Part shown: one piece after another, positions 1-64,000 of the stretch | How positions within the stretch are numbered: position 1 is the first letter of the stretch | Layout: every line of letters begins with the position of its first letter | Assembly (NCBI RefSeq): GCF_001273845.1 | Contig: NZ_JHBW01000110.1 | Coordinates: 1-64,000 of the forward strand | Length of the DNA: 64,000 nt | DNA from: Leucobacter musarum subsp. musarum | GTDB taxonomy: Bacteria > Actinomycetota > Actinomycetes > Actinomycetales > Microbacteriaceae | Reading direction: 5' to 3' | Made by a program: the position numbers and the translations under genes | Notes under the pieces: generated by a model | What the model was told of the DNA's origin: nothing | The model's database searches: none | The model's input: the letters and a program-made list of their open reading frames with translations, nothing else

Positions 1-138
1 CAACGACCACCTGAAACCGCCTCGAGATCGGTCCGCGATCTGGTGAATCTCCGCTCACAGGTTCGTGGTGCGCCAGAGTGCGTGCGCAGGGTGCCGCGTG
101 CGGTGCTCAGCTCGCGCAGTCAACCCGCGCGGCTCCGC
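1..138. other. Intergenic edge, nothing recognised
   Basis: This is the stretch beyond the 3' end of hemA up to the window edge. I see no convincing coding frame, tRNA or terminator in it. Confidence 0.5.
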
Positions 139-1389
139 CTACGCCCGCTCGGCGGATTCGAGCCCGAAGAGCGCCGACAGCGCCTCCGAGGCCTCGTTCG
201 CGCGGCCCTCGCGCCCGAGCGAGCGGATGCGCGTGGTCGGGGCGTGCAGCAGGCGGCCGGTGAGGCGACGCAGGGCAGCCTCGACGTCGGCGACGGAATC
301 GGCGTCTGCGAGTTCGCCGTCGGTGCGGCGCGCGCGGCAGAGCTCCTCTTCGAGGATCGCGTTGACGTGACCGCGCAGCGCGAGCAGCACCGGCAGTGTG
401 TCTCTCTCGGCCTGGGAAGCACCGAATTCGACGGCGGCGTCGTGCACGATTTCGAGGGCCTCGTGTTCGGCTCCGAGTTCGGTGACCGGGGCGTGCTTCG
501 CGATGGTCTCGAGGTCGAGCAGTTCGATGCCGTCGATCTGTGTGACCCCGGGGTCGATGTTGCGCGGCATGCCGAGGTCGATGAGTAGTCGGGGGCCTCG
601 CGGAGCCGCACCCGTGAGCGGGGTGACGTCGGCCGCGGTGAGTAGCGGCTCTTCCGTGCGGCTGCAGGCGATGATGACGTCGGCGGCGTCGAGGGCGTCG
701 CGCAGCGAGGCGGGGTCGATCGCGATGAGGTCGTGGCTTGCGGCGTAGGCGGCAGCGCGGCCCGAGGGGGAGTGGACGCTGATGTGCTCGGCGCCGCGCG
801 ACCGGAGGGCCGCAACGGTCGCGCCCGCGTAGGCGCCGGTGCCGATGAGGAGCACGCGGGTGCCCTCCCACGACGGCACGCGGTGCTCGGCGAGGCGCAG
901 CGCGAGGCGCACCAGGGAGCGGCCCTGCGAGTGGATTTCGGTGCGGTGCTTGACGGTGCGCGAAGTGCGGGTAGCGGTCTGGAAGAGACGCTCAAGGTCG
1001 TTCGTGATGGTGCCGCGTTCGACGGCGTCGCTGTGCGCTCGACGCACCTGGCCTGCGATCTCCTCTTCGCCGACCACGGCTGACTTGAGTCCTGAGGCAA
1101 CGGCGAAAAGGTGCTCGGCGGCGCGGTGCTCGGTTTCGACGTCGACGGCGGTCGAGAGTGACGAGACGGGTACGCCGGCGGTTTCTGATATCTGCTCGAT
1201 GACCGCGTCGGCGATATCGTGCGGCGACTGCAGGTAGACCTCGAATCGGTTGCAGGTGGAGAGCACGACGGCCCCATCGACCCCTGCATCTTTAGTCAAC
1301 GCCTCAGTGATTTCCGTGGTGCGAGCGGTCAGTCGCTCGAGCAGCGGGAAAGAACACCCTCGGTGGTCGAAGGAGAGGCACAGCAGCAT
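139..1389 (-). CDS. hemA: Glutamyl-tRNA reductase HemA
   Basis: This enzyme reduces glutamyl-tRNA(Glu) with NADPH to glutamate-1-semialdehyde, the first committed step of C5 tetrapyrrole synthesis in the cytosol. The 416-residue length fits the family. The N-terminal catalytic domain carries the motif STCNRFEVY with the presumed nucleophile Cys46. A Rossmann-type NADPH domain follows at about 170-300 (VLLIGTGAYAGATVAAL), then a helical dimerisation tail. The ATG at 1389 starts with the family-typical MLLCLSFDHR. It is transcribed away from hemE, and its product goes to HemL, encoded at the end of the opposite operon. The shared 114-base intergenic region probably carries both promoters. Confidence 0.95.
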   Translation of the reverse strand: MLLCLSFDHRGCSFPLLERLTARTTEITEALTKDAGVDGAVVLSTCNRFEVYLQSPHDIADAVIEQISETAGVPVSSLSTAVDVETEHRAAEHLFAVASGLKSAVVGEEEIAGQVRRAHSDAVERGTITNDLERLFQTATRTSRTVKHRTEIHSQGRSLVRLALRLAEHRVPSWEGTRVLLIGTGAYAGATVAALRSRGAEHISVHSPSGRAAAYAASHDLIAIDPASLRDALDAADVIIACSRTEEPLLTAADVTPLTGAAPRGPRLLIDLGMPRNIDPGVTQIDGIELLDLETIAKHAPVTELGAEHEALEIVHDAAVEFGASQAERDTLPVLLALRGHVNAILEEELCRARRTDGELADADSVADVEAALRRLTGRLLHAPTTRIRSLGREGRANEASEALSALFGLESAERA

Positions 1390-1457
1390 AGTTTCTCGAT
1401 ACGTTTTCTGATCGGGATTTTGTGGAGAAATCGAGCAGGGTTTCGCCCGAACCTGAG

Positions 1458-1488
1458 CACATCAGATGTGTCACATCAGATCTATAAG
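1458..1488. promoter_or_regulatory. hemA-hemE intergenic repeats and hemE promoter candidate
   Basis: A 10-mer CACATCAGAT occurs twice (1458-1467 and 1472-1481). Between the copies lies a perfect GATGTG-T-CACATC inverted repeat (1465-1477). A -10-like TATAAG follows at 1483-1488, 15 bases before the hemE ATG. The layout suggests a regulator site over the hemE promoter and possibly hemA. I do not recognise the motif as that of a known haem regulator. Confidence 0.45.
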
Positions 1489-1503
1489 CTAGCATCTCGA
1501 CCG

Positions 1504-2616
1504 ATGAACTTCCTCCCAGCTTCGCATCCGCTGATCGACGGTCGAACGGTCGATTCGCCATTCGTCCGTGCTCTGCGCGGAGACCGCCCCCAGTTTACGC
1601 CTGTTTGGTTCATGCGGCAGGCCGGGCGTTCGCTGCCCGAGTACCGCGAGATCCGGGCAGATCACCGCATGCTCGACGCCTGCCTGAACCCCGAGCTCGC
1701 GAGTGAGATCACGCTGCAGCCGGTGCGGCGCCACGGCGTCGACGCGGCGGTGTTCTTCAGCGACATCGTGGTGCCGATGAAGCTGGTCGGCATCGATGTC
1801 GATCTCGTCGCCGGCCGCGGGCCAGTGTTCGCGAACCCCGTGCGTACGGCCGAAGACGTGGCGCGCGTGCGCGCCGAGTTCACGCCCGAGCGTCTGCATG
1901 CCGCGCTCGACCCGGTGCGCGAGGGCGTGCGACTCACGACGGAAGCGCTCGGCTCGACGCCGCTCATCGGGTTCACCGGAGCTCCGTTCACGCTCGCCGC
2001 ATACCTGGTCGAGGGCGGCCCGTCGCGCGATCACCTGCGGGCGCGCACGCTGATGCACTCCGACCCTGAGACGTGGGCATCACTGCTCGAATGGGTCGCG
2101 GATCTCTGCGGCGTCTTCCTGGAAGCCCAGGTCGAAGCGGGCGCGAGTGCCGTGCAGCTCTTCGATTCGTGGGCCGGATCCCTCTCCGTCGCCGATTATC
2201 GCGCCCACGTCGCGCCCGCGTCGCGGCGCACTCTCGAGCGCGTGCGCGACCTGAGCTACACCGTCGGCGAAGGGTACTCGTCTGAGACCCGCTCGGTGCC
2301 GGTCATCCACTTCGCCGTCGGGTCGGGTCACCTGCTCGAGGCACTGGTCGACGTCGGAATCGACACGCTCGGTGTCGACTGGCGCACCCCGCTCGACGAC
2401 GCGAGCCGCCGATTCGACAACGCGATCCCGCTGCAGGGCAACCTCGACCCGGCCTACCTGGGCGCGTCCCCCGAGGTGCTCGAAGCGCACCTGCACGACG
2501 TGCTGAAGCGCGGACAGCAGGCGCCCGCGCACGTGCTCAATCTCGGCCACGGCGTACCGCCTGAGACCGACCCCGAGGTGCTCACCCGCATCGTCTCGCT
2601 CGCCCATGCCTACTGA
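1504..2616 (+). CDS. hemE: Uroporphyrinogen decarboxylase HemE
   Basis: HemE decarboxylates the four acetate side chains of uroporphyrinogen III to give coproporphyrinogen III. The 370-residue protein carries the N-terminal signature PVWFMRQAGRSLPEYREIR, with the substrate-binding arginines, and GFTGAPFTLAAYLVEGG further in. I start at ATG 1504 because the family signature begins about 35 residues later. A longer upstream reading frame would run back through the promoter into hemA. It is the first gene of a six-gene operon. Its stop overlaps the hemY start by 11 bases, so translation is probably coupled. Confidence 0.95.
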   Translation: MNFLPASHPLIDGRTVDSPFVRALRGDRPQFTPVWFMRQAGRSLPEYREIRADHRMLDACLNPELASEITLQPVRRHGVDAAVFFSDIVVPMKLVGIDVDLVAGRGPVFANPVRTAEDVARVRAEFTPERLHAALDPVREGVRLTTEALGSTPLIGFTGAPFTLAAYLVEGGPSRDHLRARTLMHSDPETWASLLEWVADLCGVFLEAQVEAGASAVQLFDSWAGSLSVADYRAHVAPASRRTLERVRDLSYTVGEGYSSETRSVPVIHFAVGSGHLLEALVDVGIDTLGVDWRTPLDDASRRFDNAIPLQGNLDPAYLGASPEVLEAHLHDVLKRGQQAPAHVLNLGHGVPPETDPEVLTRIVSLAHAY

Positions 2617-4075
2617 TCGCCCGCGGCCGCGCTTCGCGGTCGTCGGCGGCGGGGTCTCGGGGCTGACGGCGGCGCGCGAACTTGCGCTCGCGGGCGCCCG
2701 AGTCGAGGTCATCGAGGGCGCCGCGCAGCTGGGCGGGCGCATCCGCGGTGCCGAGCTCGGGGGCGTCACCATCGACATTGGCGCGGAGTCTTTTGCGACG
2801 CGCGGTGGCACGGTTGCCGAGCTGATTCGCGAGATCGGGATGAGCGGCGAGATCGTGCGCCCGTCGGGCCTCGGCTCATGGGTGATCGACGGCCCGCGCG
2901 CCCTGCCGCTGCCCGCCGCGGGCACGCTGGGCATTCCGGCAACCCCGCTCTCGACCGCAACCGTTCGCGCCCTCGGCATCACCGGCGCTGTGCGCGCCGC
3001 GATAGAGCCCGCGCTGCCGCGCTCGGTCGGGCGCGACGCCGACTCGCTCGCCGCGCTGGTGCGCAGCCGCCTGGGCTCACGCGTGCTCGATCGTCTGGTG
3101 CGGCCAGTTTCACTGGGCGTGCACTCCGCCGACCCGGCGCGACTCGGCGTCGCCTCGGTGCCCGGCCTGGCCGCGGCATTCGCCGAGCGCGGATCGCTGA
3201 TTGCGGCCGCGAAGCCGCTGCGCGACAGCCAGGCTGCGGCCGGCGGCGCGGTCGCCGGGCTGCGCGACGGCATGACGTCGCTCATCGCGGGTCTCGCTCG
3301 CGAACTCGATCGGCTCGGGGTCACGGTGCGCACGGGCGAGAAAGTGCGCCGGATCGCCCCCGCGCCCGCAGACACCGCCGCAACGGACACCGGTAGCGCC
3401 TGGCAGATCTTCGACGCCGAGGGCGCGACGATCGCGACGGTCGACGGAGTCATTCTCGCGGTGCCGGAGGGTGTGGCGCGACGGCTCCTTGCCGACGACG
3501 CGACGGGCACGCCGACCGACCGCGTCGAGGTCGTCGCTCTCGCGATCGACGACGCGCGCTTGGACGCCGCGCCGCGCGGCACCGGTGCGCTCGTGTCGCG
3601 CGACGCAGTGGGGTCGGGCGGTGCCGACGGCGGCGCGGGATCGCGACGCGCACCCAGCCAGACCGGTGCGGCGCCGATCCTCGCCAAAGCACTCACGCAC
3701 GTCACCGCGAAGTGGCCGGAGCGTGCCCGCGATGCCGGCCCGGGTCGCCACCTCATCAGACTGTCGTACGGCCGCGCGGGATCGGCGCCCGAGACGGTCG
3801 GGCTCGACGACGCTGAGGTCCGCAGCATCGCCCGCTACGACGCGTCGCGCATTCTCGGCATCGACCTGCGGGCTGACGCGATCGTCGACCTCGCCCGATG
3901 CACCTGGCGCATGGGTCGCCCGCCCGGGTCTCGCGACTCGCGTCCGCTCTCGCCCCCGCCCGGGGTGACGCTCGCCGGCGACTGGGTCAGCGGCACCGGC
4001 TTGGCCGCGATCGTGCAGGGTGCCCGTACGGCGGCGGCCGAGGCGCTCGCCGCTGCGCCCGGCTCGTCGCAGTAG
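2606..4075 (+). CDS. hemY: Coproporphyrinogen III / protoporphyrinogen oxidase HemY (CgoX)
   Basis: This is an FAD-dependent oxidase of 489 residues. Residues 10-40 form the dinucleotide-binding fold (VVGGGVSGLTAARELALAG, acidic end VIEG), and the C-terminus has the FAD-closing segment LAGDWVSGTGLAAIVQGA. In actinobacteria this family oxidises coproporphyrinogen III to coproporphyrin III in the coproporphyrin-dependent haem pathway, so that is the more likely reaction here. A Gly/Ala/Ser-rich insertion at about 333-352 looks like a flexible loop. It overlaps hemE by 11 bases and is followed by hemC after 68 bases. The usual partners hemH and hemQ are not between them. Confidence 0.9.
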   Translation: MPTDRPRPRFAVVGGGVSGLTAARELALAGARVEVIEGAAQLGGRIRGAELGGVTIDIGAESFATRGGTVAELIREIGMSGEIVRPSGLGSWVIDGPRALPLPAAGTLGIPATPLSTATVRALGITGAVRAAIEPALPRSVGRDADSLAALVRSRLGSRVLDRLVRPVSLGVHSADPARLGVASVPGLAAAFAERGSLIAAAKPLRDSQAAAGGAVAGLRDGMTSLIAGLARELDRLGVTVRTGEKVRRIAPAPADTAATDTGSAWQIFDAEGATIATVDGVILAVPEGVARRLLADDATGTPTDRVEVVALAIDDARLDAAPRGTGALVSRDAVGSGGADGGAGSRRAPSQTGAAPILAKALTHVTAKWPERARDAGPGRHLIRLSYGRAGSAPETVGLDDAEVRSIARYDASRILGIDLRADAIVDLARCTWRMGRPPGSRDSRPLSPPPGVTLAGDWVSGTGLAAIVQGARTAAAEALAAAPGSSQ

Positions 4076-4143
4076 TTCGACACCCACCGCCTCCGCATCC
4101 GTATCATCAGCTTCACCCGCACCACCCCGAAAGGTCCACCGAC

Positions 4144-5148
4144 ATGAACGCCATCCTTCCCGCCAGCTCCGGCCGAGTCTTCCGCTCGGACGCGCCGCTC
4201 GCCGCCGCCCCCGGGCTGCTGCGCGTGGGCACGCGGGGCAGCGCGCTGGCGGTGTCTCAGACCACGACGGTCGCCGAGCAGATCGCCGAGGCGACCGGCC
4301 TCGACGTCGCGCTCGTCATCATCACCACGCACGGCGACGTGAGTCGCGCACCGCTGTCGCAGCTCGGCGGCACCGGCGTCTTCGTCAGCGCGCTGCGCGA
4401 TGCACTGCTCGGCGGGGAATGCGATCTCGCGGTGCACTCGCTCAAAGATCTGCCCACGGGGGCGTGCCCCGGCATCGCCCTGGGCGCCGTTCCCGTGCGC
4501 GCCGATGCGCGCGACGCGTTCTGCGCACGAGACGGCCTCACCCTCGCGGAGTTGCCGGCTGGAGCCCGCGTCGGCACCGGATCGCCGCGCCGCGTCGCCC
4601 AGATCCGCTCGCGCCGGCCCGACCTCGAGGTCCAAGATCTGCGTGGCAACGTCGACACCCGACTCGGCCGGGTCGGCGTCGACCTGGACGCCGTCGTGCT
4701 CGCCGCCGCCGGCCTCGACCGCATCGGCCGTGCCGAGGCCATCACCGAGCGCTTCCCACTCACCGACGCGCCGGCGGCTCCGGGCCAGGGCGCCCTCGCC
4801 ATCGAAGTGCGAGAGAGCGATGTGCACTCCGAGCCTTACGTCGCCGCGCTCGCCGCACTCGACCACGCCGAGTCGCGCGCCACGGCCATCGCCGAGCGCG
4901 CGCTACTCGCCACGCTGGAAGCCGGCTGCGCGGCGCCGATCGGTGCGTGCGCTGAGCTCGTGGGCGAGACCCTGCGATTGCGCGCCGTCGTCTACCGTGT
5001 CGATGGCACCGAGCAGCTCGCGGCGGAGGCAGAACTGCCGTGGAGCGCTGCCGACCCCAACGCCGCGACGGGGCTGGGGCGGCTGGTCGCGGGCGAGCTG
5101 CTCGCCGGCGGTGCCGCTCGGCTCGCCCCGCTCGGGAGCCCGGCGTGA
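4144..5148 (+). CDS. hemC: Porphobilinogen deaminase HemC
   Basis: HemC (hydroxymethylbilane synthase) polymerises four porphobilinogens into hydroxymethylbilane. The 334-residue protein has a non-conserved N-terminal extension of about 25 residues before LRVGTRGSALAVSQ. It also has the signature HSLKDLP and the dipyrromethane cofactor cysteine Cys262 in LEAGCAAPIGA. ATG 4144 follows a GAAAGG-type ribosome-binding site. The stop overlaps the GTG of hemD by four bases (GTGA), indicating coupled translation with the next enzyme of the pathway. Confidence 0.95.
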   Translation: MNAILPASSGRVFRSDAPLAAAPGLLRVGTRGSALAVSQTTTVAEQIAEATGLDVALVIITTHGDVSRAPLSQLGGTGVFVSALRDALLGGECDLAVHSLKDLPTGACPGIALGAVPVRADARDAFCARDGLTLAELPAGARVGTGSPRRVAQIRSRRPDLEVQDLRGNVDTRLGRVGVDLDAVVLAAAGLDRIGRAEAITERFPLTDAPAAPGQGALAIEVRESDVHSEPYVAALAALDHAESRATAIAERALLATLEAGCAAPIGACAELVGETLRLRAVVYRVDGTEQLAAEAELPWSAADPNAATGLGRLVAGELLAGGAARLAPLGSPA

Positions 5149-6074
5149 CGGAGCGCGAAGCGCCTGAGCGCGGTGTGACCGCGACCGGCATCACCGACCC
5201 CAGCGCGACCTCGTCGGCCGCCGACGCCGCGTACCGCGGGTCGCTCGCGGGCGCGCGGGTGCTCGTGACTCGCGGCGGTGCCGCGGCAGAGCGCGACGCT
5301 GAAGTGATCGCGGAGTTCGGCGGTGTGGCGATTGCAGTGCCCCTGACCGAGATCGTGCCGCCGACCGACCCCGAGGCGCTCGCCGAGGCGGCGGCAGCCT
5401 GGAACCGCGGCGACTACGACTGGCTGATCGTGACGAGCGCGAACGCCGCCGACGCGTTCGCGGCGGCCGGTGCGACGGTGTCAGGCAGCGCCGGTCTCAT
5501 CGCGGCGGTCGGCCCCGCGACGGCGGAGGCGCTCGCGGCGCACGGCCTCGATCCCGCGCTCGTCCCGGCGACCGATTACTCCGGAGCCGGTGTCGCGGCC
5601 GCCGTCATCGATCGCATCGCCGCCGAGACGCACACCAGCTCCGCAGCACCTCACGGTGCACGCGTATTGCTGCCGGTCTCGGAGATCGCCGATCGCACCG
5701 TTGAGTCTGCGCTCGAAACGGCCGGGCACTCGGTGACGCGAGTGACGGCCTACCGCAGTGTTGCCGCTGCCGCCGGCGAGGTGATCCCGCAGCTCATCGC
5801 CGACGGAAAGGTCGACGTCGTGCTCGTGCTCAGCGGCGCCGCGGCGCGCGAGCTGGCGCGGCGGGTGCCCGAACTCGCGGACCCTGTCGACACCACCGCG
5901 ACGGCGCCCCGGCCGCTCATTGCCGCAATCGGCGGACCGACCGCACGCGCTCTCGCCGAGCTCGGACTCGCCGCAGACGTTGTCGCCGACCCCCACACCG
6001 TTGCGAATCTGCTCGCCCGCGTTGCTCACGCCCGCGAATTCCCCCTGCCCCACCTCGGAGGTGCCCCCGCATGA
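5145..6074 (+). CDS. hemD: Uroporphyrinogen-III synthase HemD
   Basis: HemD cyclises and inverts ring D of hydroxymethylbilane to uroporphyrinogen III. The family is poorly conserved. The call rests on position between hemC and hemB, length (309 residues) and weak motifs: [16 protein letters not shown] near residue 35, [12 protein letters not shown] near 95, and the C-terminal [17 protein letters not shown] 5145 overlaps the hemC stop (GTGA). The stop in turn overlaps the hemB ATG (ATGA), so three genes run as a translationally coupled chain. The first about 25 residues are a non-conserved extension. Confidence 0.88.
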
Positions 6075-7060
6075 TCCCCACCGTTCGCCCGCGCCGATTG
6101 CGCACCAGCGCCGCGATGCGCCGGCTGACCGCAGAAACCCGCATTCACCCCGCCGAGCTGGTGCTGCCGCTCTTCGTGCGCGAGGGCATCTCGGAACCGC
6201 AGGCCATCACCTCGATGCCCGGCGTGTACCAGCACACCGTCGACTCGCTGCGACGCGCCGCGACCGAGGCCGCGGAACTCGGCATCGGCGGCGTGATGCT
6301 GTTCGGCGTACCCGAGGTACGTGACGCGGTCGGCAGCGCCGCAGACGACCCGCAGGGCATCCTCAACGTCGCCACGCGTGCGCTGGCCGACGAAGTCGGC
6401 GACGCGCTGGTCGTGCAGACCGACCTGTGCCTCGACGAGTTCACCGATCACGGCCACTGCGGCGTACTCCGCGTGAACGCCGATCGCAGCGACGACCTCG
6501 TGGTCGACAACGACGCGACGCTTGAACGGTACCGGGCCATGGCGTTGGCGCAGGCCTCCGCGGGCTCCGCACTGCTGGGGCTCTCGGGCATGATGGACGG
6601 CCAGGTCGCCTCCGTGCGCGACGCCCTCGACGCGGAGGGGTTCCAAGACACCGCGATCCTCGCCTACTCCGCGAAGTATGCGTCAGCGTTCTACGGGCCG
6701 TTCCGCGAGGCCGTCGACTCGCAGCTCGTCGGCGATCGCCGCACCTACCAGCAAGATCCGGCGAACCGCCGCGAGGGGCTGCGCGAGGCCGAACTCGATC
6801 TCGCCGAGGGTGCCGACATCGTGATGGTGAAGCCGGCCATGAGCTACCTCGACGTGCTCGCCGACGTCGCCGCAGTGAGCCCCGTGCCCGTGTGGGCCTA
6901 CCAGGTGTCGGGGGAGGCTGCGATGATCGAAGCGGCCGCCGGCAACGGGTGGATCGACCGCGAGCGTGCCATCGAAGAGTCGGTGGTCAGCATTAAGCGT
7001 GCGGGCGCCGACGCCGTACTCACCTACTTCGCCACCGAGATCGCAGGATGGAACCGATGA
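6071..7060 (+). CDS. hemB: Delta-aminolevulinic acid dehydratase HemB
   Basis: HemB condenses two 5-aminolevulinates into porphobilinogen. It has 329 residues. The two Schiff-base lysines are Lys202 ([13 protein letters not shown]) and Lys254 ([12 protein letters not shown]). The metal-site stretch reads [14 protein letters not shown], so only two of the three zinc-binding cysteines of the E. coli type are present (Cys120, Cys130) with Asp122 between. I recall the same pattern from other actinobacteria, so it is probably ordinary for the phylum; it suggests a mixed or non-zinc metal site. The start overlaps hemD by four bases and the stop overlaps hemL by four. Confidence 0.95.
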
Positions 7061-8403
7061 CCGCACCGCTGATTCCCCACCCCGAGGCCGCCGGTAGCGC
7101 GGCCCTCTCCGAGCGCGCCTCACGCGTGATTCCCGGTGGCGTGAATTCGCCGGTTCGGGCTTACGGCTCGGTCGGGGGCACCCCCCGGTTCCTCGTCTCG
7201 GGTCGCGGCCCGTTCGTCACTGACGTCGACGGCAACGAGTACGTCGACCTCGTCGCCTCGTGGGGGCCCGCGCTGCTCGGTCACGCGCACCCTGCGGTCG
7301 TGCAGGCCGTGCAAGAGGCGGCGGCGCGCGGCCTCGGCTTCGGCGCCTCCGTGCCGCAGGAGGCCGAGCTTGCCGAAGAGATCATCGCGCGCGTGCCGCT
7401 CATCGAGCGCCTGCGTCTCGTCTCGACCGGCACCGAGGCGACGATGACGGCGATTCGCATCGCCCGCGGCGCCACCCAGCGCCCGCTGATCATCAAGTTC
7501 GCGGGGCACTACCACGGGCACTCCGATGGGTTGCTCGCGGAGGCCGGCTCCGGGCTCGCCACGCTCGCGATGCCCGGATCGGCCGGCGTGACCGCCGAGA
7601 CTGCCGGGCAGACGCTCGTGCTGCCCTACAACGACGTCGCCGCGCTCGAGGCAGCGTTCGCCGAGCACGGCGACCGCATCGCTGCGGTGATCGCCGAGGC
7701 CGCCGCCGCGAATATGGGCGTGCTGCCCCCGCTGCCCGGCTTCACCGAGGCGCTCATCGAGATCGCGCATCGCCACGGCGCGCTGGTCATTCTTGACGAG
7801 GTGCTCACCGGGTTCCGTGCGGGCCCGTCAGGGTTCTGGGGCATTGAGCAGTCGCGCGTCTCAGCGGGCGTCGCACCCGACCTGCTGACGTTCGGCAAGG
7901 TCGTCGGCGGCGGGCTGCCGCTCGCGGCACTGGGAGGCCGCGCCGAGCTCATGGACCTGCTCGCGCCCCTCGGCCCCGTGTACCAGGCAGGCACGCTGTC
8001 GGGCAATCCGCTCGCCGTTGCGGCCGGGCTCACCACCCTGCGTCACGCCGATGCCGCCGCCTACGAGCGTCTCGGCCACGCGGCCGACGTGCTTACGGGT
8101 GCGGTCTCGGCCGCGCTGACCGAAGCCGGTGTCGCGCACCGCGTGCAGCGCGCCGGTACCCTCTTCAGCGTGCTGTTCGGCGACTTCCCCGAAGCGCCGC
8201 GCGGGTACGCGGAGGTGCAGCAGCAGAATGTCGCAGCGCACCGCGCCTTCTTCCACGCGATGCTCGATCGCGGAGTCAACCTGCCGCCGAGCGCGTTTGA
8301 AGCGTGGTTCGTGACGGCCGCGCACGACGACGCGGCGCTCGCCCGCATCGTGGAGGCGCTGCCCGACGCGGCTCGCGCCGCCGCCGCTGTTACGGCAGGT
8401 TGA
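7057..8403 (+). CDS. hemL: Glutamate-1-semialdehyde 2,1-aminomutase HemL
   Basis: This PLP enzyme converts glutamate-1-semialdehyde from HemA to 5-aminolevulinate. The 448-residue class III aminotransferase fold has the PLP lysine Lys281 in [17 protein letters not shown], the cofactor aspartate in [10 protein letters not shown], and the N-terminal [14 protein letters not shown] chose ATG 7057 over ATG 7048. It gives the same ATGA overlap seen through the operon and has AGGA at the right distance. It closes the hem operon, and a short hairpin follows. Confidence 0.95.
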
Positions 8404-8422
8404 GTGCCCGACTGTCGGGCAC
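8404..8422 (+). terminator. Hairpin after hemL
   Basis: GTGCCCGAC-T-GTCGGGCAC is a perfect 9-base inverted repeat directly behind the hemL stop. There is no U-tract. It may end or attenuate the hem operon before the next gene at 8449. Confidence 0.45.
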
Positions 8423-8436
8423 GCGCCGGGCAGGAG

Positions 8437-8442
8437 TAAGCT
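8437..8442 (+). promoter_or_regulatory. -10 box TAAGCT, leaderless start
   Basis: TAAGCT lies 6 bases before the GTG at 8449. Transcription would begin at or next to the start codon. The same arrangement recurs at several genes of the window. Confidence 0.5.
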
Positions 8443-8448
8443 TCCGGG

Positions 8449-8973
8449 GTGCATGAAACGATCGATATCCGTCGCGTGCGCCCCGAGGAGTACCCCGCCG
8501 TGGGTGCGCTCGTGCGGGCGGCGTATGAGGGGGATTACACGCTGAGCCCGGAGTACCTTGCCGAGATCGAAGACGTCGCCGCGCGCGATGTCGACTCCGA
8601 GGTGCTCGTCGCCGCTGACCGCGCAACCGGAGACGTGCTCGGCACGATCACCATTCCGCTCGCCGGTCGTGCACTCATGGACGACACCGTCGACGGAGAA
8701 TTCGACGTCCGCCTGCTTGGCGTCGCGCACGCGGCTCGGGGTCGCGGCGTCGGCGAAGCGATCATGCAGCATTCGGCTGGCATCGCGCGGTCGCGCGGTC
8801 TCGGTCGAATTGTGCTGCACACCGGTGAGCAGATGCGCGCGGCGCAGCGCCTCTACGAGCGCCTCGGGTACACGCGCATCCCTGACCGCGAGTTCGACAT
8901 TCTGACCCCCACGGGGTCGCGCCGCATCTTCGCGTACGGCCTCGACCTGGAGCCCGCGCCCGCGATGCCGTGA
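8449..8973 (+). CDS. GNAT family N-acetyltransferase
   Basis: This 174-residue protein is a single GNAT domain. It shows the acetyl-CoA binding signature LGVAHAARGRGVGEAIMQ (V-x-x-x-x-R-G-x-G-x-x) near residue 85-103 and the C-terminal AAQRLYERLGYTRIPDREF typical of the fold. The substrate cannot be told from sequence. It begins with GTG 8449 behind a TAAGCT -10, so it is likely expressed separately from the hem operon and without a 5' leader. It converges with purQ across a long hairpin. Confidence 0.85.
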   Translation: MHETIDIRRVRPEEYPAVGALVRAAYEGDYTLSPEYLAEIEDVAARDVDSEVLVAADRATGDVLGTITIPLAGRALMDDTVDGEFDVRLLGVAHAARGRGVGEAIMQHSAGIARSRGLGRIVLHTGEQMRAAQRLYERLGYTRIPDREFDILTPTGSRRIFAYGLDLEPAPAMP

Positions 8974-9040
8974 GTGTGAGGGTTACCGACGAGTCTGCGC
9001 CGAGATAACCCTCACACTCGTCGGTAACCCTCACATTCAC
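8970..9040. terminator. Long inverted repeat between convergent genes, two competing right arms
   Basis: Positions 8970-8993 pair with 9017-9040 over 24 bases with one G-U position; the stem includes the stop codon of the acetyltransferase. Within the loop, TAACCCTCACAC at 9006-9017 is a second exact complement to part of the left arm. There is no U-tract. It probably serves as a bidirectional terminator or RNA-end stabiliser for the acetyltransferase and purQ. Confidence 0.6.
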
Positions 9041-9171
9041 GCTGATGCGCGCGGCGGGCAGGTGCGCTGATGCGCGTGCGGCTGCGGGGCCCCAGCCGCT
9101 ACCGCACCCCGAACGCACGAGTGGCGGGCAACCCGAAGGTCGCCCGCCGCTCTGCTGTGCAGCAGTGCCGG

Positions 9172-9875
<704 letters not shown>

Positions 9876-9876
<1 letters not shown>

Positions 9877-10154
9877 CAGCGAGCCTCGCCGACGACCACG
9901 TCGACGGGTGCGCCGTCGACGCTGATCGCGACGACGTCTTCGATCACATCGTTCGACAGGATGTCGGCAGCGACCTGACGCACCTCGTCGAGCACCTCAG
10001 CGGTGGCCTCGGCGACCTGGAACTCGAAGCGCTTGCCGATGCGCACGTTCTCGAACTTCTCGTGGCCGAGACGAGCGAGCGCCCCCGTGGTGGCCTTACC
10101 CTGCGGGTCGAGCAGCTCGGCCTTGGGCATGACATCAACGACAATCGTGGGCAC
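9876..10154 (-). CDS. purS: Phosphoribosylformylglycinamidine synthase subunit PurS
   Basis: PurS is the small structural subunit that bridges PurL and PurQ. The 92-residue protein has the family pattern [14 protein letters not shown], then the [16 protein letters not shown] and C-terminal [13 protein letters not shown] segments. The start is GTG 10154, with a GGAG box 7 bases upstream and an A/T-rich AATATT farther up that could be its -10. It is co-transcribed with purQ. The 85 bases to purC hold a hairpin. Confidence 0.92.
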
Positions 10155-10211
10155 CCGGTCTCCAATTTCTCGTGGTGAAGCTCTGAATATTCTCGCACGG
10201 ATCGCGCAGGG

Positions 10212-10231
10212 GCCCGGCACGCTGTCCGGGC
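10212..10231 (-). terminator. Hairpin between purC and purS
   Basis: GCCCGG and CCGGGC form a 6-base stem with an 8-base loop just past the purC stop. It may weaken read-through from purC into purSQ. Confidence 0.35.
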
Positions 10232-10239
10232 GCCCGGCG

Positions 10240-11160
10240 TCAGACCGCGACGGGGGCGTAGGGCGGCTCGCCGCCGGTGAGGCGCACGTACAGCTCGCGG
10301 TACCGCTCGTAGGTCTGTGTGACGATCTCCTCGGGCAGCACCGGGGGCTCACCGGTCTTGTCCCAGTTCGCAGACAGCCAGTTGCGCACGATCTGCTTGT
10401 CGAAGGAGGCGAGGCGATCCTGCGCGGCCAGTGACTCGTCGTGGTACACCGCGGCGTCCCAGTACCGCGAGGAGTCGCTCGTGAGTACTTCGTCGGCGAG
10501 CACGAGCTCGCCCGTCTCGCGGTCGCGACCGAACTCGAACTTGGTGTCGGCGAGCACCACGCCGCGGGCGGCGGCGAGTTCGCGCGCGGCGGTGAAGATC
10601 TGCAGCGAGGCGTCACGCAGTGCCGTGGCGATCTCGAGGCCGACGAGCTCGACGCTGCGCTCGAACGTGATGTTCTCGTCGTGCTCGCCGAGCGGGGCCT
10701 TGTAGGCCGGCGTGTAGATCGGCTCGTCGAGCAGGTCGCCGTCGCTGAGCCCGGCGGGCAGCTCAATGCCGCACACGGCTCCCGTGCGCTGGTACTCGGC
10801 GAACCCCGAGCCGGTGAGCGCCCCGCGCACCACGCACTCGATCGGATACATCTCGAGCTTGCGCGTCAGCATCGCCCGGTCGCGCACCTCCGCAGGAACC
10901 TCGGGGGCGGTGCGCGCGTCGGCGACGAGATGGTTGGGCAGCTCGATGCGCTCGAACCACCAGTTCGACAGCGCGGTCAGCAGCGCCCCCTTGCCCGGGA
11001 TCGGCGGCTCGAGCACGTGGTCGAACGCGCTCACCCGATTGCTCGCGACGACGAGCAGCGTCGCGTCCGAGCCATCGGCGGGGGTGTACAGGTCGCGAAC
11101 CTTGCCCGAGTAGATGTGGGTCCAACCGTCGAGCTGCGTGGGTGCGGGGAGATGGGTCAC
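10240..11160 (-). CDS. purC: SAICAR synthetase PurC
   Basis: PurC joins aspartate to CAIR with ATP, giving SAICAR. The 306-residue protein has the N-terminal IYSGKVRDLY nucleotide-binding segment, SNRVSAFDHVLEPPIPGKG, the signature ECVVRGALTGSGFAEY, and DTKFEFGRD at about 210. Its start lies 39 bases after the end of mntR. It is therefore probably the third gene of a transcript beginning with the cation exchanger, followed by purS and purQ. Confidence 0.95.
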   Translation of the reverse strand: MTHLPAPTQLDGWTHIYSGKVRDLYTPADGSDATLLVVASNRVSAFDHVLEPPIPGKGALLTALSNWWFERIELPNHLVADARTAPEVPAEVRDRAMLTRKLEMYPIECVVRGALTGSGFAEYQRTGAVCGIELPAGLSDGDLLDEPIYTPAYKAPLGEHDENITFERSVELVGLEIATALRDASLQIFTAARELAAARGVVLADTKFEFGRDRETGELVLADEVLTSDSSRYWDAAVYHDESLAAQDRLASFDKQIVRNWLSANWDKTGEPPVLPEEIVTQTYERYRELYVRLTGGEPPYAPVAV

Positions 11161-11199
11161 CCGATCATTCTCGCATTTTGTGCGGGATCGCCGCGCTGC

Positions 11200-11910
11200 T
11201 CACGCCTCGCGCGCCCGCAGGCGGATCGCCGCCGCGGCGACCAGGCTGAGCTCGACCCGCTCGCCGCCCGAAGCGGCCCCATCGGTACCGCCCCACAGGA
11301 GTACCTCGACGGCGCCCGCGGCCGGTGCCACCGACACGACGCGCAGGGGAGCGCCGACGACGATCCTTCGGCTCTCGAGGTGCCGCAGCAGCTCGGGCGA
11401 GCGATCCGACACCCGTGCGACCGACGCGAGGGCACCGGCCTCCGCATCCACGAGCGACACCGTGTCGTCGGCGGGCACGCTGCCGTCGGGTGCGGGGATG
11501 GGGTCGCCGTGCGGATCCGCCACCGGATGCCCGAGCACCGCGTCCATGCGCGCCAGCACGAGATCGGAGACCGCGTGCTCCAGGCTGTCGGCCTCGTCGT
11601 GCACTTCGTCCCACCCCAGCCCGAGCTGCTGCACGAGGTAGGTCTCGACGAGGCGATGCCGACGCACGATTGCGACGGCGACCTCTCGCCCCGCTTCCGT
11701 GAGCTCGATACGACCGTAGGGCTCGTAGGCGAGGAATCCATCGCGAGCGAGCTTCTTGAGGTTCGCCGAGACGGTCGAGGGGGTCACTCCGAGCTGTTCG
11801 GCGAGATCGGTGGTCGACGGCTCGCCGCCGGGCCACTCGTACGCCTTCCAGACGAGCGTGAGGTAATCCTCGACCATGCGGGTGACGACGGGGCGGGGCA
11901 CGCGCCCCAT
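11200..11910 (-). CDS. mntR: Manganese-responsive DtxR-family regulator MntR
   Basis: This is a metal-dependent repressor of 236 residues. A winged helix lies at 10-75 (TTDLAEQLGVTPSTVSANLKKL), followed by a dimerisation and metal-binding domain and a C-terminal SH3-like domain. His85, Glu89, His104, Glu111 and His112 match DtxR-family metal ligands. The position of the iron-selective Cys102 of DtxR is Asp108 (VHDEADSLEH), which favours Mn. From memory it closely resembles mycobacterial MntR, including the DPHGDPIP stretch. It starts one base after the stop of the cation exchanger, so the two are coupled and it likely controls that transporter. An internal GTG or ATG within the first 12 codons could be the true start. 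Confidence 0.85.
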   Translation of the reverse strand: MGRVPRPVVTRMVEDYLTLVWKAYEWPGGEPSTTDLAEQLGVTPSTVSANLKKLARDGFLAYEPYGRIELTEAGREVAVAIVRRHRLVETYLVQQLGLGWDEVHDEADSLEHAVSDLVLARMDAVLGHPVADPHGDPIPAPDGSVPADDTVSLVDAEAGALASVARVSDRSPELLRHLESRRIVVGAPLRVVSVAPAAGAVEVLLWGGTDGAASGGERVELSLVAAAAIRLRAREA

Positions 11911-11911
11911 T

Positions 11912-13192
11912 CTAGGAGTTCGCTCCGACCGGCTCGCGGGAGACCGGGTCGTCGTCCGAGTCGTGCTTCACGGAATTCGATGGCTGCGTTCTGCGGAACG
12001 GGGCCGCGAGCGTGGGCAGGATCGCACGGCGGTGCATCACGAGGAACGCGATAGCCAGCACGGCCTGGATCGCGCTCAGCACGTAGCGTCCGGAGGTGTC
12101 GGTGATGACGAACTGCAGGGCGAAGAGCGCCGCGAGCCCGATCGCCGAGAACCAGTGGAATCGCAGCGCCAGAATGATCGCGACACCGAGCAGGGTCTGC
12201 GTCGCCGTCAGGGTGAACTCCTCGACCTGGCGCGCATCGAGGGCGAGCGCTGCGGGGCCACCGCCGGTGAAGTGGGCGATCGGCAGCGATCCGACGAGCA
12301 GGCTCCACTGGTTCACCTTCGACGCGATCAGGGTGCCGATGGCGGCCGCACCCATGCCGCGCAGCGCGAACATGACAGCGATGATGAACTCTGGGGCCTC
12401 CGAGGCGAGCGGCGCGAGCCACTGCACGAGGAAGTAGCTGTCGATGCCGAGCGCGGTGCCCGACTCGACGAGTGCTTCAGCGAAGGGCTCGGCGGAGAGC
12501 AGGATGATCGCCGCCGACACCACGAACAGCGAGACGACCGTGATGCGGCGGGGGCGCTGCGGCATGTCCGCGATGATCGCGGCGGCACCGACGAACTCTT
12601 CCTCCGCGTCATCGGAGTGCGTCTGCCCGGCGCGCCACAGGTACAGGCCGAAGATGACGATCAGTACGACGCCGAACCAGATCGGAATGCTCCCCATCAG
12701 TGGAATCGCGAAGGCGATCACGGCGAGGATCGCCAAGAACCCGATATCGAGGCGATTCTCCTTCGGCAGGGTCAGGAAGCCGGCCGCACGACCGCCCGAG
12801 CGCTTCGCGATGCGACGGGCGACGAACAGCGCCACGATGACGACGAGCGGCCAACCGAAGCCGAGCAGCAGCCGGTTGGAACCGGTCATGTTCGCAGCGG
12901 CGTAGTGGAGGTACTCGGCGTCGGATCCCGAACGGAACGCGTAGTAGAGATCGACGGCGTACTCGGGCAGCACCGCAATGAGGGCGAGGAGCGCGATGGC
13001 GAGCGCCCCCGAAATGTCTTTCTGCGCGGCCTCAGCGGCCCACGCCAGGATGAAGGCGGCGGCGACCACCGCGGCCCCGTAGATCAGTAGTTCGAGCACG
13101 GCGGGAAGATGGATCCCGCTGAGTCGAAGCACGAGGGCTGGGGTGGCAATGGTGAGGCACAGCACGAGTCTGCGAACCAGTGCGGCTGGCAT
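11912..13192 (-). CDS. Sodium/calcium exchanger (CaCA) family membrane protein
   Basis: A polytopic membrane protein of 426 residues with about ten hydrophobic segments in two halves. Each half contains an alpha-repeat-like acidic motif: ALIAVLPEYAVDL near 75-90 and PLASEAPEFIIAVMFALRG near 260-280. An acidic cytosolic loop (HSDDAEEEF) separates the halves, as in Na+/Ca2+ or cation/H+ antiporters. I start at ATG 13192 because AGGAG lies 6 bases upstream. Its coupling to mntR suggests Mn2+ or a related divalent cation as the exported ion, but Ca2+ cannot be excluded. Confidence 0.85.
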   Translation of the reverse strand: MPAALVRRLVLCLTIATPALVLRLSGIHLPAVLELLIYGAAVVAAAFILAWAAEAAQKDISGALAIALLALIAVLPEYAVDLYYAFRSGSDAEYLHYAAANMTGSNRLLLGFGWPLVVIVALFVARRIAKRSGGRAAGFLTLPKENRLDIGFLAILAVIAFAIPLMGSIPIWFGVVLIVIFGLYLWRAGQTHSDDAEEEFVGAAAIIADMPQRPRRITVVSLFVVSAAIILLSAEPFAEALVESGTALGIDSYFLVQWLAPLASEAPEFIIAVMFALRGMGAAAIGTLIASKVNQWSLLVGSLPIAHFTGGGPAALALDARQVEEFTLTATQTLLGVAIILALRFHWFSAIGLAALFALQFVITDTSGRYVLSAIQAVLAIAFLVMHRRAILPTLAAPFRRTQPSNSVKHDSDDDPVSREPVGANS

Positions 13193-13210
13193 GTGAGCTC
13201 CTGACGACAC

Positions 13211-13281
13211 GCCGTGCCGGAGAGTCTCCGGCCACGGCAAACGGCCGAAGGTCTCGTTCGCCTCAACTCAATCGAGTGAGG
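13211..13281 (-). promoter_or_regulatory. Structured 5' leader of the cation exchanger
   Basis: Two hairpins stand in the leader. One is a GC-rich stem at 13211-13238 (GCCGTG-CCGGAG against CTCCGG-CACGGC, one bulged base) directly before the AGGAG of the exchanger. The other is a CCTCA-CTC/GAG-TGAGG stem at 13261-13281. A terminator-like stem next to the start codon could be a metal-responsive switch. I could not match it to the yybP-ykoY Mn riboswitch. Confidence 0.35.
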
Positions 13282-13424
13282 TGCCACGCCGGGCGCATCT
13301 CCGTGATGGCCAGTATGTCGACGTGCCGCTCGGGCCGAGCCGCGAGGGCTGGGCCGCGAGGAACTACTCCCCTTCGCTCTCCACCCTCCCGGGCGGCCAT
13401 CGGGTGTGTCTACGCACATCCCCG

Positions 13425-13442
13425 TGTGTGGCATGCCACACA
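13425..13442. promoter_or_regulatory. Perfect 18-base palindrome
   Basis: TGTGTGGCATGCCACACA reads the same on both strands. It lies between the divergent exchanger and SRPBCC genes and is a good candidate dimer operator. The regulator is unknown; MntR is the closest candidate. Confidence 0.45.
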
Positions 13443-13620
13443 TTGCGACTCGCGCATCATTCCGGGGAGAAATGCCTGAAAAGCTCCGAAATTCCACGTG
13501 TTGGGAACCCGGATGTCAGGGGAGCCGGTTACGCTCGTCTCAAGAGGCCGATGCCGCGCGTCTGTGCGCTGCAACGGAAGCCCGATCGAGGCGGTCGGTG
13601 CGTGAGTTCGGAGGAGAGCT

Positions 13621-14607
13621 ATGATCCCGCTGGGTCCGGTAGTGGCGCGTAGTCGAGTGGGCGTCGCCCGAGCTGCAGCCTGGTCGTATCTCGTGGAACC
13701 CGAGCGTCGTGCCGAGTGGTGGCCCGAGCTGCGGCTTGATGCGCGCGTCGGCGGTGAAGTCGCCGAGCGGTGGTCTGAGGGCGAGGGCGATGATGCCGTA
13801 AGCCGCGATGCGTCGGGCACGGTCGACGTTTGGGTCGAGGGGCACGCGGTGGGGTTCACCTGGCGCGAAGCCGGCGACGAGCGCGACACGGCCGTGCTGG
13901 TGACGCTGCGCACGCAGGGCCTCGATACGGGCATCACGGTGACCGAGACCGGCTTCGACGCGCTGCCGGCTCCGGCCGAGCGAGCGGCGGCCTCGCAAGA
14001 GGGCTGGCAGGTGCTGTTGCGCGACCTCACGTCGGCGCTCGAAGCGGCTCAGGCGGCTGGTGCGTTCGGCGATCGAGAGACCCTGAGCTTCGCTGCGGCC
14101 GTCGCCGGGAGCGGCGCGGGTGCCGCGCTCGAAGCGGAAGGTGACGACGATGCCGAGGAGCCCGGTGCTGAACTTGAGCCCGGTGCCGAATTGGAGCTCG
14201 CCGAACCCGAGATCGACGGCGAGATCGATGCCGCGAACGACGCCGAGTCAGTCGCCGAGATCGAGGTCGAAGCCGAACCGCAGGTGGGGGATCACCCCGA
14301 GCTCGAGACCGGCCCGATCGAGCTTGTGAGCGACGATGAGGCCGAGACGGATGCGGCGGATACTGATGCGGCGGATACCGATGCGGCGGATACCGCAGAG
14401 GTGAGTCTCGACCAGACGATTCGTATCGATCGTTCAGAGCTTGACGCGGCGCTCGCCGCAGGAGAAGCGGAAGAGGCCGCTGACCCCACCGAGACCGCTG
14501 ACGCGGCTGCGAACGAGCACGACGCTGACGCGCACGACGGTGCTGACGAGCAAGACGATGACTCGACGGGTGACCCCGACTTCGACGCGCTGATTCGCGG
14601 CAACTAG
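13621..14607 (+). CDS. SRPBCC-domain protein with long acidic tail
   Basis: A 328-residue protein in two parts. Residues 1-145 resemble the SRPBCC/START-like fold: an N-terminal strand, then PERRAEWWPELRLDARVGGEVAERW and repeated strands ending in a long helix LLRDLTSALEAAQ. Residues 165-328 are an acidic Asp/Glu/Ala-rich tail, probably disordered. The tail holds a DTDAA repeat encoded by a 15-base tandem unit. No ligand can be assigned. The tail may have grown by repeat expansion. Confidence 0.65.
   Translation: MIPLGPVVARSRVGVARAAAWSYLVEPERRAEWWPELRLDARVGGEVAERWSEGEGDDAVSRDASGTVDVWVEGHAVGFTWREAGDERDTAVLVTLRTQGLDTGITVTETGFDALPAPAERAAASQEGWQVLLRDLTSALEAAQAAGAFGDRETLSFAAAVAGSGAGAALEAEGDDDAEEPGAELEPGAELELAEPEIDGEIDAANDAESVAEIEVEAEPQVGDHPELETGPIELVSDDEAETDAADTDAADTDAADTAEVSLDQTIRIDRSELDAALAAGEAEEAADPTETADAAANEHDADAHDGADEQDDDSTGDPDFDALIRGN
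14349..14394 (+). repeat. 15-base tandem repeat inside the acidic tail
   Basis: GATGCGGCGGATAC plus C or T is repeated three times in frame, encoding DAADT/DTDAA units. It could vary in copy number between strains. Confidence 0.7.
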
Positions 14608-14679
14608 CCCCGGGCGACGGCCCCGGGCGACGGGCCCAGCGTCCGCCCCGCGACCGCTCGCCCCGCGAACGCCCCTGAA

Positions 14680-14729
14680 ATCGCCGAACGCCCCTCACCT
14701 GCGCGTGCAGATGAAGGGCGTTCGGCGAT
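14680..14729. terminator. Inverted repeat between convergent SRPBCC gene and purD
   Basis: ATCGCCGAACGCCC at 14680-14693 pairs perfectly with 14716-14729. The loop holds a second small stem, CTGC-GCGT-GCAG. There is no U-tract; a bidirectional terminator is likely. Confidence 0.55.
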
Positions 14730-14766
14730 GTTCGTCGCTTTCGGCGCTGATGCGACCCGCGCCGGG

Positions 14767-16023
14767 CTACTCCGCGACGCGTGCGGCGATGTCGGTGCGC
14801 GACTGCCCGCCGGCGAGACCGATCTGCGCGACACCGGCGTAGGCGCGTGAGCGGGCCTCGGTGAAATCGCCCCCGCGTGCCACGACGCCGAGCACACGAC
14901 CGCCGGTGGCGATCCACCCGCCGTCTTCGGTGCGCGCGGTTGCCGCGTGCACCACGTGTACACCCTCGAGTGCTTCGGCGTCGGCGATGCCGGTGATCTC
15001 ACGGCCCGTCACGACGTCGCCGGGGTACCCCTCACTCGCCACGACCACGATCACGGCAGGCTCGGGCGAGAACACGGGCTCGGGCTGCGCCGCGAGTTCG
15101 CCGTTCGCCGCCGCGAGCAGATACTGGCTGAGCGGTGATTCGAGCCGCGCGAGCACGACCTGCGTCTCGGGGTCGCCGAATCGCGCATTGAACTCGATGA
15201 CCCGCACGCCCTTCGAGGTGACGATCAATCCGCAGTAGAGCAGGCCGATGAACGGCGTGCCCTCGGACTCGAGCTGGCGCACGGTCGGCAGCGCGACGGT
15301 GCGGGTGATCTCGTCGACAAAGTCATCGGCGACCCAGGGGAGCGGTGAGTAGGCGCCCATGCCGCCCGTGTTCGGGCCGGCATCGCCGTCGAAGATGCGC
15401 TTGTAATCCTGCGCCGGGCTGAGCGGCAGCACATCGTGCCCGTCGGCGAAGAAGAAGAGCGAGACCTCCTGGCCGTCCAAGAACTCCTCGACGAGCACCT
15501 CGCCGTGCGGGGCCCAGGTGGCGACGTGAGCGATCGCTGCGTCGCGATCCTCGGTGACGAGCACCCCCTTACCGGCGGCGAGGCCGTCGGCCTTCACGAC
15601 GTACGGGGCTCCGAACTCGTCGAGCACTGCGCCGGCTTCTTCCACCGACGTGACCCGCGCGGCGCGTCCGGTCGGGACCTCAGCGGCATCCATGACGCGC
15701 TTCGCGAAGGCCTTCGACCCCTCCAGCTGCGCGGCGGCCTGATCGGGGCCGAACACTGCAATTCCCGCCGCACGCAGCGGGTCGGCGACCCCGGCGACGA
15801 GCGGAGCCTCTGGCCCGATAACCACGAGGTCGAAGCCGCGCTGCTGCACGAACTCGGCAACCGCAGCCGGGTCGGAGTAGGCGAGCTCGGGCGTCTCGAC
15901 GCCGCTGGCGGCGATGCCCGCATTGCCCGGTGCGCAGACGATCTCATGTGCACCGCTCTCGGCGAGCAGGGCGAGGACGATGGCGTGTTCGCGGGCGCCG
16001 GGGCCCAAGACGAGGATCTTCAC
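14767..16023 (-). CDS. purD: Phosphoribosylamine-glycine ligase PurD
   Basis: PurD (GAR synthetase) uses ATP to join phosphoribosylamine and glycine in purine synthesis. The 418-residue ATP-grasp enzyme starts KILVLGPGAREHA and has APGNAGIA, KADGLAAGKGV, the signature FGDPETQVVL, and a C-terminal barrel domain. The start is GTG 16023, only 7 bases downstream of a TAGTCT -10, so its mRNA is probably leaderless. The next gene starts divergently 37 bases away. It follows PurF in the pathway but is not linked to it. Confidence 0.95.
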   Translation of the reverse strand: MKILVLGPGAREHAIVLALLAESGAHEIVCAPGNAGIAASGVETPELAYSDPAAVAEFVQQRGFDLVVIGPEAPLVAGVADPLRAAGIAVFGPDQAAAQLEGSKAFAKRVMDAAEVPTGRAARVTSVEEAGAVLDEFGAPYVVKADGLAAGKGVLVTEDRDAAIAHVATWAPHGEVLVEEFLDGQEVSLFFFADGHDVLPLSPAQDYKRIFDGDAGPNTGGMGAYSPLPWVADDFVDEITRTVALPTVRQLESEGTPFIGLLYCGLIVTSKGVRVIEFNARFGDPETQVVLARLESPLSQYLLAAANGELAAQPEPVFSPEPAVIVVVASEGYPGDVVTGREITGIADAEALEGVHVVHAATARTEDGGWIATGGRVLGVVARGGDFTEARSRAYAGVAQIGLAGGQSRTDIAARVAE

Positions 16024-16030
16024 GCGGTCC

Positions 16031-16054
16031 AGACTACCGAAGCACGGATAGGCT
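16031..16054. promoter_or_regulatory. Two overlapping divergent promoters (purD and SCP gene)
   Basis: On the minus strand TAGTCT (16036-16031) lies 7 bases before the purD GTG. On the plus strand TAGGCT (16049-16054) lies 6 bases before the GTG at 16061. The starts are 37 bases apart. Each -35 region therefore overlaps the other gene's start, and the promoters should compete. Confidence 0.55.
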
Positions 16055-16060
16055 GCAGAC

Positions 16061-16450
16061 GTGGCGAAACGGAAGATCTCGATCGAAGACGGGCGTGCAG
16101 CTCTTGCGGCGGTGCGCGCGGGCAGCACGGCGCGCAGTGACCTCGCGACGACGGTGCGATATCTCCTCGAAGAACTTGCCGAGCGGGCACCCGGCAACTC
16201 GGTAGAGGTGCGCGTGCCCCCCTACGGCGCAACGCAGTGCGTCGCCGGCCCGAGGCACACGCGCGGTACGCCGCCAAACGTTATCGAAACCGATGCGCAG
16301 ACCTGGATCGGCCTCGCCTGCGGTGACCTTGACTGGGAGACCGCGATCGCCGAGGCGCTCGTCATCGCATCGGGATCGCGCGCCGCGCTGCACGGGCTGC
16401 TGCCGCTCGTGCGCTCGCACCCAGCCGGGGCTGAGACAATGGAGGCATGA
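16061..16450 (+). CDS. Sterol-carrier-like (bacterial SCP-type) protein
   Basis: This 129-residue soluble protein matches what I know of the actinobacterial sterol carrier family. It has the basic start AKRKISIEDGRAAL, the central region SVEVRVPPYGATQCVAGPRHTRGTPPN, then DAQTWIGLACGDLDW and a C-terminal helix SGSRAALHGLLPL. The family is small and without a proven ligand. It sits next to purD in other actinobacteria as far as I recall. Its stop overlaps the next gene by four bases (ATGA). The probable promoter overlaps that of purD. Confidence 0.7.
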   Translation: MAKRKISIEDGRAALAAVRAGSTARSDLATTVRYLLEELAERAPGNSVEVRVPPYGATQCVAGPRHTRGTPPNVIETDAQTWIGLACGDLDWETAIAEALVIASGSRAALHGLLPLVRSHPAGAETMEA

Positions 16451-16872
16451 GTCAGTCCGATCCGTCGTCGGGGCCTGCCGCACAGCAGCCCGTCGAACCC
16501 GCCGCCCCTGCGGCGACACCCGCTTCACCCGCAGACGTCGAGGCCGCTGCTATGGCCGCACCTGCCGACCCCACCGCGCACGAGCCGGTCGTGCACGAGG
16601 TGCAGCAAGAGGTCACGCTGCAGCGCTCGGTGCGCGTGACGCGCCTGCTGATCGCGGGTCTCGTGATCGGAGCGGTCGTCGCGATGATCGCATGCTTCTT
16701 CTTCCCGATCGTCGAGGGCGCGGAGTACACCCTGGCTCAGGTGGTCGGCTTCATGGCCCTCATCGGCGCCGCGCTCGGAGCGGGGGTCGGTGGCATCGTT
16801 GCGCTGGTGTTGGGGCTGATCGTGAGGCGCCAGCAGGGCACCGGTGTCGCCATCCAGCACGACGTGCGATAA
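16447..16872 (+). CDS. Small membrane protein of unknown function
   Basis: A 141-residue protein with a long Pro/Ala-rich N-terminal cytosolic part (1-60). Two transmembrane helices follow, at about 67-87 (LLIAGLVIGAVVAMIACFFF) and 97-125 (VVGFMALIGAALGAGVGGIV), ending in a basic tail. No enzymatic motif is seen. It is translationally coupled to the sterol-carrier gene and lies 31 bases before tatA, so it could share a transcript with them. I cannot assign a function. Confidence 0.6.
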   Translation: MSQSDPSSGPAAQQPVEPAAPAATPASPADVEAAAMAAPADPTAHEPVVHEVQQEVTLQRSVRVTRLLIAGLVIGAVVAMIACFFFPIVEGAEYTLAQVVGFMALIGAALGAGVGGIVALVLGLIVRRQQGTGVAIQHDVR

Positions 16873-16903
16873 TCCAGACACCTACGAATCGAAAGAAGCA
16901 GTC

Positions 16904-17131
16904 ATGCTCGGAAACCTCAGCGGCTGGCACCTCATCGCCATCCTCTTCGTCATTCTTCTCATGTTCGGTGCGCCGAAGCTTCCCGCGCTCGCCAAGAGCC
17001 TGGGCCAGTCGATGAAGATTCTCCGCAAGGAGGTCAGCGGCGATTCAGATGCGACGACGCCCGCTGCGACGACGCCCGCTGCAAACACTGAGGTGCAGCA
17101 GCCTGCGCCGCAGAAGCCCGACGCGTCCTGA
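16904..17131 (+). CDS. tatA: Sec-independent translocase subunit TatA (copy 1)
   Basis: TatA forms the pore-like assembly of the twin-arginine protein export system. The 75-residue protein has a short N-terminal transmembrane helix (WHLIAILFVILLMFG), the hinge APKLPALAKSLGQS and an amphipathic helix (MKILRKEV), followed by a Thr/Ala tail. The start is ATG 16904 after a GAAAGAAG ribosome-binding site. A second copy follows after 33 bases. TatC is not in the window. Confidence 0.9.
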   Translation: MLGNLSGWHLIAILFVILLMFGAPKLPALAKSLGQSMKILRKEVSGDSDATTPAATTPAANTEVQQPAPQKPDAS

Positions 17132-17164
17132 TTCTTTCGCGGTAACGAACGGAGACACCACCCA

Positions 17165-17608
17165 ATGCTCGGAAATCTCTCGGGACCGACGTTGATCGTC
17201 ATCCTGTTCATCGTGCTGCTGTTGTTCGGTGCGCCGAAGCTGCCGGCTCTGGCGAAGAGCCTGGGTCAGTCGATGAAGATTCTGCGCAAGGAAGTGAGCT
17301 CCAGCGGCGATTCCGATGCGGCAGCGTCTCAGGCAGCGTCGAACCTCGCGCAGTCGCAGGCGGCCGAACCGCAGTCGCCTGCGGTGCCGGCGAGTCCGGT
17401 CGCACCCGAGCAGCCCGCGACGCCTCCTGCTGCCCCGGCGGTCCCCGCGTCGCCGGCCGAGCCGGCAGCGCCCGCTCCAGCGTCACCCGCGGTGCCGCAG
17501 AGTCCCGTGCACCCCGACGAACCCGCCACACCGCAGGCGCCGCCCGCGGTGCCGCAGAGCCCGGTCGATCCCCAGGATCCCAGCACCAGCGAGAAGCCCG
17601 GCGCGTAG
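17165..17608 (+). CDS. tatA: TatA paralogue with long Pro-rich tail (copy 2)
   Basis: The first 45 residues are nearly identical to the preceding TatA: start MLGNLSG, then an Ile/Leu/Val helix, and the shared stretch FGAPKLPALAKSLGQSMKIL. The tail, about 100 residues, is almost entirely Pro/Ala/Ser/Gln with repeats such as VPQSPV and VPASP. Tandem duplication followed by tail expansion is the simplest explanation. The tail could alter assembly or serve as a spacer at the membrane. It is followed by a strong hairpin. Confidence 0.85.
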   Translation: MLGNLSGPTLIVILFIVLLLFGAPKLPALAKSLGQSMKILRKEVSSSGDSDAAASQAASNLAQSQAAEPQSPAVPASPVAPEQPATPPAAPAVPASPAEPAAPAPASPAVPQSPVHPDEPATPQAPPAVPQSPVDPQDPSTSEKPGA

Positions 17609-17626
17609 GCAGTCGCTCACGCAGCA

Positions 17627-17653
17627 GAAGCCCCCGACGTGCTCGGGGGCTTC
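17627..17653. terminator. Terminator hairpin after tatA copy 2
   Basis: GAAGCCCCCGA pairs with TCGGGGGCTTC across a 5-base loop, between the convergent tatA and MepB-family genes. It ends in TTCCG and lacks a long U-tract. Confidence 0.7.
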
Positions 17654-17693
17654 CGCGTGCCGTCGAGGCGCGGCGGTCGGCCCGGCGACCGAC

Positions 17694-18143
17694 TCAGACG
17701 AGCTCGGTGAACGCTGAGGCCTGCGCGGTTTGGCTCGCGGTGGCCCGAGCATTGAGATCGTCGCACCAGGCCGGGTACACGCGAAACCCTCGCTTGCCCG
17801 GTCGTCGTTCCGATGAGGTGACGCCGAGCCCGTGCAGATGCTCGGCGGTGAAGCGAAAGACCCCACGGCGCTCGCCCTCTGTGACGAAAATCAGCGCTCC
17901 TTGGGCGTCGTCGTCGTGCGGCAGCGGCACGGTGTCGCCGGCAGCGTCGCGGCGCCAGAGCGCCACGAACGCGCCCGGCTTCGTCGGGGTGATGCGCGCG
18001 GTGCGAATGTGCCAGCGCTCCCCATCGATCACGGCGAGCCCGGCTTCGTACTCGCTGTTCTGCTCTTCGGGCACGACAGATGCCACTCGCGCGGTCGGTG
18101 CGAGTGCGTGCGTGACGTAGTGGTCGAATGCGGTGTGCGGCAT
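17694..18143 (-). CDS. MepB family protein
   Basis: A 149-residue soluble protein. It shares with staphylococcal MepB the pattern SEYEAGLAVIDGERWHIRTARITPTKPGAFVALW (here 30-63), then FVTEGERRGVFRF and GKRGFRVYPAW with a C-terminal Thr/Gln-rich end. MepB is encoded in the mepRAB multidrug-efflux operon but has no established biochemical function. Here there is no MepA or MepR neighbour; purF lies 35 bases upstream on the same strand, so it may be the second gene of the purF transcript. Confidence 0.75.
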   Translation of the reverse strand: MPHTAFDHYVTHALAPTARVASVVPEEQNSEYEAGLAVIDGERWHIRTARITPTKPGAFVALWRRDAAGDTVPLPHDDDAQGALIFVTEGERRGVFRFTAEHLHGLGVTSSERRPGKRGFRVYPAWCDDLNARATASQTAQASAFTELV

Positions 18144-18177
18144 GATGCGCGCGGGGAGGGCGGCGAACCGCCGATCC

Positions 18178-19638
18178 TCAGCTCTCCTGTGTCGCTTCGA
18201 CCCAGGAGAGGTACTCGTCGTCGACGTTGCCGGCGATGTACTCGCCCGTGAAGCAGCTCTGCTCGAGCGACGTGACGCGATCCTGCCCCGCGAGAATGGC
18301 GCGATTCATGCCGTCGACGCTCATGTAGACGAGATGATCGGCCCCGAGCTCTTCCGCGATCTCTGCCGGCGTGCGCCCGTGCGCGATGAGTTCCTTGCGC
18401 GAGGGCATGTTGATGCCGTAGACGTGCGGGAAGAGCACCGGGGGCGCAGCCGAGGCGAAGATCACCGATTTCGCGCCGGCGGCACGGGCCATTTCGACGA
18501 TCTCGCGCGAGGTCGTGCCGCGCACGATCGAGTCGTCGACGAGCAGCACGTTCTTGCCCTTGAACTCCGAGCTCATCGCATTGAGCTTCTGGCGCACGCT
18601 GCGCTTGCGCACCGCCTGCCCGGGCATGATGAACGTGCGACCCACGTAGTGGTTCTTGAAGAACCCCTCGCGGTACTGCACGCCCAGTTTCTGGGCGAGC
18701 TGCATGGCGCTCGGGCGGCCGGAGTCGGGAATCGGCATCACGACGTCGATCTCGACGTCGGGGAGTTCGGCCCGCACCTGCTCGGCGAGCACGTCGCCGA
18801 GGCGCAGACGGGCTTCGTACACCGAGATGCCGCTCAGCACGGAGTCGGGGCGGGCCAGGTAGATGTACTCGAACGCGCAGGGCACGAGCTCGGTCTCGGC
18901 GGCGCACTGTTGCGACTGCATCGTGCCGTCGGGGGAGATGAGGATCGCTTCGCCCGGTTCGACGTCGCGCACGAACTCGTAGCCGCCCGATTCGAGTACG
19001 AGCGACTCGGAGGCGACGACCCACTCGTCGCTGCCGCCGGCGCTGGTGCGACGACCGAGCACGAGCGGACGGATGCCGAACGGATCGCGAAAAGCGAGCA
19101 GGCCGTAGCCCGCGATCATCGCGATGGTGGCGTACGAGCCCTCCACGCGCTCGTGCACCCGGGCGACGGCGGCGAAGACCTGTTCGGCCGTGAGCGACAG
19201 GCTGGTGATGCCGGCCTGCAGCTCGTTCGCGAGCACGTTGAGCAGCAGCTCGGTATCCGAGTGGGTGTTGAGGTGACGGCGATCGACGTTGTAGAGATCG
19301 GCGGTGAGCTCACGCGTGTTCGTCAGGTTGCCGTTGTGCACCAGGATGATGCCGTACGGGGCGCCCACGTAGAAGGGCTGCGCCTCGTCTTCGGCGGCGG
19401 CCGACCCGCGGGTCGCGTACCGCACATGGCCGAGGCCCACGTTGCCGGTGAGGCTGCGCATGTCGCGGGTGCGGTACGCCTCGCGCACCTGGCCCTTCGC
19501 CTTCACCATATGGAAGAAGTCGCCGTCGAGCGTGGCGATGCCCGTGGAATCCTGACCACGGTGCTGGAGCAGGAGCAGGCTGTCATAGACCTGCTGGTTG
19601 ACGGGTTCGGACGAGACGATACCGACGATGCCGCACAT
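18178..19638 (-). CDS. purF: Amidophosphoribosyltransferase PurF
   Basis: PurF makes phosphoribosylamine from PRPP and glutamine, the first step of purine synthesis. The 486-residue protein begins MCGIVGI, so Cys2 is the Ntn glutaminase nucleophile without a propeptide. The PRPP site is LLVDDSIVRGTTSRE. It resembles the E. coli class (PVNQQVYDSLLLLQHRGQD, VYGINMPSRKELIAHGR) and lacks two of the four Fe-S cysteines of the B. subtilis class. The cysteine position before YGI is His-Val, and only one cysteine remains near the end (EQSCFTGEY). It is divergent from purM. Confidence 0.95.
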   Translation of the reverse strand: MCGIVGIVSSEPVNQQVYDSLLLLQHRGQDSTGIATLDGDFFHMVKAKGQVREAYRTRDMRSLTGNVGLGHVRYATRGSAAAEDEAQPFYVGAPYGIILVHNGNLTNTRELTADLYNVDRRHLNTHSDTELLLNVLANELQAGITSLSLTAEQVFAAVARVHERVEGSYATIAMIAGYGLLAFRDPFGIRPLVLGRRTSAGGSDEWVVASESLVLESGGYEFVRDVEPGEAILISPDGTMQSQQCAAETELVPCAFEYIYLARPDSVLSGISVYEARLRLGDVLAEQVRAELPDVEIDVVMPIPDSGRPSAMQLAQKLGVQYREGFFKNHYVGRTFIMPGQAVRKRSVRQKLNAMSSEFKGKNVLLVDDSIVRGTTSREIVEMARAAGAKSVIFASAAPPVLFPHVYGINMPSRKELIAHGRTPAEIAEELGADHLVYMSVDGMNRAILAGQDRVTSLEQSCFTGEYIAGNVDDEYLSWVEATQES

Positions 19639-19753
19639 GCTGTAGTGAATACTCCCTGCGAGGTGGGTGGTGCGTCGGAGGGACGCACCGTCTAGTGTCC
19701 CACACGCGAACGGGTGGTGATCACCGCGTGGCCGAGCCCGTGCACGCGCAGGG

Positions 19754-19759
19754 TACGCT
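19754..19759 (+). promoter_or_regulatory. -10 box TACGCT of purM, leaderless start
   Basis: TACGCT ends 6 bases before the purM GTG at 19766, so transcription should start at or next to that codon. The divergent purF promoter lies in the same 127-base gap. Confidence 0.5.
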
Positions 19760-19765
19760 TGTCGG

Positions 19766-20875
19766 GTGAGCGAAAACGCGTCGATCTATGCCCAGTCCGG
19801 AGTCGACACCGCAGCCGGTGACCTGGCCGTCGAACTGATGAAGTCCGCTGTCTCGCGGACGCACGGCCCCGAGGTGGTCGGCGGGGTCGGCGGCTTCGCC
19901 GGGCTGTTCGACGTGTCGGCGCTCAAGGAGTACCGCCGTCCGCTGCTCGCGAGTGCGACAGACGGGGTGGGCACCAAGGTCGCGATTGCGCAGGCCATGG
20001 ACATTCACCACACGATCGGGCAAGACCTGGTCGCGATGATCGTCGACGACATCGTCGTGGTCGGTGCCAAGCCGCTGGCCATGACCGATTACATCGCTTG
20101 CGGCAAGGTCGTGCCGCAGCGCATCGCCGATATCGTGCGCGGGATCGCCGAGGCGTGTGAAGCCACCGGTACCGCGCTGGTCGGCGGCGAGACCGCAGAG
20201 CACCCGGGTCTGCTCGGCGTCGACGACTACGACGTCGCGGGCGCCGCGGTGGGTGTGGTCGAGGCTGACCGCGTGCTCGGGCCGGAGCGCGTCGCCGACG
20301 GCGACGTCGTGCTCGCGCTGGGCGCTTCGGGTCTGCACTCCAACGGATTCTCGCTGGTGCGCCACATCCTCGCCGATGCCGGTGTCTCGTTCACCGACGC
20401 GAGCGCCGATCTCGGCACCAGCTACGGCGAGGCGCTGCTCGTGCCGACCGCGCTCTACACTTCGCCGCTGCTGCGCGTCATCGACGACCCTGCACTTGAC
20501 GGTGCGATCCACGCGCTCTCGCACGTCACCGGCGGTGGTATCGCCGCGAATCTCGCCCGCGTGTTGCCTGTCGGCACCTGGGTCGAGGTCGACCGCAGCA
20601 CATGGTCGCCGCTGCCCGTGTTCCGCCACCTCGCCGAGCTCGGCGGGCACTCGCTCGAGTCGGTCGAGGGCGCCTGGAACCTGGGTGTTGGTATGTTCGC
20701 GGTGGTCGGCGGTGCGCAGGCGCATCAGGTCGCCGCAGCGCTGACCGCGGAGGGGCTCGACACCTGGGTCACCGGCACGGTGCAGTCGACCGCGCGCGAC
20801 TTCACCGGCTTCGAGCAGGGCGCCAAGGGTGTGCAGGGCGGGGCCGTTCGGCTCGTCGGCGAATTCGCGAACTGA
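19766..20875 (+). CDS. purM: Phosphoribosylformylglycinamidine cyclo-ligase PurM
   Basis: PurM (AIR synthetase) closes the imidazole ring using ATP. The 369-residue protein has the family landmarks GGFAGLFDVS, LLASATDGVGTKVAIA, MIVDDIVVVGAKPLAMTDY, ALVGGETAEHPGLL, ALGASGLHSNGFSLVR and HVTGGGIAANLARVLP. The start is GTG 19766. It lies head to head with purF and converges with ispF across 49 GC-rich bases. Confidence 0.95.
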   Translation: MSENASIYAQSGVDTAAGDLAVELMKSAVSRTHGPEVVGGVGGFAGLFDVSALKEYRRPLLASATDGVGTKVAIAQAMDIHHTIGQDLVAMIVDDIVVVGAKPLAMTDYIACGKVVPQRIADIVRGIAEACEATGTALVGGETAEHPGLLGVDDYDVAGAAVGVVEADRVLGPERVADGDVVLALGASGLHSNGFSLVRHILADAGVSFTDASADLGTSYGEALLVPTALYTSPLLRVIDDPALDGAIHALSHVTGGGIAANLARVLPVGTWVEVDRSTWSPLPVFRHLAELGGHSLESVEGAWNLGVGMFAVVGGAQAHQVAAALTAEGLDTWVTGTVQSTARDFTGFEQGAKGVQGGAVRLVGEFAN

Positions 20876-20924
20876 AACTGGCGGGCGTGCAGGCGCGGGC
20901 TGCGGCTCGCGCGGGCAGATGCCC

Positions 20925-21443
20925 TCAGCTCGCGGTGCGCTCGATCAGTGCGGTCGCAATCGCCGCGAGCCCCTCGCCGCGACCCGTGAAGCCGAGGTGA
21001 TCCGTGGTCGTCGCCGCGAGCGAGACGGGTGCACCGACGAGCTCGGACATCACCCGTTGAGCCTCATCTCGGCGCGCTGAGAACCGCGGGCGGTTGCCCA
21101 CGATCTGCACCGACACGTTCACGGGGGCCCAGCCCTCGTCCGTGAGACGCTCAAGCGCCTCGCGGACGAATCCGGTGCTCGCCGCGTCGGCGGTCTCGGG
21201 GCGGTCGACGCCGACAAGCTCACCGATGTCGCCCAGACCGGCCGCCGAGAGCAAAGCATCGACCACCGCGTGGCAGACGGCGTCGCCGTCACTGTGCCCG
21301 GAGAGGGCGGGCTCGCCGGGCCAATCGATGCCGGCGAGACGCAGGGGACGTTCGGGCAACGCGTTTTCGGGCCGCGCATCATTGGACCGCGCCGGGGGAG
21401 CCGAGTACGCATGCACGTCGAAGCCGGTGCCGATGCGGATCAC
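20925..21443 (-). CDS. ispF: 2-C-methyl-D-erythritol 2,4-cyclodiphosphate synthase IspF
   Basis: IspF cyclises CDP-ME 2-phosphate in the MEP isoprenoid pathway. The 172-residue protein has the divalent metal ligands Asp9 and His11 (FDVHAY) and His50 (LSGHSDGDA). The C-terminal signature ATTTDHLGFTGRGEGLAA differs from the usual TTEKLGFTGR by Asp-His. A Pro-rich insertion of about 12 residues follows DVHAY. The start overlaps the ispD stop by four bases, making carD-ispD-ispF a coupled operon. Confidence 0.93.
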   Translation of the reverse strand: MIRIGTGFDVHAYSAPPARSNDARPENALPERPLRLAGIDWPGEPALSGHSDGDAVCHAVVDALLSAAGLGDIGELVGVDRPETADAASTGFVREALERLTDEGWAPVNVSVQIVGNRPRFSARRDEAQRVMSELVGAPVSLAATTTDHLGFTGRGEGLAAIATALIERTAS

Positions 21444-22213
21444 TGCGCCGCCTCCAACCCGGCGGCGTTCGCCGCGAGGAAGTACTCGAGCACCGGCAGG
21501 TCGTCGGGGGTCGTGAGCTTGTGGGCGCGCAGCTCGCCGGTGACGGTGCGCACGCGCCCGCCGGCGCGCTGCACCACCTCGGCGTCATCGGTCGGGGGCC
21601 TGGCGGCGAGCTCTGCGTCATCGTAGGCGGCGGCCAGCAGCTCACGGGGAAACCCCTGTGGGGTCTGCACCCCGACGAGCGGTGCACGATCGACGGTTTC
21701 GTGCACGAGCCCGTCGATATCGACTCGCTTCAATGTGTCTGCGACGCGCAGCGCGGGGACGACGCCGTCCCCGGTGCGATGCACCTCGGCGAGCACGCGC
21801 TCGAAGAGCTCCGCGCTCGCGAACGGGCGGGCGGCGTCGTGCACGAGCACGGTGTCGATCGAGGCGGGGAGCGCAGCGATCCCGAACCGCACCGACTCGT
21901 GCCGTTCGCGCCCGCCAGGTACCACGGACACCTCCCAGCGCGACCGCTCGGGCAAGACGGCATCGACAATGTCGAGCGCCTGTGCGGCGCGATCTTCGGG
22001 TACGACGAGCACGAGGTGCCCGGCATGCGGAAGCGAGGTGACGACGCCGATGCCAAACTCGATGAGCGGCCGCCCGTGCAGTTCGACGAAGGCCTTCGGA
22101 GCGTCGGCGCCGAGGCGCTCGCCGCGGCCGGCCCCGACGAGCACCACTCCGATCTCGGCGAGGGGGTGCGGTGCGGCGTCGTATGCGCCCGAGACGAAGG
22201 CTGAGCTGCTCAT
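21440..22213 (-). CDS. ispD: 2-C-methyl-D-erythritol 4-phosphate cytidylyltransferase IspD
   Basis: IspD transfers CMP from CTP to MEP. The 257-residue nucleotidyltransferase has the Gly-rich CTP loop [19 protein letters not shown] (the common Ala-Ala-Gly is Val-Gly-Ala here), [25 protein letters not shown] and VQTPQGF. An N-terminal extension of about 20 residues precedes the loop. Its start overlaps the carD stop (ATGA) and its stop overlaps ispF, so the two MEP-pathway enzymes and CarD are translated together. Confidence 0.93.
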
Positions 22214-22731
22214 GGGCTCAGGCTACTCGCACCCGACGGGGGCGCATCGGAAGCGAGCACGCCGTCGAGTAGCATTCCGGCCTGCTCCTCGTCGGTTTGC
22301 TCGGCGAGCGCGAGTTCCGAGATCAGCACCTGGCGGGCCTTCGCGAGCATGCGCTTCTCGCCCGCGGACAACGCTTTGATCTCTTGGTCTCGACGCCACA
22401 GGTCGCGCACGACCTCGGAGACCTTGATGACGTCGCCTGAGGCGAGCTTCTCGAGATTGGCTTTGTAGCGCCGTGACCAGTTCGTCGGTTCCTCGGTGAA
22501 TGGGGCGCGCAGCACGTCGAACACCTGCTCGAGGCCGTCGTGCCCGATCACGTCGCGCACTCCGACGAGGTCGACGTTCTCGGCGGGCACCTCGATGACG
22601 AGGTCGCCGTCGGTGACGTGCAGTTTCAGGAAGAGCTTCTCTGCTCCACCGATCTTGCGCTGCTTGACCTCGATGATCTTCGCCGCACCGTGATGGGGAA
22701 AGACGACTGTTTCTCCGACCTCAAATTGCAT
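22210..22731 (-). CDS. carD: CarD-family RNA polymerase-binding regulator
   Basis: CarD binds the RNA polymerase beta subunit and stabilises open complexes, affecting rRNA and many housekeeping promoters. The 173-residue protein has the N-terminal Tudor-like interaction domain ([18 protein letters not shown]...VIEVPAENV, 1-60). A helical DNA-contacting domain with [17 protein letters not shown] and VVRDLWRR follows. ATG 22731 begins with the family-typical [17 protein letters not shown] -10 on the minus strand at 22763-22758 and an upstream palindrome mark its promoter. Confidence 0.95.
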
Positions 22732-22782
22732 CGAACGACTCCTTCGCGATCTTATCCAGAATACCACGGCGTCGCGCGCTGA

Positions 22783-22798
22783 CTTAGGATCACCTAAG
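22783..22798. promoter_or_regulatory. Palindrome at the carD promoter
   Basis: CTTAGG-ATCA-CCTAAG is a 6-4-6 inverted repeat covering the presumed -35 region of carD (its -10 is TATTCT at 22763-22758). It is also upstream of a TATTAT (22823-22828) that may serve the lipoprotein gene. The half-sites recall DtxR-family boxes, but the spacer is 4 rather than 9 bases. Confidence 0.45.
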
Positions 22799-22898
22799 CT
22801 GCAAGTGGCCTGTGCTGGCGGCTATTATGGAGGCACGTATGTGCGTGCACCTCGGTGCTGCGCGCTTCTCGGATCACCCACCGACTCGGAGGACCACC

Positions 22899-23504
22899 TT
22901 GAAGATTCGGATCGCATCGTCCGTCGCGATTGCGGCGGCTCTCGCGCTCGGCGCCACCGGCTGCACCCTGATCGCGCCGCAGGCCACGCTGATTCGGTAT
23001 GCGCCGAGCGACGGCGTCGATGTGAACGTCGGCAGCATCGATGTGCGCAACATCATGCTGATTGCCGATGAGTCGGGCGAGAACTTCAACGTGGTCTTCG
23101 GTGCGGCGAACCGCTCAGGCGAGGAACAGGACCTGACGATCACCTTCACCGGTACCGAGTCGCAGTCGGCCAGCGCCGAGTTCACGATTCCGACGGGCAA
23201 CACGCTCTTCGGCGACCCCGAAGGCGATGAGACCCCCGTGCTCGTCACGCTCGAGAACCTCCGGGTCGGGTCGACGGTCGACGCATACTTCCAGTTGCCC
23301 GGCGAACCCGAGGTGCCCTACAACATTCCCGTGCTCGACGGCACGCTGAAGGAGTACCGCGACTACGTGCTCCCCGCCGACTTCAGCAAGTCTGCCGACA
23401 CCTCGAAGTCGGGCGACGCCACGACCGCCGAAGACGAAGCAGCAGACCAGTCGAAGATCGGCGACGACGTCACCGATCAGGAAGCCACCGAGGCTGCCGA
23501 GTAG
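22899..23504 (+). CDS. Secreted lipoprotein of unknown function
   Basis: A 201-residue predicted lipoprotein. A short basic start and hydrophobic stretch (IRIASSVAIAAALALGA) end in the lipobox LGATGC, so the mature protein would be anchored by that cysteine. The body is beta-rich and resembles small DUF4352-like or Ig-like surface lipoproteins (VRNIMLIADESGENFNVVF). It ends in an acidic Asp/Glu/Ala/Thr tail. I start at TTG 22899 because CGGAGG lies 6 bases upstream and the signal peptide then begins correctly. No function is assigned. Confidence 0.75.
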   Translation: MKIRIASSVAIAAALALGATGCTLIAPQATLIRYAPSDGVDVNVGSIDVRNIMLIADESGENFNVVFGAANRSGEEQDLTITFTGTESQSASAEFTIPTGNTLFGDPEGDETPVLVTLENLRVGSTVDAYFQLPGEPEVPYNIPVLDGTLKEYRDYVLPADFSKSADTSKSGDATTAEDEAADQSKIGDDVTDQEATEAAE

Positions 23505-23533
23505 CGCGACGCTACACACGCCTCGCGCTGACA

Positions 23534-23568
23534 AAGCCCCCGCATCTGATTCTGGATCGCGGGGGCTT
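23534..23568. terminator. Terminator hairpin between lipoprotein gene and regX3
   Basis: AAGCCCCCGC pairs with GCGGGGGCTT across a 15-base loop between convergent genes. A U-tract is absent. Confidence 0.65.
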
Positions 23569-23621
23569 CGTCGTTCAGTGCGATTGCCGGCGCCGACGCG
23601 CGCGACGCGCAGACGCTCGGA

Positions 23622-24317
23622 CTACCCGAAGCGGTAGCCGACGCCGCGCACGGTCGAGATGAGCTTCGGCTTCGACGGCTCCTCCTCGATGCGCGCGCGG
23701 ATGCGCTTGATGTGCACATCGAGGGTTTTGGTGTCGCCGTAGTAATTGCTGCCCCAGACGCGGTCGATCAGCTGGCCGCGGGTGAGTACGCGCCCAGCGT
23801 GACGCATCAGCATTTCGAGGAGCTCGAACTCGCGCAGCGGCATGGCGATCTCGTCGCCGCGGACGGCGACGGCATGGCGCTCGGAGTCCAGGCGGATCCC
23901 GAGCTCGTCGAGCACGAGCGCATCGAAATCGTCGACGCGCTCCTCTTCGGTCGACCCCGAGCGGCGCAGGGCAGCGCGCACGCGGGCGAGCAGCTCGCGC
24001 GTCGAATAGGGCTTCGTGATGTAGTCGTCGGCGCCGAGTTCGAGGCCCACGACGATGTCGATTTCGCTGTCTTTGGCGGTCAACATGATGACGGGAATCT
24101 GCGAGGTCTGGCGAATCGCACGGCAGACCTCCGTGCCCGGCAGGCTCGGCAGCATAAGGTCGAGCAGTACCAGATCGGGTTGTACGCCGGCGAACGTCGT
24201 CACCGCTTCAGCGCCGTCGTCGACCACGGTCACCCGGTAGCCCTCGCGCTCGAGCAGGAACGACAACGGCCGGGAGATCGACTCCTCGTCCTCGACAAGC
24301 AGAATGTGCTGTGCCAC
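23622..24317 (-). CDS. regX3: Phosphate-type response regulator RegX3/PhoB
   Basis: An OmpR/PhoB-family response regulator of 231 residues. The receiver domain (1-115) has the acidic pair in LVEDEES, the phosphorylation site Asp in LVLLDLMLP, and the switch Lys in ITKPYS. The winged-helix DNA-binding domain (130-231) ends STVRGVGYRFG. GTG 24317 overlaps the senX3 stop by one base (TAGTG), so kinase and regulator are coupled. With phoU divergent, this is the actinobacterial SenX3-RegX3 phosphate system. It is the likely binder of the GTTCACC-type repeats at phoU and in the glycopolymer locus. Confidence 0.93.
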   Translation of the reverse strand: MAQHILLVEDEESISRPLSFLLEREGYRVTVVDDGAEAVTTFAGVQPDLVLLDLMLPSLPGTEVCRAIRQTSQIPVIMLTAKDSEIDIVVGLELGADDYITKPYSTRELLARVRAALRRSGSTEEERVDDFDALVLDELGIRLDSERHAVAVRGDEIAMPLREFELLEMLMRHAGRVLTRGQLIDRVWGSNYYGDTKTLDVHIKRIRARIEEEPSKPKLISTVRGVGYRFG

Positions 24318-25597
24318 TAGTGGGATCCCTTCTGGTGGTCCGACGTCTGCGACGTCGGGAGTTTCGTGGGCGCGGTGATCGGCGAGCGTGACGCACGCGT
24401 CGAGCGCTCGGCGGCCTGCATCGCGCGCTTGGCCTTCTTCACGCGTTTCGCGCTCTTGCCGGGCTCGTTCTCCAGCTGCAGCGGAAAGGTCAGGGTGAAG
24501 CTCGAACCGACACCCTGCTGGGACCACACGTCAACGTCGCCGCCGTGGGCGCGCATGGTGTGGCGGGCGATGCTGAGCCCGAGCCCCGTGCCGCCCTCGA
24601 CGCGGGTACGCGCGCCGTCGACGCGGTAGAAGCGCTCGAAGATGCGCGGCAGGTGTTCGGGAGCAATGCCTTCGCCCTGATCGGTGACCGTGACGACGAA
24701 GCGGTTCTTCTCGCGTTGCATGCCGACGCCGACGCGGCCGCCCTCGGGCGAGTGCCGAATGGCGTTGCTCAACAGGTTCGCGATCGCAGAGCTCAAGGAG
24801 GTCGGTCGGCCCAGAATGGTGGTCTCCCGCTCCTTGCCGGCGTCGGCGGTGACGACGAGGTCGACCTGGTGCTGTTCGGCGAAGGCGCGGTGCGTTTCGA
24901 CCTCGGCGCGCACGAGGTCGCGCAGATCGACGGATTCGCGATCCTCCGGCCGTAACGTCGACTGCGCCTCAGAGAGCTGGATGATGTCGCGTGAGAGCTC
25001 ACCGAGGCGACGCGACTCCTTCACCAGGCTCTTCGCGAAGTCGCGCACGAGCGGCGGCTCGTCGGAGGCCTCCTGCACGGCCTCCGAGAGCAGGCCGATC
25101 GCCGCGATCGGTGTCTTGAGTTCGTGGCTGACGTTCGCAATGAAGTCGCGGCGCATCGCGTTGACGCGCTGCTCCTCGCCCAGATCCTCCGCCAGAATCA
25201 CCACGAAGCGCTGCTGCAGTCGCACGATGTGAATGCGTACGGTGTCAGTCGGATCGGTAGGATCCGGCTCATGCGTATCGGGAATGCCCGACGACATCAC
25301 GCGGCGCACGCGAGCGAGAAAATCGGTGTCTTGCAGCTCTTCGTCGCTCAAGTGGCGCTCGTGCCGTGCGACCGGGTTTACGTAGACCGGGGCGAGCGCC
25401 GAGTCGAGGATCACCGCAAAGGTGTCCACTTCATCGAGAATCGACGTTGCGACCTCTGGCAGCTCGGGCCGCATCTCTTTCGAGCGGCGCACCCCTGCCG
25501 CGCGGGCCCCGACGATTGCTATCGTGGTGCCTACGCCGATGAGTATGCCGAGTGCTGTCGCTGCGAGAACGAGCAGAGTCGGGTCCATGTCTCTCAT
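24317..25597 (-). CDS. senX3: Sensor histidine kinase SenX3
   Basis: A membrane-bound kinase of 426 residues. It has one N-terminal transmembrane segment (about 6-32), a PAS-like sensing region (50-150), and the H-box FIANVSHELKTPIAAIG with the phosphorylated His. The ATPase domain has the N-box LLSNAIRHS and G-boxes DQGEGIAPEHLPRIFERFYR and GTGLGLSIA. The basic Lys/Ala/Thr tail after 385 is not part of the core. In mycobacteria this kinase reads phosphate status together with PhoU and the Pst transporter. It is transcribed away from phoU, with 130 bases in between. Confidence 0.93.
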   Translation of the reverse strand: MRDMDPTLLVLAATALGILIGVGTTIAIVGARAAGVRRSKEMRPELPEVATSILDEVDTFAVILDSALAPVYVNPVARHERHLSDEELQDTDFLARVRRVMSSGIPDTHEPDPTDPTDTVRIHIVRLQQRFVVILAEDLGEEQRVNAMRRDFIANVSHELKTPIAAIGLLSEAVQEASDEPPLVRDFAKSLVKESRRLGELSRDIIQLSEAQSTLRPEDRESVDLRDLVRAEVETHRAFAEQHQVDLVVTADAGKERETTILGRPTSLSSAIANLLSNAIRHSPEGGRVGVGMQREKNRFVVTVTDQGEGIAPEHLPRIFERFYRVDGARTRVEGGTGLGLSIARHTMRAHGGDVDVWSQQGVGSSFTLTFPLQLENEPGKSAKRVKKAKRAMQAAERSTRASRSPITAPTKLPTSQTSDHQKGSH

Positions 25598-25629
25598 CGT
25601 AGAGCCGCGCCATCACTCGGGACCCCAGA

Positions 25630-25684
25630 GTTCAACTGTTGTTTACCTATTGGTGCGACGCGGTTCATTGGCCGCGCCCAAACT
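25630..25684 (+). promoter_or_regulatory. Pho-box-like array upstream of phoU
   Basis: Four heptamers fall on an exact 11-base period: GTTCAAC (25630), GTTTACC (25641), GGTGCGA (25652, poor) and GTTCATT (25663). The pattern matches the GTTCACC-N4-GTTCACC layout known for PhoP/RegX3-type regulators. Nine bases after the last unit a weak CAAACT could be the -10. Control by RegX3 would make phosphate signalling self-adjusting. Confidence 0.65.
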
Positions 25685-25727
25685 GGTTGAGGTTGCGCGT
25701 CGGCGCAGACAGAGGAGAGGAAACCCC

Positions 25728-26369
25728 ATGCGTGAGGTCTTTCAGCAGTCGCTTCGCGATGTGCAGGATCGGTTGGTACTGATCGCCGAGTTGGTCGAGC
25801 AGGCCATCACCGAGGCGACGACCGCATTCGGCACGTCAGATGTGTCGATCGCGGAGAAAGTCATCGACCGCGTCGATGAGATCGAAGTACTGGCTGCAGA
25901 GCTGGATCAGCTCACCATCGACATCCTGGCCCGTCAGCAGCCGGTCGCGTCCGACCTGCGCCTGATGGTCGGTTCGCTGCGCATGAGCGCGTCGCTCGAG
26001 CGCATGGCCGATCTTGCGCAGCACATCGCTCAGCTCGCGCGCTACCGCTACCCCGAGAGCGCGATCCCGGCCGGACTCACCAAGACGTTCGCCCGCATGG
26101 GTGCGCTCGACGTCGAGATGGCGAAGAAGATCGTCGAGCTGCTGCGCACGCAGGAGCCCCGTCTCATCGCCGAGGTGCGCGACCTCGACGAAGACCTCGA
26201 TGAGCTGCACGCCAAGGTGTTTGAGAAGGTGCTCAGCGACAACCTCGCCGAGACCCCCGCGAACGTCGTCGATTCGACGCTCGCGAGCCGCTACCACGAG
26301 CGTTTCGGCGATCACGCGGTCGGCATCGCCCGCCAGATCCAGTACTTCATCAGCGGCTCGCTCGACTAG
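25728..26369 (+). CDS. phoU: Phosphate signalling regulator PhoU
   Basis: PhoU links the Pst phosphate transporter to the SenX3 kinase and dampens signalling when phosphate is plentiful. The 213-residue all-helical protein holds two three-helix repeats, with the metal-binding-type motifs [16 protein letters not shown] in the first and [25 protein letters not shown] in the second. ATG 25728 follows an excellent AGAGGAGAGG. No pst gene adjoins. It is single in its transcript and followed by a hairpin. Confidence 0.95.
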
Positions 26370-26396
26370 TCCCTGATCACTTGCGGCTTCGGTCGC

Positions 26397-26439
26397 GCAC
26401 AGCACCCCGTTCGGCTTCTCGCCAGGCGGGGCGCTGTGC
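26397..26439 (+). terminator. Hairpin after phoU
   Basis: GCACAGCACCCCG pairs with CGGGGCGCTGTGC (one mismatch) across 17 bases. It separates phoU from cysS. Confidence 0.6.
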
Positions 26440-26514
26440 TGCGTGCGATGCCGTCGCCGTTCGCACCCGATTTCCTGGCGGATCACCCCATCAGCCCGCC
26501 CCGCTCGCCGACGG

Positions 26515-26520
26515 TAGGCT
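26515..26520 (+). promoter_or_regulatory. -10 box TAGGCT of cysS, leaderless start
   Basis: TAGGCT lies 7 bases before the cysS GTG at 26528. No ribosome-binding site is visible in between. Confidence 0.5.
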
Positions 26521-26527
26521 GGTGCCC

Positions 26528-27979
26528 GTGAACCAACGCATCTACGACTCGCGCGCGCAAGAGGTCGTCGACTTCCGTCCCCTCGAACCGGGCAAGGTCG
26601 GCCTCTACGTGTGCGGGCCGACGGTGCAGTCGGCCCCGCACATCGGGCACCTGCGCAGCGCGCTGGTCTACGACCAGATGCGACGCTGGTTCGACGCGAC
26701 CGGTTACGACGTCACGCTGATCCGCAACGTGACCGACATCGACGACAAGATTCTCGACAATGCGCGCGTCGCTCGCGAGTCGGCAGGATCGACCGAAGAG
26801 TGGTGGGCGCTGGCGTACCGGGTCGAACGCGACTTCACCGCCGCGTACGACGCGATCGGCGTGCAGGCGCCGACCTACGAACCCCGGGCCACGGCGAACA
26901 TTCGCGAAATGGTCGAGCTTATCGAGCTGCTCATTTCGCGCGGGCACGCGTACCCCGCGGCCGACGGATCGGCGAGCGTGTACTTCGACACCGCGAGCTG
27001 GCCCGAATACGGCGCACTGACGCGGCAGCAGCGCGACCAGATGGAAGACGCCGCCGATTCCGAGCCGGTCGGCAAGCGCGACCCCCGCGACTTCGCGCTC
27101 TGGAAGGCGCACCGCGCGGGCGAACCCGCGACCGCCGCCTGGCCGTCGCCCTGGGGCCTCGGCCGGCCCGGCTGGCACATCGAGTGCTCGGCCATGGCCA
27201 CGCGCTACCTCGGCACCGAGTTTGACATCCACGGTGGCGGTCTCGACCTGCGCTTTCCGCACCACGAGAACGAGCTGGCGCAGTCGCAGGCCGCGGGTCA
27301 CCCCTTCGCGCGGCACTGGATCCACAACGGCCTCGTGAACACGGGAGGCCAGAAGATGTCGAAGTCGCTCGGCAACTCGCTCTTCGCGCACGACCTGCTC
27401 GCGCAGGCGCGGCCGATCGTGCTCCGCTACTTCCTCGGGTCAGCGCACTACCGCTCCGTACTCGAATTCTCCGAGACCTCGCTCGCCGAGGCCGAGGCCG
27501 CGTTCTCGCGGATCGAGGGGTTTTTGGAGCGTGCGGGGGAGCGTGCGCTGCCGGTCGTGATCTCGTACGACTGGCACGAACGCCTGCAGCAGCTCCCCGC
27601 TGCCTTCGTGGCTGCGATGCACGACGACTTCGCGATCCCGCAGGCGCTCGCCGTGCTGCACAGCACCGTACGCGCGGGCAACGCGCTGCTCGACGGTGGT
27701 GCTGATGAGTTCGAAACGGCGCGCGTCGTCGCTGAGGTATCCTTGATGCTTGACGTTCTCGGCCTGAACCCCCGCGACCCGCACTGGGCCGCGAGCGGCG
27801 CAGACTCGAGTGCTGCGGATGCGGCACTCGGTTCCCTGGTCGACGACCTCCTCGCGCAGCGCACCCAAGCGCGCGCAGACAAAGACTTCGCTACGAGCGA
27901 CGCGATCCGCGACCGACTGCTGGCAGCCGGCATCGCGCTCGAAGACACCCCAACTGGACCCCGCTGGAGCCTGACATGA
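26528..27979 (+). CDS. cysS: Cysteinyl-tRNA synthetase CysS
   Basis: This class I synthetase charges tRNA(Cys). The 483-residue protein has the zinc ligand and signature [18 protein letters not shown] (HIGH-type), [19 protein letters not shown] and KMSKS ([10 protein letters not shown]), plus a C-terminal anticodon-binding helical domain. The length and the DALR-type tail argue for CysS rather than the mycothiol ligase MshC. The start is GTG 26528 behind a TAGGCT -10. Its stop overlaps rlmB by four bases. Confidence 0.95.
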
Positions 27980-29004
27980 CGAACAAGAAGAGCCGCACCG
28001 GCGCCGTACGCAAGAAGGGCCTCGGCAAGGCCGTCGGCTCGGGCGGTCAGGGGCGCCAGGCGCTCGAGGGCCGCGGCCCGACGCCCAAGGCGGAAGACCG
28101 CGAGTACCACGCCAAGTACAAGGAGAAGAAGGCCCGCGAGCGCTACGACGCCGCGAAGGCTCGATACGCCGAGCGCACCGGTGGTGCCGGCGGCGGTCGC
28201 CCCGCAGGCGGACGGCCGGCAGGCGGACGGCCGGCGAAGAAAGACGAGTCGGAGCTCGTGACCGGCCGCAACGCCGTGCTCGAGGCGCTGCGTGCGAAGA
28301 TCCCCGCGACCACGCTGTACATCGCGGCGCGCGTCGAGATGGACGATCGCATGCGCGAGATTCTGCGCATCGCCACCAACCGTCGCGTGCCGGTGCTCGA
28401 GATCATGCGCCCCGAGATGGACCGCATGCTCGAGCGCGACACCGTGCACCAGGGCATCGTGCTCAAGGTGCCGCCGATGGAATACGCGCACCCGCTTGAG
28501 ATGCTCGACGAGGTCATCGCTCGCGGCGACAACCCGCTGATCGTTGCCCTCGACGGCGTCACCGATCCCCGCAACCTGGGCGCGATCATCCGCTCGGTCG
28601 CGGCGTTCGGCGGCCAGGCCGTCATCGTGCCCCAGCGTCGTTCGGCCGGCCTGAACTCGGCCGCCTGGAAGACGTCAGCCGGCGCGGCCGCGCGCATCCC
28701 CGTCGCCATGGCCTCGAACCTGACGAGCACGCTCAAGGAGTTCAAGAAGCAGGGCGTCTTCGTGGTCGGTCTCGACGGCGACGGCGACGTCTCGCTGCCC
28801 GGGCTCGACCTCGCGGATCGCCCGCTGCTCGTCGTGGTCGGCAGCGAGGGCAAGGGGCTCTCGCGCCTCGTCACCGAGACTTGCGACGCGGTCGTGTCGA
28901 TCCCGATCTCGTCGGCCACCGAGTCGCTGAACGCGGGTATCGCGGCGAGTGTCTCGCTCTACGAGATCGCGCGCCTCCGCGCTGAGCGCGCCGCGGCCAA
29001 GTAG
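27976..29004 (+). CDS. rlmB: 23S rRNA (guanosine-2'-O)-methyltransferase RlmB
   Basis: A SpoU/TrmH-class methyltransferase that modifies G2251 of 23S rRNA, as judged by family. It has 342 residues. Residues 1-90 are a basic, Lys/Arg/Gly-rich extension with a GGRPA repeat, likely RNA-binding. The substrate-binding domain starts at [12 protein letters not shown]. The knotted SAM-binding domain has the motifs [33 protein letters not shown] and [16 protein letters not shown]. It is translationally coupled to cysS, the common actinobacterial arrangement. Confidence 0.93.
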
Positions 29005-29046
29005 CGCCCGCGCCCTGCCCGTGGGTCCACGCCCCGGGCTCCACAT

Positions 29047-29104
29047 TTTGGTGACGCGTGTGGTGTCGCATCCGCCGGGTTACGACACCACACGCGTCAC
29101 CAAA
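29047..29104. terminator. 22-base perfect inverted repeat between convergent genes
   Basis: Positions 29047-29068 pair perfectly with 29083-29104 across a 14-base loop, between rlmB and the minus-strand gene ending at 29137. It ends in CAAATT, and T-runs lie at both outer edges, so it can serve both strands. Confidence 0.65.
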
Positions 29105-29136
29105 TTCGGATGGGCGAGGCAGACGGGGCTGCGCGT

Positions 29137-30120
29137 TCAGGTGCCCGGCCGCCAGCCGCGCTGACGCAGCGCCGAGACGAGGCTCGCCCGCAGTGGCGAT
29201 TCTCGGTGGTACAAGAGCGCTGCAGTCACTCGGATCGGGTGCCAGCCTGCCCGTGCATACGCCTCGTACTTGGCGATGTCACGGTTCCACTGGCGTGTCT
29301 CGACCCGATGATGGTCTCCCTCGTATTCGAGCGCGACTCTGTACTGCGGAAACGCGATCTCGCTCGCTCCGAGCAGCACTCCCTCCGAGTCGTAAACGTC
29401 GTGGTCGAGAGCGGGGTTTGGAAGACCCCACTCGGCCACCTTGAGTCGAAGATGAGTCTCGGGCGGCGAAGCGCTCCCGGTGACGAGCAACGGCAATGCG
29501 CGTCGGAGTGCCGATACGCCGTGCCGTCGGCCGGCCTCAACGAGCCTCGTCAGATCGTCGATTTCGGCGAGTGGCGATCGCTCGAGACGTTGCGTGCCGG
29601 GGAAACGTGGCCGATGGATCACCGCATCTCCCAACGCCACCAGTTGAGGAAGGGTGAGCTCGAGTCCCAGCATGGCCCACACACTCGCGGCAGACGCGAC
29701 TGGAATGGTGCGCAATGACTCCACCGTGACCTGATCGGGCGTAAACCGGTGGCCGTGCGTGCCCACCCGACGCGGGGCGCGCAAGGGTGCCAGCGTTGAG
29801 ACATCGAGATCGATGGACTCACGCATCGGAACCGGCAATCGCCACAGCACAGCCGCAGTACGGTGGCTAAAGAACTGCCCCTCCGGGAGCGCGGGGGCCA
29901 GTGCATGTGCCCGCGCGACCTGATCGAGACGCCACCTCTCAGCCGGGTGGGTCGCGGGCGTTGCGTCATAGCCTGGAACCACGCGCCGGTACACCCCGCG
30001 CAGCACGCGCTCCACGTCGGGCGCCTGCAGTCGCCGTGAGCCGACCCCAGCGGCTCGCGCCTCGGCTGCCGTGAACGTTGCTCCGAGCACGTCTGGAAGC
30101 GGCGCGAACGGGCGAGACAT
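29137..30120 (-). CDS. AbiEi-like/DUF559-type PD-(D/E)XK protein
   Basis: A 327-residue protein of a type common and usually uncharacterised in actinobacteria. The N-terminal part (1-110) resembles the helix-turn-helix AbiEi antitoxin fold (FTAAEARAAGVGSRRL...VLRGVYRR). The C-terminal 90 residues resemble a Vsr/DUF559 endonuclease core, with ALEYEGDHHRVETRQWNRDIAKYEA supplying the conserved Glu, Asp-His-His and Trp. I start at ATG 30120, where the fold begins. No AbiEii toxin or restriction partner adjoins. A role in DNA processing or defence is possible but unproven. Confidence 0.55.
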   Translation of the reverse strand: MSRPFAPLPDVLGATFTAAEARAAGVGSRRLQAPDVERVLRGVYRRVVPGYDATPATHPAERWRLDQVARAHALAPALPEGQFFSHRTAAVLWRLPVPMRESIDLDVSTLAPLRAPRRVGTHGHRFTPDQVTVESLRTIPVASAASVWAMLGLELTLPQLVALGDAVIHRPRFPGTQRLERSPLAEIDDLTRLVEAGRRHGVSALRRALPLLVTGSASPPETHLRLKVAEWGLPNPALDHDVYDSEGVLLGASEIAFPQYRVALEYEGDHHRVETRQWNRDIAKYEAYARAGWHPIRVTAALLYHRESPLRASLVSALRQRGWRPGT

Positions 30121-30224
30121 GCTCCCATGCTGCGGGTGCGTGAGCACCGAGCCAGACCGAACGACGTGATCTGTGGAGAGCCGTCGAAACGTTGCGCACG
30201 GGGGCTGCTGTGCGCGCACAACGC

Positions 30225-30230
30225 TAGGCT
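30225..30230 (+). promoter_or_regulatory. -10 box TAGGCT of glycosyltransferase gene, leaderless start
   Basis: TAGGCT ends 6 bases before the GTG at 30237. It is identical to the -10 of cysS and of the sterol-carrier gene. Confidence 0.5.
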
Positions 30231-30236
30231 GGCTCC

Positions 30237-31079
30237 GTGACGACCCCCGAATTCTCATTGCTGCTGCCGGTCTACGCGGGTGATGATCCCGCATTCTTGC
30301 GCGCCGCGTTCGAGAGCTCGGTCGACCGCCAGACGCTGCGCCCGACCGAGGCCGTGATCGTGCAAGACGGCCCGGTGCCCGACGCGCTCGCGGCCGAATT
30401 CGCGCGGATCGTGATCGAGAGCCCGATCCCGGTGCGGCTCGTGCAGCTCCCCGAGAATCGTGGCCTCACCGAAGCGCTGAACCGGGGGCTTGACGTCGTG
30501 AGCACCCCCGTCGTGGCGCGCATGGACGCCGACGACGTCTCGGTTCCCGAGCGCTTCGAACGGCAGTGGGCGCGCATCGAGGCCGGCCTCGACCTGGTGG
30601 GGACGGGCATGGCAGAGTTCGAGTCCGATCCGGATCGCCCCATCTCCGTGCGCACCCCGCCAGTGGGCAGCGAGCGCATTCGCGAGCATGCCCGCACGCA
30701 CAATCCGTTCAACCATCCGACGATGATGTACCGGGTTGACGCCCTAGACCGGGTCGGCCGCTACCAGCCGTTCGGCAAGATGGAAGATTACTGGCTCGGG
30801 GTACGGCTCATCGCCGCGGGGGCGAAGGTCGACAATATTCCGGAGCCGCTGCTGCGCTATCGGGTCGGCGCGGGCGCGTTCGCTCGTCGCGGCGGCTGGA
30901 CCGAGGCTCGCACTGAGTGGCGTCTGCAGCGTGAACTGCTGCGCATGGGGTTCGTGACTCGCGGGCAGTACCTGCGCAACGTCGTGATCAAGGGGGTGTA
31001 CCGGCTGCTGCCGGCCGGCGTGAAGCGGGTGCTCTTCCGGGGGCTCATCAGCGGCGGTTTGCCGGGCGACCGGGCGTAG
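30237..31079 (+). CDS. Family 2 glycosyltransferase
   Basis: A 280-residue GT2 enzyme with the N-terminal nucleotide-sugar fold (FSLLLPVYAGDDPAFLRAAFES), the NRGLTEALNRGL helix and the metal-binding DxD-type motif RMDADD. An acceptor region GKMEDYWLGVRL supplies the likely catalytic acidic residue. No transmembrane helix is obvious; the C-terminal basic/hydrophobic end may attach it to the membrane. It resembles AmsE/WaaE-type transferases. It is the first gene of the surface-polymer side of the window, but is separate from the locus by the SLH genes. Confidence 0.85.
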   Translation: MTTPEFSLLLPVYAGDDPAFLRAAFESSVDRQTLRPTEAVIVQDGPVPDALAAEFARIVIESPIPVRLVQLPENRGLTEALNRGLDVVSTPVVARMDADDVSVPERFERQWARIEAGLDLVGTGMAEFESDPDRPISVRTPPVGSERIREHARTHNPFNHPTMMYRVDALDRVGRYQPFGKMEDYWLGVRLIAAGAKVDNIPEPLLRYRVGAGAFARRGGWTEARTEWRLQRELLRMGFVTRGQYLRNVVIKGVYRLLPAGVKRVLFRGLISGGLPGDRA

Positions 31080-31188
31080 CACGGCGCGCGGTGCACGCCG
31101 CGGAATCCTGGGATGTTACATTAGCCCTGCCGGGTGGGGGCCCGGTGTTCGGGCGACCCTTCACGGTGCGTCCGCGTCAGGAGGGACG

Positions 31189-34100
31189 ATGGGGAGTGCA
31201 GGCCGCACTGCACGGGGTACGCGACGTTTCGTGCACCTTCGTCGCGCCTGCGTGCTGGGCATCGCTGCGGCTCTCGCGCTGTCGCTGCCGTCGCTGACGC
31301 CCACGGTGTCCGCGACTCCGGCCGCTGCCGTCGGCCCGAGCGTTGTGCGCGCCGAGGCCGACGCGACCGCCAACGCCGACCCGACGACCCCGGTGACGCC
31401 GACGACGCCCACGGCCGATGCGACTGCTGATGCCGCAGGCACCGCGAGCGCGGAGTCAGCCGCAGATGCTGGTGCGACGGCCGACGCTTCGAGCTCCGCG
31501 CAGTCATCGAGCGGCGCCGACGCTTCGGCAACTGCTGACGGTGGCGCGGCAGATGCGACGGCCGCGGCCGGCAGCGACGCGGCGGCGAACGGTGCAGATG
31601 CCGGCACGGCAGATGCGGGATCAGCGGGCGCCGACAGCGGGGCCGGTGCGGCTGGTGGGGGCCCGGTGACGCCGAGCGATGCCGAAGCCAGCACTGACGC
31701 CGCTGCGCAGGGTGAACCCAACGATGGTGCGCCGCGCGGCCCGAATGGCGGCCTCGCGTCGAATTCGCCGGGACCCGACAACCAGCAGACGCCCGACGGT
31801 ACGGAGCAGCAGGGGATGCGCGCGTTCGCTGCTGCGACGACGGCACTGATCGGCGACAACTATCCGGCGAAGTACAAGAACCTGCCATGGCCGTATCAGA
31901 CGAACAACATCTGGGACGAGTGGAACTTCGCCTACCGTCAGTGCACCTCGTTCGTCTCGTGGCGGTTGAACTCGGCGAACGGAATTCCGTTCTCGAATCA
32001 GTACGGCGGCGTCACGCGCTGGGGCGATGCGGGGCAGTGGGCGGCGACCGCGCGGAGTCTGGGCATTCGTGTCGACACCACGCCCGAAGTCGGAGCGGTC
32101 GCGTGGAGCGGACCCTACTACGGCGATGCTTCGCAGTTCGGGCATGTCGCCTGGGTCGCCGACGTGCTGAGCGACGGTCGCGTCGTGATCGAGGAGTACA
32201 ACGCGGGCTGGGCCGGCGCCTACAGCACCCGAACGGTATCGAGCACGCAGTTCCAGGGATACATTCACATCGCCGACATCATGCAGCCGTTCACGAAGAC
32301 CGGCAAGGCGACGATCAGCGGCGTGCCCATGGTCAACGGCACTCTGACTGCGTCAGGCTCCGGCTGGTCACCGGCCGCGACGAGCTACTCGTACCGCTGG
32401 ATGCGCAACGGCACGGTGATTACCGGTGCGAAGAGCAAAACCTACCAGCCGACGCTCGCCGACCTGGGAACCAAGATCACCGTTGAAGTGACGGGCAACC
32501 GATCGAAGTATCGTGCGACTTCGGCAGTATCGAGCGCGACCGCCGCGGTACTCATGAGCGATGCGAACGGCGACGGCATCGATGACTCGCAGCAGATGCT
32601 GCCCTGGAATTCGGACGTCAACGGCGACGGTTTGCCCGACGCGGTCGGGTTCGGGTCGAATGGCATCACGGTGGCGCTGCGTTCGAAGTCGGGATTCGGC
32701 GCGGCGAAGTCTTGGGGGAGCGGTTTCGGCACCTCGACGGGGTGGTCGGTCGCCGAGTATCCGCGCACGCTCGTCGACGTGAACGGCGATGGACGGGCCG
32801 ATGTGGTCGGTTTCGGCACCGACGGGGTCTATGTGTCGACGAGCACGGGCTCGGGGTTCACCACGCCCAAACTCTGGGTCTCGGGCTTCGGATACGGTTC
32901 GGGGTGGTCGGCGAAGTACCACCCCCGCACGCTCGCCGATGTCAATGGCGACGGGCTTCCGGATGTCGTGGGGATCGCGTCTGACGGCGTGTACGTGGCC
33001 ATCAACACGGGCAAGAGTTTCAAGGCGATGAGTCGGTGGACGACGAGCTATACGACTGCATGGGGCTGGAGCGTGGCCGACACCCCTCGCTGGCTCGAAG
33101 ATGTGAACGGCGATGGCAAAGACGACATCGTCGGCATCACGAAGGAGGGCGTCTACGTCTCGCTGAGCACGGGCACGGGATTCTCGGGCGCAAAACTGTG
33201 GAACGCGGGTTTCGGTGCCAACGCCGGCTGGTCGGGGAAGAGTCACCCGCGCATGCTCGCCGATGTCAACGGCGACGGCCGCCCCGATGTTGTCGGGTTC
33301 GCCTCAGACGGCGCGTATGTCGCGTTGAACACGGGCAGTTCTTTCTCCGCGATGACACGGTGGGCCGCCGGTTTCGGTACGGCTTCGGGCTGGCTCGTGG
33401 GCAAGCACCCGCGCACGCTGGCCGACATCAACGGCGATGGGCGGGCTGACGTCGTCGGGTTCGACGAATCCGGGGTGACTGTTGCACTGAGCACGGGTGC
33501 GAAGTTCGCGGCCCCCGTGCGCTGGTCGAGCGAGTTCGGGTCGTCGAGTTGGCGGTTGGATCGCCAACCCCGCATGGTCACCGACGTGAACGGCGATGGG
33601 AAGGCCGACATCGTGGCGTTCGACACCGGGGGCGTGCGTGTGGCGTTGAGTACCGGATCGCGCTTCTCGGGTTCGCAACTACAAGTCTCGACGATGGGAT
33701 ACTCGGCGGGTGGCTGGAACGTCGCGTCGCACCCGCGCATGGTGGGCGTGCAGTCGCTCTCGGTCACGCCGGCGCCGAGCGTCGGCGGCCAGGTGCGCGT
33801 GGGCGAGCAACTGACTGCGACGGTCGCGACGTGGCAGCCGAAGCCGATCAAGGTCACCTATCAGTGGCTGCGCAACGGAAAAGCGATCTCGGGAGCGACA
33901 TCGCGCACCTACACGTTGACTGCGGCAGACCTCGGGGCATCGGTTACGTTCCGTGTCAGCGGCGCCAAGCTCGGCTATGCGCCGGTGGCGCGGAGCTCGC
34001 AGGCATACACCGTCGCGCGGGGCGTACTCGCTCCGGCGAACCCGTCGATCGCGGGTACGGCCGCTGAGGGATCGACACTGCAGGCGCGCACGGGCACCTG

Positions 34101-34881
34101 GGGCCCGAGTGCCGTGCAGCTGAGTTACCAGTGGCTGCGCAACGGCAGCCCGATCTCTGGGGCGACCCAATCGAGCTATCGACTTACCGCCAATGATGTC
34201 GCTCGACGCATCTCGGTCGTGGTCACCGGCACCAAAGCGGGGTACACGACTCAGTCGCGCACCTCGGCGACGACGAAGGTGCCGGGCACGCCGGCACTGC
34301 CGAAGTCGCCGCCGTTCGTCGACGTGCAGACTTCGCACAAGTTCTCTCGCGAGATCTCGTGGATGTACACGTCGGGCATGTCGAAGGGGGTGAAGCAGCC
34401 GACGGGCAAGCCGCAGTACCAGCCGGCGTCCGAGGTTTCACGTGAAGCCATGGCGGCCTTCCTGTATCGTCTGGCGGCTGAGAAGACATACGTCGCACCG
34501 CAGGCCTCACCGTTCGTTGACGTGCCGGTGACGCACAAGTTCTATCGCGAGATCGCCTGGATGCGAGCGACCGGGTTGTCGACGGGAATCAACACCGCTT
34601 CGGGCCGCGCCTACGATCCGAGCGCCTCGGTGTCCCGTGAAGCCATGGCGGCCTTCCTGTATCGACTCGAAGCGCCGAAGGGGTACACGCCCCCGAAGAC
34701 ATCGCCGTTCGCCGATGTGCCGACGACGCACAAGTTCTATCGCGAGATCGCCTGGATGTACGACTCCGGGCTCTCGACCGGCACGCGTCAGGCCAGCGGC
34801 AAGCCCCTCTACAAGCCTCAAGATGGGGTGTCGCGCGAGGCGATGGCTGCCTTCCTCTACCGCCTCGAGACGCAGGGATAG
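31189..34881 (+). CDS. SLH-anchored CHAP hydrolase with seven FG-GAP repeats
   Basis: A secreted protein of 1230 residues. After a signal peptide (about 1-45) comes an Ala/Asp/Ser/Thr linker (50-215). A CHAP amidase/endopeptidase domain follows (224-364) with catalytic Cys252 (RQCTSFVSW) and His319 (FGHVAWV). Next are an Ig-like repeat (366-456), a region with seven DxNGDGxxD calcium-type FG-GAP repeats (458-855), and two further Ig-like repeats (858-1033). It ends with three SLH domains (1042-1230). The SLH triad would hold it on the wall polymer, the CHAP domain would cut peptidoglycan, and the propeller may bind glycan or protein. ATG 31189 follows CAGGAGGG. A TACATT at 31117 may be the -10. 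Confidence 0.88.
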   Translation: MGSAGRTARGTRRFVHLRRACVLGIAAALALSLPSLTPTVSATPAAAVGPSVVRAEADATANADPTTPVTPTTPTADATADAAGTASAESAADAGATADASSSAQSSSGADASATADGGAADATAAAGSDAAANGADAGTADAGSAGADSGAGAAGGGPVTPSDAEASTDAAAQGEPNDGAPRGPNGGLASNSPGPDNQQTPDGTEQQGMRAFAAATTALIGDNYPAKYKNLPWPYQTNNIWDEWNFAYRQCTSFVSWRLNSANGIPFSNQYGGVTRWGDAGQWAATARSLGIRVDTTPEVGAVAWSGPYYGDASQFGHVAWVADVLSDGRVVIEEYNAGWAGAYSTRTVSSTQFQGYIHIADIMQPFTKTGKATISGVPMVNGTLTASGSGWSPAATSYSYRWMRNGTVITGAKSKTYQPTLADLGTKITVEVTGNRSKYRATSAVSSATAAVLMSDANGDGIDDSQQMLPWNSDVNGDGLPDAVGFGSNGITVALRSKSGFGAAKSWGSGFGTSTGWSVAEYPRTLVDVNGDGRADVVGFGTDGVYVSTSTGSGFTTPKLWVSGFGYGSGWSAKYHPRTLADVNGDGLPDVVGIASDGVYVAINTGKSFKAMSRWTTSYTTAWGWSVADTPRWLEDVNGDGKDDIVGITKEGVYVSLSTGTGFSGAKLWNAGFGANAGWSGKSHPRMLADVNGDGRPDVVGFASDGAYVALNTGSSFSAMTRWAAGFGTASGWLVGKHPRTLADINGDGRADVVGFDESGVTVALSTGAKFAAPVRWSSEFGSSSWRLDRQPRMVTDVNGDGKADIVAFDTGGVRVALSTGSRFSGSQLQVSTMGYSAGGWNVASHPRMVGVQSLSVTPAPSVGGQVRVGEQLTATVATWQPKPIKVTYQWLRNGKAISGATSRTYTLTAADLGASVTFRVSGAKLGYAPVARSSQAYTVARGVLAPANPSIAGTAAEGSTLQARTGTWGPSAVQLSYQWLRNGSPISGATQSSYRLTANDVARRISVVVTGTKAGYTTQSRTSATTKVPGTPALPKSPPFVDVQTSHKFSREISWMYTSGMSKGVKQPTGKPQYQPASEVSREAMAAFLYRLAAEKTYVAPQASPFVDVPVTHKFYREIAWMRATGLSTGINTASGRAYDPSASVSREAMAAFLYRLEAPKGYTPPKTSPFADVPTTHKFYREIAWMYDSGLSTGTRQASGKPLYKPQDGVSREAMAAFLYRLETQG
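32617..33650 (+). repeat. Seven FG-GAP/VCBS-type repeats
   Basis: The motif D(V/I)NGDGxxD(V/I/A)V recurs seven times at about 55-57-residue spacing (near 32617, 32776, 32938, 33103, 33265, 33424 and 33586). Each is followed by GVYVALSTG-like and GFGxxxGW-like strands. Seven units would close one beta-propeller with a calcium site per blade. Confidence 0.85.
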
Positions 34882-34939
34882 GCGAGCAACTCTGCACCCC
34901 GTACACTGAGTGCGTTCGTACTGTCAGGGGAAGGGCACC

Positions 34940-36841
34940 ATGAACGTTGCATTGACGCATTCAGAAATCAAGCGGCCGACGCCGCATCACCGGGGAATCG
35001 CGCGAGTGTTCGCGCTGATCATGACGTTCGCACTCATGTGCGCGGGTCTCGTCGCCGGCGGCACTGCCGCGCAGGCGGATGATGATCCGTGGGGTACCGG
35101 CGTACTGCGCGGGCACATCACCATGCCAGCAGGGGTGAACATTGCGGATTACCGTTTCCAGACTGAAACTGCCGACGGAATAAGCTCAATAAGTTTGGAT
35201 GTTGATGCATCCGGCAACTACGAGTCCACCGTGTTGAAGACCAATACCTATCGCGTGACAGCGTTCCGCGAGGACGCCGACATGAACACTCTTGGGTATT
35301 CAATCCTCCGTCTCGACGGCGGAAACGGTGCCACGACGGTGAACGTAACCGAAGGTGCGGCAGCGACCCAGGCAAACTTCACCGTGCTTCCGATGACCGC
35401 GCATATCGGCGGCACGGTCACGAATGGCGGTTTCGACCGCACGGTTGTCAGCCTCGAAGAGCAGCTCGATGGAGCTTGGGTGCGTCACGTGCCCAACATC
35501 ATCGACGACCATTCGGGTGACGCAGCAATTGATTTCACCAGTTATGACCTGACAGCAGGAACGTACCGGGTGCGGTATTACCTTGAAGATGCGGAGAAGG
35601 GGCCGCGGTGGCAGTGGTGGGATCACGTCGGGGTCGAAGCCGATGCAAAGCTGATCACGCTCTCCGCGGGGCAGCAGCTTACGGGTATCGATGCCGACAT
35701 CGACCAGCCGCTGGTCTGGACGAAAGATCCGAAGCTCACCGGAACCGCGCAGGTTGGAGCGACGCTCACCGCTGATCCGGGTACGGTGTCGCCCGAGCCT
35801 GAAGGTGTGTTCTTCACCTGGACCAGTGACGGTAACGCCATCATGGATGCGTCGGGGCCGACGTACGTCGTGCGTCCCCAGGATCGCGGGCACAAGATCG
35901 GCGTGACCGTTAACCCGTGGAAGAACACGTACCTGACAGAGGTGCGACGCACGAACACCTTCGATATTCCGTTGGGAACGCTCACTACCGCAACACCCAC
36001 CATCTCGGGCACCCCGCAGGTCGGCCAGAAGCTCACGGCGAAGCCGGGCACTTGGGGCCCCTCGGGCGTGAAGCTCGCGTATCAGTGGCTGCGCGACGGC
36101 GTGGCGATCTCGGGTGCGACGGCGAGCACCTACACCGCGGTTGCTGCAGACCAGGGCAAGAAGTTGTCGGTGAAGGTCAGCGGCTCGGCTACCGGGTACA
36201 CGAACGCTGCGAAGACCTCTGCGGCAACGGCTGCCGTGACGGCAGCTGATCCGGGCACCCCCGCCGCACCCCCGTTCACCGACATCGCCCAGGGCGACAA
36301 GTTCTACAAAGAAATCGCCTGGATGTACCAGTCGGGTCTCACGACCGGTGTGAAGGTCGGCGATCACCGCGAGTACCAGCCGAAGAACAGCGTCTCGCGT
36401 GAAGCGATGGCGGCGTTCCTGTTCCGCATGGACCCCAGCAGCAAGACGTACACCGCTCCAACTTCGTCACCATTCGCCGACGTGCCCACGTCGCACCAGT
36501 TTTACAAGGAAATCGCCTGGATGTATGACCAGAAGATCTCGACCGGTGTGAAGCAGCCGAGCGGCAAGCCGAAGTACGACGCCAAGGCCCAGGTCTCGCG
36601 CGAGGCAATGGCAGCGTTCCTGTTCCGTCTCGACGACCGCGGGTACCCGGCTCCCCAGACGTCGCGGTTCTCCGACATCGCGCCGGGTGACAAGTTCTAC
36701 CGTGAGATGTCGTGGATGTACGACGCGAACATCTCCACGGGGGTGAAGCAGCCGACGGGTAAGCCCGCCTACCAGGCAAAGTCGAGCGTGACGCGCGAGG
36801 CGATGGCCGCGTTCCTGTACCGCATCGATCAGGCGAGCTGA
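34940..36841 (+). CDS. Secreted SLH-domain protein with Ig-like repeats
   Basis: A 633-residue exported protein. It has a basic N-terminus and signal helix RVFALIMTFALMCAGLVAGG, cleaved near AQA/DD. Two carboxypeptidase-regulatory or prealbumin-like beta domains follow (about 50-245: GVLRGHITMPAGVNIADY, AHIGGTVTNGGFDRTVV). Then come two Ig-like repeats of the type KLTAKPGTWGPSG...YQWLRDG (about 255-430), and three SLH domains (444-632). No catalytic motif is seen, so it is probably a structural or adhesive surface protein. ATG 34940 follows AGGGGAAGGG; TACACT at 34902 fits a -10. The 5' third is less GC-rich than its neighbours. Confidence 0.82.
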   Translation: MNVALTHSEIKRPTPHHRGIARVFALIMTFALMCAGLVAGGTAAQADDDPWGTGVLRGHITMPAGVNIADYRFQTETADGISSISLDVDASGNYESTVLKTNTYRVTAFREDADMNTLGYSILRLDGGNGATTVNVTEGAAATQANFTVLPMTAHIGGTVTNGGFDRTVVSLEEQLDGAWVRHVPNIIDDHSGDAAIDFTSYDLTAGTYRVRYYLEDAEKGPRWQWWDHVGVEADAKLITLSAGQQLTGIDADIDQPLVWTKDPKLTGTAQVGATLTADPGTVSPEPEGVFFTWTSDGNAIMDASGPTYVVRPQDRGHKIGVTVNPWKNTYLTEVRRTNTFDIPLGTLTTATPTISGTPQVGQKLTAKPGTWGPSGVKLAYQWLRDGVAISGATASTYTAVAADQGKKLSVKVSGSATGYTNAAKTSAATAAVTAADPGTPAAPPFTDIAQGDKFYKEIAWMYQSGLTTGVKVGDHREYQPKNSVSREAMAAFLFRMDPSSKTYTAPTSSPFADVPTSHQFYKEIAWMYDQKISTGVKQPSGKPKYDAKAQVSREAMAAFLFRLDDRGYPAPQTSRFSDIAPGDKFYREMSWMYDANISTGVKQPTGKPAYQAKSSVTREAMAAFLYRIDQAS

Positions 36842-36871
36842 CGACTGGCTGATCGCGTCAGTTGATCACGA

Positions 36872-36909
36872 TGAGGGTGGGTTGCTCCGAATGGAGCAGC
36901 CCACTCTCA
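36872..36909. terminator. Inverted repeat between convergent SLH and acyltransferase genes
   Basis: Positions 36872-36888 pair with 36893-36909 over 17 bases with two G-U wobbles and a tight 4-base loop. The right arm includes the stop codon of the acyltransferase. Confidence 0.6.
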
Positions 36910-39039
36910 CTCGGTGAAGCCGGCGAATGCGGCGTCGAGTTCTCGACCGAGCACCGGTGACAGCGACTTCGTGTAGACGAGGCTGAGATGGTTTTCGTCG
37001 ATGTAGACGCTGACGTTGCCGATGACCGCGGGGCAGATGCCATCGGGGCAGTAGTAGCGGCTCAGGTCGATCGTGGCGACACTGTCGCTGACGAGGGCTG
37101 CGGCCGGATTCTCCGCAGCGAGCGCCTGGCCCTCAGCGACCGAGCACCCGGAGTCGATGTCGGTGGAGCGTTCCGCGCACTGATACGCGTTGAACGTGAA
37201 TCTCGGGTTGTCGCGGATCAGCACGACCGGAATGTCTGATTCGCTGAGCCGCTCGACCGCCGTGTCGACGCCCTCGAGCACCTGCTCGCTCTCGCCGGCG
37301 TCGGCATCGGCATCGCGATCCGTCGGCATCGTCTCGGTGCCGATCGTGATCACCGCATCGGGCTGAATCTCTTCGATCAGTCCCAGCACCTCGTCGTTCC
37401 AGTCGTGGCACTGCTGGCTGTAGAAGATGCCACGATCTTCGTCGACCTCGCGCACTCCGAATGCGCAGGCGGCGTAGAGAAATGAAATCGCTCGCCAACC
37501 TCGTGCATCGGCCGCAACCTCCAACGGCACTTGCATCTGCTGCGCGTGCGAATTGCCGACGATGACCACGGTCTTCTTCGCATCGTCGGGGTCCATGCCG
37601 TTGTCCCAGCACAGCTCGACGGGGTCGGGCAGCTCGATCACGCTGCCGTCGCGGCAGTCGTGACGCATGCTGCCCCACTGCGTTGCGACCTCGGAGGCGA
37701 GTGGGCGTCGGGGGGCATCGGGATCCTCACCGCCGGCCCAATCGTCGAACAGTATGGCGGCGCCGGGGTTGCGCAGATCGAGCACATCGGCCGAAGCCGC
37801 CTCGATCGCCGCGAGGTCGGCTGCCGCCTGCTGTTGGGCTTGGCGTTGCAGCCCGAACACCGGCCCGACGACGAGCGCCATCGAGAGCACAATGATGCCG
37901 AAGCCGCGCCAACTCGAACGGTCGATCCAGGGGCTGCGGTGCAGCGGGGCGTCGACGAGTCGGGTGAGGATCATCGCCGCGGTAATCGCGATCGCGATGA
38001 TGATGAGTCCCTCGACGAAGTTCAGCGGTTCGCCGTCGCGCGCGACGAGCACGTAGACGAGCAGCGGCCAGTGCACGAGGTACAGGGCGTATGAGCTCTT
38101 GCCGAGGGCGAGTACGGGCCGCTGTTCGAGGAGCATGGCTGGGCCGAAGCGCCGATCCTCACCCGCTCCTGACACGATGACCGCAGCCACGCTGAGCACG
38201 GGCCACAGGGCGAGGTAACCGGGGAACCCTCCGCGCACGTCGAGCACCAGCCCGCAGGCGACGAGCGCGACCAACCCGACCCATCCGATGACGGCGCGCG
38301 GGATCGCCGGGAGTGTGAGCCGGTGCAGCCCGATGGCGAGGAGCGACCCGGCGGCGAACTCCCACAGACGCGCTGCAGTGTTGAAGTAGGCGAACGCCTG
38401 TTCCGTCGAAGTCGTGTACACGGAGTAGGCGAGTGACACGGCGAAGACGAGGCCGAACACGACGGCACCGATGCGTCGCGGGCTCACTCGGCCGCGCAGC
38501 GCCTTCGCGGTCAGCGCGATCACGAGGAAGAGCAGCGGCCACAGAATGAACACTTGACCCTGCACCGAGAGTGACCAGAAATGCTGCAGGGGGCTCGCGA
38601 GTGAGGAGTTCGCGTAGTAGTCGACGGCCTCGGCGGCGAGCAACCAGTTCTCGACGTAGAAGACCGCGGCCCAAGCGTGGTTCCAGAGCGCGGCATGCAC
38701 CGAGGCGGGGAGCACCCAGAGCCCCACCAGCACCGTCGCCAGAATGGTGATCGCTGCCGCCGGCAGCATGCGCTTGAAATTGCGGATCCACTGGTAGACG
38801 ACTCGTACGCGACCCTGCGTTTCGAGGCGCCGCATGAGCGAACCGGTCAGCAGGAACGCGGAAATCATGAGGAAGGCGTCGACGCCACCAGAGACGCGGC
38901 CGAACCAGACGTGATAGACCACGACGAGCAGCACCGCGATCGCGCGCAACCCGTCGATGTCATACCGGTATCGGGCGACGTCAGTGGCTTGGGGTGAAGC
39001 GGCGGTCTCAGTCTGCATTCGCATCGTTTGTTCGTGCAT
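36907..39039 (-). CDS. OafA-type membrane acyltransferase with SGNH domain
   Basis: A 710-residue membrane O-acyltransferase. Ten or so transmembrane helices (about 15-395) carry the acyltransferase-3 landmarks YDIDGLRAIAVLLVVVYHV and HFWSLSVQGQVFILWP. A C-terminal extracytoplasmic SGNH domain (450-710) has the Ser block VVIVGNSHAQQMQ and a late Asp-x-x-His-type DENHLS. The usual GDSH is GNSH here. Such enzymes acetylate or otherwise acylate exported polysaccharides. With the neighbouring locus, the wall polymer is the likely target. I start at ATG 39039; ATGs at 39024 and 39018 are alternatives. Confidence 0.85.
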   Translation of the reverse strand: MHEQTMRMQTETAASPQATDVARYRYDIDGLRAIAVLLVVVYHVWFGRVSGGVDAFLMISAFLLTGSLMRRLETQGRVRVVYQWIRNFKRMLPAAAITILATVLVGLWVLPASVHAALWNHAWAAVFYVENWLLAAEAVDYYANSSLASPLQHFWSLSVQGQVFILWPLLFLVIALTAKALRGRVSPRRIGAVVFGLVFAVSLAYSVYTTSTEQAFAYFNTAARLWEFAAGSLLAIGLHRLTLPAIPRAVIGWVGLVALVACGLVLDVRGGFPGYLALWPVLSVAAVIVSGAGEDRRFGPAMLLEQRPVLALGKSSYALYLVHWPLLVYVLVARDGEPLNFVEGLIIIAIAITAAMILTRLVDAPLHRSPWIDRSSWRGFGIIVLSMALVVGPVFGLQRQAQQQAAADLAAIEAASADVLDLRNPGAAILFDDWAGGEDPDAPRRPLASEVATQWGSMRHDCRDGSVIELPDPVELCWDNGMDPDDAKKTVVIVGNSHAQQMQVPLEVAADARGWRAISFLYAACAFGVREVDEDRGIFYSQQCHDWNDEVLGLIEEIQPDAVITIGTETMPTDRDADADAGESEQVLEGVDTAVERLSESDIPVVLIRDNPRFTFNAYQCAERSTDIDSGCSVAEGQALAAENPAAALVSDSVATIDLSRYYCPDGICPAVIGNVSVYIDENHLSLVYTKSLSPVLGRELDAAFAGFTE

Positions 39040-39049
39040 TCTTCTCGGC

Positions 39050-39080
39050 TGTGACGGGCGATCGCCCCGGTCACACCCTA
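39050..39080 (-). promoter_or_regulatory. Promoter and operator-like palindrome of the acyltransferase gene
   Basis: On the minus strand TAGGGT (39080-39075) could be the -10. Directly downstream lies a near-perfect palindrome (39050-39075: TGTGAC and GTCACA around GGGCGATCGCCC). A protein bound there would block transcription start. Confidence 0.45.
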
Positions 39081-39156
39081 GCGGAAGGGGCAAATCGGCG
39101 TCGGGTGGATCGGAGCCGCGCACGCGAGGCGCGTAGCGATATCGCGAAGTTCAACC

Positions 39157-39162
39157 TACTGT
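39157..39162 (+). promoter_or_regulatory. -10 box TACTGT of third SLH gene, leaderless start
   Basis: TACTGT lies 7 bases before ATG 39170. It sits inside an inverted repeat, GTTCAAC-CTACT-GTTGAAG (39149-39167), which could be an operator over the promoter. Confidence 0.4.
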
Positions 39163-39169
39163 TGAAGTC

Positions 39170-41014
39170 ATGTCGGGGGGAATGAAAACGGGAGTGCGCG
39201 CAGCACTGCTCGTCACACTATCGTTTGCGCTGCTCTTTCAGGGCGGTGCGGCGTTCGCCGACCCTGCCCCGAGCCCGGTGACCCCCGAGCCCACGGTATC
39301 CGTCGATGCCGCGGCAGATACAGACGATGCGGGATCAGCCGACGCCTCGGGATCCTCAACTGCTGCTGACGATTCAGCGAATGCCGACAGCTCCGCAACG
39401 AGTGGTGCCGAGACCTCGTCTGAAGCCGATGCGAGTGCCGGGTCTGAGGCGAATACCGACGCCTCCGGGGCCGACTCCGAGGGCGGCACGACAGCAGACG
39501 GCTCGAGTTCAGCCGCAGAGGCCGACGCCGGAGCCGACGGAGACGACGCCGCGGCGCAGACAGATTCTGACGCCGACGCACAAGCTGACCCGACCCCGTC
39601 GCCGACCGAGCAGAGCACGCCGACCCCATCAGATCTGCCCGACGAAGCGATCGATGAGAGCTTGGGGAACGAACGCTCGCTGCGCTCTCTCGCGGCATCG
39701 ACGTCACTCTCGAACGGCTTCAACGCCGGCTACATTGTCTCCGATCAGAACTTCTACAACGGTTCCGGGATGTCGACATCTCAGATCCAGACCTTCCTGA
39801 ACCAGAAGGTCGGCCGCTGCACAATTGGCGACCCAGGTCGTGCACCAGGTTCTGCTTGGGGAAATACGACGATCGCCTGGTCATGCCTGAACGGAGCCAA
39901 GTGGACGACGTCGAATCGCGCCTCGAACTCGTATTGCAAAGCTGTTTCCGGTGGGTCGCAGCAGTCGTCTGCAGCGATCATCTCGAAGATCGCCAGTGCG
40001 TGCGGCATTAGCCCGCAGGTGCTGCTGATCACCCTCGAGAAAGAGCAGAGCCTCATCTCGGATACGTGGCCCACGGCACGCCAGTTCGATGTGGCGACCG
40101 GGTACGGTTGCCCCGACACCGGGCCCAACTACTCAGCGAACTGTAACCCGGCTTATCTCGGGTTCCCGAGCCAGGTGTATTACGCCGCTTGGCAGCTGAA
40201 GGTCTATAAGGCCAACCCTGGCAACTACAACTACGCGCCCTACCGCACGAATACGATTCAGTGGCACCCGAACCCGGGCTGCGGCACGTCGCAGGTCTAC
40301 ATCGAGAATTACGCAACCGCGGCGCTGTACATCTACACGCCGTACCGCCCGAATCAGGCCGCGCTCAACGCGGGTTGGGGCACGGGTGACGCATGCTCGA
40401 GCTACGGTAACCGCAACTTCTATCAGTTCTACAAAGCGTGGTTCGGTACGCCGAATTCGGCCTTCCCGGATGTGCCTCCCAGTCACCAGTTCTTCACGGA
40501 GATCCAGTGGATGGCCTCTACGGGTCTATCAACTGGCATCAAGACGTCTGACGGCCGCGTCATCTACCAACCCAAGGGCGCGGTGACGCGTGAGGCGATG
40601 GCGGCGTTCCTCTACCGCATGGAGGGTGCGAGCTACACCGCGCCGAAGAAATCGCCGTTTGCTGATGTGCAGCCGGGTGACAAGTTCTACCGCGAGATCA
40701 CATGGATGTACGCGAAGGGCTACTCGACGGGCATCAAGCAGAACGGTGTGCTCGTCTACGCTCCGAAGAATTCGGTCAGTCGTGAGGCGATGGCGGCCTT
40801 CATTTACCGCATCCAGGGCGGCAAGTACACAGGCCCCGCCAAGTCGCCCTTTGCCGACATGCAGCGCGGAGACAAGTTCTACAACGAGGTCACCTGGATG
40901 TACGCGCGCGGCTACGCAACTGGAATCAACCAGGGCGGTACCCGGGTGTACGCCCCGAAGAACTCGGTCAGCCGTGAGGCAATGGCAGCGTTTATCTACC
41001 GTCTCAGTCGCTGA
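39170..41014 (+). CDS. Secreted SLH protein with lysozyme-like domain
   Basis: A 614-residue exported protein. The signal peptide is MKTGVRAALLVTLSFALLFQ, cleaved near AFA/DP. An Asp/Ala/Ser/Thr linker (25-165) follows. The conserved domain at about 178-425 (AGYIVSDQNFYNGSGMSTSQIQ...KISSACGISPQVLL-like...YGNRNFYQFYKAWFG) is known to me from many actinobacterial secreted proteins. Glu290 and Glu292 in TLEKEQSL after a short helix recall lytic transglycosylases. Three SLH domains lie at 430-614. The conserved cysteines suggest disulphides. It may remodel peptidoglycan at the wall surface. ATG 39170 agrees with a leaderless promoter; ATG 39182 is the alternative. Confidence 0.75.
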   Translation: MSGGMKTGVRAALLVTLSFALLFQGGAAFADPAPSPVTPEPTVSVDAAADTDDAGSADASGSSTAADDSANADSSATSGAETSSEADASAGSEANTDASGADSEGGTTADGSSSAAEADAGADGDDAAAQTDSDADAQADPTPSPTEQSTPTPSDLPDEAIDESLGNERSLRSLAASTSLSNGFNAGYIVSDQNFYNGSGMSTSQIQTFLNQKVGRCTIGDPGRAPGSAWGNTTIAWSCLNGAKWTTSNRASNSYCKAVSGGSQQSSAAIISKIASACGISPQVLLITLEKEQSLISDTWPTARQFDVATGYGCPDTGPNYSANCNPAYLGFPSQVYYAAWQLKVYKANPGNYNYAPYRTNTIQWHPNPGCGTSQVYIENYATAALYIYTPYRPNQAALNAGWGTGDACSSYGNRNFYQFYKAWFGTPNSAFPDVPPSHQFFTEIQWMASTGLSTGIKTSDGRVIYQPKGAVTREAMAAFLYRMEGASYTAPKKSPFADVQPGDKFYREITWMYAKGYSTGIKQNGVLVYAPKNSVSREAMAAFIYRIQGGKYTGPAKSPFADMQRGDKFYNEVTWMYARGYATGINQGGTRVYAPKNSVSREAMAAFIYRLSR

Positions 41015-41040
41015 GTGCACGCCGCGGCGTGCACTCAGCG
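41009..41040. terminator. 32-base perfect palindrome between convergent genes
   Basis: The 16-base half CGCTGAGTGCACGCCG is followed immediately by its exact complement. It includes the stop codon of the SLH gene and stops two bases before the end of the GT2-TagF gene. It likely ends transcription from both sides. Confidence 0.65.
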
Positions 41041-41041
41041 T

Positions 41042-43729
41042 TCAGTGGCTGAGCGCGTGCGCGGAACGTCCTTCAGTCGCAGTGATCGGCTGGAGGCGCT
41101 CTTCGATCGCCGCGACGACACGGGCGCTTGCGCCTGAGTCGTGGAAGGCGTAGAGGCGTTCGATTCGATCTCGATAGTCGGGGAGCTCCGGGAGGGAGTC
41201 GTCGACCAACTGCTGGAGCGCGGTGACGGCGCTGTCGAGCGTCTCGCGAACCGGGCCGAAGCCATCGCGCTCGTAATCGAAGTATCCCGGCGAACCGATG
41301 TGGTTGCCCGCAAAGAACGTGTCACGGTCGAACTGGAAGTACAGGGTCGGTGCGCCGCAAAAGGCTCCCTCGAACGCCTGCGATGAATAGTCCGTCACGA
41401 CAACATCGGCTCCCGCGAGCAATTCCTGCACATCGTCGCCGAGATACGACAGACGACGCATGCCGTCGGGTAGCTGGAGATCGGTCCAATGCTTGTCAAT
41501 TCCCGGGTGCGGCAGCAATACAACATCGACATCTGTGCGTTGCGAGAGCGCTACGACGGTGTCGCTGTGTAGAAAGCGAAGCCAGTTCTGCACGAAATCC
41601 GATTCGTAGAAGCCGGCCGTAAGTGCATTTTCGGCGCCCTCGGTGAGCCCCGCAAGATAGTTGCGCCATGTGGGCATGATGACCACTCGACGCGGCGCAC
41701 CACTGCCCGTGCGCTCCTGCGAAAGCCTGAAGAGCCGGTCATGACGTGGCATGCCGGTGAGGGTGACCTCACGATCTGAGAGATCGTAGGGGCTGCCATC
41801 GGCCACAATCGATTGATGCTCGGCCAGGGTGGAGGTGACCAGATGGTCAATATTCTTGATGTTCCACCACCGGTGGAGTCGAACCTGGGTGACGCCATGC
41901 TGCAAGAACGAATACGTCCAGGTCTTTGGCAAGAACTCTTTCGGGAACGGACGCACGATGTACTGGTCAATCATGGACGAAGTGAGCACCCGAGCCTCTT
42001 TCATGAGGCAGAAGTGTCGCCAACTGCCATGGGCGACGAGGCGAAATCCATCCGCACGGAGCCGAGCGAAATCAGGTGAGGATCGGTCAATGACGAACCA
42101 GGCGTTAATGTCTGGACGTTCGCTCGCAATGAAGCGGTAGAGTGCTTCCGCGTTATCGTTGGCCTGCGTGTTGCGATCGATAAGTACCCAGGCATCTGCA
42201 AACTTTTTCCGGAGCCCGATGTACCCGCCGACGCGGTACGCCAGCGCGAGACGGCGCCGCTGATTTCTAGAGTCTCGCTTCGTCTTCTCAATCTGAAGTG
42301 CCGCACGATGCGCGTGCTCGTCTCGTAGCGTCATCGATTGAGTACCTGGCTTGGGGAGCGAAGGCGGTACTTTTTTCAGGAGTCGGCCAGCTTTCCGAGC
42401 CGTGAGTGCTTTCTCACCGAAAGCAAATGTCAATCCGGGACTCGTGCCTCGAACGTTCAGATTCTCCAGACGATGCGCGATGCCTGAGGTGCGTATCCAG
42501 AGAATATGTTCGTAGATCCATATCTGGTCGAAGAACAGGACCGCTCGCGTTTTCGCGAAGCCCACCTGAACAGGTTTGCCATCGTCGAAGACTTCGGCTG
42601 TTGCCTTGGCGTCAGCTGAGTGGAACACGATCTTCTGGAGCCCGCGAACCTCGTCATGTTCGCGGAGGATTGCGACGTGGGTAACACCTTCCGGCGATGC
42701 CGCGTATTCCCAAGCAGTCCGAATGTCTACGGGAACGTTGATAACTCGGAAGGTCTGCACGTTGCGCAAGCCAACTCGGCGAAGTGCTTCGCGAGTGAGG
42801 TCGTGTAGTTGGTGCTGCTGAGTATCCGAAATGCTGAAAACGGTCGATCGTATCTGCGTGTACTGAACGAAAAGCCACCACATGTCGTAAAGAATCAGAC
42901 TTCCGAGCCAAGCTGGGCAGTCGTTATTGACGCGATCGAGCAGATCGAAGTACGCGACTTCGATGACATTGATGTACTTCGTGAAATTCAGTACCGACGT
43001 GAGTGAGCCTTCGCGAGCACGGTATCGATAGTGCGCGTTCGGCAGCAGCTGGTAACGAGGAGTCTCGAGAGTCAGGAGATAGCGAGCGATGAAATGGGCG
43101 TCTTCGAATCCCTGCCGTAGACGCTCGTCAAAGCTCAATGCATACTTGCGAATTCGAGATACTCGGAATGCTGCCATCCCGGCATGGAGGTGAATTTTCT
43201 CCGGGGTCTCAAGGAGATCGACAACCGAGTTGCTTTCAAGTTTTGCGAACCGGAAGTCGAGCGGGTGGTGGGTGAGCTCGCCATCGCTACGAAGACGCAC
43301 CATACGCGTGACGTGCATGTCGATCTCCGGAGATGCGGCGATCGCCGCCAGAATCTCGGAGAAGTAGTTCGATGACAGTTCATCGTCGGGGCCGGAGTAA
43401 CTCACCCAGTCGGCCCGAGCGAGGTCGGTGCCCTGGTTCAACGCACCGCTGACCCCACGGTTCGGCTGCACGGCGAGTACGACGGGGAAGTCGGTCGAAC
43501 GCATCCACTCGGCAACGATGCGCTCCGAGTCATCTGGCGATCCGTCGTTCACGAAAATCAATTCGACCGCGCCGTGTTCGCAGTCTTGGGCATCGAGGCT
43601 GCGCAGCAGCACCGGAAGGTACGTCGCGACGTTGTAGCAAGGAACCACCAGAGAGAGGCTGGGGTGATCACCGTTCCCGAGGCCGTTGGTATGGATTTGT
43701 GCGGTTTCCTGTGGTGCGTGGTGCGTCAC
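41042..43729 (-). CDS. GT2 glycosyltransferase fused to CDP-glycerol glycerophosphotransferase (TagF-like)
   Basis: An 895-residue bifunctional enzyme for a teichoic-acid-like polymer. The GT2 domain (about 20-250) has LSLVVPCYNVATYLPVLL and the acidic SYSGPDDE. A middle region follows, then a TagF domain (about 520-890) with the catalytic His611 in LQHGVTQ, MPTWRNYLAG and the CDP-binding VTDYSS. The GTG at 43729 has AAGGA 7 bases upstream; a longer frame to 43852 lacks such a site. The gene is clearly poorer in G+C (about half in sampled lines) than its surroundings, suggesting transfer. A Pho-box-like pair abuts its -10. Confidence 0.85.
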   Translation of the reverse strand: MTHHAPQETAQIHTNGLGNGDHPSLSLVVPCYNVATYLPVLLRSLDAQDCEHGAVELIFVNDGSPDDSERIVAEWMRSTDFPVVLAVQPNRGVSGALNQGTDLARADWVSYSGPDDELSSNYFSEILAAIAASPEIDMHVTRMVRLRSDGELTHHPLDFRFAKLESNSVVDLLETPEKIHLHAGMAAFRVSRIRKYALSFDERLRQGFEDAHFIARYLLTLETPRYQLLPNAHYRYRAREGSLTSVLNFTKYINVIEVAYFDLLDRVNNDCPAWLGSLILYDMWWLFVQYTQIRSTVFSISDTQQHQLHDLTREALRRVGLRNVQTFRVINVPVDIRTAWEYAASPEGVTHVAILREHDEVRGLQKIVFHSADAKATAEVFDDGKPVQVGFAKTRAVLFFDQIWIYEHILWIRTSGIAHRLENLNVRGTSPGLTFAFGEKALTARKAGRLLKKVPPSLPKPGTQSMTLRDEHAHRAALQIEKTKRDSRNQRRRLALAYRVGGYIGLRKKFADAWVLIDRNTQANDNAEALYRFIASERPDINAWFVIDRSSPDFARLRADGFRLVAHGSWRHFCLMKEARVLTSSMIDQYIVRPFPKEFLPKTWTYSFLQHGVTQVRLHRWWNIKNIDHLVTSTLAEHQSIVADGSPYDLSDREVTLTGMPRHDRLFRLSQERTGSGAPRRVVIMPTWRNYLAGLTEGAENALTAGFYESDFVQNWLRFLHSDTVVALSQRTDVDVVLLPHPGIDKHWTDLQLPDGMRRLSYLGDDVQELLAGADVVVTDYSSQAFEGAFCGAPTLYFQFDRDTFFAGNHIGSPGYFDYERDGFGPVRETLDSAVTALQQLVDDSLPELPDYRDRIERLYAFHDSGASARVVAAIEERLQPITATEGRSAHALSH

Positions 43730-43773
43730 GTGCGTGTCCTTGGGTTGCTTGCTCGGCTGGGCGATCCTCAAAA

Positions 43774-43798
43774 ATTCTAACTTGAACACAGAATGAAC
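43774..43798 (-). promoter_or_regulatory. Pho-box-like pair abutting the -10 of the GT2-TagF gene
   Basis: On the minus strand GTTCATT (43798-43792), CTGT, GTTCAAG (43787-43781) are followed after one base by TAGAAT (43779-43774), a good -10. The box would overlap the polymerase -35/-10 contacts, which suggests repression rather than activation. Confidence 0.5.
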
Positions 43799-43932
43799 CG
43801 CGGGGAGTCGCCGAGCCTGGGCGCTCTCGACGGGTCGCCAGCTCGGGCGCACGAGTCAGCACTATCGTGGGTTTCAGGCGCCTGAGCAGTGCGCTGGGCG
43901 CGAGGGCGCCGACTCTGCAGAAAGGTCGCGCA

Positions 43933-46900
43933 ATGAGCGAATCGGAGCAACCGGACATCTCGGTCATCGTCGTCACGTACAACGATGCGGTGCACCTCGC
44001 GGCAGCCGTGCAGTCGGTGCTCGATCAGTCGCTCGCCTCGATCGAGGTCATCATCTCGGACGACCACTCGGCCGATCACACCCCCATCGTTGCGGGTGAG
44101 CTCGCCGCATCGGATGCGCGCGTCGTGTCGCATCGCCGCAGCGAGAATGCCGGAGCCCCCGGCGCTCCGCTGAACGACGGGCTCGATCGCGCGCGCGGCC
44201 GCTACGTCATGTTCCTCGGTTCAGATGACGTGCTCGCTCCCGGCGCGTGCGCTGCACTGCTCGAGGCGGCGGCCCGCACCGGTTCCGAGATCGTGTCGGG
44301 TCAGCTGGTGCGCGTGATGCTCGGGGAGGGCGGCGAACGACGCCCGTGGTTCCCGGAGCTGTATCGTGCCGAGCGCACGGACGCGTCGCTCGCAGATTTT
44401 CCGGATCAGCTGCACGACACGTTGACAACGAACAAGCTCTACTCACGCGAGTTCCTCACGCGCATCGGCGCGCGTTTCCCCGAGGGGATGTTCTACGAGG
44501 ATGTGGCGTTCTCCGCCGAGACGCTCGCGCAGGCGAACGGGATCACCCTCATACCGAACGAGGTGTACGAGTGGAACGTGTACCCCCGCGAGGAGCGGGA
44601 ATCGATCACGAATCAGCGTGCGACGCCGAAGAATCTCGAAGACCGACTGCGGGCGCTCGACCTCGCCGAGCAGTCACTTGCCGCGAGCGGCCTGGCGGTG
44701 CTGCGCGAATTCCATCGAAAGACGCTCACTCACCATCTGCGGTTCTACCTCAACGACTTCCTCACGGCCGACGACGACTGGTGCGAGTGGGTGCTCGAGA
44801 CCGTGCGCCCGCGACTCGAGCGCACGCCGCTCGACGCATTCCGCAGCGGATTCCTCGGAGATCGCGCGCTGTACGCCGCGGCCCTTGAAGGCGACATCTC
44901 CGCAGTGCGCGCAGTGCTGCGCGGCAAGCAGGCCGGCGCCCTCGCCGGGCACGTGTACACCAATGGCGGCGTCACGTTCTGGGCCCCTCGGGGCCCGGAA
45001 TCGCGACCGCATCGCACCGAGCTCGCGCGCGAACTCTCGGATGTCACGGATCGCGCGGCGAGAATCGCCTCACACGCCACCCTCGTCTACGCAGCTGAAA
45101 TCCTCGACGCAGAACTCGACGACACTGTTCACGAACCCACCCGCCTGCGCCTGCGCGGCACCGCGACCGATCTCCGTGGGGTGCTGGCAGATTCCCGCAC
45201 GGTATTCCGGGTGATCGCTGAGTCGAACGCTGCGATCGCGCGTCTCGATGCAGCGGCACCAGAGGTGCTTGCGACCGATGTTGATATGACGGTTGTTCCT
45301 GAAGGCGTGACCTGGGAAGCCGCGATTGCGCTTCCGGAGCACGGCTCTGGAGCTCAGGCGGGCACCTGGAACCTGTCGCTCGTGGCAACCGACGCGGCCG
45401 GAACCGAGAACGTCATCGCACTGCGTCGACCGCACGCCGGTACCGATGCGGGTGCGGCGGCAGCGGTCATCACTGACGGGTGGACCATCGACCCGGACCC
45501 CGATGGTCGCGCGCGGCTCTCGCTCGCTCGCGCATCGCATCCGGGGCAGCACAATGTCATCGTGATCGGCGACGTGAGTTGGCGCGGGCGCTATCACCTG
45601 GGCGACGAGGCGATGACGGAAGCCGCCATCGACCAGCTGCGCGCCCAGGGGCTCGGAGTCACCCTCGTCGCGGGCGATCCCGAGCTCTCTGCAGCGTTTT
45701 ACGGCGTGCCCACGGTGCCGGTGTTCGGATTCGCGAAGCTGCGCACGGATGCCGCGCGCGAGGAGCGCGCCGACGCCATCCTTGCGGGAGCTCACGGCGA
45801 AGCTCCGCTCGAAGACGCTGACGCCGCTTCGGTGAGGGCGGTGCTGCAGGCGTCTGCGGTGGTGATCGCCGGCGGGGGCAACATGAACTCGAGCGGCGCT
45901 CATCACATTTACGAGCGCCTGGTACTCACCCGGCTTGCGGCCCACGCGGGCATTCCCGTCTACGTCTCGAGCCAAACGGTGGGCCCGCATCTGCTGCCTG
46001 AGCACCGCGGGCTGGTGCAGGAGATCGTGCAGACCGCCGCGGTCTTCGGGTCTCGCGAACGCGCGACCACGGCGCTCATGCGCGAGCTGGCGGGGGATCG
46101 CGGCGTCGTCGTGCAGACGCTCGATGACGCGCTGCTGCTCACGCCTGCAGAGCTGACGTCGCCGGTGCAGGATCGCGTATCGCTGCCCGAACGCTACGTC
46201 GTCGGCAGCTTCACGTATCACGCGTTCTCCACGGGGCTTTCGCGTGAGGAGTACTACCGAGCACTCGCCGGCATGCTCGACGACGTGGTGGAGTCGAACG
46301 ATGTCGACGTGATTCTCCTGCCGCACATGGGGGTGCTCGGCCCGGCCCGGCAGTCGGGTGAAGACAACGACGAGTTCGGCCACGACCGCATCGCCGCGTG
46401 GTCTCGCACTGGCCGGGTGCGGTCATTGCCGCTGGTCTCCGCGCGCGAGGTGTTCGGCATTACCGCGGGTGCGCGCTTCAGCATCTCGACCCGCTACCAC
46501 CCGGTCGTGTTCGGTGCCGCGCTCGGAGTGCCCGCGATCGGCGTCGTCACGAGCTACTACTCGGCACTTCGCATGCGCGGTGCGCTCTCGCAGTTCGGCA
46601 TGGAATCGTTCGCGATTCCCTTCGAGCACTGGGGTCTGTTCGGCCCGCGGGTGCTCGAGGCGCTGCGGGAACGTCGGGATGAGTTCGCCCAGCACAGCAG
46701 GCAGGTCGGTGAGTCGCAGCAGGCGTATCAGCGGTCATGGTGGGCGGGCATTGCAGCCAGCATCGTGGACGCCGGAGAACCGCTGCGCAGCGACGCATCA
46801 CTTCCGGATGCCTTCGAGTGGAGCGATGCCGCCGACGCCGACCTCCTCGCGGTCGCCCGCGTCGCGCAAGAGGGCACCAACATGTACCGCATGAACAACC

Positions 46901-47154
46901 TGTTCACGGTGGATCGGCATGAGACGGGGCTGAACCAGCACACCCGAGATCTCGAGGCGGTTGCGAAGCGTCTGACCCAGCTCTCCGAGGGAGTGCGTCG
47001 CGCGGATGCGCTCGCGAAACGTGTGACTGCGTTGGAACGCGTGCAGAAGGATACGGAGGCGCTCATCGCCGACCTGCGGCACCGCATGCGCCCGCCAGGA
47101 GCGGCACTGCGCGATCGCGTGCGCGGTGCGTTGCGCCGGGGGCGAGAGCAGTAG
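43933..47154 (+). CDS. GT2 glycosyltransferase fused to polysaccharide pyruvyltransferase
   Basis: A 1073-residue fusion. Residues 1-230 are a GT2 domain (ISVIVVTYNDAVHLAAAVQS, FLGSDDVLAP). The middle 230-535 includes an Ig-like beta part. Residues 540-935 are a pyruvyltransferase domain of the CsaB/WcaK family (VIVIGDVSWRGRYHLGDEAM, VIAGGGNMNSSG, SSQTVGPHL, STRYHPVVFGAALGVPAIG). A coiled coil ends in LRHRMRPPGA. The enzyme would add a sugar and a 4,6-ketal pyruvate from phosphoenolpyruvate to a wall polymer. ATG 43933 follows GAAAGG. It is divergent from the GT2-TagF gene. Confidence 0.85.
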   Translation: MSESEQPDISVIVVTYNDAVHLAAAVQSVLDQSLASIEVIISDDHSADHTPIVAGELAASDARVVSHRRSENAGAPGAPLNDGLDRARGRYVMFLGSDDVLAPGACAALLEAAARTGSEIVSGQLVRVMLGEGGERRPWFPELYRAERTDASLADFPDQLHDTLTTNKLYSREFLTRIGARFPEGMFYEDVAFSAETLAQANGITLIPNEVYEWNVYPREERESITNQRATPKNLEDRLRALDLAEQSLAASGLAVLREFHRKTLTHHLRFYLNDFLTADDDWCEWVLETVRPRLERTPLDAFRSGFLGDRALYAAALEGDISAVRAVLRGKQAGALAGHVYTNGGVTFWAPRGPESRPHRTELARELSDVTDRAARIASHATLVYAAEILDAELDDTVHEPTRLRLRGTATDLRGVLADSRTVFRVIAESNAAIARLDAAAPEVLATDVDMTVVPEGVTWEAAIALPEHGSGAQAGTWNLSLVATDAAGTENVIALRRPHAGTDAGAAAAVITDGWTIDPDPDGRARLSLARASHPGQHNVIVIGDVSWRGRYHLGDEAMTEAAIDQLRAQGLGVTLVAGDPELSAAFYGVPTVPVFGFAKLRTDAAREERADAILAGAHGEAPLEDADAASVRAVLQASAVVIAGGGNMNSSGAHHIYERLVLTRLAAHAGIPVYVSSQTVGPHLLPEHRGLVQEIVQTAAVFGSRERATTALMRELAGDRGVVVQTLDDALLLTPAELTSPVQDRVSLPERYVVGSFTYHAFSTGLSREEYYRALAGMLDDVVESNDVDVILLPHMGVLGPARQSGEDNDEFGHDRIAAWSRTGRVRSLPLVSAREVFGITAGARFSISTRYHPVVFGAALGVPAIGVVTSYYSALRMRGALSQFGMESFAIPFEHWGLFGPRVLEALRERRDEFAQHSRQVGESQQAYQRSWWAGIAASIVDAGEPLRSDASLPDAFEWSDAADADLLAVARVAQEGTNMYRMNNLFTVDRHETGLNQHTRDLEAVAKRLTQLSEGVRRADALAKRVTALERVQKDTEALIADLRHRMRPPGAALRDRVRGALRRGREQ

Positions 47155-47160
47155 CGTCAC

Positions 47161-47204
47161 GTTCACCCGAAATTCACCCGCTGTTCTGGTGTACTCGCTG
47201 AACT
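47161..47204 (+). promoter_or_regulatory. Pho-box-like triple repeat before the wecB operon
   Basis: GTTCACC (47161), ATTCACC (47172) and GTTCTGG (47183) fall on an 11-base period with spacers CGAA and CGCT. Nine bases after the last unit, TGAACT (47199-47204) could be a weak -10. It would drive the five-gene operon from 47298. Confidence 0.65.
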
Positions 47205-47297
47205 CAGTCATCTCTGTGGAACCCCCGCGACATCTGCCAGCGATCCCGCAATAATCGTGACGGCGGTGGCAATTCGCACCGTGGAATCGGGGGAGAC

Positions 47298-49154
47298 GTG
47301 CGGAGTGCGCAGCAACGGGACGACGAGCGTTCCGGCGAACGAGCGCTGCAATCGGGGCGTGGCCAGTCGCAGTCGGTCGACGCGTACGTGGCGCGTATTG
47401 AGCGCCCAGCACTCGACTGGGTGAGTCTCGGAGCAAAGGCACTCTCGAGCGATCTGCAGCACGCCGTCGAGCGCCGCGCTGAGGCGGCTGCGGATCCGAC
47501 CTTGCGCACCGCTGCGGCTCTCCTGCGGTGCGTGATCGCCCAGACACCCGAAAGCTTCATCGCCGCAACGCGCACCCTCCACTCGTCACTCGGCACTGCG
47601 CCGATTGACGAGTGGCCGCCTGAGTTGCGGATGCTGGCCGCCCAGGCTGCAGTGATTGCGGGCGACGAGAGCCTGCTGGCCGAGCTCGAACCGTTTGCGC
47701 GGACGGTGTCGGGGGTGCTGTGGTCGGCTCGCGCGGATGCGGCACGGAACGAGTGGCGCGAGCTGCCCGAGGCGGCGACGGGTCTGCGCAGCGGCGCTAT
47801 CACACGCTGGTGGCGCATCGTTAACGAACCGTTCATTCGCAACGGCCTCGAGCCCTGGACGCTCGATGCGGAGGCGCTCGGCGACGATGTGTTCTCGCGC
47901 ATCCATGCGCCGCACGTGCTCGGCTGCAGCGTGCCGGCGCACGAGCAGCCCACGGTCACCGTCGTGGTTCCCACATTCAACCCAGACGTGGGGCTGATCG
48001 CCACGATCGAGTCCCTCGTGCGCCAGTCTTGGCAGCGCCTGGAGATCCTGATCGTAGATGACACCTCGACCGAGGGGATCGCGTACATCGCGGCTGCCGC
48101 CGAGCTCGACGACCGTATTCGGGTGATTCGGATGCCGGAGAACGGTGGCGCGTACGCCGCGCGCAACGCGGGGTTCGCGGAGGCTCGGGGCGAGTACGTG
48201 ACGGTGCTCGACGCCGACGACCTGTCGCACCCCCGCCGCATCGAGCTGCAGGTGGTACCACTCATGGACCACCCTGAAGCGGTGGCCACCGGGATCGCTG
48301 GCATTCGCATGTTCGGCGACGGCGCACTCACGATGTACGGTTTCTACACTGCCCGCCGCAACTACTCGGCGTTCCTGTTTCGCCGCCGCCCGGTGCTCGA
48401 AGCGCTCGGCCGCTTCGATGACGTGCGCAAGAGTGGCGATGTCGAGTTTCTCGGGCGGCTCACCGCGCGCTTCGGTGCGAAGAGCGTGCTCCGGGTGAAC
48501 AAGCACCTGAGCATCGTGCAACTCACCGCGAACTCGCTCTCGCGCAACGACATCCGCTACGTCTGGCTCGCGGGCGAGCGGGTCGCGTATCTGCATCAGT
48601 ATCGCGGTTGGCACCGGGCACTCGAAGCGGGGCAGGATCCGGCGGCGTTCGTGCGCCCTGACCGTGCGGGGCGTGCATTCGCGGCCCCGGCGACCTACCT
48701 CGGTGCCGTTCCGAACTCGCGGTTCGAGGTGGCCGTACTGCAGGACTGGGCGGAGTCGGCTGCGGGGCTCGACCGCGAGTCACTCGTGCGACGCCTGCCC
48801 GGGCTCGCCGATGCCCATGTCGGGCTCATCGAGGGCGTGCATCCGCGAGCGAGCGGACCCGGACGCGATGACATTCGCACCTCCACGTGGCAGTGGGTCG
48901 AGTCGGGCGACGCCGAGTGGGTGCCGTGGGCGCGCGAGACCGAGATCGGGCACCTCCTGGTCACCGATCCGGCCTACCTCCTCGCGGTGCCCGATGCGGC
49001 ATTCACGGGCGCGCGCGTGTCGAGGGTGAGCGTCATCTCGCCATCCGCGCACATGTCGGCGACCCCCGAGGCGGCACTGCACCGTGACGAGATCGACGCG
49101 CGCTGCCTGCAGCACTTCGGCGTCGCACCGAACTGGATCGAAGAAGAGGGCTAA
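47298..49154 (+). CDS. GT2 glycosyltransferase with helical N-terminal domain
   Basis: A 618-residue protein. Residues 30-200 are helical and unrecognised. The GT2 domain (about 215-450) has TVTVVVPTFNPDVGLIATIE, NGGAYAARNAGFAEA and VLDADDLSHPRR. A C-terminal region carries VGLIEGVHPRAS and TWQWVESGDAEW. It is paralogous, over both the GT2 and the C-terminal parts, to the protein encoded at 53293-55851. GTG 47298 follows GGGGGAG. It opens an operon of five tightly spaced genes, with a Pho-box-like array in front. Confidence 0.8.
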   Translation: MRSAQQRDDERSGERALQSGRGQSQSVDAYVARIERPALDWVSLGAKALSSDLQHAVERRAEAAADPTLRTAAALLRCVIAQTPESFIAATRTLHSSLGTAPIDEWPPELRMLAAQAAVIAGDESLLAELEPFARTVSGVLWSARADAARNEWRELPEAATGLRSGAITRWWRIVNEPFIRNGLEPWTLDAEALGDDVFSRIHAPHVLGCSVPAHEQPTVTVVVPTFNPDVGLIATIESLVRQSWQRLEILIVDDTSTEGIAYIAAAAELDDRIRVIRMPENGGAYAARNAGFAEARGEYVTVLDADDLSHPRRIELQVVPLMDHPEAVATGIAGIRMFGDGALTMYGFYTARRNYSAFLFRRRPVLEALGRFDDVRKSGDVEFLGRLTARFGAKSVLRVNKHLSIVQLTANSLSRNDIRYVWLAGERVAYLHQYRGWHRALEAGQDPAAFVRPDRAGRAFAAPATYLGAVPNSRFEVAVLQDWAESAAGLDRESLVRRLPGLADAHVGLIEGVHPRASGPGRDDIRTSTWQWVESGDAEWVPWARETEIGHLLVTDPAYLLAVPDAAFTGARVSRVSVISPSAHMSATPEAALHRDEIDARCLQHFGVAPNWIEEEG

Positions 49155-49155
49155 C

Positions 49156-49989
49156 GTGACGAAACGCAAGATAGCCGTGCTCGGCTTCATCGGCATCGAG
49201 GGGGCGCTGCTGCTCGCCGCGCTCATGCTGCACGCCGTCGGATGGGAATGGCTGGCACTGTTCGCCGCCGCCGCTGCAATCGGCGTGCTCGCACTCGCGC
49301 TCGCCGCAATCTGGAAGCGGCTCGAATCGAAGGATGCGGCTGCCATCGAGGCGGTGCGGCACCTGACGCATCGTGTCGATACCGGTGGGTTCCCGGCATC
49401 CGCCGAGGGCACTGATGCGCCCCAATTTTTGATCGGTCGTGCTGCCGGCGTGCGCCAGCCCGGATCGAGCACGCACCGTGAACAGGAGCAGACGCTCTTC
49501 GGGCCCGTGGCGCGCTGGAGCGCTGCGACTCCTGAGGCCGTGCGATCCGCCCGCATCGCGGTGATCGGTGCACGCGAGCGCGTCGATCAGGCCCTCCCCG
49601 AGCAGTGGGCGAGCGACCTGCAGCTGATCCCGGGCATGATGACGGCACAGGCCGACGACGCTACCGTGTCGGTGGTGCTCTGCGACTCCGCCGCATTCAC
49701 CGAGGCCCCGTGGGACCGAGCGATCGATGCGAGCGGCACCTGGCTCGTGCAGGAACTCGAGCGCCTGAAACTCTGGGCCGACGCGAGCGGGGCACTGCTG
49801 GTGTACTTCGACCACGCCGATACTCCGGTGGGCGTGAACACCGAGACGATCCGCCGCTTCTTCCATCTCATCATCAGCGGAGACACCCCCGACACCATCG
49901 AGGGCGCGCCCGCGCCCGCCGCGCTGCGCGAACTCCACCGTCTGCACGGTCTGCTCGCCGCACATCGAACCGGAGCTGGAGCACAGTGA
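49156..49989 (+). CDS. Membrane protein of unknown function in glycopolymer operon
   Basis: A 277-residue protein with two N-terminal transmembrane helices (about 6-25 and 29-50, separated by GWEWLALF). A soluble domain (90-277) has a Rossmann-like alternation (RIAVIGARERVDQAL, VSVVLCDSAAF, GALLVYFDHADTP). I recognise no family. It starts one base after the previous stop and its stop overlaps the next gene (GTGA). That fixes its place in the operon and suggests a scaffold or accessory role for the surrounding glycosyltransferases at the membrane. Confidence 0.6.
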   Translation: MTKRKIAVLGFIGIEGALLLAALMLHAVGWEWLALFAAAAAIGVLALALAAIWKRLESKDAAAIEAVRHLTHRVDTGGFPASAEGTDAPQFLIGRAAGVRQPGSSTHREQEQTLFGPVARWSAATPEAVRSARIAVIGARERVDQALPEQWASDLQLIPGMMTAQADDATVSVVLCDSAAFTEAPWDRAIDASGTWLVQELERLKLWADASGALLVYFDHADTPVGVNTETIRRFFHLIISGDTPDTIEGAPAPAALRELHRLHGLLAAHRTGAGAQ

Positions 49990-52199
49990 GTACCGTGAGC
50001 ACCTCGACCGCACCGCAACCGCTCAAGGTGCTGCTCTGCAGCGCCGTCGACCCGAACTTCATCGACGGTGCCGTCGTGCAGCTTGTGTCGCTGGCGGAGG
50101 TACTCACGATCGCGGGGTTCGACGTCGCGGTGCAGCTGCGCGGGCGCATTCAGGATCGCGAATCCCGGCTGACCCAGGACCTCGTGCGCATACCAGGGCT
50201 CACGATCCTCGAACCCGAGATCGAAGAGGTCGAATCGCGCGGCGGCCTCCTGTCATACAAGCAGGTCGCCGAGCGGGCGCGGCGCTATGTGCGCGCGACC
50301 AAATGCGATCTCGTCATCGTGCGCGATCTGCAGCTGAACCTGGCGTTCCTCGACATCGAGGCGATGCGCGGACGGCTGTGCTCCTACCTCACAAACATCC
50401 CTGAGAACACCGCCGACCTCACGCCGCGCGTGCGCGAGCAGATCTCGGCGGTCGCCGAACAATCGCGCATCTTCTTCACCCAGACGGAGGAGGCGCGCTC
50501 GTTCCTCGAAGCGGAGTTCCCCGAGATCGCCGGCAAGACCGCGCTGATGCACCCGATGATTCCGGATTCGGCCTTCCTGCCGCTCGACCTGAAGCCGTAC
50601 GCCGACCCGGAGGTGCCGCTGGAGCTGGTCTACTCGGGCAAATTCAAGTACGAGTGGAAGACGCTCGAGATGACCGAGCTGCCCGAGCGCGGCCGCGCGG
50701 TGGGCGCTCCCGTCGAAGTCGTGTTCATGGGCGACAAATTCATGAACGCTCCGGGCGAGGCCGACTGGGTCGACCGCATGCGCGCCGGGCTGGAGCACAC
50801 CCCGGGCGTGCAATGGCTCGGCGCCGTGGGCCGCGAAGAGAGCGTGCAGCGGGTATCGCAGGCCGCGGCCGGCCTCAGCTGGCGCGACATCAGCGTCGAT
50901 ATGAGCAGTCAGCTCTCGACGAAGGTGCTCGAGTACGCCGCCGCGGGCACGCCACCGCTCTTGCGTCGCAACTCGTCGCACGAGGCCCTACTCGGCGCCG
51001 ATTATCCGCTCTTCATCGAGGGCGTCGACGTGCTGCCGACGGTCGAGCGAATGCACGCGGATCGCGATCTCATCGAGCGGGCCCGACGGCAGGCGCAGGA
51101 TGCCGTGCGGGCGTACAGCTTCTCGCGCCGCGCCGAAAAGCTGCGTGAATCGATTACCCGGGTGTTCGCGAAGCACACGGCATTCGGCGAGACGCGTGCG
51201 AAGACCAAGCTGCTCATCGCGGGCCACGACTTCAAGTTCCTCGGCGAACTCATCGACTTCTGGTCGCGCGACCCCGGCATCGAGCTGGTCTTCGACAAGT
51301 GGGACGGGCCGAAGGCCGGGCGCGGGGCGCTCGACCAGGAAGCCGCGGCGGAGGCCGACGTCATCTTCTGCGAGTGGGCCACGAACAACGCCGTCTGGTA
51401 CTCGAAGCACAAGGCCGCACACCAGAAGCTCATCGTGCGCATGCACCGGTTCGAGATGTTCGGCGGCTGGCCGGAGCGGCTCGACGTCGATGCGATCGAC
51501 GCGTTCGTCGTCATCGCACCGCACATCGGTGAGCGCTTCATCGCTGCCACCGACATCGCGCCCGAGCGGGTGCACCTGATCCCGAATTCGATCGATGCAC
51601 TCGACTTCGACCGTCCGAAGGCCGGCGACGCGCAGTTCCACATCGGCATGGCGGGCATCGTGCCGATTCGCAAGCGTCCGGATCGCGCGATCGCGCTGCT
51701 GCGCGAACTGCGCACGCACGACGAGCGGTACACGCTGCACTTGCGCGGCCGGCTGCCGAGCTCGTATCGCGACTTCGATCAGAGCGGGTTCTTCCGCCTG
51801 TACTACCAAGACCTCTTCCAGCAGTTCACGCAGCCCGGCCCGCTCTTCGGCGCCGTGCTGCACGATCGCTTCGGCCCTGACATGGCCAACTGGTTCCGCC
51901 GCGTCGGGTGGGTGCTCTCGCCGTCGACCAACGAGGGATCACACCAGGCCGTCGCCGAGGGCATGGCCTCGGGCGCCGTCCCGATGATCTGGGACTGGGA
52001 GGGCGCGGCGGGCACCTATCCCGCCGAGCACGTCTTCCCGGACGACATCGGCCGCATCGCAGAGCACATCATCCAGACCGTCGAAAGTGGCACCTGGCAG
52101 GAACGGGCTGACGAGGCGCGGCAGTTCATCCAGCGCTACGACATCGAGGCCGTCCACACGCGCTGGACGCGACTCTTCCGATCGATCTCCGAGAGCTGA
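49986..52199 (+). CDS. Double GT-B glycosyltransferase
   Basis: A 737-residue cytosolic protein with two GT-B modules. The first (1-385) starts LKVLLCSAVDPNFIDGAVVQLV and contains SSQLSTKVLEYAAAGTPPLL, the GT4-like donor-binding end. The second (about 400-737) starts TKLLIAGHDFKFLGELIDF and has IPNSIDALDF, GIVPIRKRPDRAIALL and STNEGSHQAVAEGMASG with the conserved Glu. It could add two sugars in sequence, or one module may be regulatory. GTG 49986 overlaps the preceding stop; GTG 49995 is the alternative. Confidence 0.78.
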   Translation: MSTVSTSTAPQPLKVLLCSAVDPNFIDGAVVQLVSLAEVLTIAGFDVAVQLRGRIQDRESRLTQDLVRIPGLTILEPEIEEVESRGGLLSYKQVAERARRYVRATKCDLVIVRDLQLNLAFLDIEAMRGRLCSYLTNIPENTADLTPRVREQISAVAEQSRIFFTQTEEARSFLEAEFPEIAGKTALMHPMIPDSAFLPLDLKPYADPEVPLELVYSGKFKYEWKTLEMTELPERGRAVGAPVEVVFMGDKFMNAPGEADWVDRMRAGLEHTPGVQWLGAVGREESVQRVSQAAAGLSWRDISVDMSSQLSTKVLEYAAAGTPPLLRRNSSHEALLGADYPLFIEGVDVLPTVERMHADRDLIERARRQAQDAVRAYSFSRRAEKLRESITRVFAKHTAFGETRAKTKLLIAGHDFKFLGELIDFWSRDPGIELVFDKWDGPKAGRGALDQEAAAEADVIFCEWATNNAVWYSKHKAAHQKLIVRMHRFEMFGGWPERLDVDAIDAFVVIAPHIGERFIAATDIAPERVHLIPNSIDALDFDRPKAGDAQFHIGMAGIVPIRKRPDRAIALLRELRTHDERYTLHLRGRLPSSYRDFDQSGFFRLYYQDLFQQFTQPGPLFGAVLHDRFGPDMANWFRRVGWVLSPSTNEGSHQAVAEGMASGAVPMIWDWEGAAGTYPAEHVFPDDIGRIAEHIIQTVESGTWQERADEARQFIQRYDIEAVHTRWTRLFRSISES

Positions 52200-52210
52200 A
52201 AGGCGCACCT

Positions 52211-53296
52211 ATGTCTGCACGAGTCATTCACATCACCGGCGCACGCCCCAACTTCCCGAAGGCCGCACCCGTGATGCGCGCGCTCGACGATCTCGGCGTC
52301 GATCAGTTGCTGGTGCACACCGGTCAGCACTACGACGACAAGCTCTCCGACGTGTTCTTCCGGCAGCTCAACCTGCGAAAGCCCGACCTGTCGCTCGGCG
52401 TCGGCTCGGGGTCGCACGCCACGCAGACGGCCGCCGTCATGGTGGCGCTCGAGGAGGTCTTCACCGAGCACCAGCCCGAGCTCGTCGTCGTGTACGGCGA
52501 CGTGAACTCGACGCTGGCCGCGGCACTCGTCGCCTCGAAGCTCGGCATCGCGCTCGCCCACGTCGAAGCCGGACTGCGCAGCTTCGACCGGACCATGCCC
52601 GAGGAGATCAACCGGATTCTGACCGATTCGGTCTCGGACCTGCTCTTCACGACGAGCCCCGATGCCAACGTGCACCTCGGTCACGAGGGGGTGCCCGAGG
52701 AGAGGATCTTCTTCGTCGGCAACCCGATGATCGACACGCTCCTCTCGAGCGTCGACCGCTTCGATGCGAGCGCAGTGTTCGCGGAGCTGCCGTTCGAGGC
52801 GTCCGACCCCTACCTGGTCGCGACGCTGCATCGGCCGGCAAACGTCGATGACCCGACAGCGCTGCAGGATTTGGTGTCAGCGCTCATCGAGTGTGCCGCA
52901 AAGGCGCCCGTCGTGCTGCCGATGCACCCGCGCGGCGTGCGCGCCTTCACCGCGACGGGCATCTTCGAGCAGCCGAACATCCACATCATCGAGCCGCAGG
53001 GCTACCTGGAGTTCATGGGTCTCGTGCGCGGCGCTCGCGCCGTGGTCACCGATTCGGGCGGGGTGCAGGAGGAGACCACGATGCTCGGGGTGCCCTGTCT
53101 CACGCTGCGGCCGAACACGGAGCGCCCGGTGACGATCTCTGACGGCACGAACACGCTGGTGACGCCGCAGACCGTGGTGTCGGTGCTGCGGGATCGCCTT
53201 GCCGCCTCGGCCGACGCCGAGCACCGCACTCCGCCGCTCTGGGACGGAGCCGCCGGTCGCCGCATTGCGCGCATCATCGCTGAACGCGTGGCATGA
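52211..53296 (+). CDS. wecB: Non-hydrolysing UDP-GlcNAc 2-epimerase WecB
   Basis: It interconverts UDP-GlcNAc and UDP-ManNAc, supplying ManNAc for wall polymers. The 361-residue enzyme has the landmarks ARPNFPKAAPVMRAL, LVHTGQHYDDKLSD, VVVYGDVNSTLAAAL, HVEAGLRSFDRTMPEEINR, GNPMIDTL and TDSGGVQEET, with the family's catalytic acids and His. It lies fourth in the operon, and its stop overlaps the next gene by four bases. The dehydrogenase encoded at 55943-57214 could oxidise its product. Confidence 0.93.
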   Translation: MSARVIHITGARPNFPKAAPVMRALDDLGVDQLLVHTGQHYDDKLSDVFFRQLNLRKPDLSLGVGSGSHATQTAAVMVALEEVFTEHQPELVVVYGDVNSTLAAALVASKLGIALAHVEAGLRSFDRTMPEEINRILTDSVSDLLFTTSPDANVHLGHEGVPEERIFFVGNPMIDTLLSSVDRFDASAVFAELPFEASDPYLVATLHRPANVDDPTALQDLVSALIECAAKAPVVLPMHPRGVRAFTATGIFEQPNIHIIEPQGYLEFMGLVRGARAVVTDSGGVQEETTMLGVPCLTLRPNTERPVTISDGTNTLVTPQTVVSVLRDRLAASADAEHRTPPLWDGAAGRRIARIIAERVA

Positions 53297-55851
53297 GGGA
53301 TCGCCTGCGCGTCATCGCGGCCCGACTGCCCAAGCGGCGACTCGGCATCGCGATGCTCGCCCTGCTCATCGTCGGCGCCGTGGTCGCAGTGTTCGCCCGC
53401 GCCTGGATCGTTGCCGGGTTCCTGGGCCTTGCCGCAGTGGCGGTCGGACTCGTCGGAGCCGCGTGGTGGCAGCGGCGGCGGCGTCAGCGGGCGGCGGAGC
53501 AAGCGCGTGACCTCGCGGTCTCGCTCACGCCGCGCGAGACGCGACCACCGCTCGATCGCTACGCCTATGCCGCGACCATTCGACGTTCGCCATGGGTGCT
53601 GCTGCGGCTTGGCGCACGATTTCGATCGACCGCCGCACTCGACCTGCTGGCACGCCGTGCGTCCCGCGGGCAGCTCGACTGGTCCGGGCTCTGCCGCGCG
53701 CTGATCGCCCGGCGACTCGACCCACTGCCCGACGGCTGGTGGGTGAAAGAGATCCTTGCGGCCGCGTACTTGGCGATGATGCTCGACGATTCGGCTGAGC
53801 GCATCGATGCCGCACGCGCGGCAACGCACCTGGCGCTCGATCTCGGCGAGGTCGACGCGTTTGGGCACCAGCCGCAGCTCTCGTGGGCGTTCCAGGCCGC
53901 CGTCGGGGCGGGAGATGCCGAGCTCGTCGAGCGACTCGCACCGTTCGAGAGCGTGTACCCGGAAGCGCTCTGGGCGGCCAGACTCGACCTCGCCGGCGCC
54001 CCGCTCTCGGCGCCCTGGCGAGAACGCTTCGCCGAGCTGACCCGCGTCGAGGGGCTGGAGGAGTGGGAGTTCGATTCCGCAGGAGCCGACACGGTCTTCG
54101 GGAGCCTGCGAGCGCCCGAGGTCGCTGACCGGGTCGTCGACGGGCCGACGGTCTCGGTGATCGTGCCCACGTTCAACCCCGACCGAACGTTCGCGCACAC
54201 TATCAAGTCGCTCGTGCGTCAGACCTGGCGCAACCTCGAGATCCTGATCGTCGACGACGCGTCGACCTCCGGGCTCGACGCAATCGCTGACGCGGCGCGC
54301 TCGGACACGCGCGTGCGGGTGATCCGGCACGACACGAACGGCGGCGCGTACCGGGCCCGCAATACGGGCATCCTCGCGGCCTCCGGCGAGTACGTCACGG
54401 TGCTCGATGCCGACGACCTCGCGCACCCGCGTCGCATTGAGCGTCAGCTGGCGCCGCTGCTCGACTCCCGGCAGGTGGTGGCGACGCTGTGCCGTGCGGT
54501 GCGCGTCACTGTCGACGGGCGGGTCACCGTCACGGGGTTCACGCCCGAGCGCATGAACACCTCGTCGCTGCTCTTTCGGCGCGAGGTCGTGGTCGGCCGC
54601 ATCGGGCTCTACGACCCCGTGCGCAAGGCGGGCGACACCGAGTTCATGGAGCGCATGCGCCGAGCGCTCCCGGAGCTCTCCATCGCGGAGCTTTCCGACC
54701 ACCTCGGGCTCACCCAGCTCACCGCCGGATCGCTCTCGCGCGGCGACTTCAAGCCGGGCAACTGGCACTCCGGAGACCGCGTGGCGTATCGACGGCAGTT
54801 CCGCGGGTGGCACGCGCACGGCAACCCAGATCTGCCCTCGCTCCACCCCGACGAGCCGCGCAGGTTCCACGCGCCCGCGCGCATCGCCGGCGCGGAACCG
54901 CGGTCGCGATTCGCGGTCGCCGTGCTGCGCGACTGGGCCCCGGCGGTCGAGCGCTTCGATGATTGGGCCGGTGCGCTCGAGCACCTCTCTGACCGTGTGG
55001 AGGGGCCGGTCGCCCTGCTCAACGGCGCGCACCCGCGACACACCTCGCACAAGCACGAGCCGGTGCGCGAGTCGACCTGGCGGCTGGTCGAAAGCGGTCG
55101 GGCCGAGTGGCTGGCGTGGGCGGCGGCGACGCGCATCGACACGGTGATCGTCACTGATCCGGAGTATCTCTTGCTGCTGCCCGACGCCCACGAGATCGGT
55201 CTCGACGTCGGTCGGGTGCTCGTGGTGCAGGAGACCCGAGTGAATCTGGAAGATCGCGGGGCGGCCGCGATCGACGCCGGCCTCGTCGCTGCGGCGTGCG
55301 AGCGCGCATTCGGTGTCGCCCCCGAGTGGGTCGTTGGGATCGGCGGTGACGCCGCGCTCTCTGCCACGGGAAGTGCTGACGTCACGCGGGCGGTATTTCC
55401 GCGTGCCGGAGCTGCGCGCACCGTGCCTCAGGCGAGCCCCGGGCTGCGTCTCGGCCTCGTCAATCTCGGCCTGCCTCCGGAGGCTGGCGCCTACGAGCGG
55501 TGGCTCACCGAGCACCTCGGGGGAGCCGATGTCACGCTGCTCCGGGAGGCCGTCGGAGGTGACGCGACGGCGGTTCTCGACCGGGCCGATGTGCTGATCA
55601 TCGACCCGTTCGACCGCCGCGCTTCGCTGCGGCACGACCTGGTCTGGCACGCGATGCGTTCAGGTGTGATCGTCTGCGCGCCCCAGCGCTATCGAGACGT
55701 GTACGGCCCGGCGATCCTGCCCGGCGGCAGCGCAGAGATCGTGGCGACCCTCGCCGACCTGCGTGCGCACCCCGAACGGATCGCCGAACAGCGCGAGATC
55801 GCCGCACACGTGCTCGCTGAGCACGACGCCGCAGTGCGCCTGTTCAGCTGA
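53293..55851 (+). CDS. Membrane-anchored GT2 glycosyltransferase
   Basis: An 852-residue protein. Two transmembrane helices lie at about 16-35 and 38-58 (MLALLIVGAVVAVF, AGFLGLAAVAVGLVGAAW), followed by a helical region to 270. The GT2 domain (275-520) has TVSVIVPTFNPDRTF, NGGAYRARNTGILAA and VLDADDLAHPRR. A C-terminal region (520-700) is shared with the paralogue at 47298, followed by a GT-B-like end (LRLGLVNLGLPPEAG, LIIDPFDRR). ATG 53293 overlaps the wecB stop (ATGA). It ends the operon before a strong hairpin. Confidence 0.8.
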   Translation: MRDRLRVIAARLPKRRLGIAMLALLIVGAVVAVFARAWIVAGFLGLAAVAVGLVGAAWWQRRRRQRAAEQARDLAVSLTPRETRPPLDRYAYAATIRRSPWVLLRLGARFRSTAALDLLARRASRGQLDWSGLCRALIARRLDPLPDGWWVKEILAAAYLAMMLDDSAERIDAARAATHLALDLGEVDAFGHQPQLSWAFQAAVGAGDAELVERLAPFESVYPEALWAARLDLAGAPLSAPWRERFAELTRVEGLEEWEFDSAGADTVFGSLRAPEVADRVVDGPTVSVIVPTFNPDRTFAHTIKSLVRQTWRNLEILIVDDASTSGLDAIADAARSDTRVRVIRHDTNGGAYRARNTGILAASGEYVTVLDADDLAHPRRIERQLAPLLDSRQVVATLCRAVRVTVDGRVTVTGFTPERMNTSSLLFRREVVVGRIGLYDPVRKAGDTEFMERMRRALPELSIAELSDHLGLTQLTAGSLSRGDFKPGNWHSGDRVAYRRQFRGWHAHGNPDLPSLHPDEPRRFHAPARIAGAEPRSRFAVAVLRDWAPAVERFDDWAGALEHLSDRVEGPVALLNGAHPRHTSHKHEPVRESTWRLVESGRAEWLAWAAATRIDTVIVTDPEYLLLLPDAHEIGLDVGRVLVVQETRVNLEDRGAAAIDAGLVAAACERAFGVAPEWVVGIGGDAALSATGSADVTRAVFPRAGAARTVPQASPGLRLGLVNLGLPPEAGAYERWLTEHLGGADVTLLREAVGGDATAVLDRADVLIIDPFDRRASLRHDLVWHAMRSGVIVCAPQRYRDVYGPAILPGGSAEIVATLADLRAHPERIAEQREIAAHVLAEHDAAVRLFS

Positions 55852-55877
55852 CCGAGATTGTACCGCTGCCCACAGAA

Positions 55878-55923
55878 CAGCGACGGGTGTGACTCTCCCG
55901 AGGGAGGGTCACACCCGTCGCTG
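55878..55923. terminator. Long perfect hairpin between convergent glycosyltransferase and dehydrogenase genes
   Basis: CAGCGACGGGTGTGAC at 55878-55893 pairs perfectly with 55908-55923. Inside it CTCCC/GGGAG continues the stem almost to a 2-base loop. It is a strong bidirectional terminator candidate without a U-tract. Confidence 0.65.
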
Positions 55924-55942
55924 GTGCGCGCGATCGCGAGGA

Positions 55943-57214
55943 CTACAGTCGGTGGACGTTCTCGCCGCGGAGGCTATTGCGGGTGTCGAAGACCGGGATT
56001 CCCGAATCGACGAGCAGCGACAGATCGATGTCGGAGTGATCGGTGACGACGATCGCGATATCGGCCGAGGCGATCGTGTCGGCGTTCAGCTCGACGCGCT
56101 CGGCGCCGGCCGGCCAGCGGTGCTCCTCGACGTGGCTGTCGACTCCGAGTACCTCGGCGCCGTAGCTCTGCAGCAGTTCGATGACGCGCAGCGCCGGTGA
56201 CTCCCTCGAGTCGCCCGAGTCCTTCTTGTAGGCCACACCGACGAGCAACACCCGTGAACCGCGCAGCGCCTTGCCGTCGTCGTTGAGCAGGTGCATGGCG
56301 CGTTGCACCACATGATCGGGCATGTGCTCGTTGACGTCGTTCGCAAGCTCGACGAAGCGGAAGTTGCGGCCGAGCTCGGTGCGCACCTTCCACGACAGGT
56401 AGCTCGGGTCGATCGGCAGGCAGTGCCCGCCGACGCCCGGGCCGGGGGTGAACTTCATGAACCCGAACGGCTTCGTCGCTGCGGCGTCGATGGACTCCCA
56501 GACGTTCACCCCGAGCTCGTGCGCGAACACCGCGAGCTCGTTGACGAGGGCGATGTTGACGTGGCGGAAGGTGTTCTCGAGCAGCTTCGCCATCTCGGCC
56601 TCACGCGGCGAACTCACCGGCACCGTCTGATCGACCAGGTCCGAGAACAGTCCGTTCACCTTCTCGAGCGATCGTTCATCGATGCCCGAGACGATCTTCG
56701 GCGTGGTTTGGAAGCTGAACTTCTGGTTGCCGGGATCGATGCGCTCGGGGCTGTACCCGACGTGGAAGTCGGTGCCGGCGCGGAGGCCCGAACCCTCCTC
56801 GAGAATCGGGATCAGCAGTTCCTGCGTCGTGCCCGGGTACGTGGTCGATTCGAGCACGATGGTGGCGCCCGGCGTGATGTGCGGGGCGAGCGATGCGCCC
56901 GAGCTCTCGATGAAGCTCAGATCAGGCGTCGAGTCTTTCAACGGCGTGGGCACGGTCACCACGGCGAAGTCGAACCCGGCCGCTTCGGCGTAGTCGTTCG
57001 TCGCGCGATAGCGACCCGTCGACCCGGCTGCCGTGAGTGCGGTGTTCGAGATGTCCTCGACGTACGACTCGCCACGGTTGAGCGCGTCGATACGACGCTG
57101 ATCGAAGTCGATGCCGACCACGTCGTAGCCGGCTTCGACCGCGCGGACCGACAGTGGGAGACCGACGTAGCCCTGGCCGATAACGACGAGTTTGGGTGCC
57201 TCAGAGTTGCTCAC
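55943..57214 (-). CDS. UDP-N-acetylhexosamine 6-dehydrogenase (WecC/WbpA type)
   Basis: A 423-residue NAD-dependent enzyme that would oxidise UDP-ManNAc or UDP-GlcNAc to the uronic acid in two steps. The N-terminal Rossmann fold is LVVIGQGYVGLPLSVRA, and VPTPLKDSTPDLSF follows. GYSPERIDPGNQKF is closer to the WbpA/UDP-GlcNAc class than to WecC. The catalytic Cys lies in GVGGHCLPIDP. GTG 57214 is 7 bases after a TAGGCT -10, with a Pho-box-like pair 9 bases upstream of that. With wecB adjoining, ManNAcA or GlcNAcA in the polymer is likely; the exact sugar is unresolved. Confidence 0.88.
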   Translation of the reverse strand: MSNSEAPKLVVIGQGYVGLPLSVRAVEAGYDVVGIDFDQRRIDALNRGESYVEDISNTALTAAGSTGRYRATNDYAEAAGFDFAVVTVPTPLKDSTPDLSFIESSGASLAPHITPGATIVLESTTYPGTTQELLIPILEEGSGLRAGTDFHVGYSPERIDPGNQKFSFQTTPKIVSGIDERSLEKVNGLFSDLVDQTVPVSSPREAEMAKLLENTFRHVNIALVNELAVFAHELGVNVWESIDAAATKPFGFMKFTPGPGVGGHCLPIDPSYLSWKVRTELGRNFRFVELANDVNEHMPDHVVQRAMHLLNDDGKALRGSRVLLVGVAYKKDSGDSRESPALRVIELLQSYGAEVLGVDSHVEEHRWPAGAERVELNADTIASADIAIVVTDHSDIDLSLLVDSGIPVFDTRNSLRGENVHRL

Positions 57215-57221
57215 GGGTGTC

Positions 57222-57254
57222 AGCCTAGGATTGCGAAAATAACGAGCGGTGAAC
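57222..57254 (-). promoter_or_regulatory. Pho-box-like pair and leaderless promoter of the dehydrogenase
   Basis: On the minus strand GTTCACC (57254-57248), GCTC, GTTATTT (57243-57237) are followed by 9 bases and then TAGGCT (57227-57222). The GTG start lies 7 bases later. The box replaces the -35, as in class II PhoB-type activation. Confidence 0.65.
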
Positions 57255-57324
57255 GGAACGTGGCCGTTTGTTGCCCCTTGCTAGATTGATCGGGATCGAG
57301 GATTCCGGGGCGACAGGAGGTGCC

Positions 57325-59208
57325 GTGAGCGCGACCGTGCAGCGAGACTACGCGAACCATGCAGCGTCGACTCTGGAGTCGTGGGCGCCGCACACGACCC
57401 TGATCATGGCGTGCTTCCGGGTCGGTGAATACCTGCCAGTGTTCCTCGCGTCGCTCGACGCGCAGACGGCGGATCATCGTGACTACGAACTCGTATTCGT
57501 GATTGATGGGTGCCCGGAAGACTCCGAAGACGTCGTCGCACGGTGGGCCGAACGCACCGACTTTGTGGTGCGCATCATTGTCCAGGAAAACGGCGGCGTG
57601 GCCTCCGCGCGCAACACCGGGCTCCGGGCGGCGCGCGGACGCTGGGTATCGTCGCCCGACCCCGACGATCGCCTCGACGACGAGTACCTCGCACGCATCG
57701 CCGAGGCCCGCAGTGCAGCTCCCGGGGTGGACATGGTGGTGGGTCGCATTCAACTGCGCGACCCGCAGGGTCGCGCGATCCCGCACCCCCTCGACGGCAA
57801 GTTTCGCGACGCCCGACGCCGTGTCGTCGATCTCGGTGTCGACGCCGACGCCGACGACATTCAGACCCTTGGTGGCTCCGTGTTCTTCTCGACCGAGCGC
57901 ATCCGCGAACACGACCTTCGGGTGCACGAGGGGCTGCCGACCGCCTCCGACGCCGACTTCATCATGCGCTATCTCGTCGCGACGGGCGCGCGCTACCTGC
58001 TGGTGCCTGACGCGATCTACCACTACCAGCGTCGCGCCGATGACTCGTCGATTGTGAAGCGTCAGGAGCGCAACATCGAGCGCTTCACCGTCGTGTTCGG
58101 CGAGACCCATCGCGCGCTGCTGCTCAGCACCACGGGGGAGTGCCCGAGGTGGCTCGCCAACACCCTGCTGTACTTCACCTCGTACCTCTTCCGACGGAAC
58201 CTGCAGGCGCAGTCGCCGGTGTACGATACCCCCGCCGAGACCCTCGCGATCATCGATGCCGAGCTGCGCAGGAACCTCCAGTTGATCGGCGCCACGCACA
58301 TTACGGCGTTCCGCATCGTCGCCCTGCCGCACGAGATTCGGATGGCGTGGATCGCGGCGGCGACCAACCAGCGCTTCACGCAGACCCCCGTGCACGCGTT
58401 GGGCTCCCCGCGGCCTGCTGGGCGGCGGCACCTCGCGCTGTACCTCCCACTGGGATCGGAAGTTCCGGCGATCGAGACCACGGCGCGCGTCGTCGACCAG
58501 AAGGTTCGAGAGGTCGAATTTCTCGGCGCCCCGTGGGTGCAACAGGTGGTGCTGATCATGCAGAGCGCCGAGGCGCCGCACGTGCTCAACGTGGCAGGAA
58601 TGGAGCTCTCGGGCAACGACGATGACCCAGGAGTTGCCCCTGGCACCGAGCCGCGGCGACTGGGGGTGATCGGCAGGGTGCGGCGCGCCAGCTATGCGAT
58701 TCCGCTCCGGATCGCCGGGCTCACCGGCGCCTCGCGTCGATTGGCCGGGGTGCGCGTCATCGACCCGAGCGGCGTCCCCGCAGGGCCACTCGCCGCGGCT
58801 GCGCTGAACGCGCTGCCCGCTGAGGGCGCGACCTTCTGGGTCGTGCGTGACCCCGGTTTGCCGGCGACCTCGCTCCCGAACGGAATGCGGAGTGTGCGGC
58901 GCGGCAGTCGCGCGCACTTCATCCTGATGAAGCACGCCGCGTGGCTGGTCGCGGCGAGCCTGGATGGCCGCGTGCAGCAGCCGTTCACGCGTGATGTGCT
59001 GGAGCCGACGTGGCAACGTGCGCACGTAGTGACGGGGGCGCTCGGAGCGCACGACTTCCGCGCACTGAACCCTCTACCCGTCGAGCTGCTCGTCGTGCCG
59101 ACCGAGTCGGAGCGAGTCGAAGTCACCGCGTCAGGGAGCAGATACCGGTTCGCCGACAGTGAGGTGCGCTCCGCGTCTTCCCGGGGTTCATCTTCCGGCG
59201 AAGTTTAG
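57325..59208 (+). CDS. GT2 glycosyltransferase with degenerate TagF-like C-terminus
   Basis: A 627-residue protein homologous in layout to the GT2-TagF enzyme at 41042-43729. The GT2 domain (about 20-260) has TTLIMACFRVGEYLPVFLASL, NGGVASARNTGLRAARG and SSPDPDD. The C-terminus (480-627) aligns with the first part of the TagF domain (ATFWVVRD, RGSRAHFILMKHA, QPFTRDVLEPTWQ). However, QHG is replaced by TGALGAHD, and the protein stops where about 200 more residues, including the CDP-binding half, should follow. Phosphotransferase activity is therefore probably lost. GTG 57325 follows CAGGAGG; TAGATT at 57280 fits a -10. Confidence 0.8.
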   Translation: MSATVQRDYANHAASTLESWAPHTTLIMACFRVGEYLPVFLASLDAQTADHRDYELVFVIDGCPEDSEDVVARWAERTDFVVRIIVQENGGVASARNTGLRAARGRWVSSPDPDDRLDDEYLARIAEARSAAPGVDMVVGRIQLRDPQGRAIPHPLDGKFRDARRRVVDLGVDADADDIQTLGGSVFFSTERIREHDLRVHEGLPTASDADFIMRYLVATGARYLLVPDAIYHYQRRADDSSIVKRQERNIERFTVVFGETHRALLLSTTGECPRWLANTLLYFTSYLFRRNLQAQSPVYDTPAETLAIIDAELRRNLQLIGATHITAFRIVALPHEIRMAWIAAATNQRFTQTPVHALGSPRPAGRRHLALYLPLGSEVPAIETTARVVDQKVREVEFLGAPWVQQVVLIMQSAEAPHVLNVAGMELSGNDDDPGVAPGTEPRRLGVIGRVRRASYAIPLRIAGLTGASRRLAGVRVIDPSGVPAGPLAAAALNALPAEGATFWVVRDPGLPATSLPNGMRSVRRGSRAHFILMKHAAWLVAASLDGRVQQPFTRDVLEPTWQRAHVVTGALGAHDFRALNPLPVELLVVPTESERVEVTASGSRYRFADSEVRSASSRGSSSGEV

Positions 59209-59240
59209 TTCTCAAGCCGTTCACCTCGCCTGGTTAGGCT
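59208..59240 (+). promoter_or_regulatory. Pho-box-like pair and -10 before the pyruvyltransferase gene
   Basis: GTTCTCA (59208-59214), AGCC, GTTCACC (59219-59225) are followed by 9 bases and then TAGGCT (59235-59240). Box type, 9-base gap and -10 are the same as at the dehydrogenase promoter. The leader then runs about 37 bases to ATG 59284. Confidence 0.65.
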
Positions 59241-59283
59241 CCGGAATGTTGTATTGATTACGGACGCTGGGCGGGGGAACGGA

Positions 59284-60807
59284 ATGCGGGTTGTCGTCGT
59301 CGGTGATCTCGCCTGGGACGGCCGGTACCACCTCGGCGACGAGGCAATGTCGGAAGTCGTGCTGCAGCAGCTGCAGTCGCGCGGCGACACGGTGACGTTC
59401 ATCGCGGGCAACCCCGAGGTCACCACACGTTTCTACGGCGTCGCCGCAGTGCCGCGCTTCGGCATGCGAGACCTCGATCGCGACGCGCAGTTCATGCTGC
59501 TCGACACGCTGGAGGGTGCGGCCAGCGAACCCGGTCGCGCGCCGCATTCTGCGCGCGCCACGCTCAACGCGCTGCGCGCCGCCGACGCGGTGATCATCGC
59601 GGGTGGCGGCAACCTGAATTCCATCGGCATCCACCATGTGCTTGAGCGGGTTGCCGTGACCCGCATTGCCCGAGCGCTCGACATTCCGCTCTACGTCACC
59701 AGCCAGACCGTCGGGCCGCACCTGCGTGACGGCGAGCGAGAGCTGGTTGCCGAGATCGCGCGGTACGCGCGGGTGTTCGGGGTGCGCGAGCGTAACTCCG
59801 CCGCGCTCGTGCGCGGGCTGGCTCCGGGCGCAAACGTCGTGCACACCCTCGACGACGCGATCCTGCTCGAACCCGCAGCACTCACGCACCCGCTGGACCT
59901 GCCGGCCAAATATGCCGTCGCCAGCTTCACGTTCCACCCCAAAACCACCGCACTGCACGTCGACGACTACTACCGCGAACTCGCGGCGATCCTCGACCAA
60001 CTCGCGACTGAGCTCGATGTCGACGTGCTGCTGCTGTCGCACATGAGCACCTTCCAGACACCGAACACGCTCGGCGGTGAAGACGACGGCTACGGGCATG
60101 AACGCATCGCCGCGCTCTCGGCATCCGGGCGTCTCCGCGTGCTTCCGTTGTTGCCGGCGGCGGAACTGCTCACGATCACGGCCGGAGCCGAGTTTTCGGT
60201 GTCGACGCGGTACCACCCGCTCATCTTCGGCGCCGCACTCGGCGTTCCCGCCATCGGTATCGTCACCAGCTACTACTCCGCGATCCGCATGCGCGGGGCC
60301 CTCGCCAACGTGGGCATGGAAAGCTTCGCGATTCCTTTTGAGCACTGGCGGGCGAGCTTCGCGGCACCGCTCATCGCGTCACTGCGCGCGAGACTCGGCG
60401 AGTTCCGCGAGCACCTCGGGCGCACGGGAAGCGCGAGTCGTGAGTTCCAGCAACGGTGGTGGGCCGAGCTGGTCGCGAGCCTACACGAACATCGCGCGCC
60501 TCGATGCGCGGACGCGCCCGCCGCGGCAGACTTGTCGTGGGCAGATTCGGAGACGCAAGACGCGCTGGCGCTGGCCCGCGGAGCTCAGGAACTCACGAAC
60601 CTCGATCGCCTGAACGCACTCATAGACACCGAACTGCGGCGGCAACAGCACGATGCGGCCTGCGCCCGGATCGAACACCTCGAACGCGAGCTCGGGCGTC
60701 TGAGCGACGCCGTCGGCGATCTGCGCCACCGGATGCGACCGCCCGGGGCGAACCTGCGTGATGCACTCAGACGCAGACTCGCCTCCGGTCGGGGCGAGAA
60801 CGGCTAA
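59284..60807 (+). CDS. Polysaccharide pyruvyltransferase (CsaB/WcaK family)
   Basis: A 507-residue enzyme that would transfer enolpyruvate from PEP to make a pyruvate ketal on a wall-polymer sugar. Landmarks are VVVVGDLAWDGRYHLGDEAM at the start, IIAGGGNLNSIG, TSQTVGPHL, HTLDDAILL, STRYHPLIFGAALGVPAIG and a predicted coiled coil (about 440-485) ending in DLRHRMRPPGANLRD. The whole length matches the C-terminal half of the 43933-47154 fusion. ATG 59284 follows a GGGGGAACGGA box. Its stop overlaps the convergent gene by four bases. The promoter carries a Pho-box-like pair. Confidence 0.88.
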   Translation: MRVVVVGDLAWDGRYHLGDEAMSEVVLQQLQSRGDTVTFIAGNPEVTTRFYGVAAVPRFGMRDLDRDAQFMLLDTLEGAASEPGRAPHSARATLNALRAADAVIIAGGGNLNSIGIHHVLERVAVTRIARALDIPLYVTSQTVGPHLRDGERELVAEIARYARVFGVRERNSAALVRGLAPGANVVHTLDDAILLEPAALTHPLDLPAKYAVASFTFHPKTTALHVDDYYRELAAILDQLATELDVDVLLLSHMSTFQTPNTLGGEDDGYGHERIAALSASGRLRVLPLLPAAELLTITAGAEFSVSTRYHPLIFGAALGVPAIGIVTSYYSAIRMRGALANVGMESFAIPFEHWRASFAAPLIASLRARLGEFREHLGRTGSASREFQQRWWAELVASLHEHRAPRCADAPAAADLSWADSETQDALALARGAQELTNLDRLNALIDTELRRQQHDAACARIEHLERELGRLSDAVGDLRHRMRPPGANLRDALRRRLASGRGENG

Positions 60808-63800
60808 GCGGCCGGGTCGATCGCGTCGACGAACATCTGCAGCGAATGCTGCGAGAACGACTCCGCATCGAACTCCGTCGAGCCAGTGAGCTTGCCGTCG
60901 GCGATGCGGTGCACGGCCTCGACGAGCCCCTCGTGCGAGATCGGCACGAGGGGGCCGAATGCGCCATCGTGCAGCACCGAGCGCGAGCCCGGGGTGTCGG
61001 TCGCGATGACCGGTGAACCGATCGTGAGCGCTTCGAGCAGCACGAGCGGCTGCCCCTCGTGCAGCGACGGGAGCACGAGGGCGCCCGCGGCCTTCAGATG
61101 CGCTTGCGGGTTCGGCACCTGGCCGCGGAGTCGCACCAGGTCGCCGAGTTCGAGCCGGTCGATGATCTGCTGCAGTTCAAGTCGCAGGGGCCCGTCGCCC
61201 ATGCAGGTCACCTTCACCGGGCGCGACAGATGCTCGCGCTGCTCGGCAAGTGCGGTGAAGAACGCGGCGTGATTCTTTTCGTGCGAGAGCCGCGCGATAA
61301 ACGCTGCATGGGCGCCCGGGGTGGCGTACCACTCGAGGTCTTCAGCGTCGAGCGGCACCTCAGCGAGCGCACGAATCTCGGCCACGTTGATGGTGTTCTC
61401 GATGGTGATGTGCTTGTCGACCGGCACCCCGAGGTGCTCATGCAGCGTCTGTGCGTTGTAATCGCGCACGCCGTCGCTGACCGAGGCGCAGAAATCCATC
61501 TCGTCCATCGATAGGAAACCGGGCTTCAGCCGCGGGTACTTGTTCTCGATCTCCTTCCACATCTCGTTGTGGAAGATGATGCCCCGTGAACCGCCGTTGA
61601 CGCGGACCCCGTACCCGATGAGCGCGATGTTCTTCGCATCGTAGGCGCTGAACTCGACGGCGGCGTGAAACTCCGTGGTGCCGAACAGACGACGCGCTTC
61701 GCGTTGTTGCCCGCTCTTGATGAACTGCTTGACGAGCGGGAAATCGAGGTAGCGACGCGTTGAGAAGAACTGCAGCGCTTCGCGCTCCATGCGGGTTCCT
61801 GCGAAGAGAGAGACCGTGGGGAGCACGCGAGCGTACTCGCGCACATCCGCGAGCGTGCCGGGCTCGGCGCCATCGAGGGCGTTTCGGTTCGGCATGAGAT
61901 ACGGCGAGTACTCGGTGCCGTCGAGCGACGCGATCAAGCTGCGCACGGAACGCGTGATGCCGTTCGGCGGGAGACCGCCCGTGGAGAGCAGCACCGTGCG
62001 CTTGCTGGGGCGGGTCGCTGCGGGAGTGTGCGACCGGAGCAGCTCGATTGAACGCTGTGCTGAATTGCCGCGCTCCTCGGAGCTGAAACGCTCGGTGAGT
62101 GGGGCGTAGGAATCAACGAAAGCGTCACGGTCAGCAACCGCCGCGAGCAGATGCTCACGCGCCTCGGCCAGCGATGCGGCATTCGCGCCAGGAATCTCGT
62201 CGGCCGAGAAGTACAGTCCGCGATCGGCACGATACGCGTCGAGGTCTGCGGTGAGCTTCACCACGGGAACGCCGACCGCGGCGGCATCGAACAGCACGCT
62301 CGAGAAGTCGGTCACCACGGCGTCTGCCGCGCCGATGAGTTCGTTCGTGTCGAACTCCGGCGGCACGAATACGAATCCCTCGGGCGCCGCGGCACCGCGG
62401 AACGACTTGCTCACGTAGTGGTGTGCGCGCACGGCGACGGTCAGCCCGGCCGCACCCAGACCGCGGGCCGTGTCGATGACCTCCTGCACCTCAGCGTTTC
62501 GCTCCGAGAACGTGCCTTTCCACGTCGGCATGTATAGTACGAGCGAGCCGCCCTCCGGTACACCGAGTGTCGAACGAATCGCGTCGCGCTCCTCCGAGGG
62601 AAGATTCACCGCGAGGTCGTTTCGCGGATAGCCGCTGCGCACGAAGATCTCGGGTCGGAGCTCGTCGAGATCATGACCGCGCGATAGCACGTCGAGGGTG
62701 TGCTCATCGGGACCGAGCACGACGTCGGCGTGCAAGAAATTACGGGTGATGTTGCCGTAGGCGAACGGCTCCGATTTGTTGTCTCGGCCCATCGTCTTCC
62801 ACGGAACCCCGTGCCAGGTGTTCAAGTAGCGCTGTCCCTCGCGCTTCACGAAGTTGTACTCGATCGTCGAATTATTGATGATCGAGCCCGCGCAGGCCAG
62901 ATAACGGAAGTGACCCGACGAGCCCTTGCGCACAAAGATCACGTTGGGGAGATCTCGAAGCGAGGGGTGCACGATGGCATTGGCATCGATGCTCCAGACA
63001 TGCAGCATGTCGGCATTCTCGGGGTCTTTCAAGAACTCGCGGCAGATCGCCAGCGGGTTGCAGGTCGTCGACGCTCCGAGCGACGACTCGTAGAGCACGG
63101 TTCGCTGCTGCAACGGCTCGGTCTCGGCGCACTCGTGATAGTAGATGTTGCGGGCGGAACCGAGGCGAGTCCACTTCGGGAGCGTCAATTGGATTGACGG
63201 GAGCCGCTTGTATTGCGCAGTGCGAGTCGCTTCCCAAGCCTCGTCCCACTCCTCGGCATCGGCCAGCTGAGCCGCCAAGCGCATCGACGCCTGCCAGCGC
63301 ACCTTGCGGCTGCTGGCACGGAGCGCAATCTGGCGCAGATGCTCGACGCGGAGGGGATAAACGAGTCGTCGGTTGTATTGTTCGACGAGATCGACGATCT
63401 GCGGGTCGACCTCGTGCTCGAGGTCATCGGGCGGGATCGTCTCGGGCAGATTGAGATCTTCGAGGTAGCTCAGTACGGCAGCCTCGGCCCCCTCAGATTC
63501 GGCGAGGAGCGAGGCGAGCCGGAATCGATGCAGCAGCGAGCGTTCGCGCGGCTGCGCTGAGCGGTACGCCTCGATTGCATCTTCGTGGCGTTCGAGCAGC
63601 TCGAGGAGCTGACCCAGATGCGACTTCATCGCACGTGGCGCATCGGCCCGGTGCATGGCAATCTGCGCGTGTGCGATGCCCGTGTCGAACTCGCCGAGCT
63701 GCACCCGCGCGCGGAAGCTCAGATCGAGCAGATGCGTTTCGGCAGTCGCATCGAGATGCTGAAGCAGCTTCGCTGCTTCGTCAGCATGCTGGTACTCCTC

Positions 63801-64000
63801 GAGCTGCAGCTGCGCCACCGCGAAGACATCAAAGCCATCGGCTGTCGGCGCGAACTCGCGGTACAGTGCCTCGACATCCGCATTCAGTCCGAGCGACCGG
63901 GCGCAATACGCTGCGATCAACAGCCGCTTGTCGCCTGCGGGAAGCTTCGGGAAGGTGCGAAAATCCTCCCAAGCCTCTTCGAACCGGCCCTGCTTCATCA
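60804..64000 (-). CDS. Helical-repeat/TagF/GT4 multidomain polymer enzyme (5' end outside window)
   Basis: At least 1064 residues; the reading frame reaches the window edge, so the true start may lie beyond it. Residues 1-260 as numbered here are TPR-like helices. A TagF domain (about 290-660) has the catalytic NTWHGVPWKTMGRDNK, LYMPTWKGTFSE and VVTDFSSVLFDA. A GT4 domain (about 670-1064) has GGLPPNGITRSVRSL, IARLSHEKN and PSLHEGQPLVLLEAL with the conserved Glu. It would add glycerol-phosphate (or a related polyol phosphate) and a sugar to the polymer. It converges with the pyruvyltransferase gene, stops overlapping in CTAA. Confidence 0.85.
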   Translation of the reverse strand, partial: MKQGRFEEAWEDFRTFPKLPAGDKRLLIAAYCARSLGLNADVEALYREFAPTADGFDVFAVAQLQLEEYQHADEAAKLLQHLDATAETHLLDLSFRARVQLGEFDTGIAHAQIAMHRADAPRAMKSHLGQLLELLERHEDAIEAYRSAQPRERSLLHRFRLASLLAESEGAEAAVLSYLEDLNLPETIPPDDLEHEVDPQIVDLVEQYNRRLVYPLRVEHLRQIALRASSRKVRWQASMRLAAQLADAEEWDEAWEATRTAQYKRLPSIQLTLPKWTRLGSARNIYYHECAETEPLQQRTVLYESSLGASTTCNPLAICREFLKDPENADMLHVWSIDANAIVHPSLRDLPNVIFVRKGSSGHFRYLACAGSIINNSTIEYNFVKREGQRYLNTWHGVPWKTMGRDNKSEPFAYGNITRNFLHADVVLGPDEHTLDVLSRGHDLDELRPEIFVRSGYPRNDLAVNLPSEERDAIRSTLGVPEGGSLVLYMPTWKGTFSERNAEVQEVIDTARGLGAAGLTVAVRAHHYVSKSFRGAAAPEGFVFVPPEFDTNELIGAADAVVTDFSSVLFDAAAVGVPVVKLTADLDAYRADRGLYFSADEIPGANAASLAEAREHLLAAVADRDAFVDSYAPLTERFSSEERGNSAQRSIELLRSHTPAATRPSKRTVLLSTGGLPPNGITRSVRSLIASLDGTEYSPYLMPNRNALDGAEPGTLADVREYARVLPTVSLFAGTRMEREALQFFSTRRYLDFPLVKQFIKSGQQREARRLFGTTEFHAAVEFSAYDAKNIALIGYGVRVNGGSRGIIFHNEMWKEIENKYPRLKPGFLSMDEMDFCASVSDGVRDYNAQTLHEHLGVPVDKHITIENTINVAEIRALAEVPLDAEDLEWYATPGAHAAFIARLSHEKNHAAFFTALAEQREHLSRPVKVTCMGDGPLRLELQQIIDRLELGDLVRLRGQVPNPQAHLKAAGALVLPSLHEGQPLVLLEALTIGSPVIATDTPGSRSVLHDGAFGPLVPISHEGLVEAVHRIADGKLTGSTEFDAESFSQHSLQMFVDAIDPAA

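Follow-up and report, generated by a model that had tools for sequence, protein, structure and literature searches.

The window analysed here, a stretch of 64,000 nucleotides from Leucobacter musarum subsp. musarum, carries a fusion gene that encodes one unbroken chain of 1073 amino acids followed by a stop codon, with no internal stop in its translation (Table 1). A GTG at 43867 is an alternative start that is also open, but the ATG at 43933 is the better one, since the sequence AAAGG (43921-43925) lies just 5' of it. Scans for expression signals returned one promoter-like site 3' of the gene (47227-47255; 0.4 expected in shuffled sequences) and one terminator-like site (1.4 expected in shuffled sequences), neither of which is usable. 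Pfam places a GT2 match (PF00535) at residues 10-176 (1.7e-25, above the cut-off) and a polysaccharide pyruvyltransferase match (PF04230) at residues 556-874 (3.5e-26; 93.2 bits against a cut-off of 25.3). An AlphaFold model of residues 1-540 (37 sequences) reached a pLDDT of 86.9 and a pTM of 0.85, and a model of the whole chain a pLDDT of 79.3, with the PF04230 part above 90 in most blocks. The predicted beta-strands of residues 386-498 match an Ig-like/CBM domain as in TarS, and the long predicted helix of residues 966-1052 is consistent with a coiled coil. Translation, Pfam and the models thus bear out the sequence-only reading, which had placed a GT2 domain, an Ig-like middle part, a pyruvyltransferase and a coiled coil on a single chain.

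Table 1. The fusion gene, its parts and its neighbours in the window
Feature	Coordinates	Strand	Details
Fusion gene: GT2, linker/Ig-like, PS_pyruv_trans, coiled coil	43933..47154	+	1073 aa; Pfam
TarS/RmlT-like GT2 catalytic domain and helical bundle, residues 1-335	43933..44937	+	Pfam, structure comparison
Linker, residues 339-369: helix and two antiparallel strands, TarS-like	44947..45039	+	model
Ig-like/CBM-like beta domain, residues 386-498, in the place of TarS C1	45088..45426	+	model, fold comparison
Predicted ketal-pyruvyltransferase domain, GT-B fold, residues 540-950; R708, H856	45550..46782	+	PF04230, fold, invariant columns
Long C-terminal helix, coiled coil, residues 966-1052	46828..47088	+	model
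CHAP, FG-GAP and three SLH repeats, 1230 aa	31189..34881	+	
SLH-domain protein, 643 aa	34910..36841	+	
SLH-domain protein, 614 aa, three repeats keeping W13, G29, R43	39170..41014	+	
GT2-TagF (Glyphos_transf) fusion gene, divergent neighbour of the fusion	41042..43852	-	
UDP-GlcNAc 2-epimerase, WecB/MnaA type	52211..53296	+	TIGR00236, 298 bits, cut-off 210
Nucleotide-sugar dehydrogenase	55943..57214	-	TIGR03026, 405 bits
GT2 gene, 45 bp 5' of the second pyruvyltransferase	57268..59208	+	
Second, unfused PS_pyruv_trans, 517 aa	59254..60807	+	
TagF and GT4 protein	60804..63998	-	

Further glycosyltransferase genes also lie 3' of the fusion. The sequence-only reading had mentioned neither the SLH neighbours nor the GT2-TagF gene, the MnaA-type epimerase or the second pyruvyltransferase. 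In the window the nearest SLH gene is about 2.9 kb from the fusion, and each of the four other Leucobacter fusion loci has a pair of SLH genes on this side too, with the closer one 2.9-3.0 kb away. A pattern search found W13, G29 and R43 together in 3, 1 and 3 repeats of the three SLH proteins of the window, and these residues bind pyruvyl-ManNAc in SpaA of Paenibacillus alvei (PMC6081394). Two marks of SLH anchoring, repeats with these residues and a pyruvyltransferase gene linked to SLH genes, are found here together, and this context gives the likelier purpose of the fusion. GT2-TagF fusions such as the divergent neighbour and L061 resemble the fusion in having an N-terminal GT2 module on a polymer enzyme, but where the fusion continues with a pyruvyltransferase, they carry a TagF-type polyol-phosphate transferase.

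The N-terminal half of the fusion models as a TarS/RmlT-type wall-teichoic-acid glycosyltransferase. Its model matched TarS (5tze; Z 32.7, rmsd 3.9, 341 aligned), RmlT (8bz6; Z 31.7, rmsd 13.1, 422 aligned), where the high rmsd arises because the domains are turned relative to each other, and TarP (6h4m; Z 30.8, rmsd 2.9, 302 aligned), with 5hea as the first GT2 structure outside this group (Z 28.0) and SpsA at Z 23.8. RmlT and full-length TarS were also the top Foldseek matches, over 553-585 columns. The GT2 fold is present with its DXD-type and ED catalytic residues, read as DDHS (43-46), GSDD (96-99) and ED (189-190); the DSDD/ED motifs of TarS are kept, and D190 aligns with D178, the proposed base of TarS. 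In the published description of TarS (PMC5156392), the catalytic domain is followed by a linker, made up of a helix and two antiparallel strands, and then by C1 and C2, two CBM domains of immunoglobulin-like fold with a proposed role in polymer binding; RmlT is described as a wall-teichoic-acid rhamnosyltransferase (PMC4441387). Since residues 339-369 and 386-498 of the predicted model repeat the linker and C1 that follow the catalytic domain of TarS, the Ig-like middle, correctly named in the sequence-only reading, belongs to the glycosyltransferase. The fusion thus shares with TarS, RmlT and TarP the GT2 fold and helical bundle and, as predicted, the linker and C1 domain, at only 13-21% identity; unlike in TarS, C2 and the trimer interface give way to the pyruvyltransferase and the coiled coil, and the fusion models have no second Ig-like domain ahead of the pyruvyltransferase. 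Judged from its model, this half would act on a polyol-phosphate acceptor, and such a chain is indicated by the two TagF-type genes of the window together with the TarS-like half.

The model gives residues 540-950 a GT-B fold at high confidence (3ot5; Z 23.5, rmsd 4.0, 353 aligned), and the closest solved folds among the matches listed are UDP-GlcNAc 2-epimerases and GT4 enzymes. Neither 5ax7 nor 6x1l was among the 50 structure matches listed in either fold search, and a profile search of solved-structure sequences with the pyruvyltransferase alignment returned coiled-coil matches only, again neither of the two; these outcomes are still compatible with a relation to WbbZ or Pvg1p. Motifs reported for ketal-pyruvyltransferases are NxGD, RxxxS/T and H (PMC10629545). 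Matched by eye, with no residue alignment with WbbZ, RxxxS/T corresponds to R708-ERA-T712 and H to H856, and this R and H are invariant in 33 relatives. NxGD as such is missing and reads H555-L-G-D, with H for N in the fusion as in each of the 33 relatives aligned; in the domain profile A3 these positions (H14 L15 G16 D17) are invariant. CsaB R148, H308 and K328 were reported as critical for PEP binding (PMC10435577), and of these the fusion has clear equivalents for R and H alone. On the CsaB equivalog of NCBIfam, TIGR03609, the fusion scored 59.3 bits against a cut-off of 213.1, and the unfused paralogue in the window 86.5 bits. The name CsaB orthologue was therefore rejected, and the CsaB label of the sequence-only reading was too precise for this PF04230 member. 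The domain is like WbbZ, Pvg1p and WcfO at the family level (PF04230, GT-B fold) and in the R and H motif residues, but those are described as separate enzymes and the fusion has HLGD for NxGD. From its sequence, the C-terminal half is predicted to transfer pyruvate from PEP.

The full fusion is present in five of 54 Leucobacter genomes, including that of the window. The four other chains, L010 (L. chromiireducens subsp. solipictus), L011, L012 and L013 of genomes G028, G002, G044 and G029, respectively, are 54%, 64%, 55% and 54% identical to the chain of the window, and the five chains are well conserved in their GT2 and pyruvyltransferase parts and poorly in between. Since the five pyruvyltransferase domains form one clade (support 96/94 in one tree and 100/96 in another), the fusion most simply arose once within Leucobacter. 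No fusion of this kind was named in the literature searched on it, on related proteins or on the ligands of Leucobacter SLH domains.

In a sample of 396 genomes of the order, the A3 profile (E <= 1e-40) found matches in 45 genomes at 49 loci, all of which were examined with our own GT2 and SLH profiles. The sequence-only reading had taken CsaB-type enzymes to be normally single-domain, and this is true only in part: 34 of the 49 close relatives lack a GT2 partner in the same chain, but 15 have one. Pfam confirmed both domains in seven fused loci (L101-L105, L107, L109) as well as SLH in the three neighbours submitted; the fused status of another seven (L138-L143, L146) was assigned by our profile alone, and the single-domain L106 and L108 were not among the loci given to Pfam. 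The domain order is GT2-pyruvyltransferase in two of the 15 (the window and L102) and the reverse in 13; the four other Leucobacter fusions share the order of the window. Fused loci occupy five places in the tree (Leucobacter, G404, G588, four of f14 and eight of f12), and as the root is only a midpoint, we limit the claim to at least three fusion origins. A further reversed chain, L098 of Leucobacter G033, comes from another PF04230 branch.

Other partners also occur. Single pyruvyltransferase genes often adjoin GT2 or GT2-TagF genes (L014, L015, L017, L029, L032, G001), PF04230 is fused to a flippase in L087, and in the long PF04230 frames L081 and L082 a stretch of about 730 residues at the N-terminus has no Pfam match. 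Leucobacter G049 shares the GT2-middle module of the fusion (42% identity over residues 2-476), here attached to TagF in a protein of 962 aa, and this genome has neither PF04230 nor SLH matches; in this one genome, the pyruvyltransferase partner and the SLH proteins thus go together. Because the two domains recur in opposite order and unfused genes adjoin GT2 or GT2-TagF genes, it fits that both reactions serve one product, as the sequence-only reading had implied, whereas its narrower claim that they occur on the same intermediate is one that we infer.

The clade of domains close to that of the window (E below 1e-90) is found in 11 of the 54 Leucobacter genomes, each with 5 to 51 SLH matches. 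Related genomes are not independent and the Fisher values given here ignore kinship; with this in mind, at least five SLH matches were present in 11/11 Leucobacter genomes with the clade and in 2/43 without it (8e-10). Other PF04230 matches occur in both exceptions, G026 (8 SLH matches) and G053 (13); the remaining clade-negative genomes have 0 to 2 SLH matches. Across the order sample, where SLH occurs in 86 of 396 genomes, it was present in 28/45 clade-positive and 58/351 other genomes (3e-10). At 17 of the 49 loci an SLH gene is found within 3 kb (about one expected by chance), namely at 12/15 GT2-fused and 5/34 unfused loci (p 2e-5), and within 133 bp at 11 of the 15 fused loci, in several families; the fused loci L105, L109 and L140 have no SLH gene in the surrounding sequence examined. 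On the other hand, SLH is lacking in nine enzyme-encoding genomes of genus f7 g91, PF04230 is missing from G282 despite its 12 SLH matches, and at the scale of the family PF04230 occurs in 8/11 SLH genomes versus 157/299 overall, leaving a general rule that SLH implies PF04230 across the family unsupported. Hence, such pyruvyltransferases also serve other ends and SLH proteins need not always depend on them. The SLH link holds for the clade near the domain of the fusion and not for PF04230 at large.

We propose, with a probability of about 0.52, that the fusion is a bifunctional enzyme and that its product, a pyruvylated sugar branching from a teichoic-acid-like polymer, is the ligand anchoring SLH proteins. 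This reading builds on the single chain, the domain families, the predicted folds, the catalytic motifs, the linkage to SLH and TagF genes and the recurrence of the fusion, from which we infer the sugar and acceptor used, the sequence of the reactions, the role of PEP as donor and the binding by SLH. In this proposed cytoplasmic enzyme, the TarS/RmlT-like half would transfer a sugar from a nucleotide donor to a lipid-linked teichoic-acid-like (polyol phosphate) chain held by the Ig-like domain, and the C-terminal half would then add pyruvate from PEP to the just-added sugar as a ketal. The branch sugar is possibly ManNAc, since a UDP-ManNAc epimerase is encoded here. After export of the polymer and its attachment to peptidoglycan, SLH repeats would bind the pyruvylated branch and so anchor the neighbouring SLH proteins. 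Taken together, the fusion most likely decorates a wall polymer in two steps and probably produces the ligand of the SLH proteins.

An artefact in which a frameshift or an assembly error had joined two separate genes, the outcome that would have undone the sequence-only reading, is ruled out but for a negligible chance, because four further Leucobacter assemblies carry the same single chain at 54-64% identity and all five fall in the 100/96 clade. It is very unlikely that the C-terminal half is a GT-B glycosyltransferase or an inactive scaffold and not a pyruvyltransferase. The nearest solved folds listed and the replaced N of NxGD agree with such an assignment, and WbmX, initially taken for a GT-B glycosyltransferase, illustrates that such calls can err (PMC10629545); however, PF04230 is matched well above its cut-off, R and H are invariant, and the same GT-B/epimerase resemblance was reported for WbbZ, which also gives epimerase matches (PMC10629545).

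Two alternatives concern the purpose of a genuine fusion. The domains may have been joined for co-regulation or localisation only, each acting on its own sugar or intermediate within a single pathway. The TagF partner in G049 and the GT2-TagF fusions common around the fusion indicate that the GT2 module is promiscuous, and the flippase fusion of L087 shows PF04230 with another partner too; yet the pairing of GT2 and pyruvyltransferase recurs in both orders, and we regard this explanation as rather unlikely. The enzyme could also be bifunctional with a product that decorates a wall or capsular polymer for charge or as an antigen; the SLH proteins would then have another ligand, and their genes would lie in the locus as fellow cell-envelope genes. 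Pyruvylated teichoic acids of Brevibacterium iodinum and Nocardiopsis are listed with no known role (PMC6801904), and the f7 g91 genomes, like the many PF04230 genes of the family in genomes devoid of SLH, would suit such a decoration. The SLH genes within 133 bp of fused loci in several families and the pyruvate-binding residues kept in the SLH repeats of the window argue against it, making it an unlikely explanation.

SLH domains are frequent in Actinobacteria. A pyruvylated SLH ligand has been described for Bacillus and Paenibacillus, and actinobacterial pyruvylated wall polymers are listed with no known function (PMC6801904). In P. alvei, the ManNAc that TagA attaches to lipid-linked GlcNAc is pyruvylated by CsaB at the lipid stage, and csaB is located near spaA and slhA (PMC6030368). 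The locus studied here is like the CsaB/SLH system of P. alvei and Bacillus in having a PF04230 enzyme by SLH genes and an MnaA-type epimerase, and in the pyruvate-contacting residues of its SLH repeats. In contrast to the separate TagA and CsaB proteins, the Leucobacter fusion has a TarS-like GT2 in the same chain, and its domain fails the CsaB equivalog. TagA-type proteins (PF03808) are absent from the genome of the window, from all five fusion genomes and from 10 of the 11 clade-positive Leucobacter genomes. From its predicted activity, the fusion locus appears to be a variant of the known CsaB/SLH system. It is possible, and we suggest it tentatively, that in Actinobacteria a single-chain enzyme, fused several times in both orders, makes the ligand of SLH domains in the form of a pyruvylated sugar that branches off a classical teichoic acid, through a polymer and pathway (TarS-like, no TagA) unlike the pyruvyl-ManNAc polymer of Firmicutes. 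The locus links actinobacterial SLH domains with pyruvylated wall polymers and names the genes for testing this; if true, the fusion would offer a ready-made two-step catalyst for pyruvylated glycans.

PS_pyruv_trans domains were also found in other fusions among the loci examined. In another Leucobacter (G033), the order is reversed, with PS_pyruv_trans preceding GT2 (L098:1535-4525), and its PS_pyruv_trans belongs to a distant branch of PF04230. In L087:3484-6450 the domain is joined to a flippase (Polysacc_synt_3), and the presence of both in one chain suggests the export step as the point of pyruvylation. L081:1387-4863 and L082:1739-5071 carry it fused to approximately 730 N-terminal residues, within which no Pfam match was found. 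The GT2-middle module of the window's fusion was itself seen attached to TagF in L061:1420-4308, from a genome (G049) with zero PF04230 and zero SLH matches.

The highest SLH match counts in the genus were 36 (G005) and 51 (G051). The G005 pyruvyltransferase resembles, with equal length and profile scores, the enzyme of L. celer subsp. astrifaciens (L014), a nematode-adhering strain. Genome G282 of the same family has 12 SLH matches and no PF04230 match at all; its SLH proteins may have either a different ligand or a different enzyme.

Further genes of the window
Feature	Position	Strand	Remark
CHAP + FG-GAP + three SLH repeats	31189-34881		
AT3-SGNH acyltransferase	36907-39123	(-)	SucT resemblance, below cut-off
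Second PS_pyruv_trans, unfused	59254-60807		

In the window, the acyltransferase gene is flanked by SLH genes, a GT2 gene lies 45 bp upstream of the unfused pyruvyltransferase, and the CHAP protein is likely a peptidoglycan hydrolase anchored via SLH. In L103, L104, and L107, a PYR-GT2 fusion is directly adjoined by an SLH and Amidase_2 gene (gaps of 0-79 bp), placing an SLH-anchored wall amidase and the putative maker of its ligand in one unit.

Follow-up and report, generated by a model that had tools for sequence, protein, structure and literature searches.

The 64,000-nucleotide stretch of Leucobacter musarum subsp. musarum analysed here (the window) carries a wall-polymer gene cluster, in which a nucleotide-sugar 6-dehydrogenase gene and a stand-alone pyruvyltransferase gene are each preceded by a putative PHO box. 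The features of the cluster are as follows.

43867..47154, plus strand: glycosyltransferase fused to a second pyruvyltransferase domain
47161..47178, plus strand: candidate third PHO box, GTTCACC cgaa ATTCACC, ahead of a glycosyltransferase gene (47298)
52211..53296, plus strand: UDP-GlcNAc 2-epimerase (WecB/MnaA), which supplies UDP-ManNAc (TIGR00236, 8.5e-89, above cut-off)
55943..57214, minus strand: nucleotide-sugar 6-dehydrogenase, a single-gene unit (TIGR03026, 2.8e-121)
57222..57227, minus strand: -10 element TAGGCT of the dehydrogenase, 9 nt past the repeat (tcgcaatcc) and 7 nt ahead of the GTG
57237..57254, minus strand: putative PHO box of the dehydrogenase, GTTCACC (57254-57248), gctc, GTTATTT (57243-57237)
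57325..59208, plus strand: GT2 glycosyltransferase, divergent from the dehydrogenase, with its own -10 TAGATT at 57282-57287
59186..59225, plus strand: putative PHO operator of the pyruvyltransferase, four 11-nt units, GTTCATC ttcc GGCGAAG ttta GTTCTCA agcc GTTCACC
59235..59240, plus strand: -10 element TAGGCT of the pyruvyltransferase, 9 nt (tcgcctggt) past the last repeat
59284..60807, plus strand: stand-alone polysaccharide pyruvyltransferase, CsaB-like (PF04230, 1.4e-31; TIGR03609, 1.8e-24, below cut-off)
60804..63998, minus strand: CDP-glycerol glycerophosphotransferase (TarF-like) plus GT4 (PF04464, 6.4e-56)

The dehydrogenase is the only nucleotide-sugar dehydrogenase match detected in the genome, and its nearest specific models are UDP-ManNAc dehydrogenases. 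The stand-alone pyruvyltransferase has the PS_pyruv_trans domain (PF04230) but reaches only 86.6 bits against the TIGR03609 equivalog cut-off of 213, and hence is a family-level relative rather than CsaB proper. It is monocistronic since the next gene is convergent. The cluster also encodes glycosyltransferases, two glycerophosphotransferase proteins and SLH proteins. Three SLH-domain proteins are encoded at 31189-41014, beside two pyruvyltransferase genes in an actinobacterium; one of the three also has CHAP and FG-GAP domains.

The two promoters share one layout of a heptamer, a four-base spacer, a second heptamer, nine bases and TAGGCT. An earlier note on this DNA had described this arrangement at both genes and called the boxes identical. 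The layout, the nine-base gap and TAGGCT were all confirmed at the coordinates listed above, while the half-sites differ and the plus-strand operator is longer, with an in-register GTTCATC at 59186. The dehydrogenase promoter has the perfect GTTCACC as its upstream half-site, the pyruvyltransferase promoter as its downstream half-site (plus strand, GTTCTCA 59208-59214, agcc, GTTCACC 59219-59225). Direct GTTCACC-like heptamers repeated every 11 nt are strong at the pyruvyltransferase, where the first part of the operator overlaps the end of the preceding gene and the ATG lies at 59284 on the plus strand. At the dehydrogenase there is one good half-site, GTTATTT being poor, and weak in-register units reach upstream to 57276. 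Its GTG start is at 57214 on the minus strand, only 7 nt past TAGGCT, so the transcript would be leaderless. In the direction of the divergent GT2 glycosyltransferase no box was accepted, as the heptamer GTTTGTT lying 9 nt before TAGATT is a poor repeat. The idea that TAGGCT has a special role common to both promoters was rejected, since this -10 element is ordinary, being found 6 times in the window against 5.9 expected and present without the box in the genomes G106 and G126.

In Streptomyces coelicolor, the published PhoP motif consists of GTTCACC and a four-base spacer (PMC4415409). Both sites are likely to be PHO boxes, i.e. direct repeats to which we infer that an actinobacterial PhoP (RegX3-type) binds. 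A PhoP-dependent promoter presupposes a cognate PhoR-PhoP pair, and one is encoded in the genome; its genes and phoU lie in the same window, 31 kb from the two sites.

23622..24317, minus strand: phoP (regX3-like) response regulator, the presumed activator (best PDB match RegX3, 2oqr, 1e-87; TIGR02154, 8.5e-69, below cut-off)
24317..25597, minus strand: phoR (senX3-like) sensor kinase (TIGR02966, 3.4e-71, below cut-off; HisKA and HATPase_c)
25630..25684, plus strand: putative PHO operator and -10 of phoU, GTTCAAC tgtt GTTTACC tatt GGTGCGA cgcg GTTCATT, 9 nt, CAAACT
25728..26369, plus strand: phoU (TIGR02135, 8.4e-47, above cut-off)

The two sites resemble the organism's own phosphate promoters. 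The pstS promoter reads GTTCACC tgtt GTTCACC cact GGCAGAC atcg CGTCATG, followed by 9 bases and TAGCGT, and the array at phoU is the same in G121 (apparently Leucobacter sp. L43) and in G106. The genome has two copies of the perfect repeat GTTCACCN4GTTCACC, one upstream of pstS and the other next to pit. In E. coli, the direct repeats from which PhoB activates precede the -10 and stand where a -35 element would be. The earlier note had offered such a box as an analogy; the published motif, the phoP-phoR-phoU genes in the window and the likeness to pstS and phoU make it the likely identity of the sites. Repeats replacing the -35 are common to both systems, whereas the E. coli repeat, CTGTCAT, differs and the distance here is 9 nt to TANNNT.

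The phase between repeat and -10 also matches. Of 24 genomes sampled from the order, 22 have the repeat array plus TANNNT at pstS. The phase was tested with no gap assumed beforehand. Measured from each good repeat to TANNNT, the distance came to 9 mod 11 for 50 of 60 pstS cases and for 19 of 20 Brevibacteriaceae pyruvyltransferase cases. Both sites in the window show the pstS phase exactly (9 nt).

Chance look-alikes, arising from GC-rich sequence with common -10 elements, would account for the sites only with a very slight probability. TAGGCT is no commoner than chance, and the reversed-pattern control for GTTC-N7-GTT-N13-TANNNT gave 2 matches in the 3.44 Mb genome, against 3 for the pattern itself, two of which are these sites, 2 kb apart; these counts come from pattern searches. 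The plus-strand site, however, lies far outside random expectation in its scores, location, conservation and phase. Scored by a model built from pstS promoters of other species, it ranks first in the 64-kb window, phoU being second, and its score was never attained in random sequence; with a generic -10 model it scores 32.6 against 32.7 for the organism's own pstS. Since the training sets include related species, the counts are not entirely independent.

The dehydrogenase box is weaker than the pyruvyltransferase box. About 1.2 sites of its quality are expected per window with the pstS-trained -10, i.e. it is borderline, and 0.04-0.09 per window with a generic TANNNT -10. An alternative hypothesis could be that the pyruvyltransferase site alone functions as a PHO box, and that the dehydrogenase has an ordinary leaderless promoter with a GTTCACC nearby by chance. 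The single good half-site and the borderline score agree with this, as does the retention of the leaderless -10 without any box at the dehydrogenase orthologues of other Leucobacter. On the other hand, the 9-nt phase is exact, and with the generic -10 a site of this kind is expected only about 1e-4 times in the 150 bp that precede any one gene. Moreover, GTTCACCN4GTT occurs only five times in the genome, the dehydrogenase site being one and two others lying upstream of pstS and next to pit. In Leucobacter sp. L43, GTTCAYC, GTT and TAGGCT are kept while the bases between them have changed. We therefore regard the single-site explanation as unlikely.

Leucobacter sp. L43 has a syntenic gene pair, 90% and 70% identical, and is the only other genome in which the pair was found. 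It retains both operators, the nine-base gap and TAGGCT, with altered spacer and leader bases; its dehydrogenase box reads GTTCATC ggtc GTTTTTG. No box was found at the dehydrogenase orthologues (64-88% identical) of six other Leucobacter, so that this box is seen in two genomes only, nor at the other Leucobacter pyruvyltransferases examined. The G126 assembly has its dehydrogenase orthologue broken into two frames (G126:C1:2839344-2840608). The earlier note had proposed conservation of box and spacing in close relatives as a test, and had argued that both genes are co-activated. Conservation holds in L43, the nearest relative with both genes, but fails in more distant orthologues (G106, G132, G126 and others), and hence the control appears to be lineage-specific. 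On sequence evidence, co-activation thus seems well supported for this lineage and is probably not a general Leucobacter trait.

Two further explanations concern the regulator and the direction of its action. Recognition of tandem repeats is common to OmpR-family regulators, and the response regulator in the window also matches the MtrA and YycF models, so another member of the family, e.g. MtrA, might use the repeats in response to a signal other than phosphate. We give this little credence, as the same repeat and phase precede the organism's own pstS and phoU, the same repeat lies next to pit, and among solved structures RegX3 comes closest to the regulator. It is also conceivable, but decidedly unlikely, that the PhoP operator represses the divergent glycosyltransferase as well, lowering one gene while raising the dehydrogenase. 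The operator (57237-57276) is just upstream of the glycosyltransferase -10 (57282-57287), and a region matching the glycosyltransferase promoter is kept in L43; the 9-nt phase on the dehydrogenase side, however, is the activator layout of pstS.

Our analysis suggests, with a probability of roughly 80%, that PhoP activates both the dehydrogenase and the pyruvyltransferase under phosphate limitation, and that carboxylates replace phosphate charge in the wall. Under phosphate scarcity PhoR would phosphorylate PhoP, and PhoP~P would bind the 11-nt direct repeats, substitute for the -35 element and bring RNA polymerase to the -10, TAGGCT, which follows after nine bases. This would switch on two single-gene units, encoding the nucleotide-sugar 6-dehydrogenase and a second, stand-alone ketal-pyruvyltransferase. 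The dehydrogenase probably converts UDP-ManNAc to UDP-ManNAcA, its substrate coming from the WecB epimerase at 52.2 kb. Since both enzymes would put carboxylates on the wall polysaccharide, these phosphate-free acidic groups likely compensate for less phosphate-rich teichoic acid.

Pho control of wall polymers has precedents. A Pho-controlled switch from teichoic to teichuronic acid operates through tua in B. subtilis and has been proposed for S. coelicolor and Planobispora rosea (PMC4415409, PMC8269224). A uronic-acid-forming dehydrogenase under putative Pho control in a wall-polymer cluster is a shared feature, seen here at the level of sequence. In contrast, there is no tua-like operon here; the boxes lie on two single-gene steps only, one of which adds pyruvate and not uronic acid. 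Pho control of a whole operon was not found in the polymer cluster: the window scan gave boxes at the two single genes plus one candidate site, most polymer genes having none, and no PHO box was found at the fused glycosyltransferase-pyruvyltransferase. The candidate site at 47161..47178 has no good -10 at 9 nt, and its core is kept in L43 as GTTCACT cgaa ATTCACG (L055, around 9582).

The PHO boxes of S. coelicolor have 11-nt repeat units in multi-unit operators with strong and weak units, and their targets include pstS, phoU and pit (PMC4415409, PMC7866108). The heptamer, the N4 spacer, the multi-unit operators and these target types are common to both organisms, while the targets here include a ketal-pyruvyltransferase. 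The locus also resembles the systems in which CsaB pyruvylates SLH-binding secondary wall polymers, having a CsaB-like enzyme, a WecB epimerase and three SLH-domain proteins, but it has two pyruvyltransferases, one apparently phosphate-controlled. The type of switch is already known; its application to an enzyme that adds pyruvate appears not to have been described, and no account of phosphate-controlled pyruvylation turned up in our literature search, which was not exhaustive. In Micrococcales, the phosphate regulon would be widened to the acidification of wall polymers. Pyruvate ketals plus one uronic-acid step could be an alternative to the teichuronic-acid switch in replacing phosphate charge. 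Phosphate supply would also be tied to the anchoring of surface proteins, because SLH proteins bind pyruvylated polymers.

The same layout was found at ten stand-alone Brevibacterium pyruvyltransferases. In all 10 cases no site in the 10-17 kb locus ranks above the pyruvyltransferase promoter, and no obvious polysaccharide neighbours were seen in the loci inspected. The protein tree of the pyruvyltransferases requires two separate label changes, most simply explained by two independent gains of the operator, in Leucobacter and in Brevibacterium. We speculate, giving it an even chance, that a stand-alone pyruvyltransferase came independently under PhoP in at least two lineages, these among them, and that its ketal-pyruvate provides phosphate-free negative wall charge or adjusts SLH anchoring in phosphate starvation. 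Among the Actinobacteria known to have pyruvylated wall polymers is B. iodinum (PMC6801904). The idea of phosphate-controlled pyruvylation should be easy to test, because the arrangement is convergent in Brevibacterium and pyruvate is a known wall component in that genus.

Other PHO-like sites were observed along the way. The perfect box at G000:C18:116935-116952 (L002, L137) lies between a Pit-type phosphate transporter gene and a glutaredoxin-like gene and points to the latter; a related box is upstream of pit in G106 (L170). A candidate polysaccharide-linked box in G106 (C52:108408) was rejected, as it is the pit box. The high-scoring site C18:64573 / L050:13325 was likewise discarded as a PHO promoter: it falls within the last part of the upstream coding sequence, and its supposed -10 coincides with the next start codon. 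A PHO-like box with a 9-nt gap and TACCGT/TAGGGT stands ahead of a leaderless regulator, which by eye looks to be of the RpiR/MurR type, in two Leucobacter genomes (G000:C93:141108-141125, L140; G106, L186). Three genomes (G000:C96:52398-52415, G121:C1:1125131 and G106:C61:80989) have kept GTTCACC-N4-ATTCACG at a distance of a few kb upstream of pstS.
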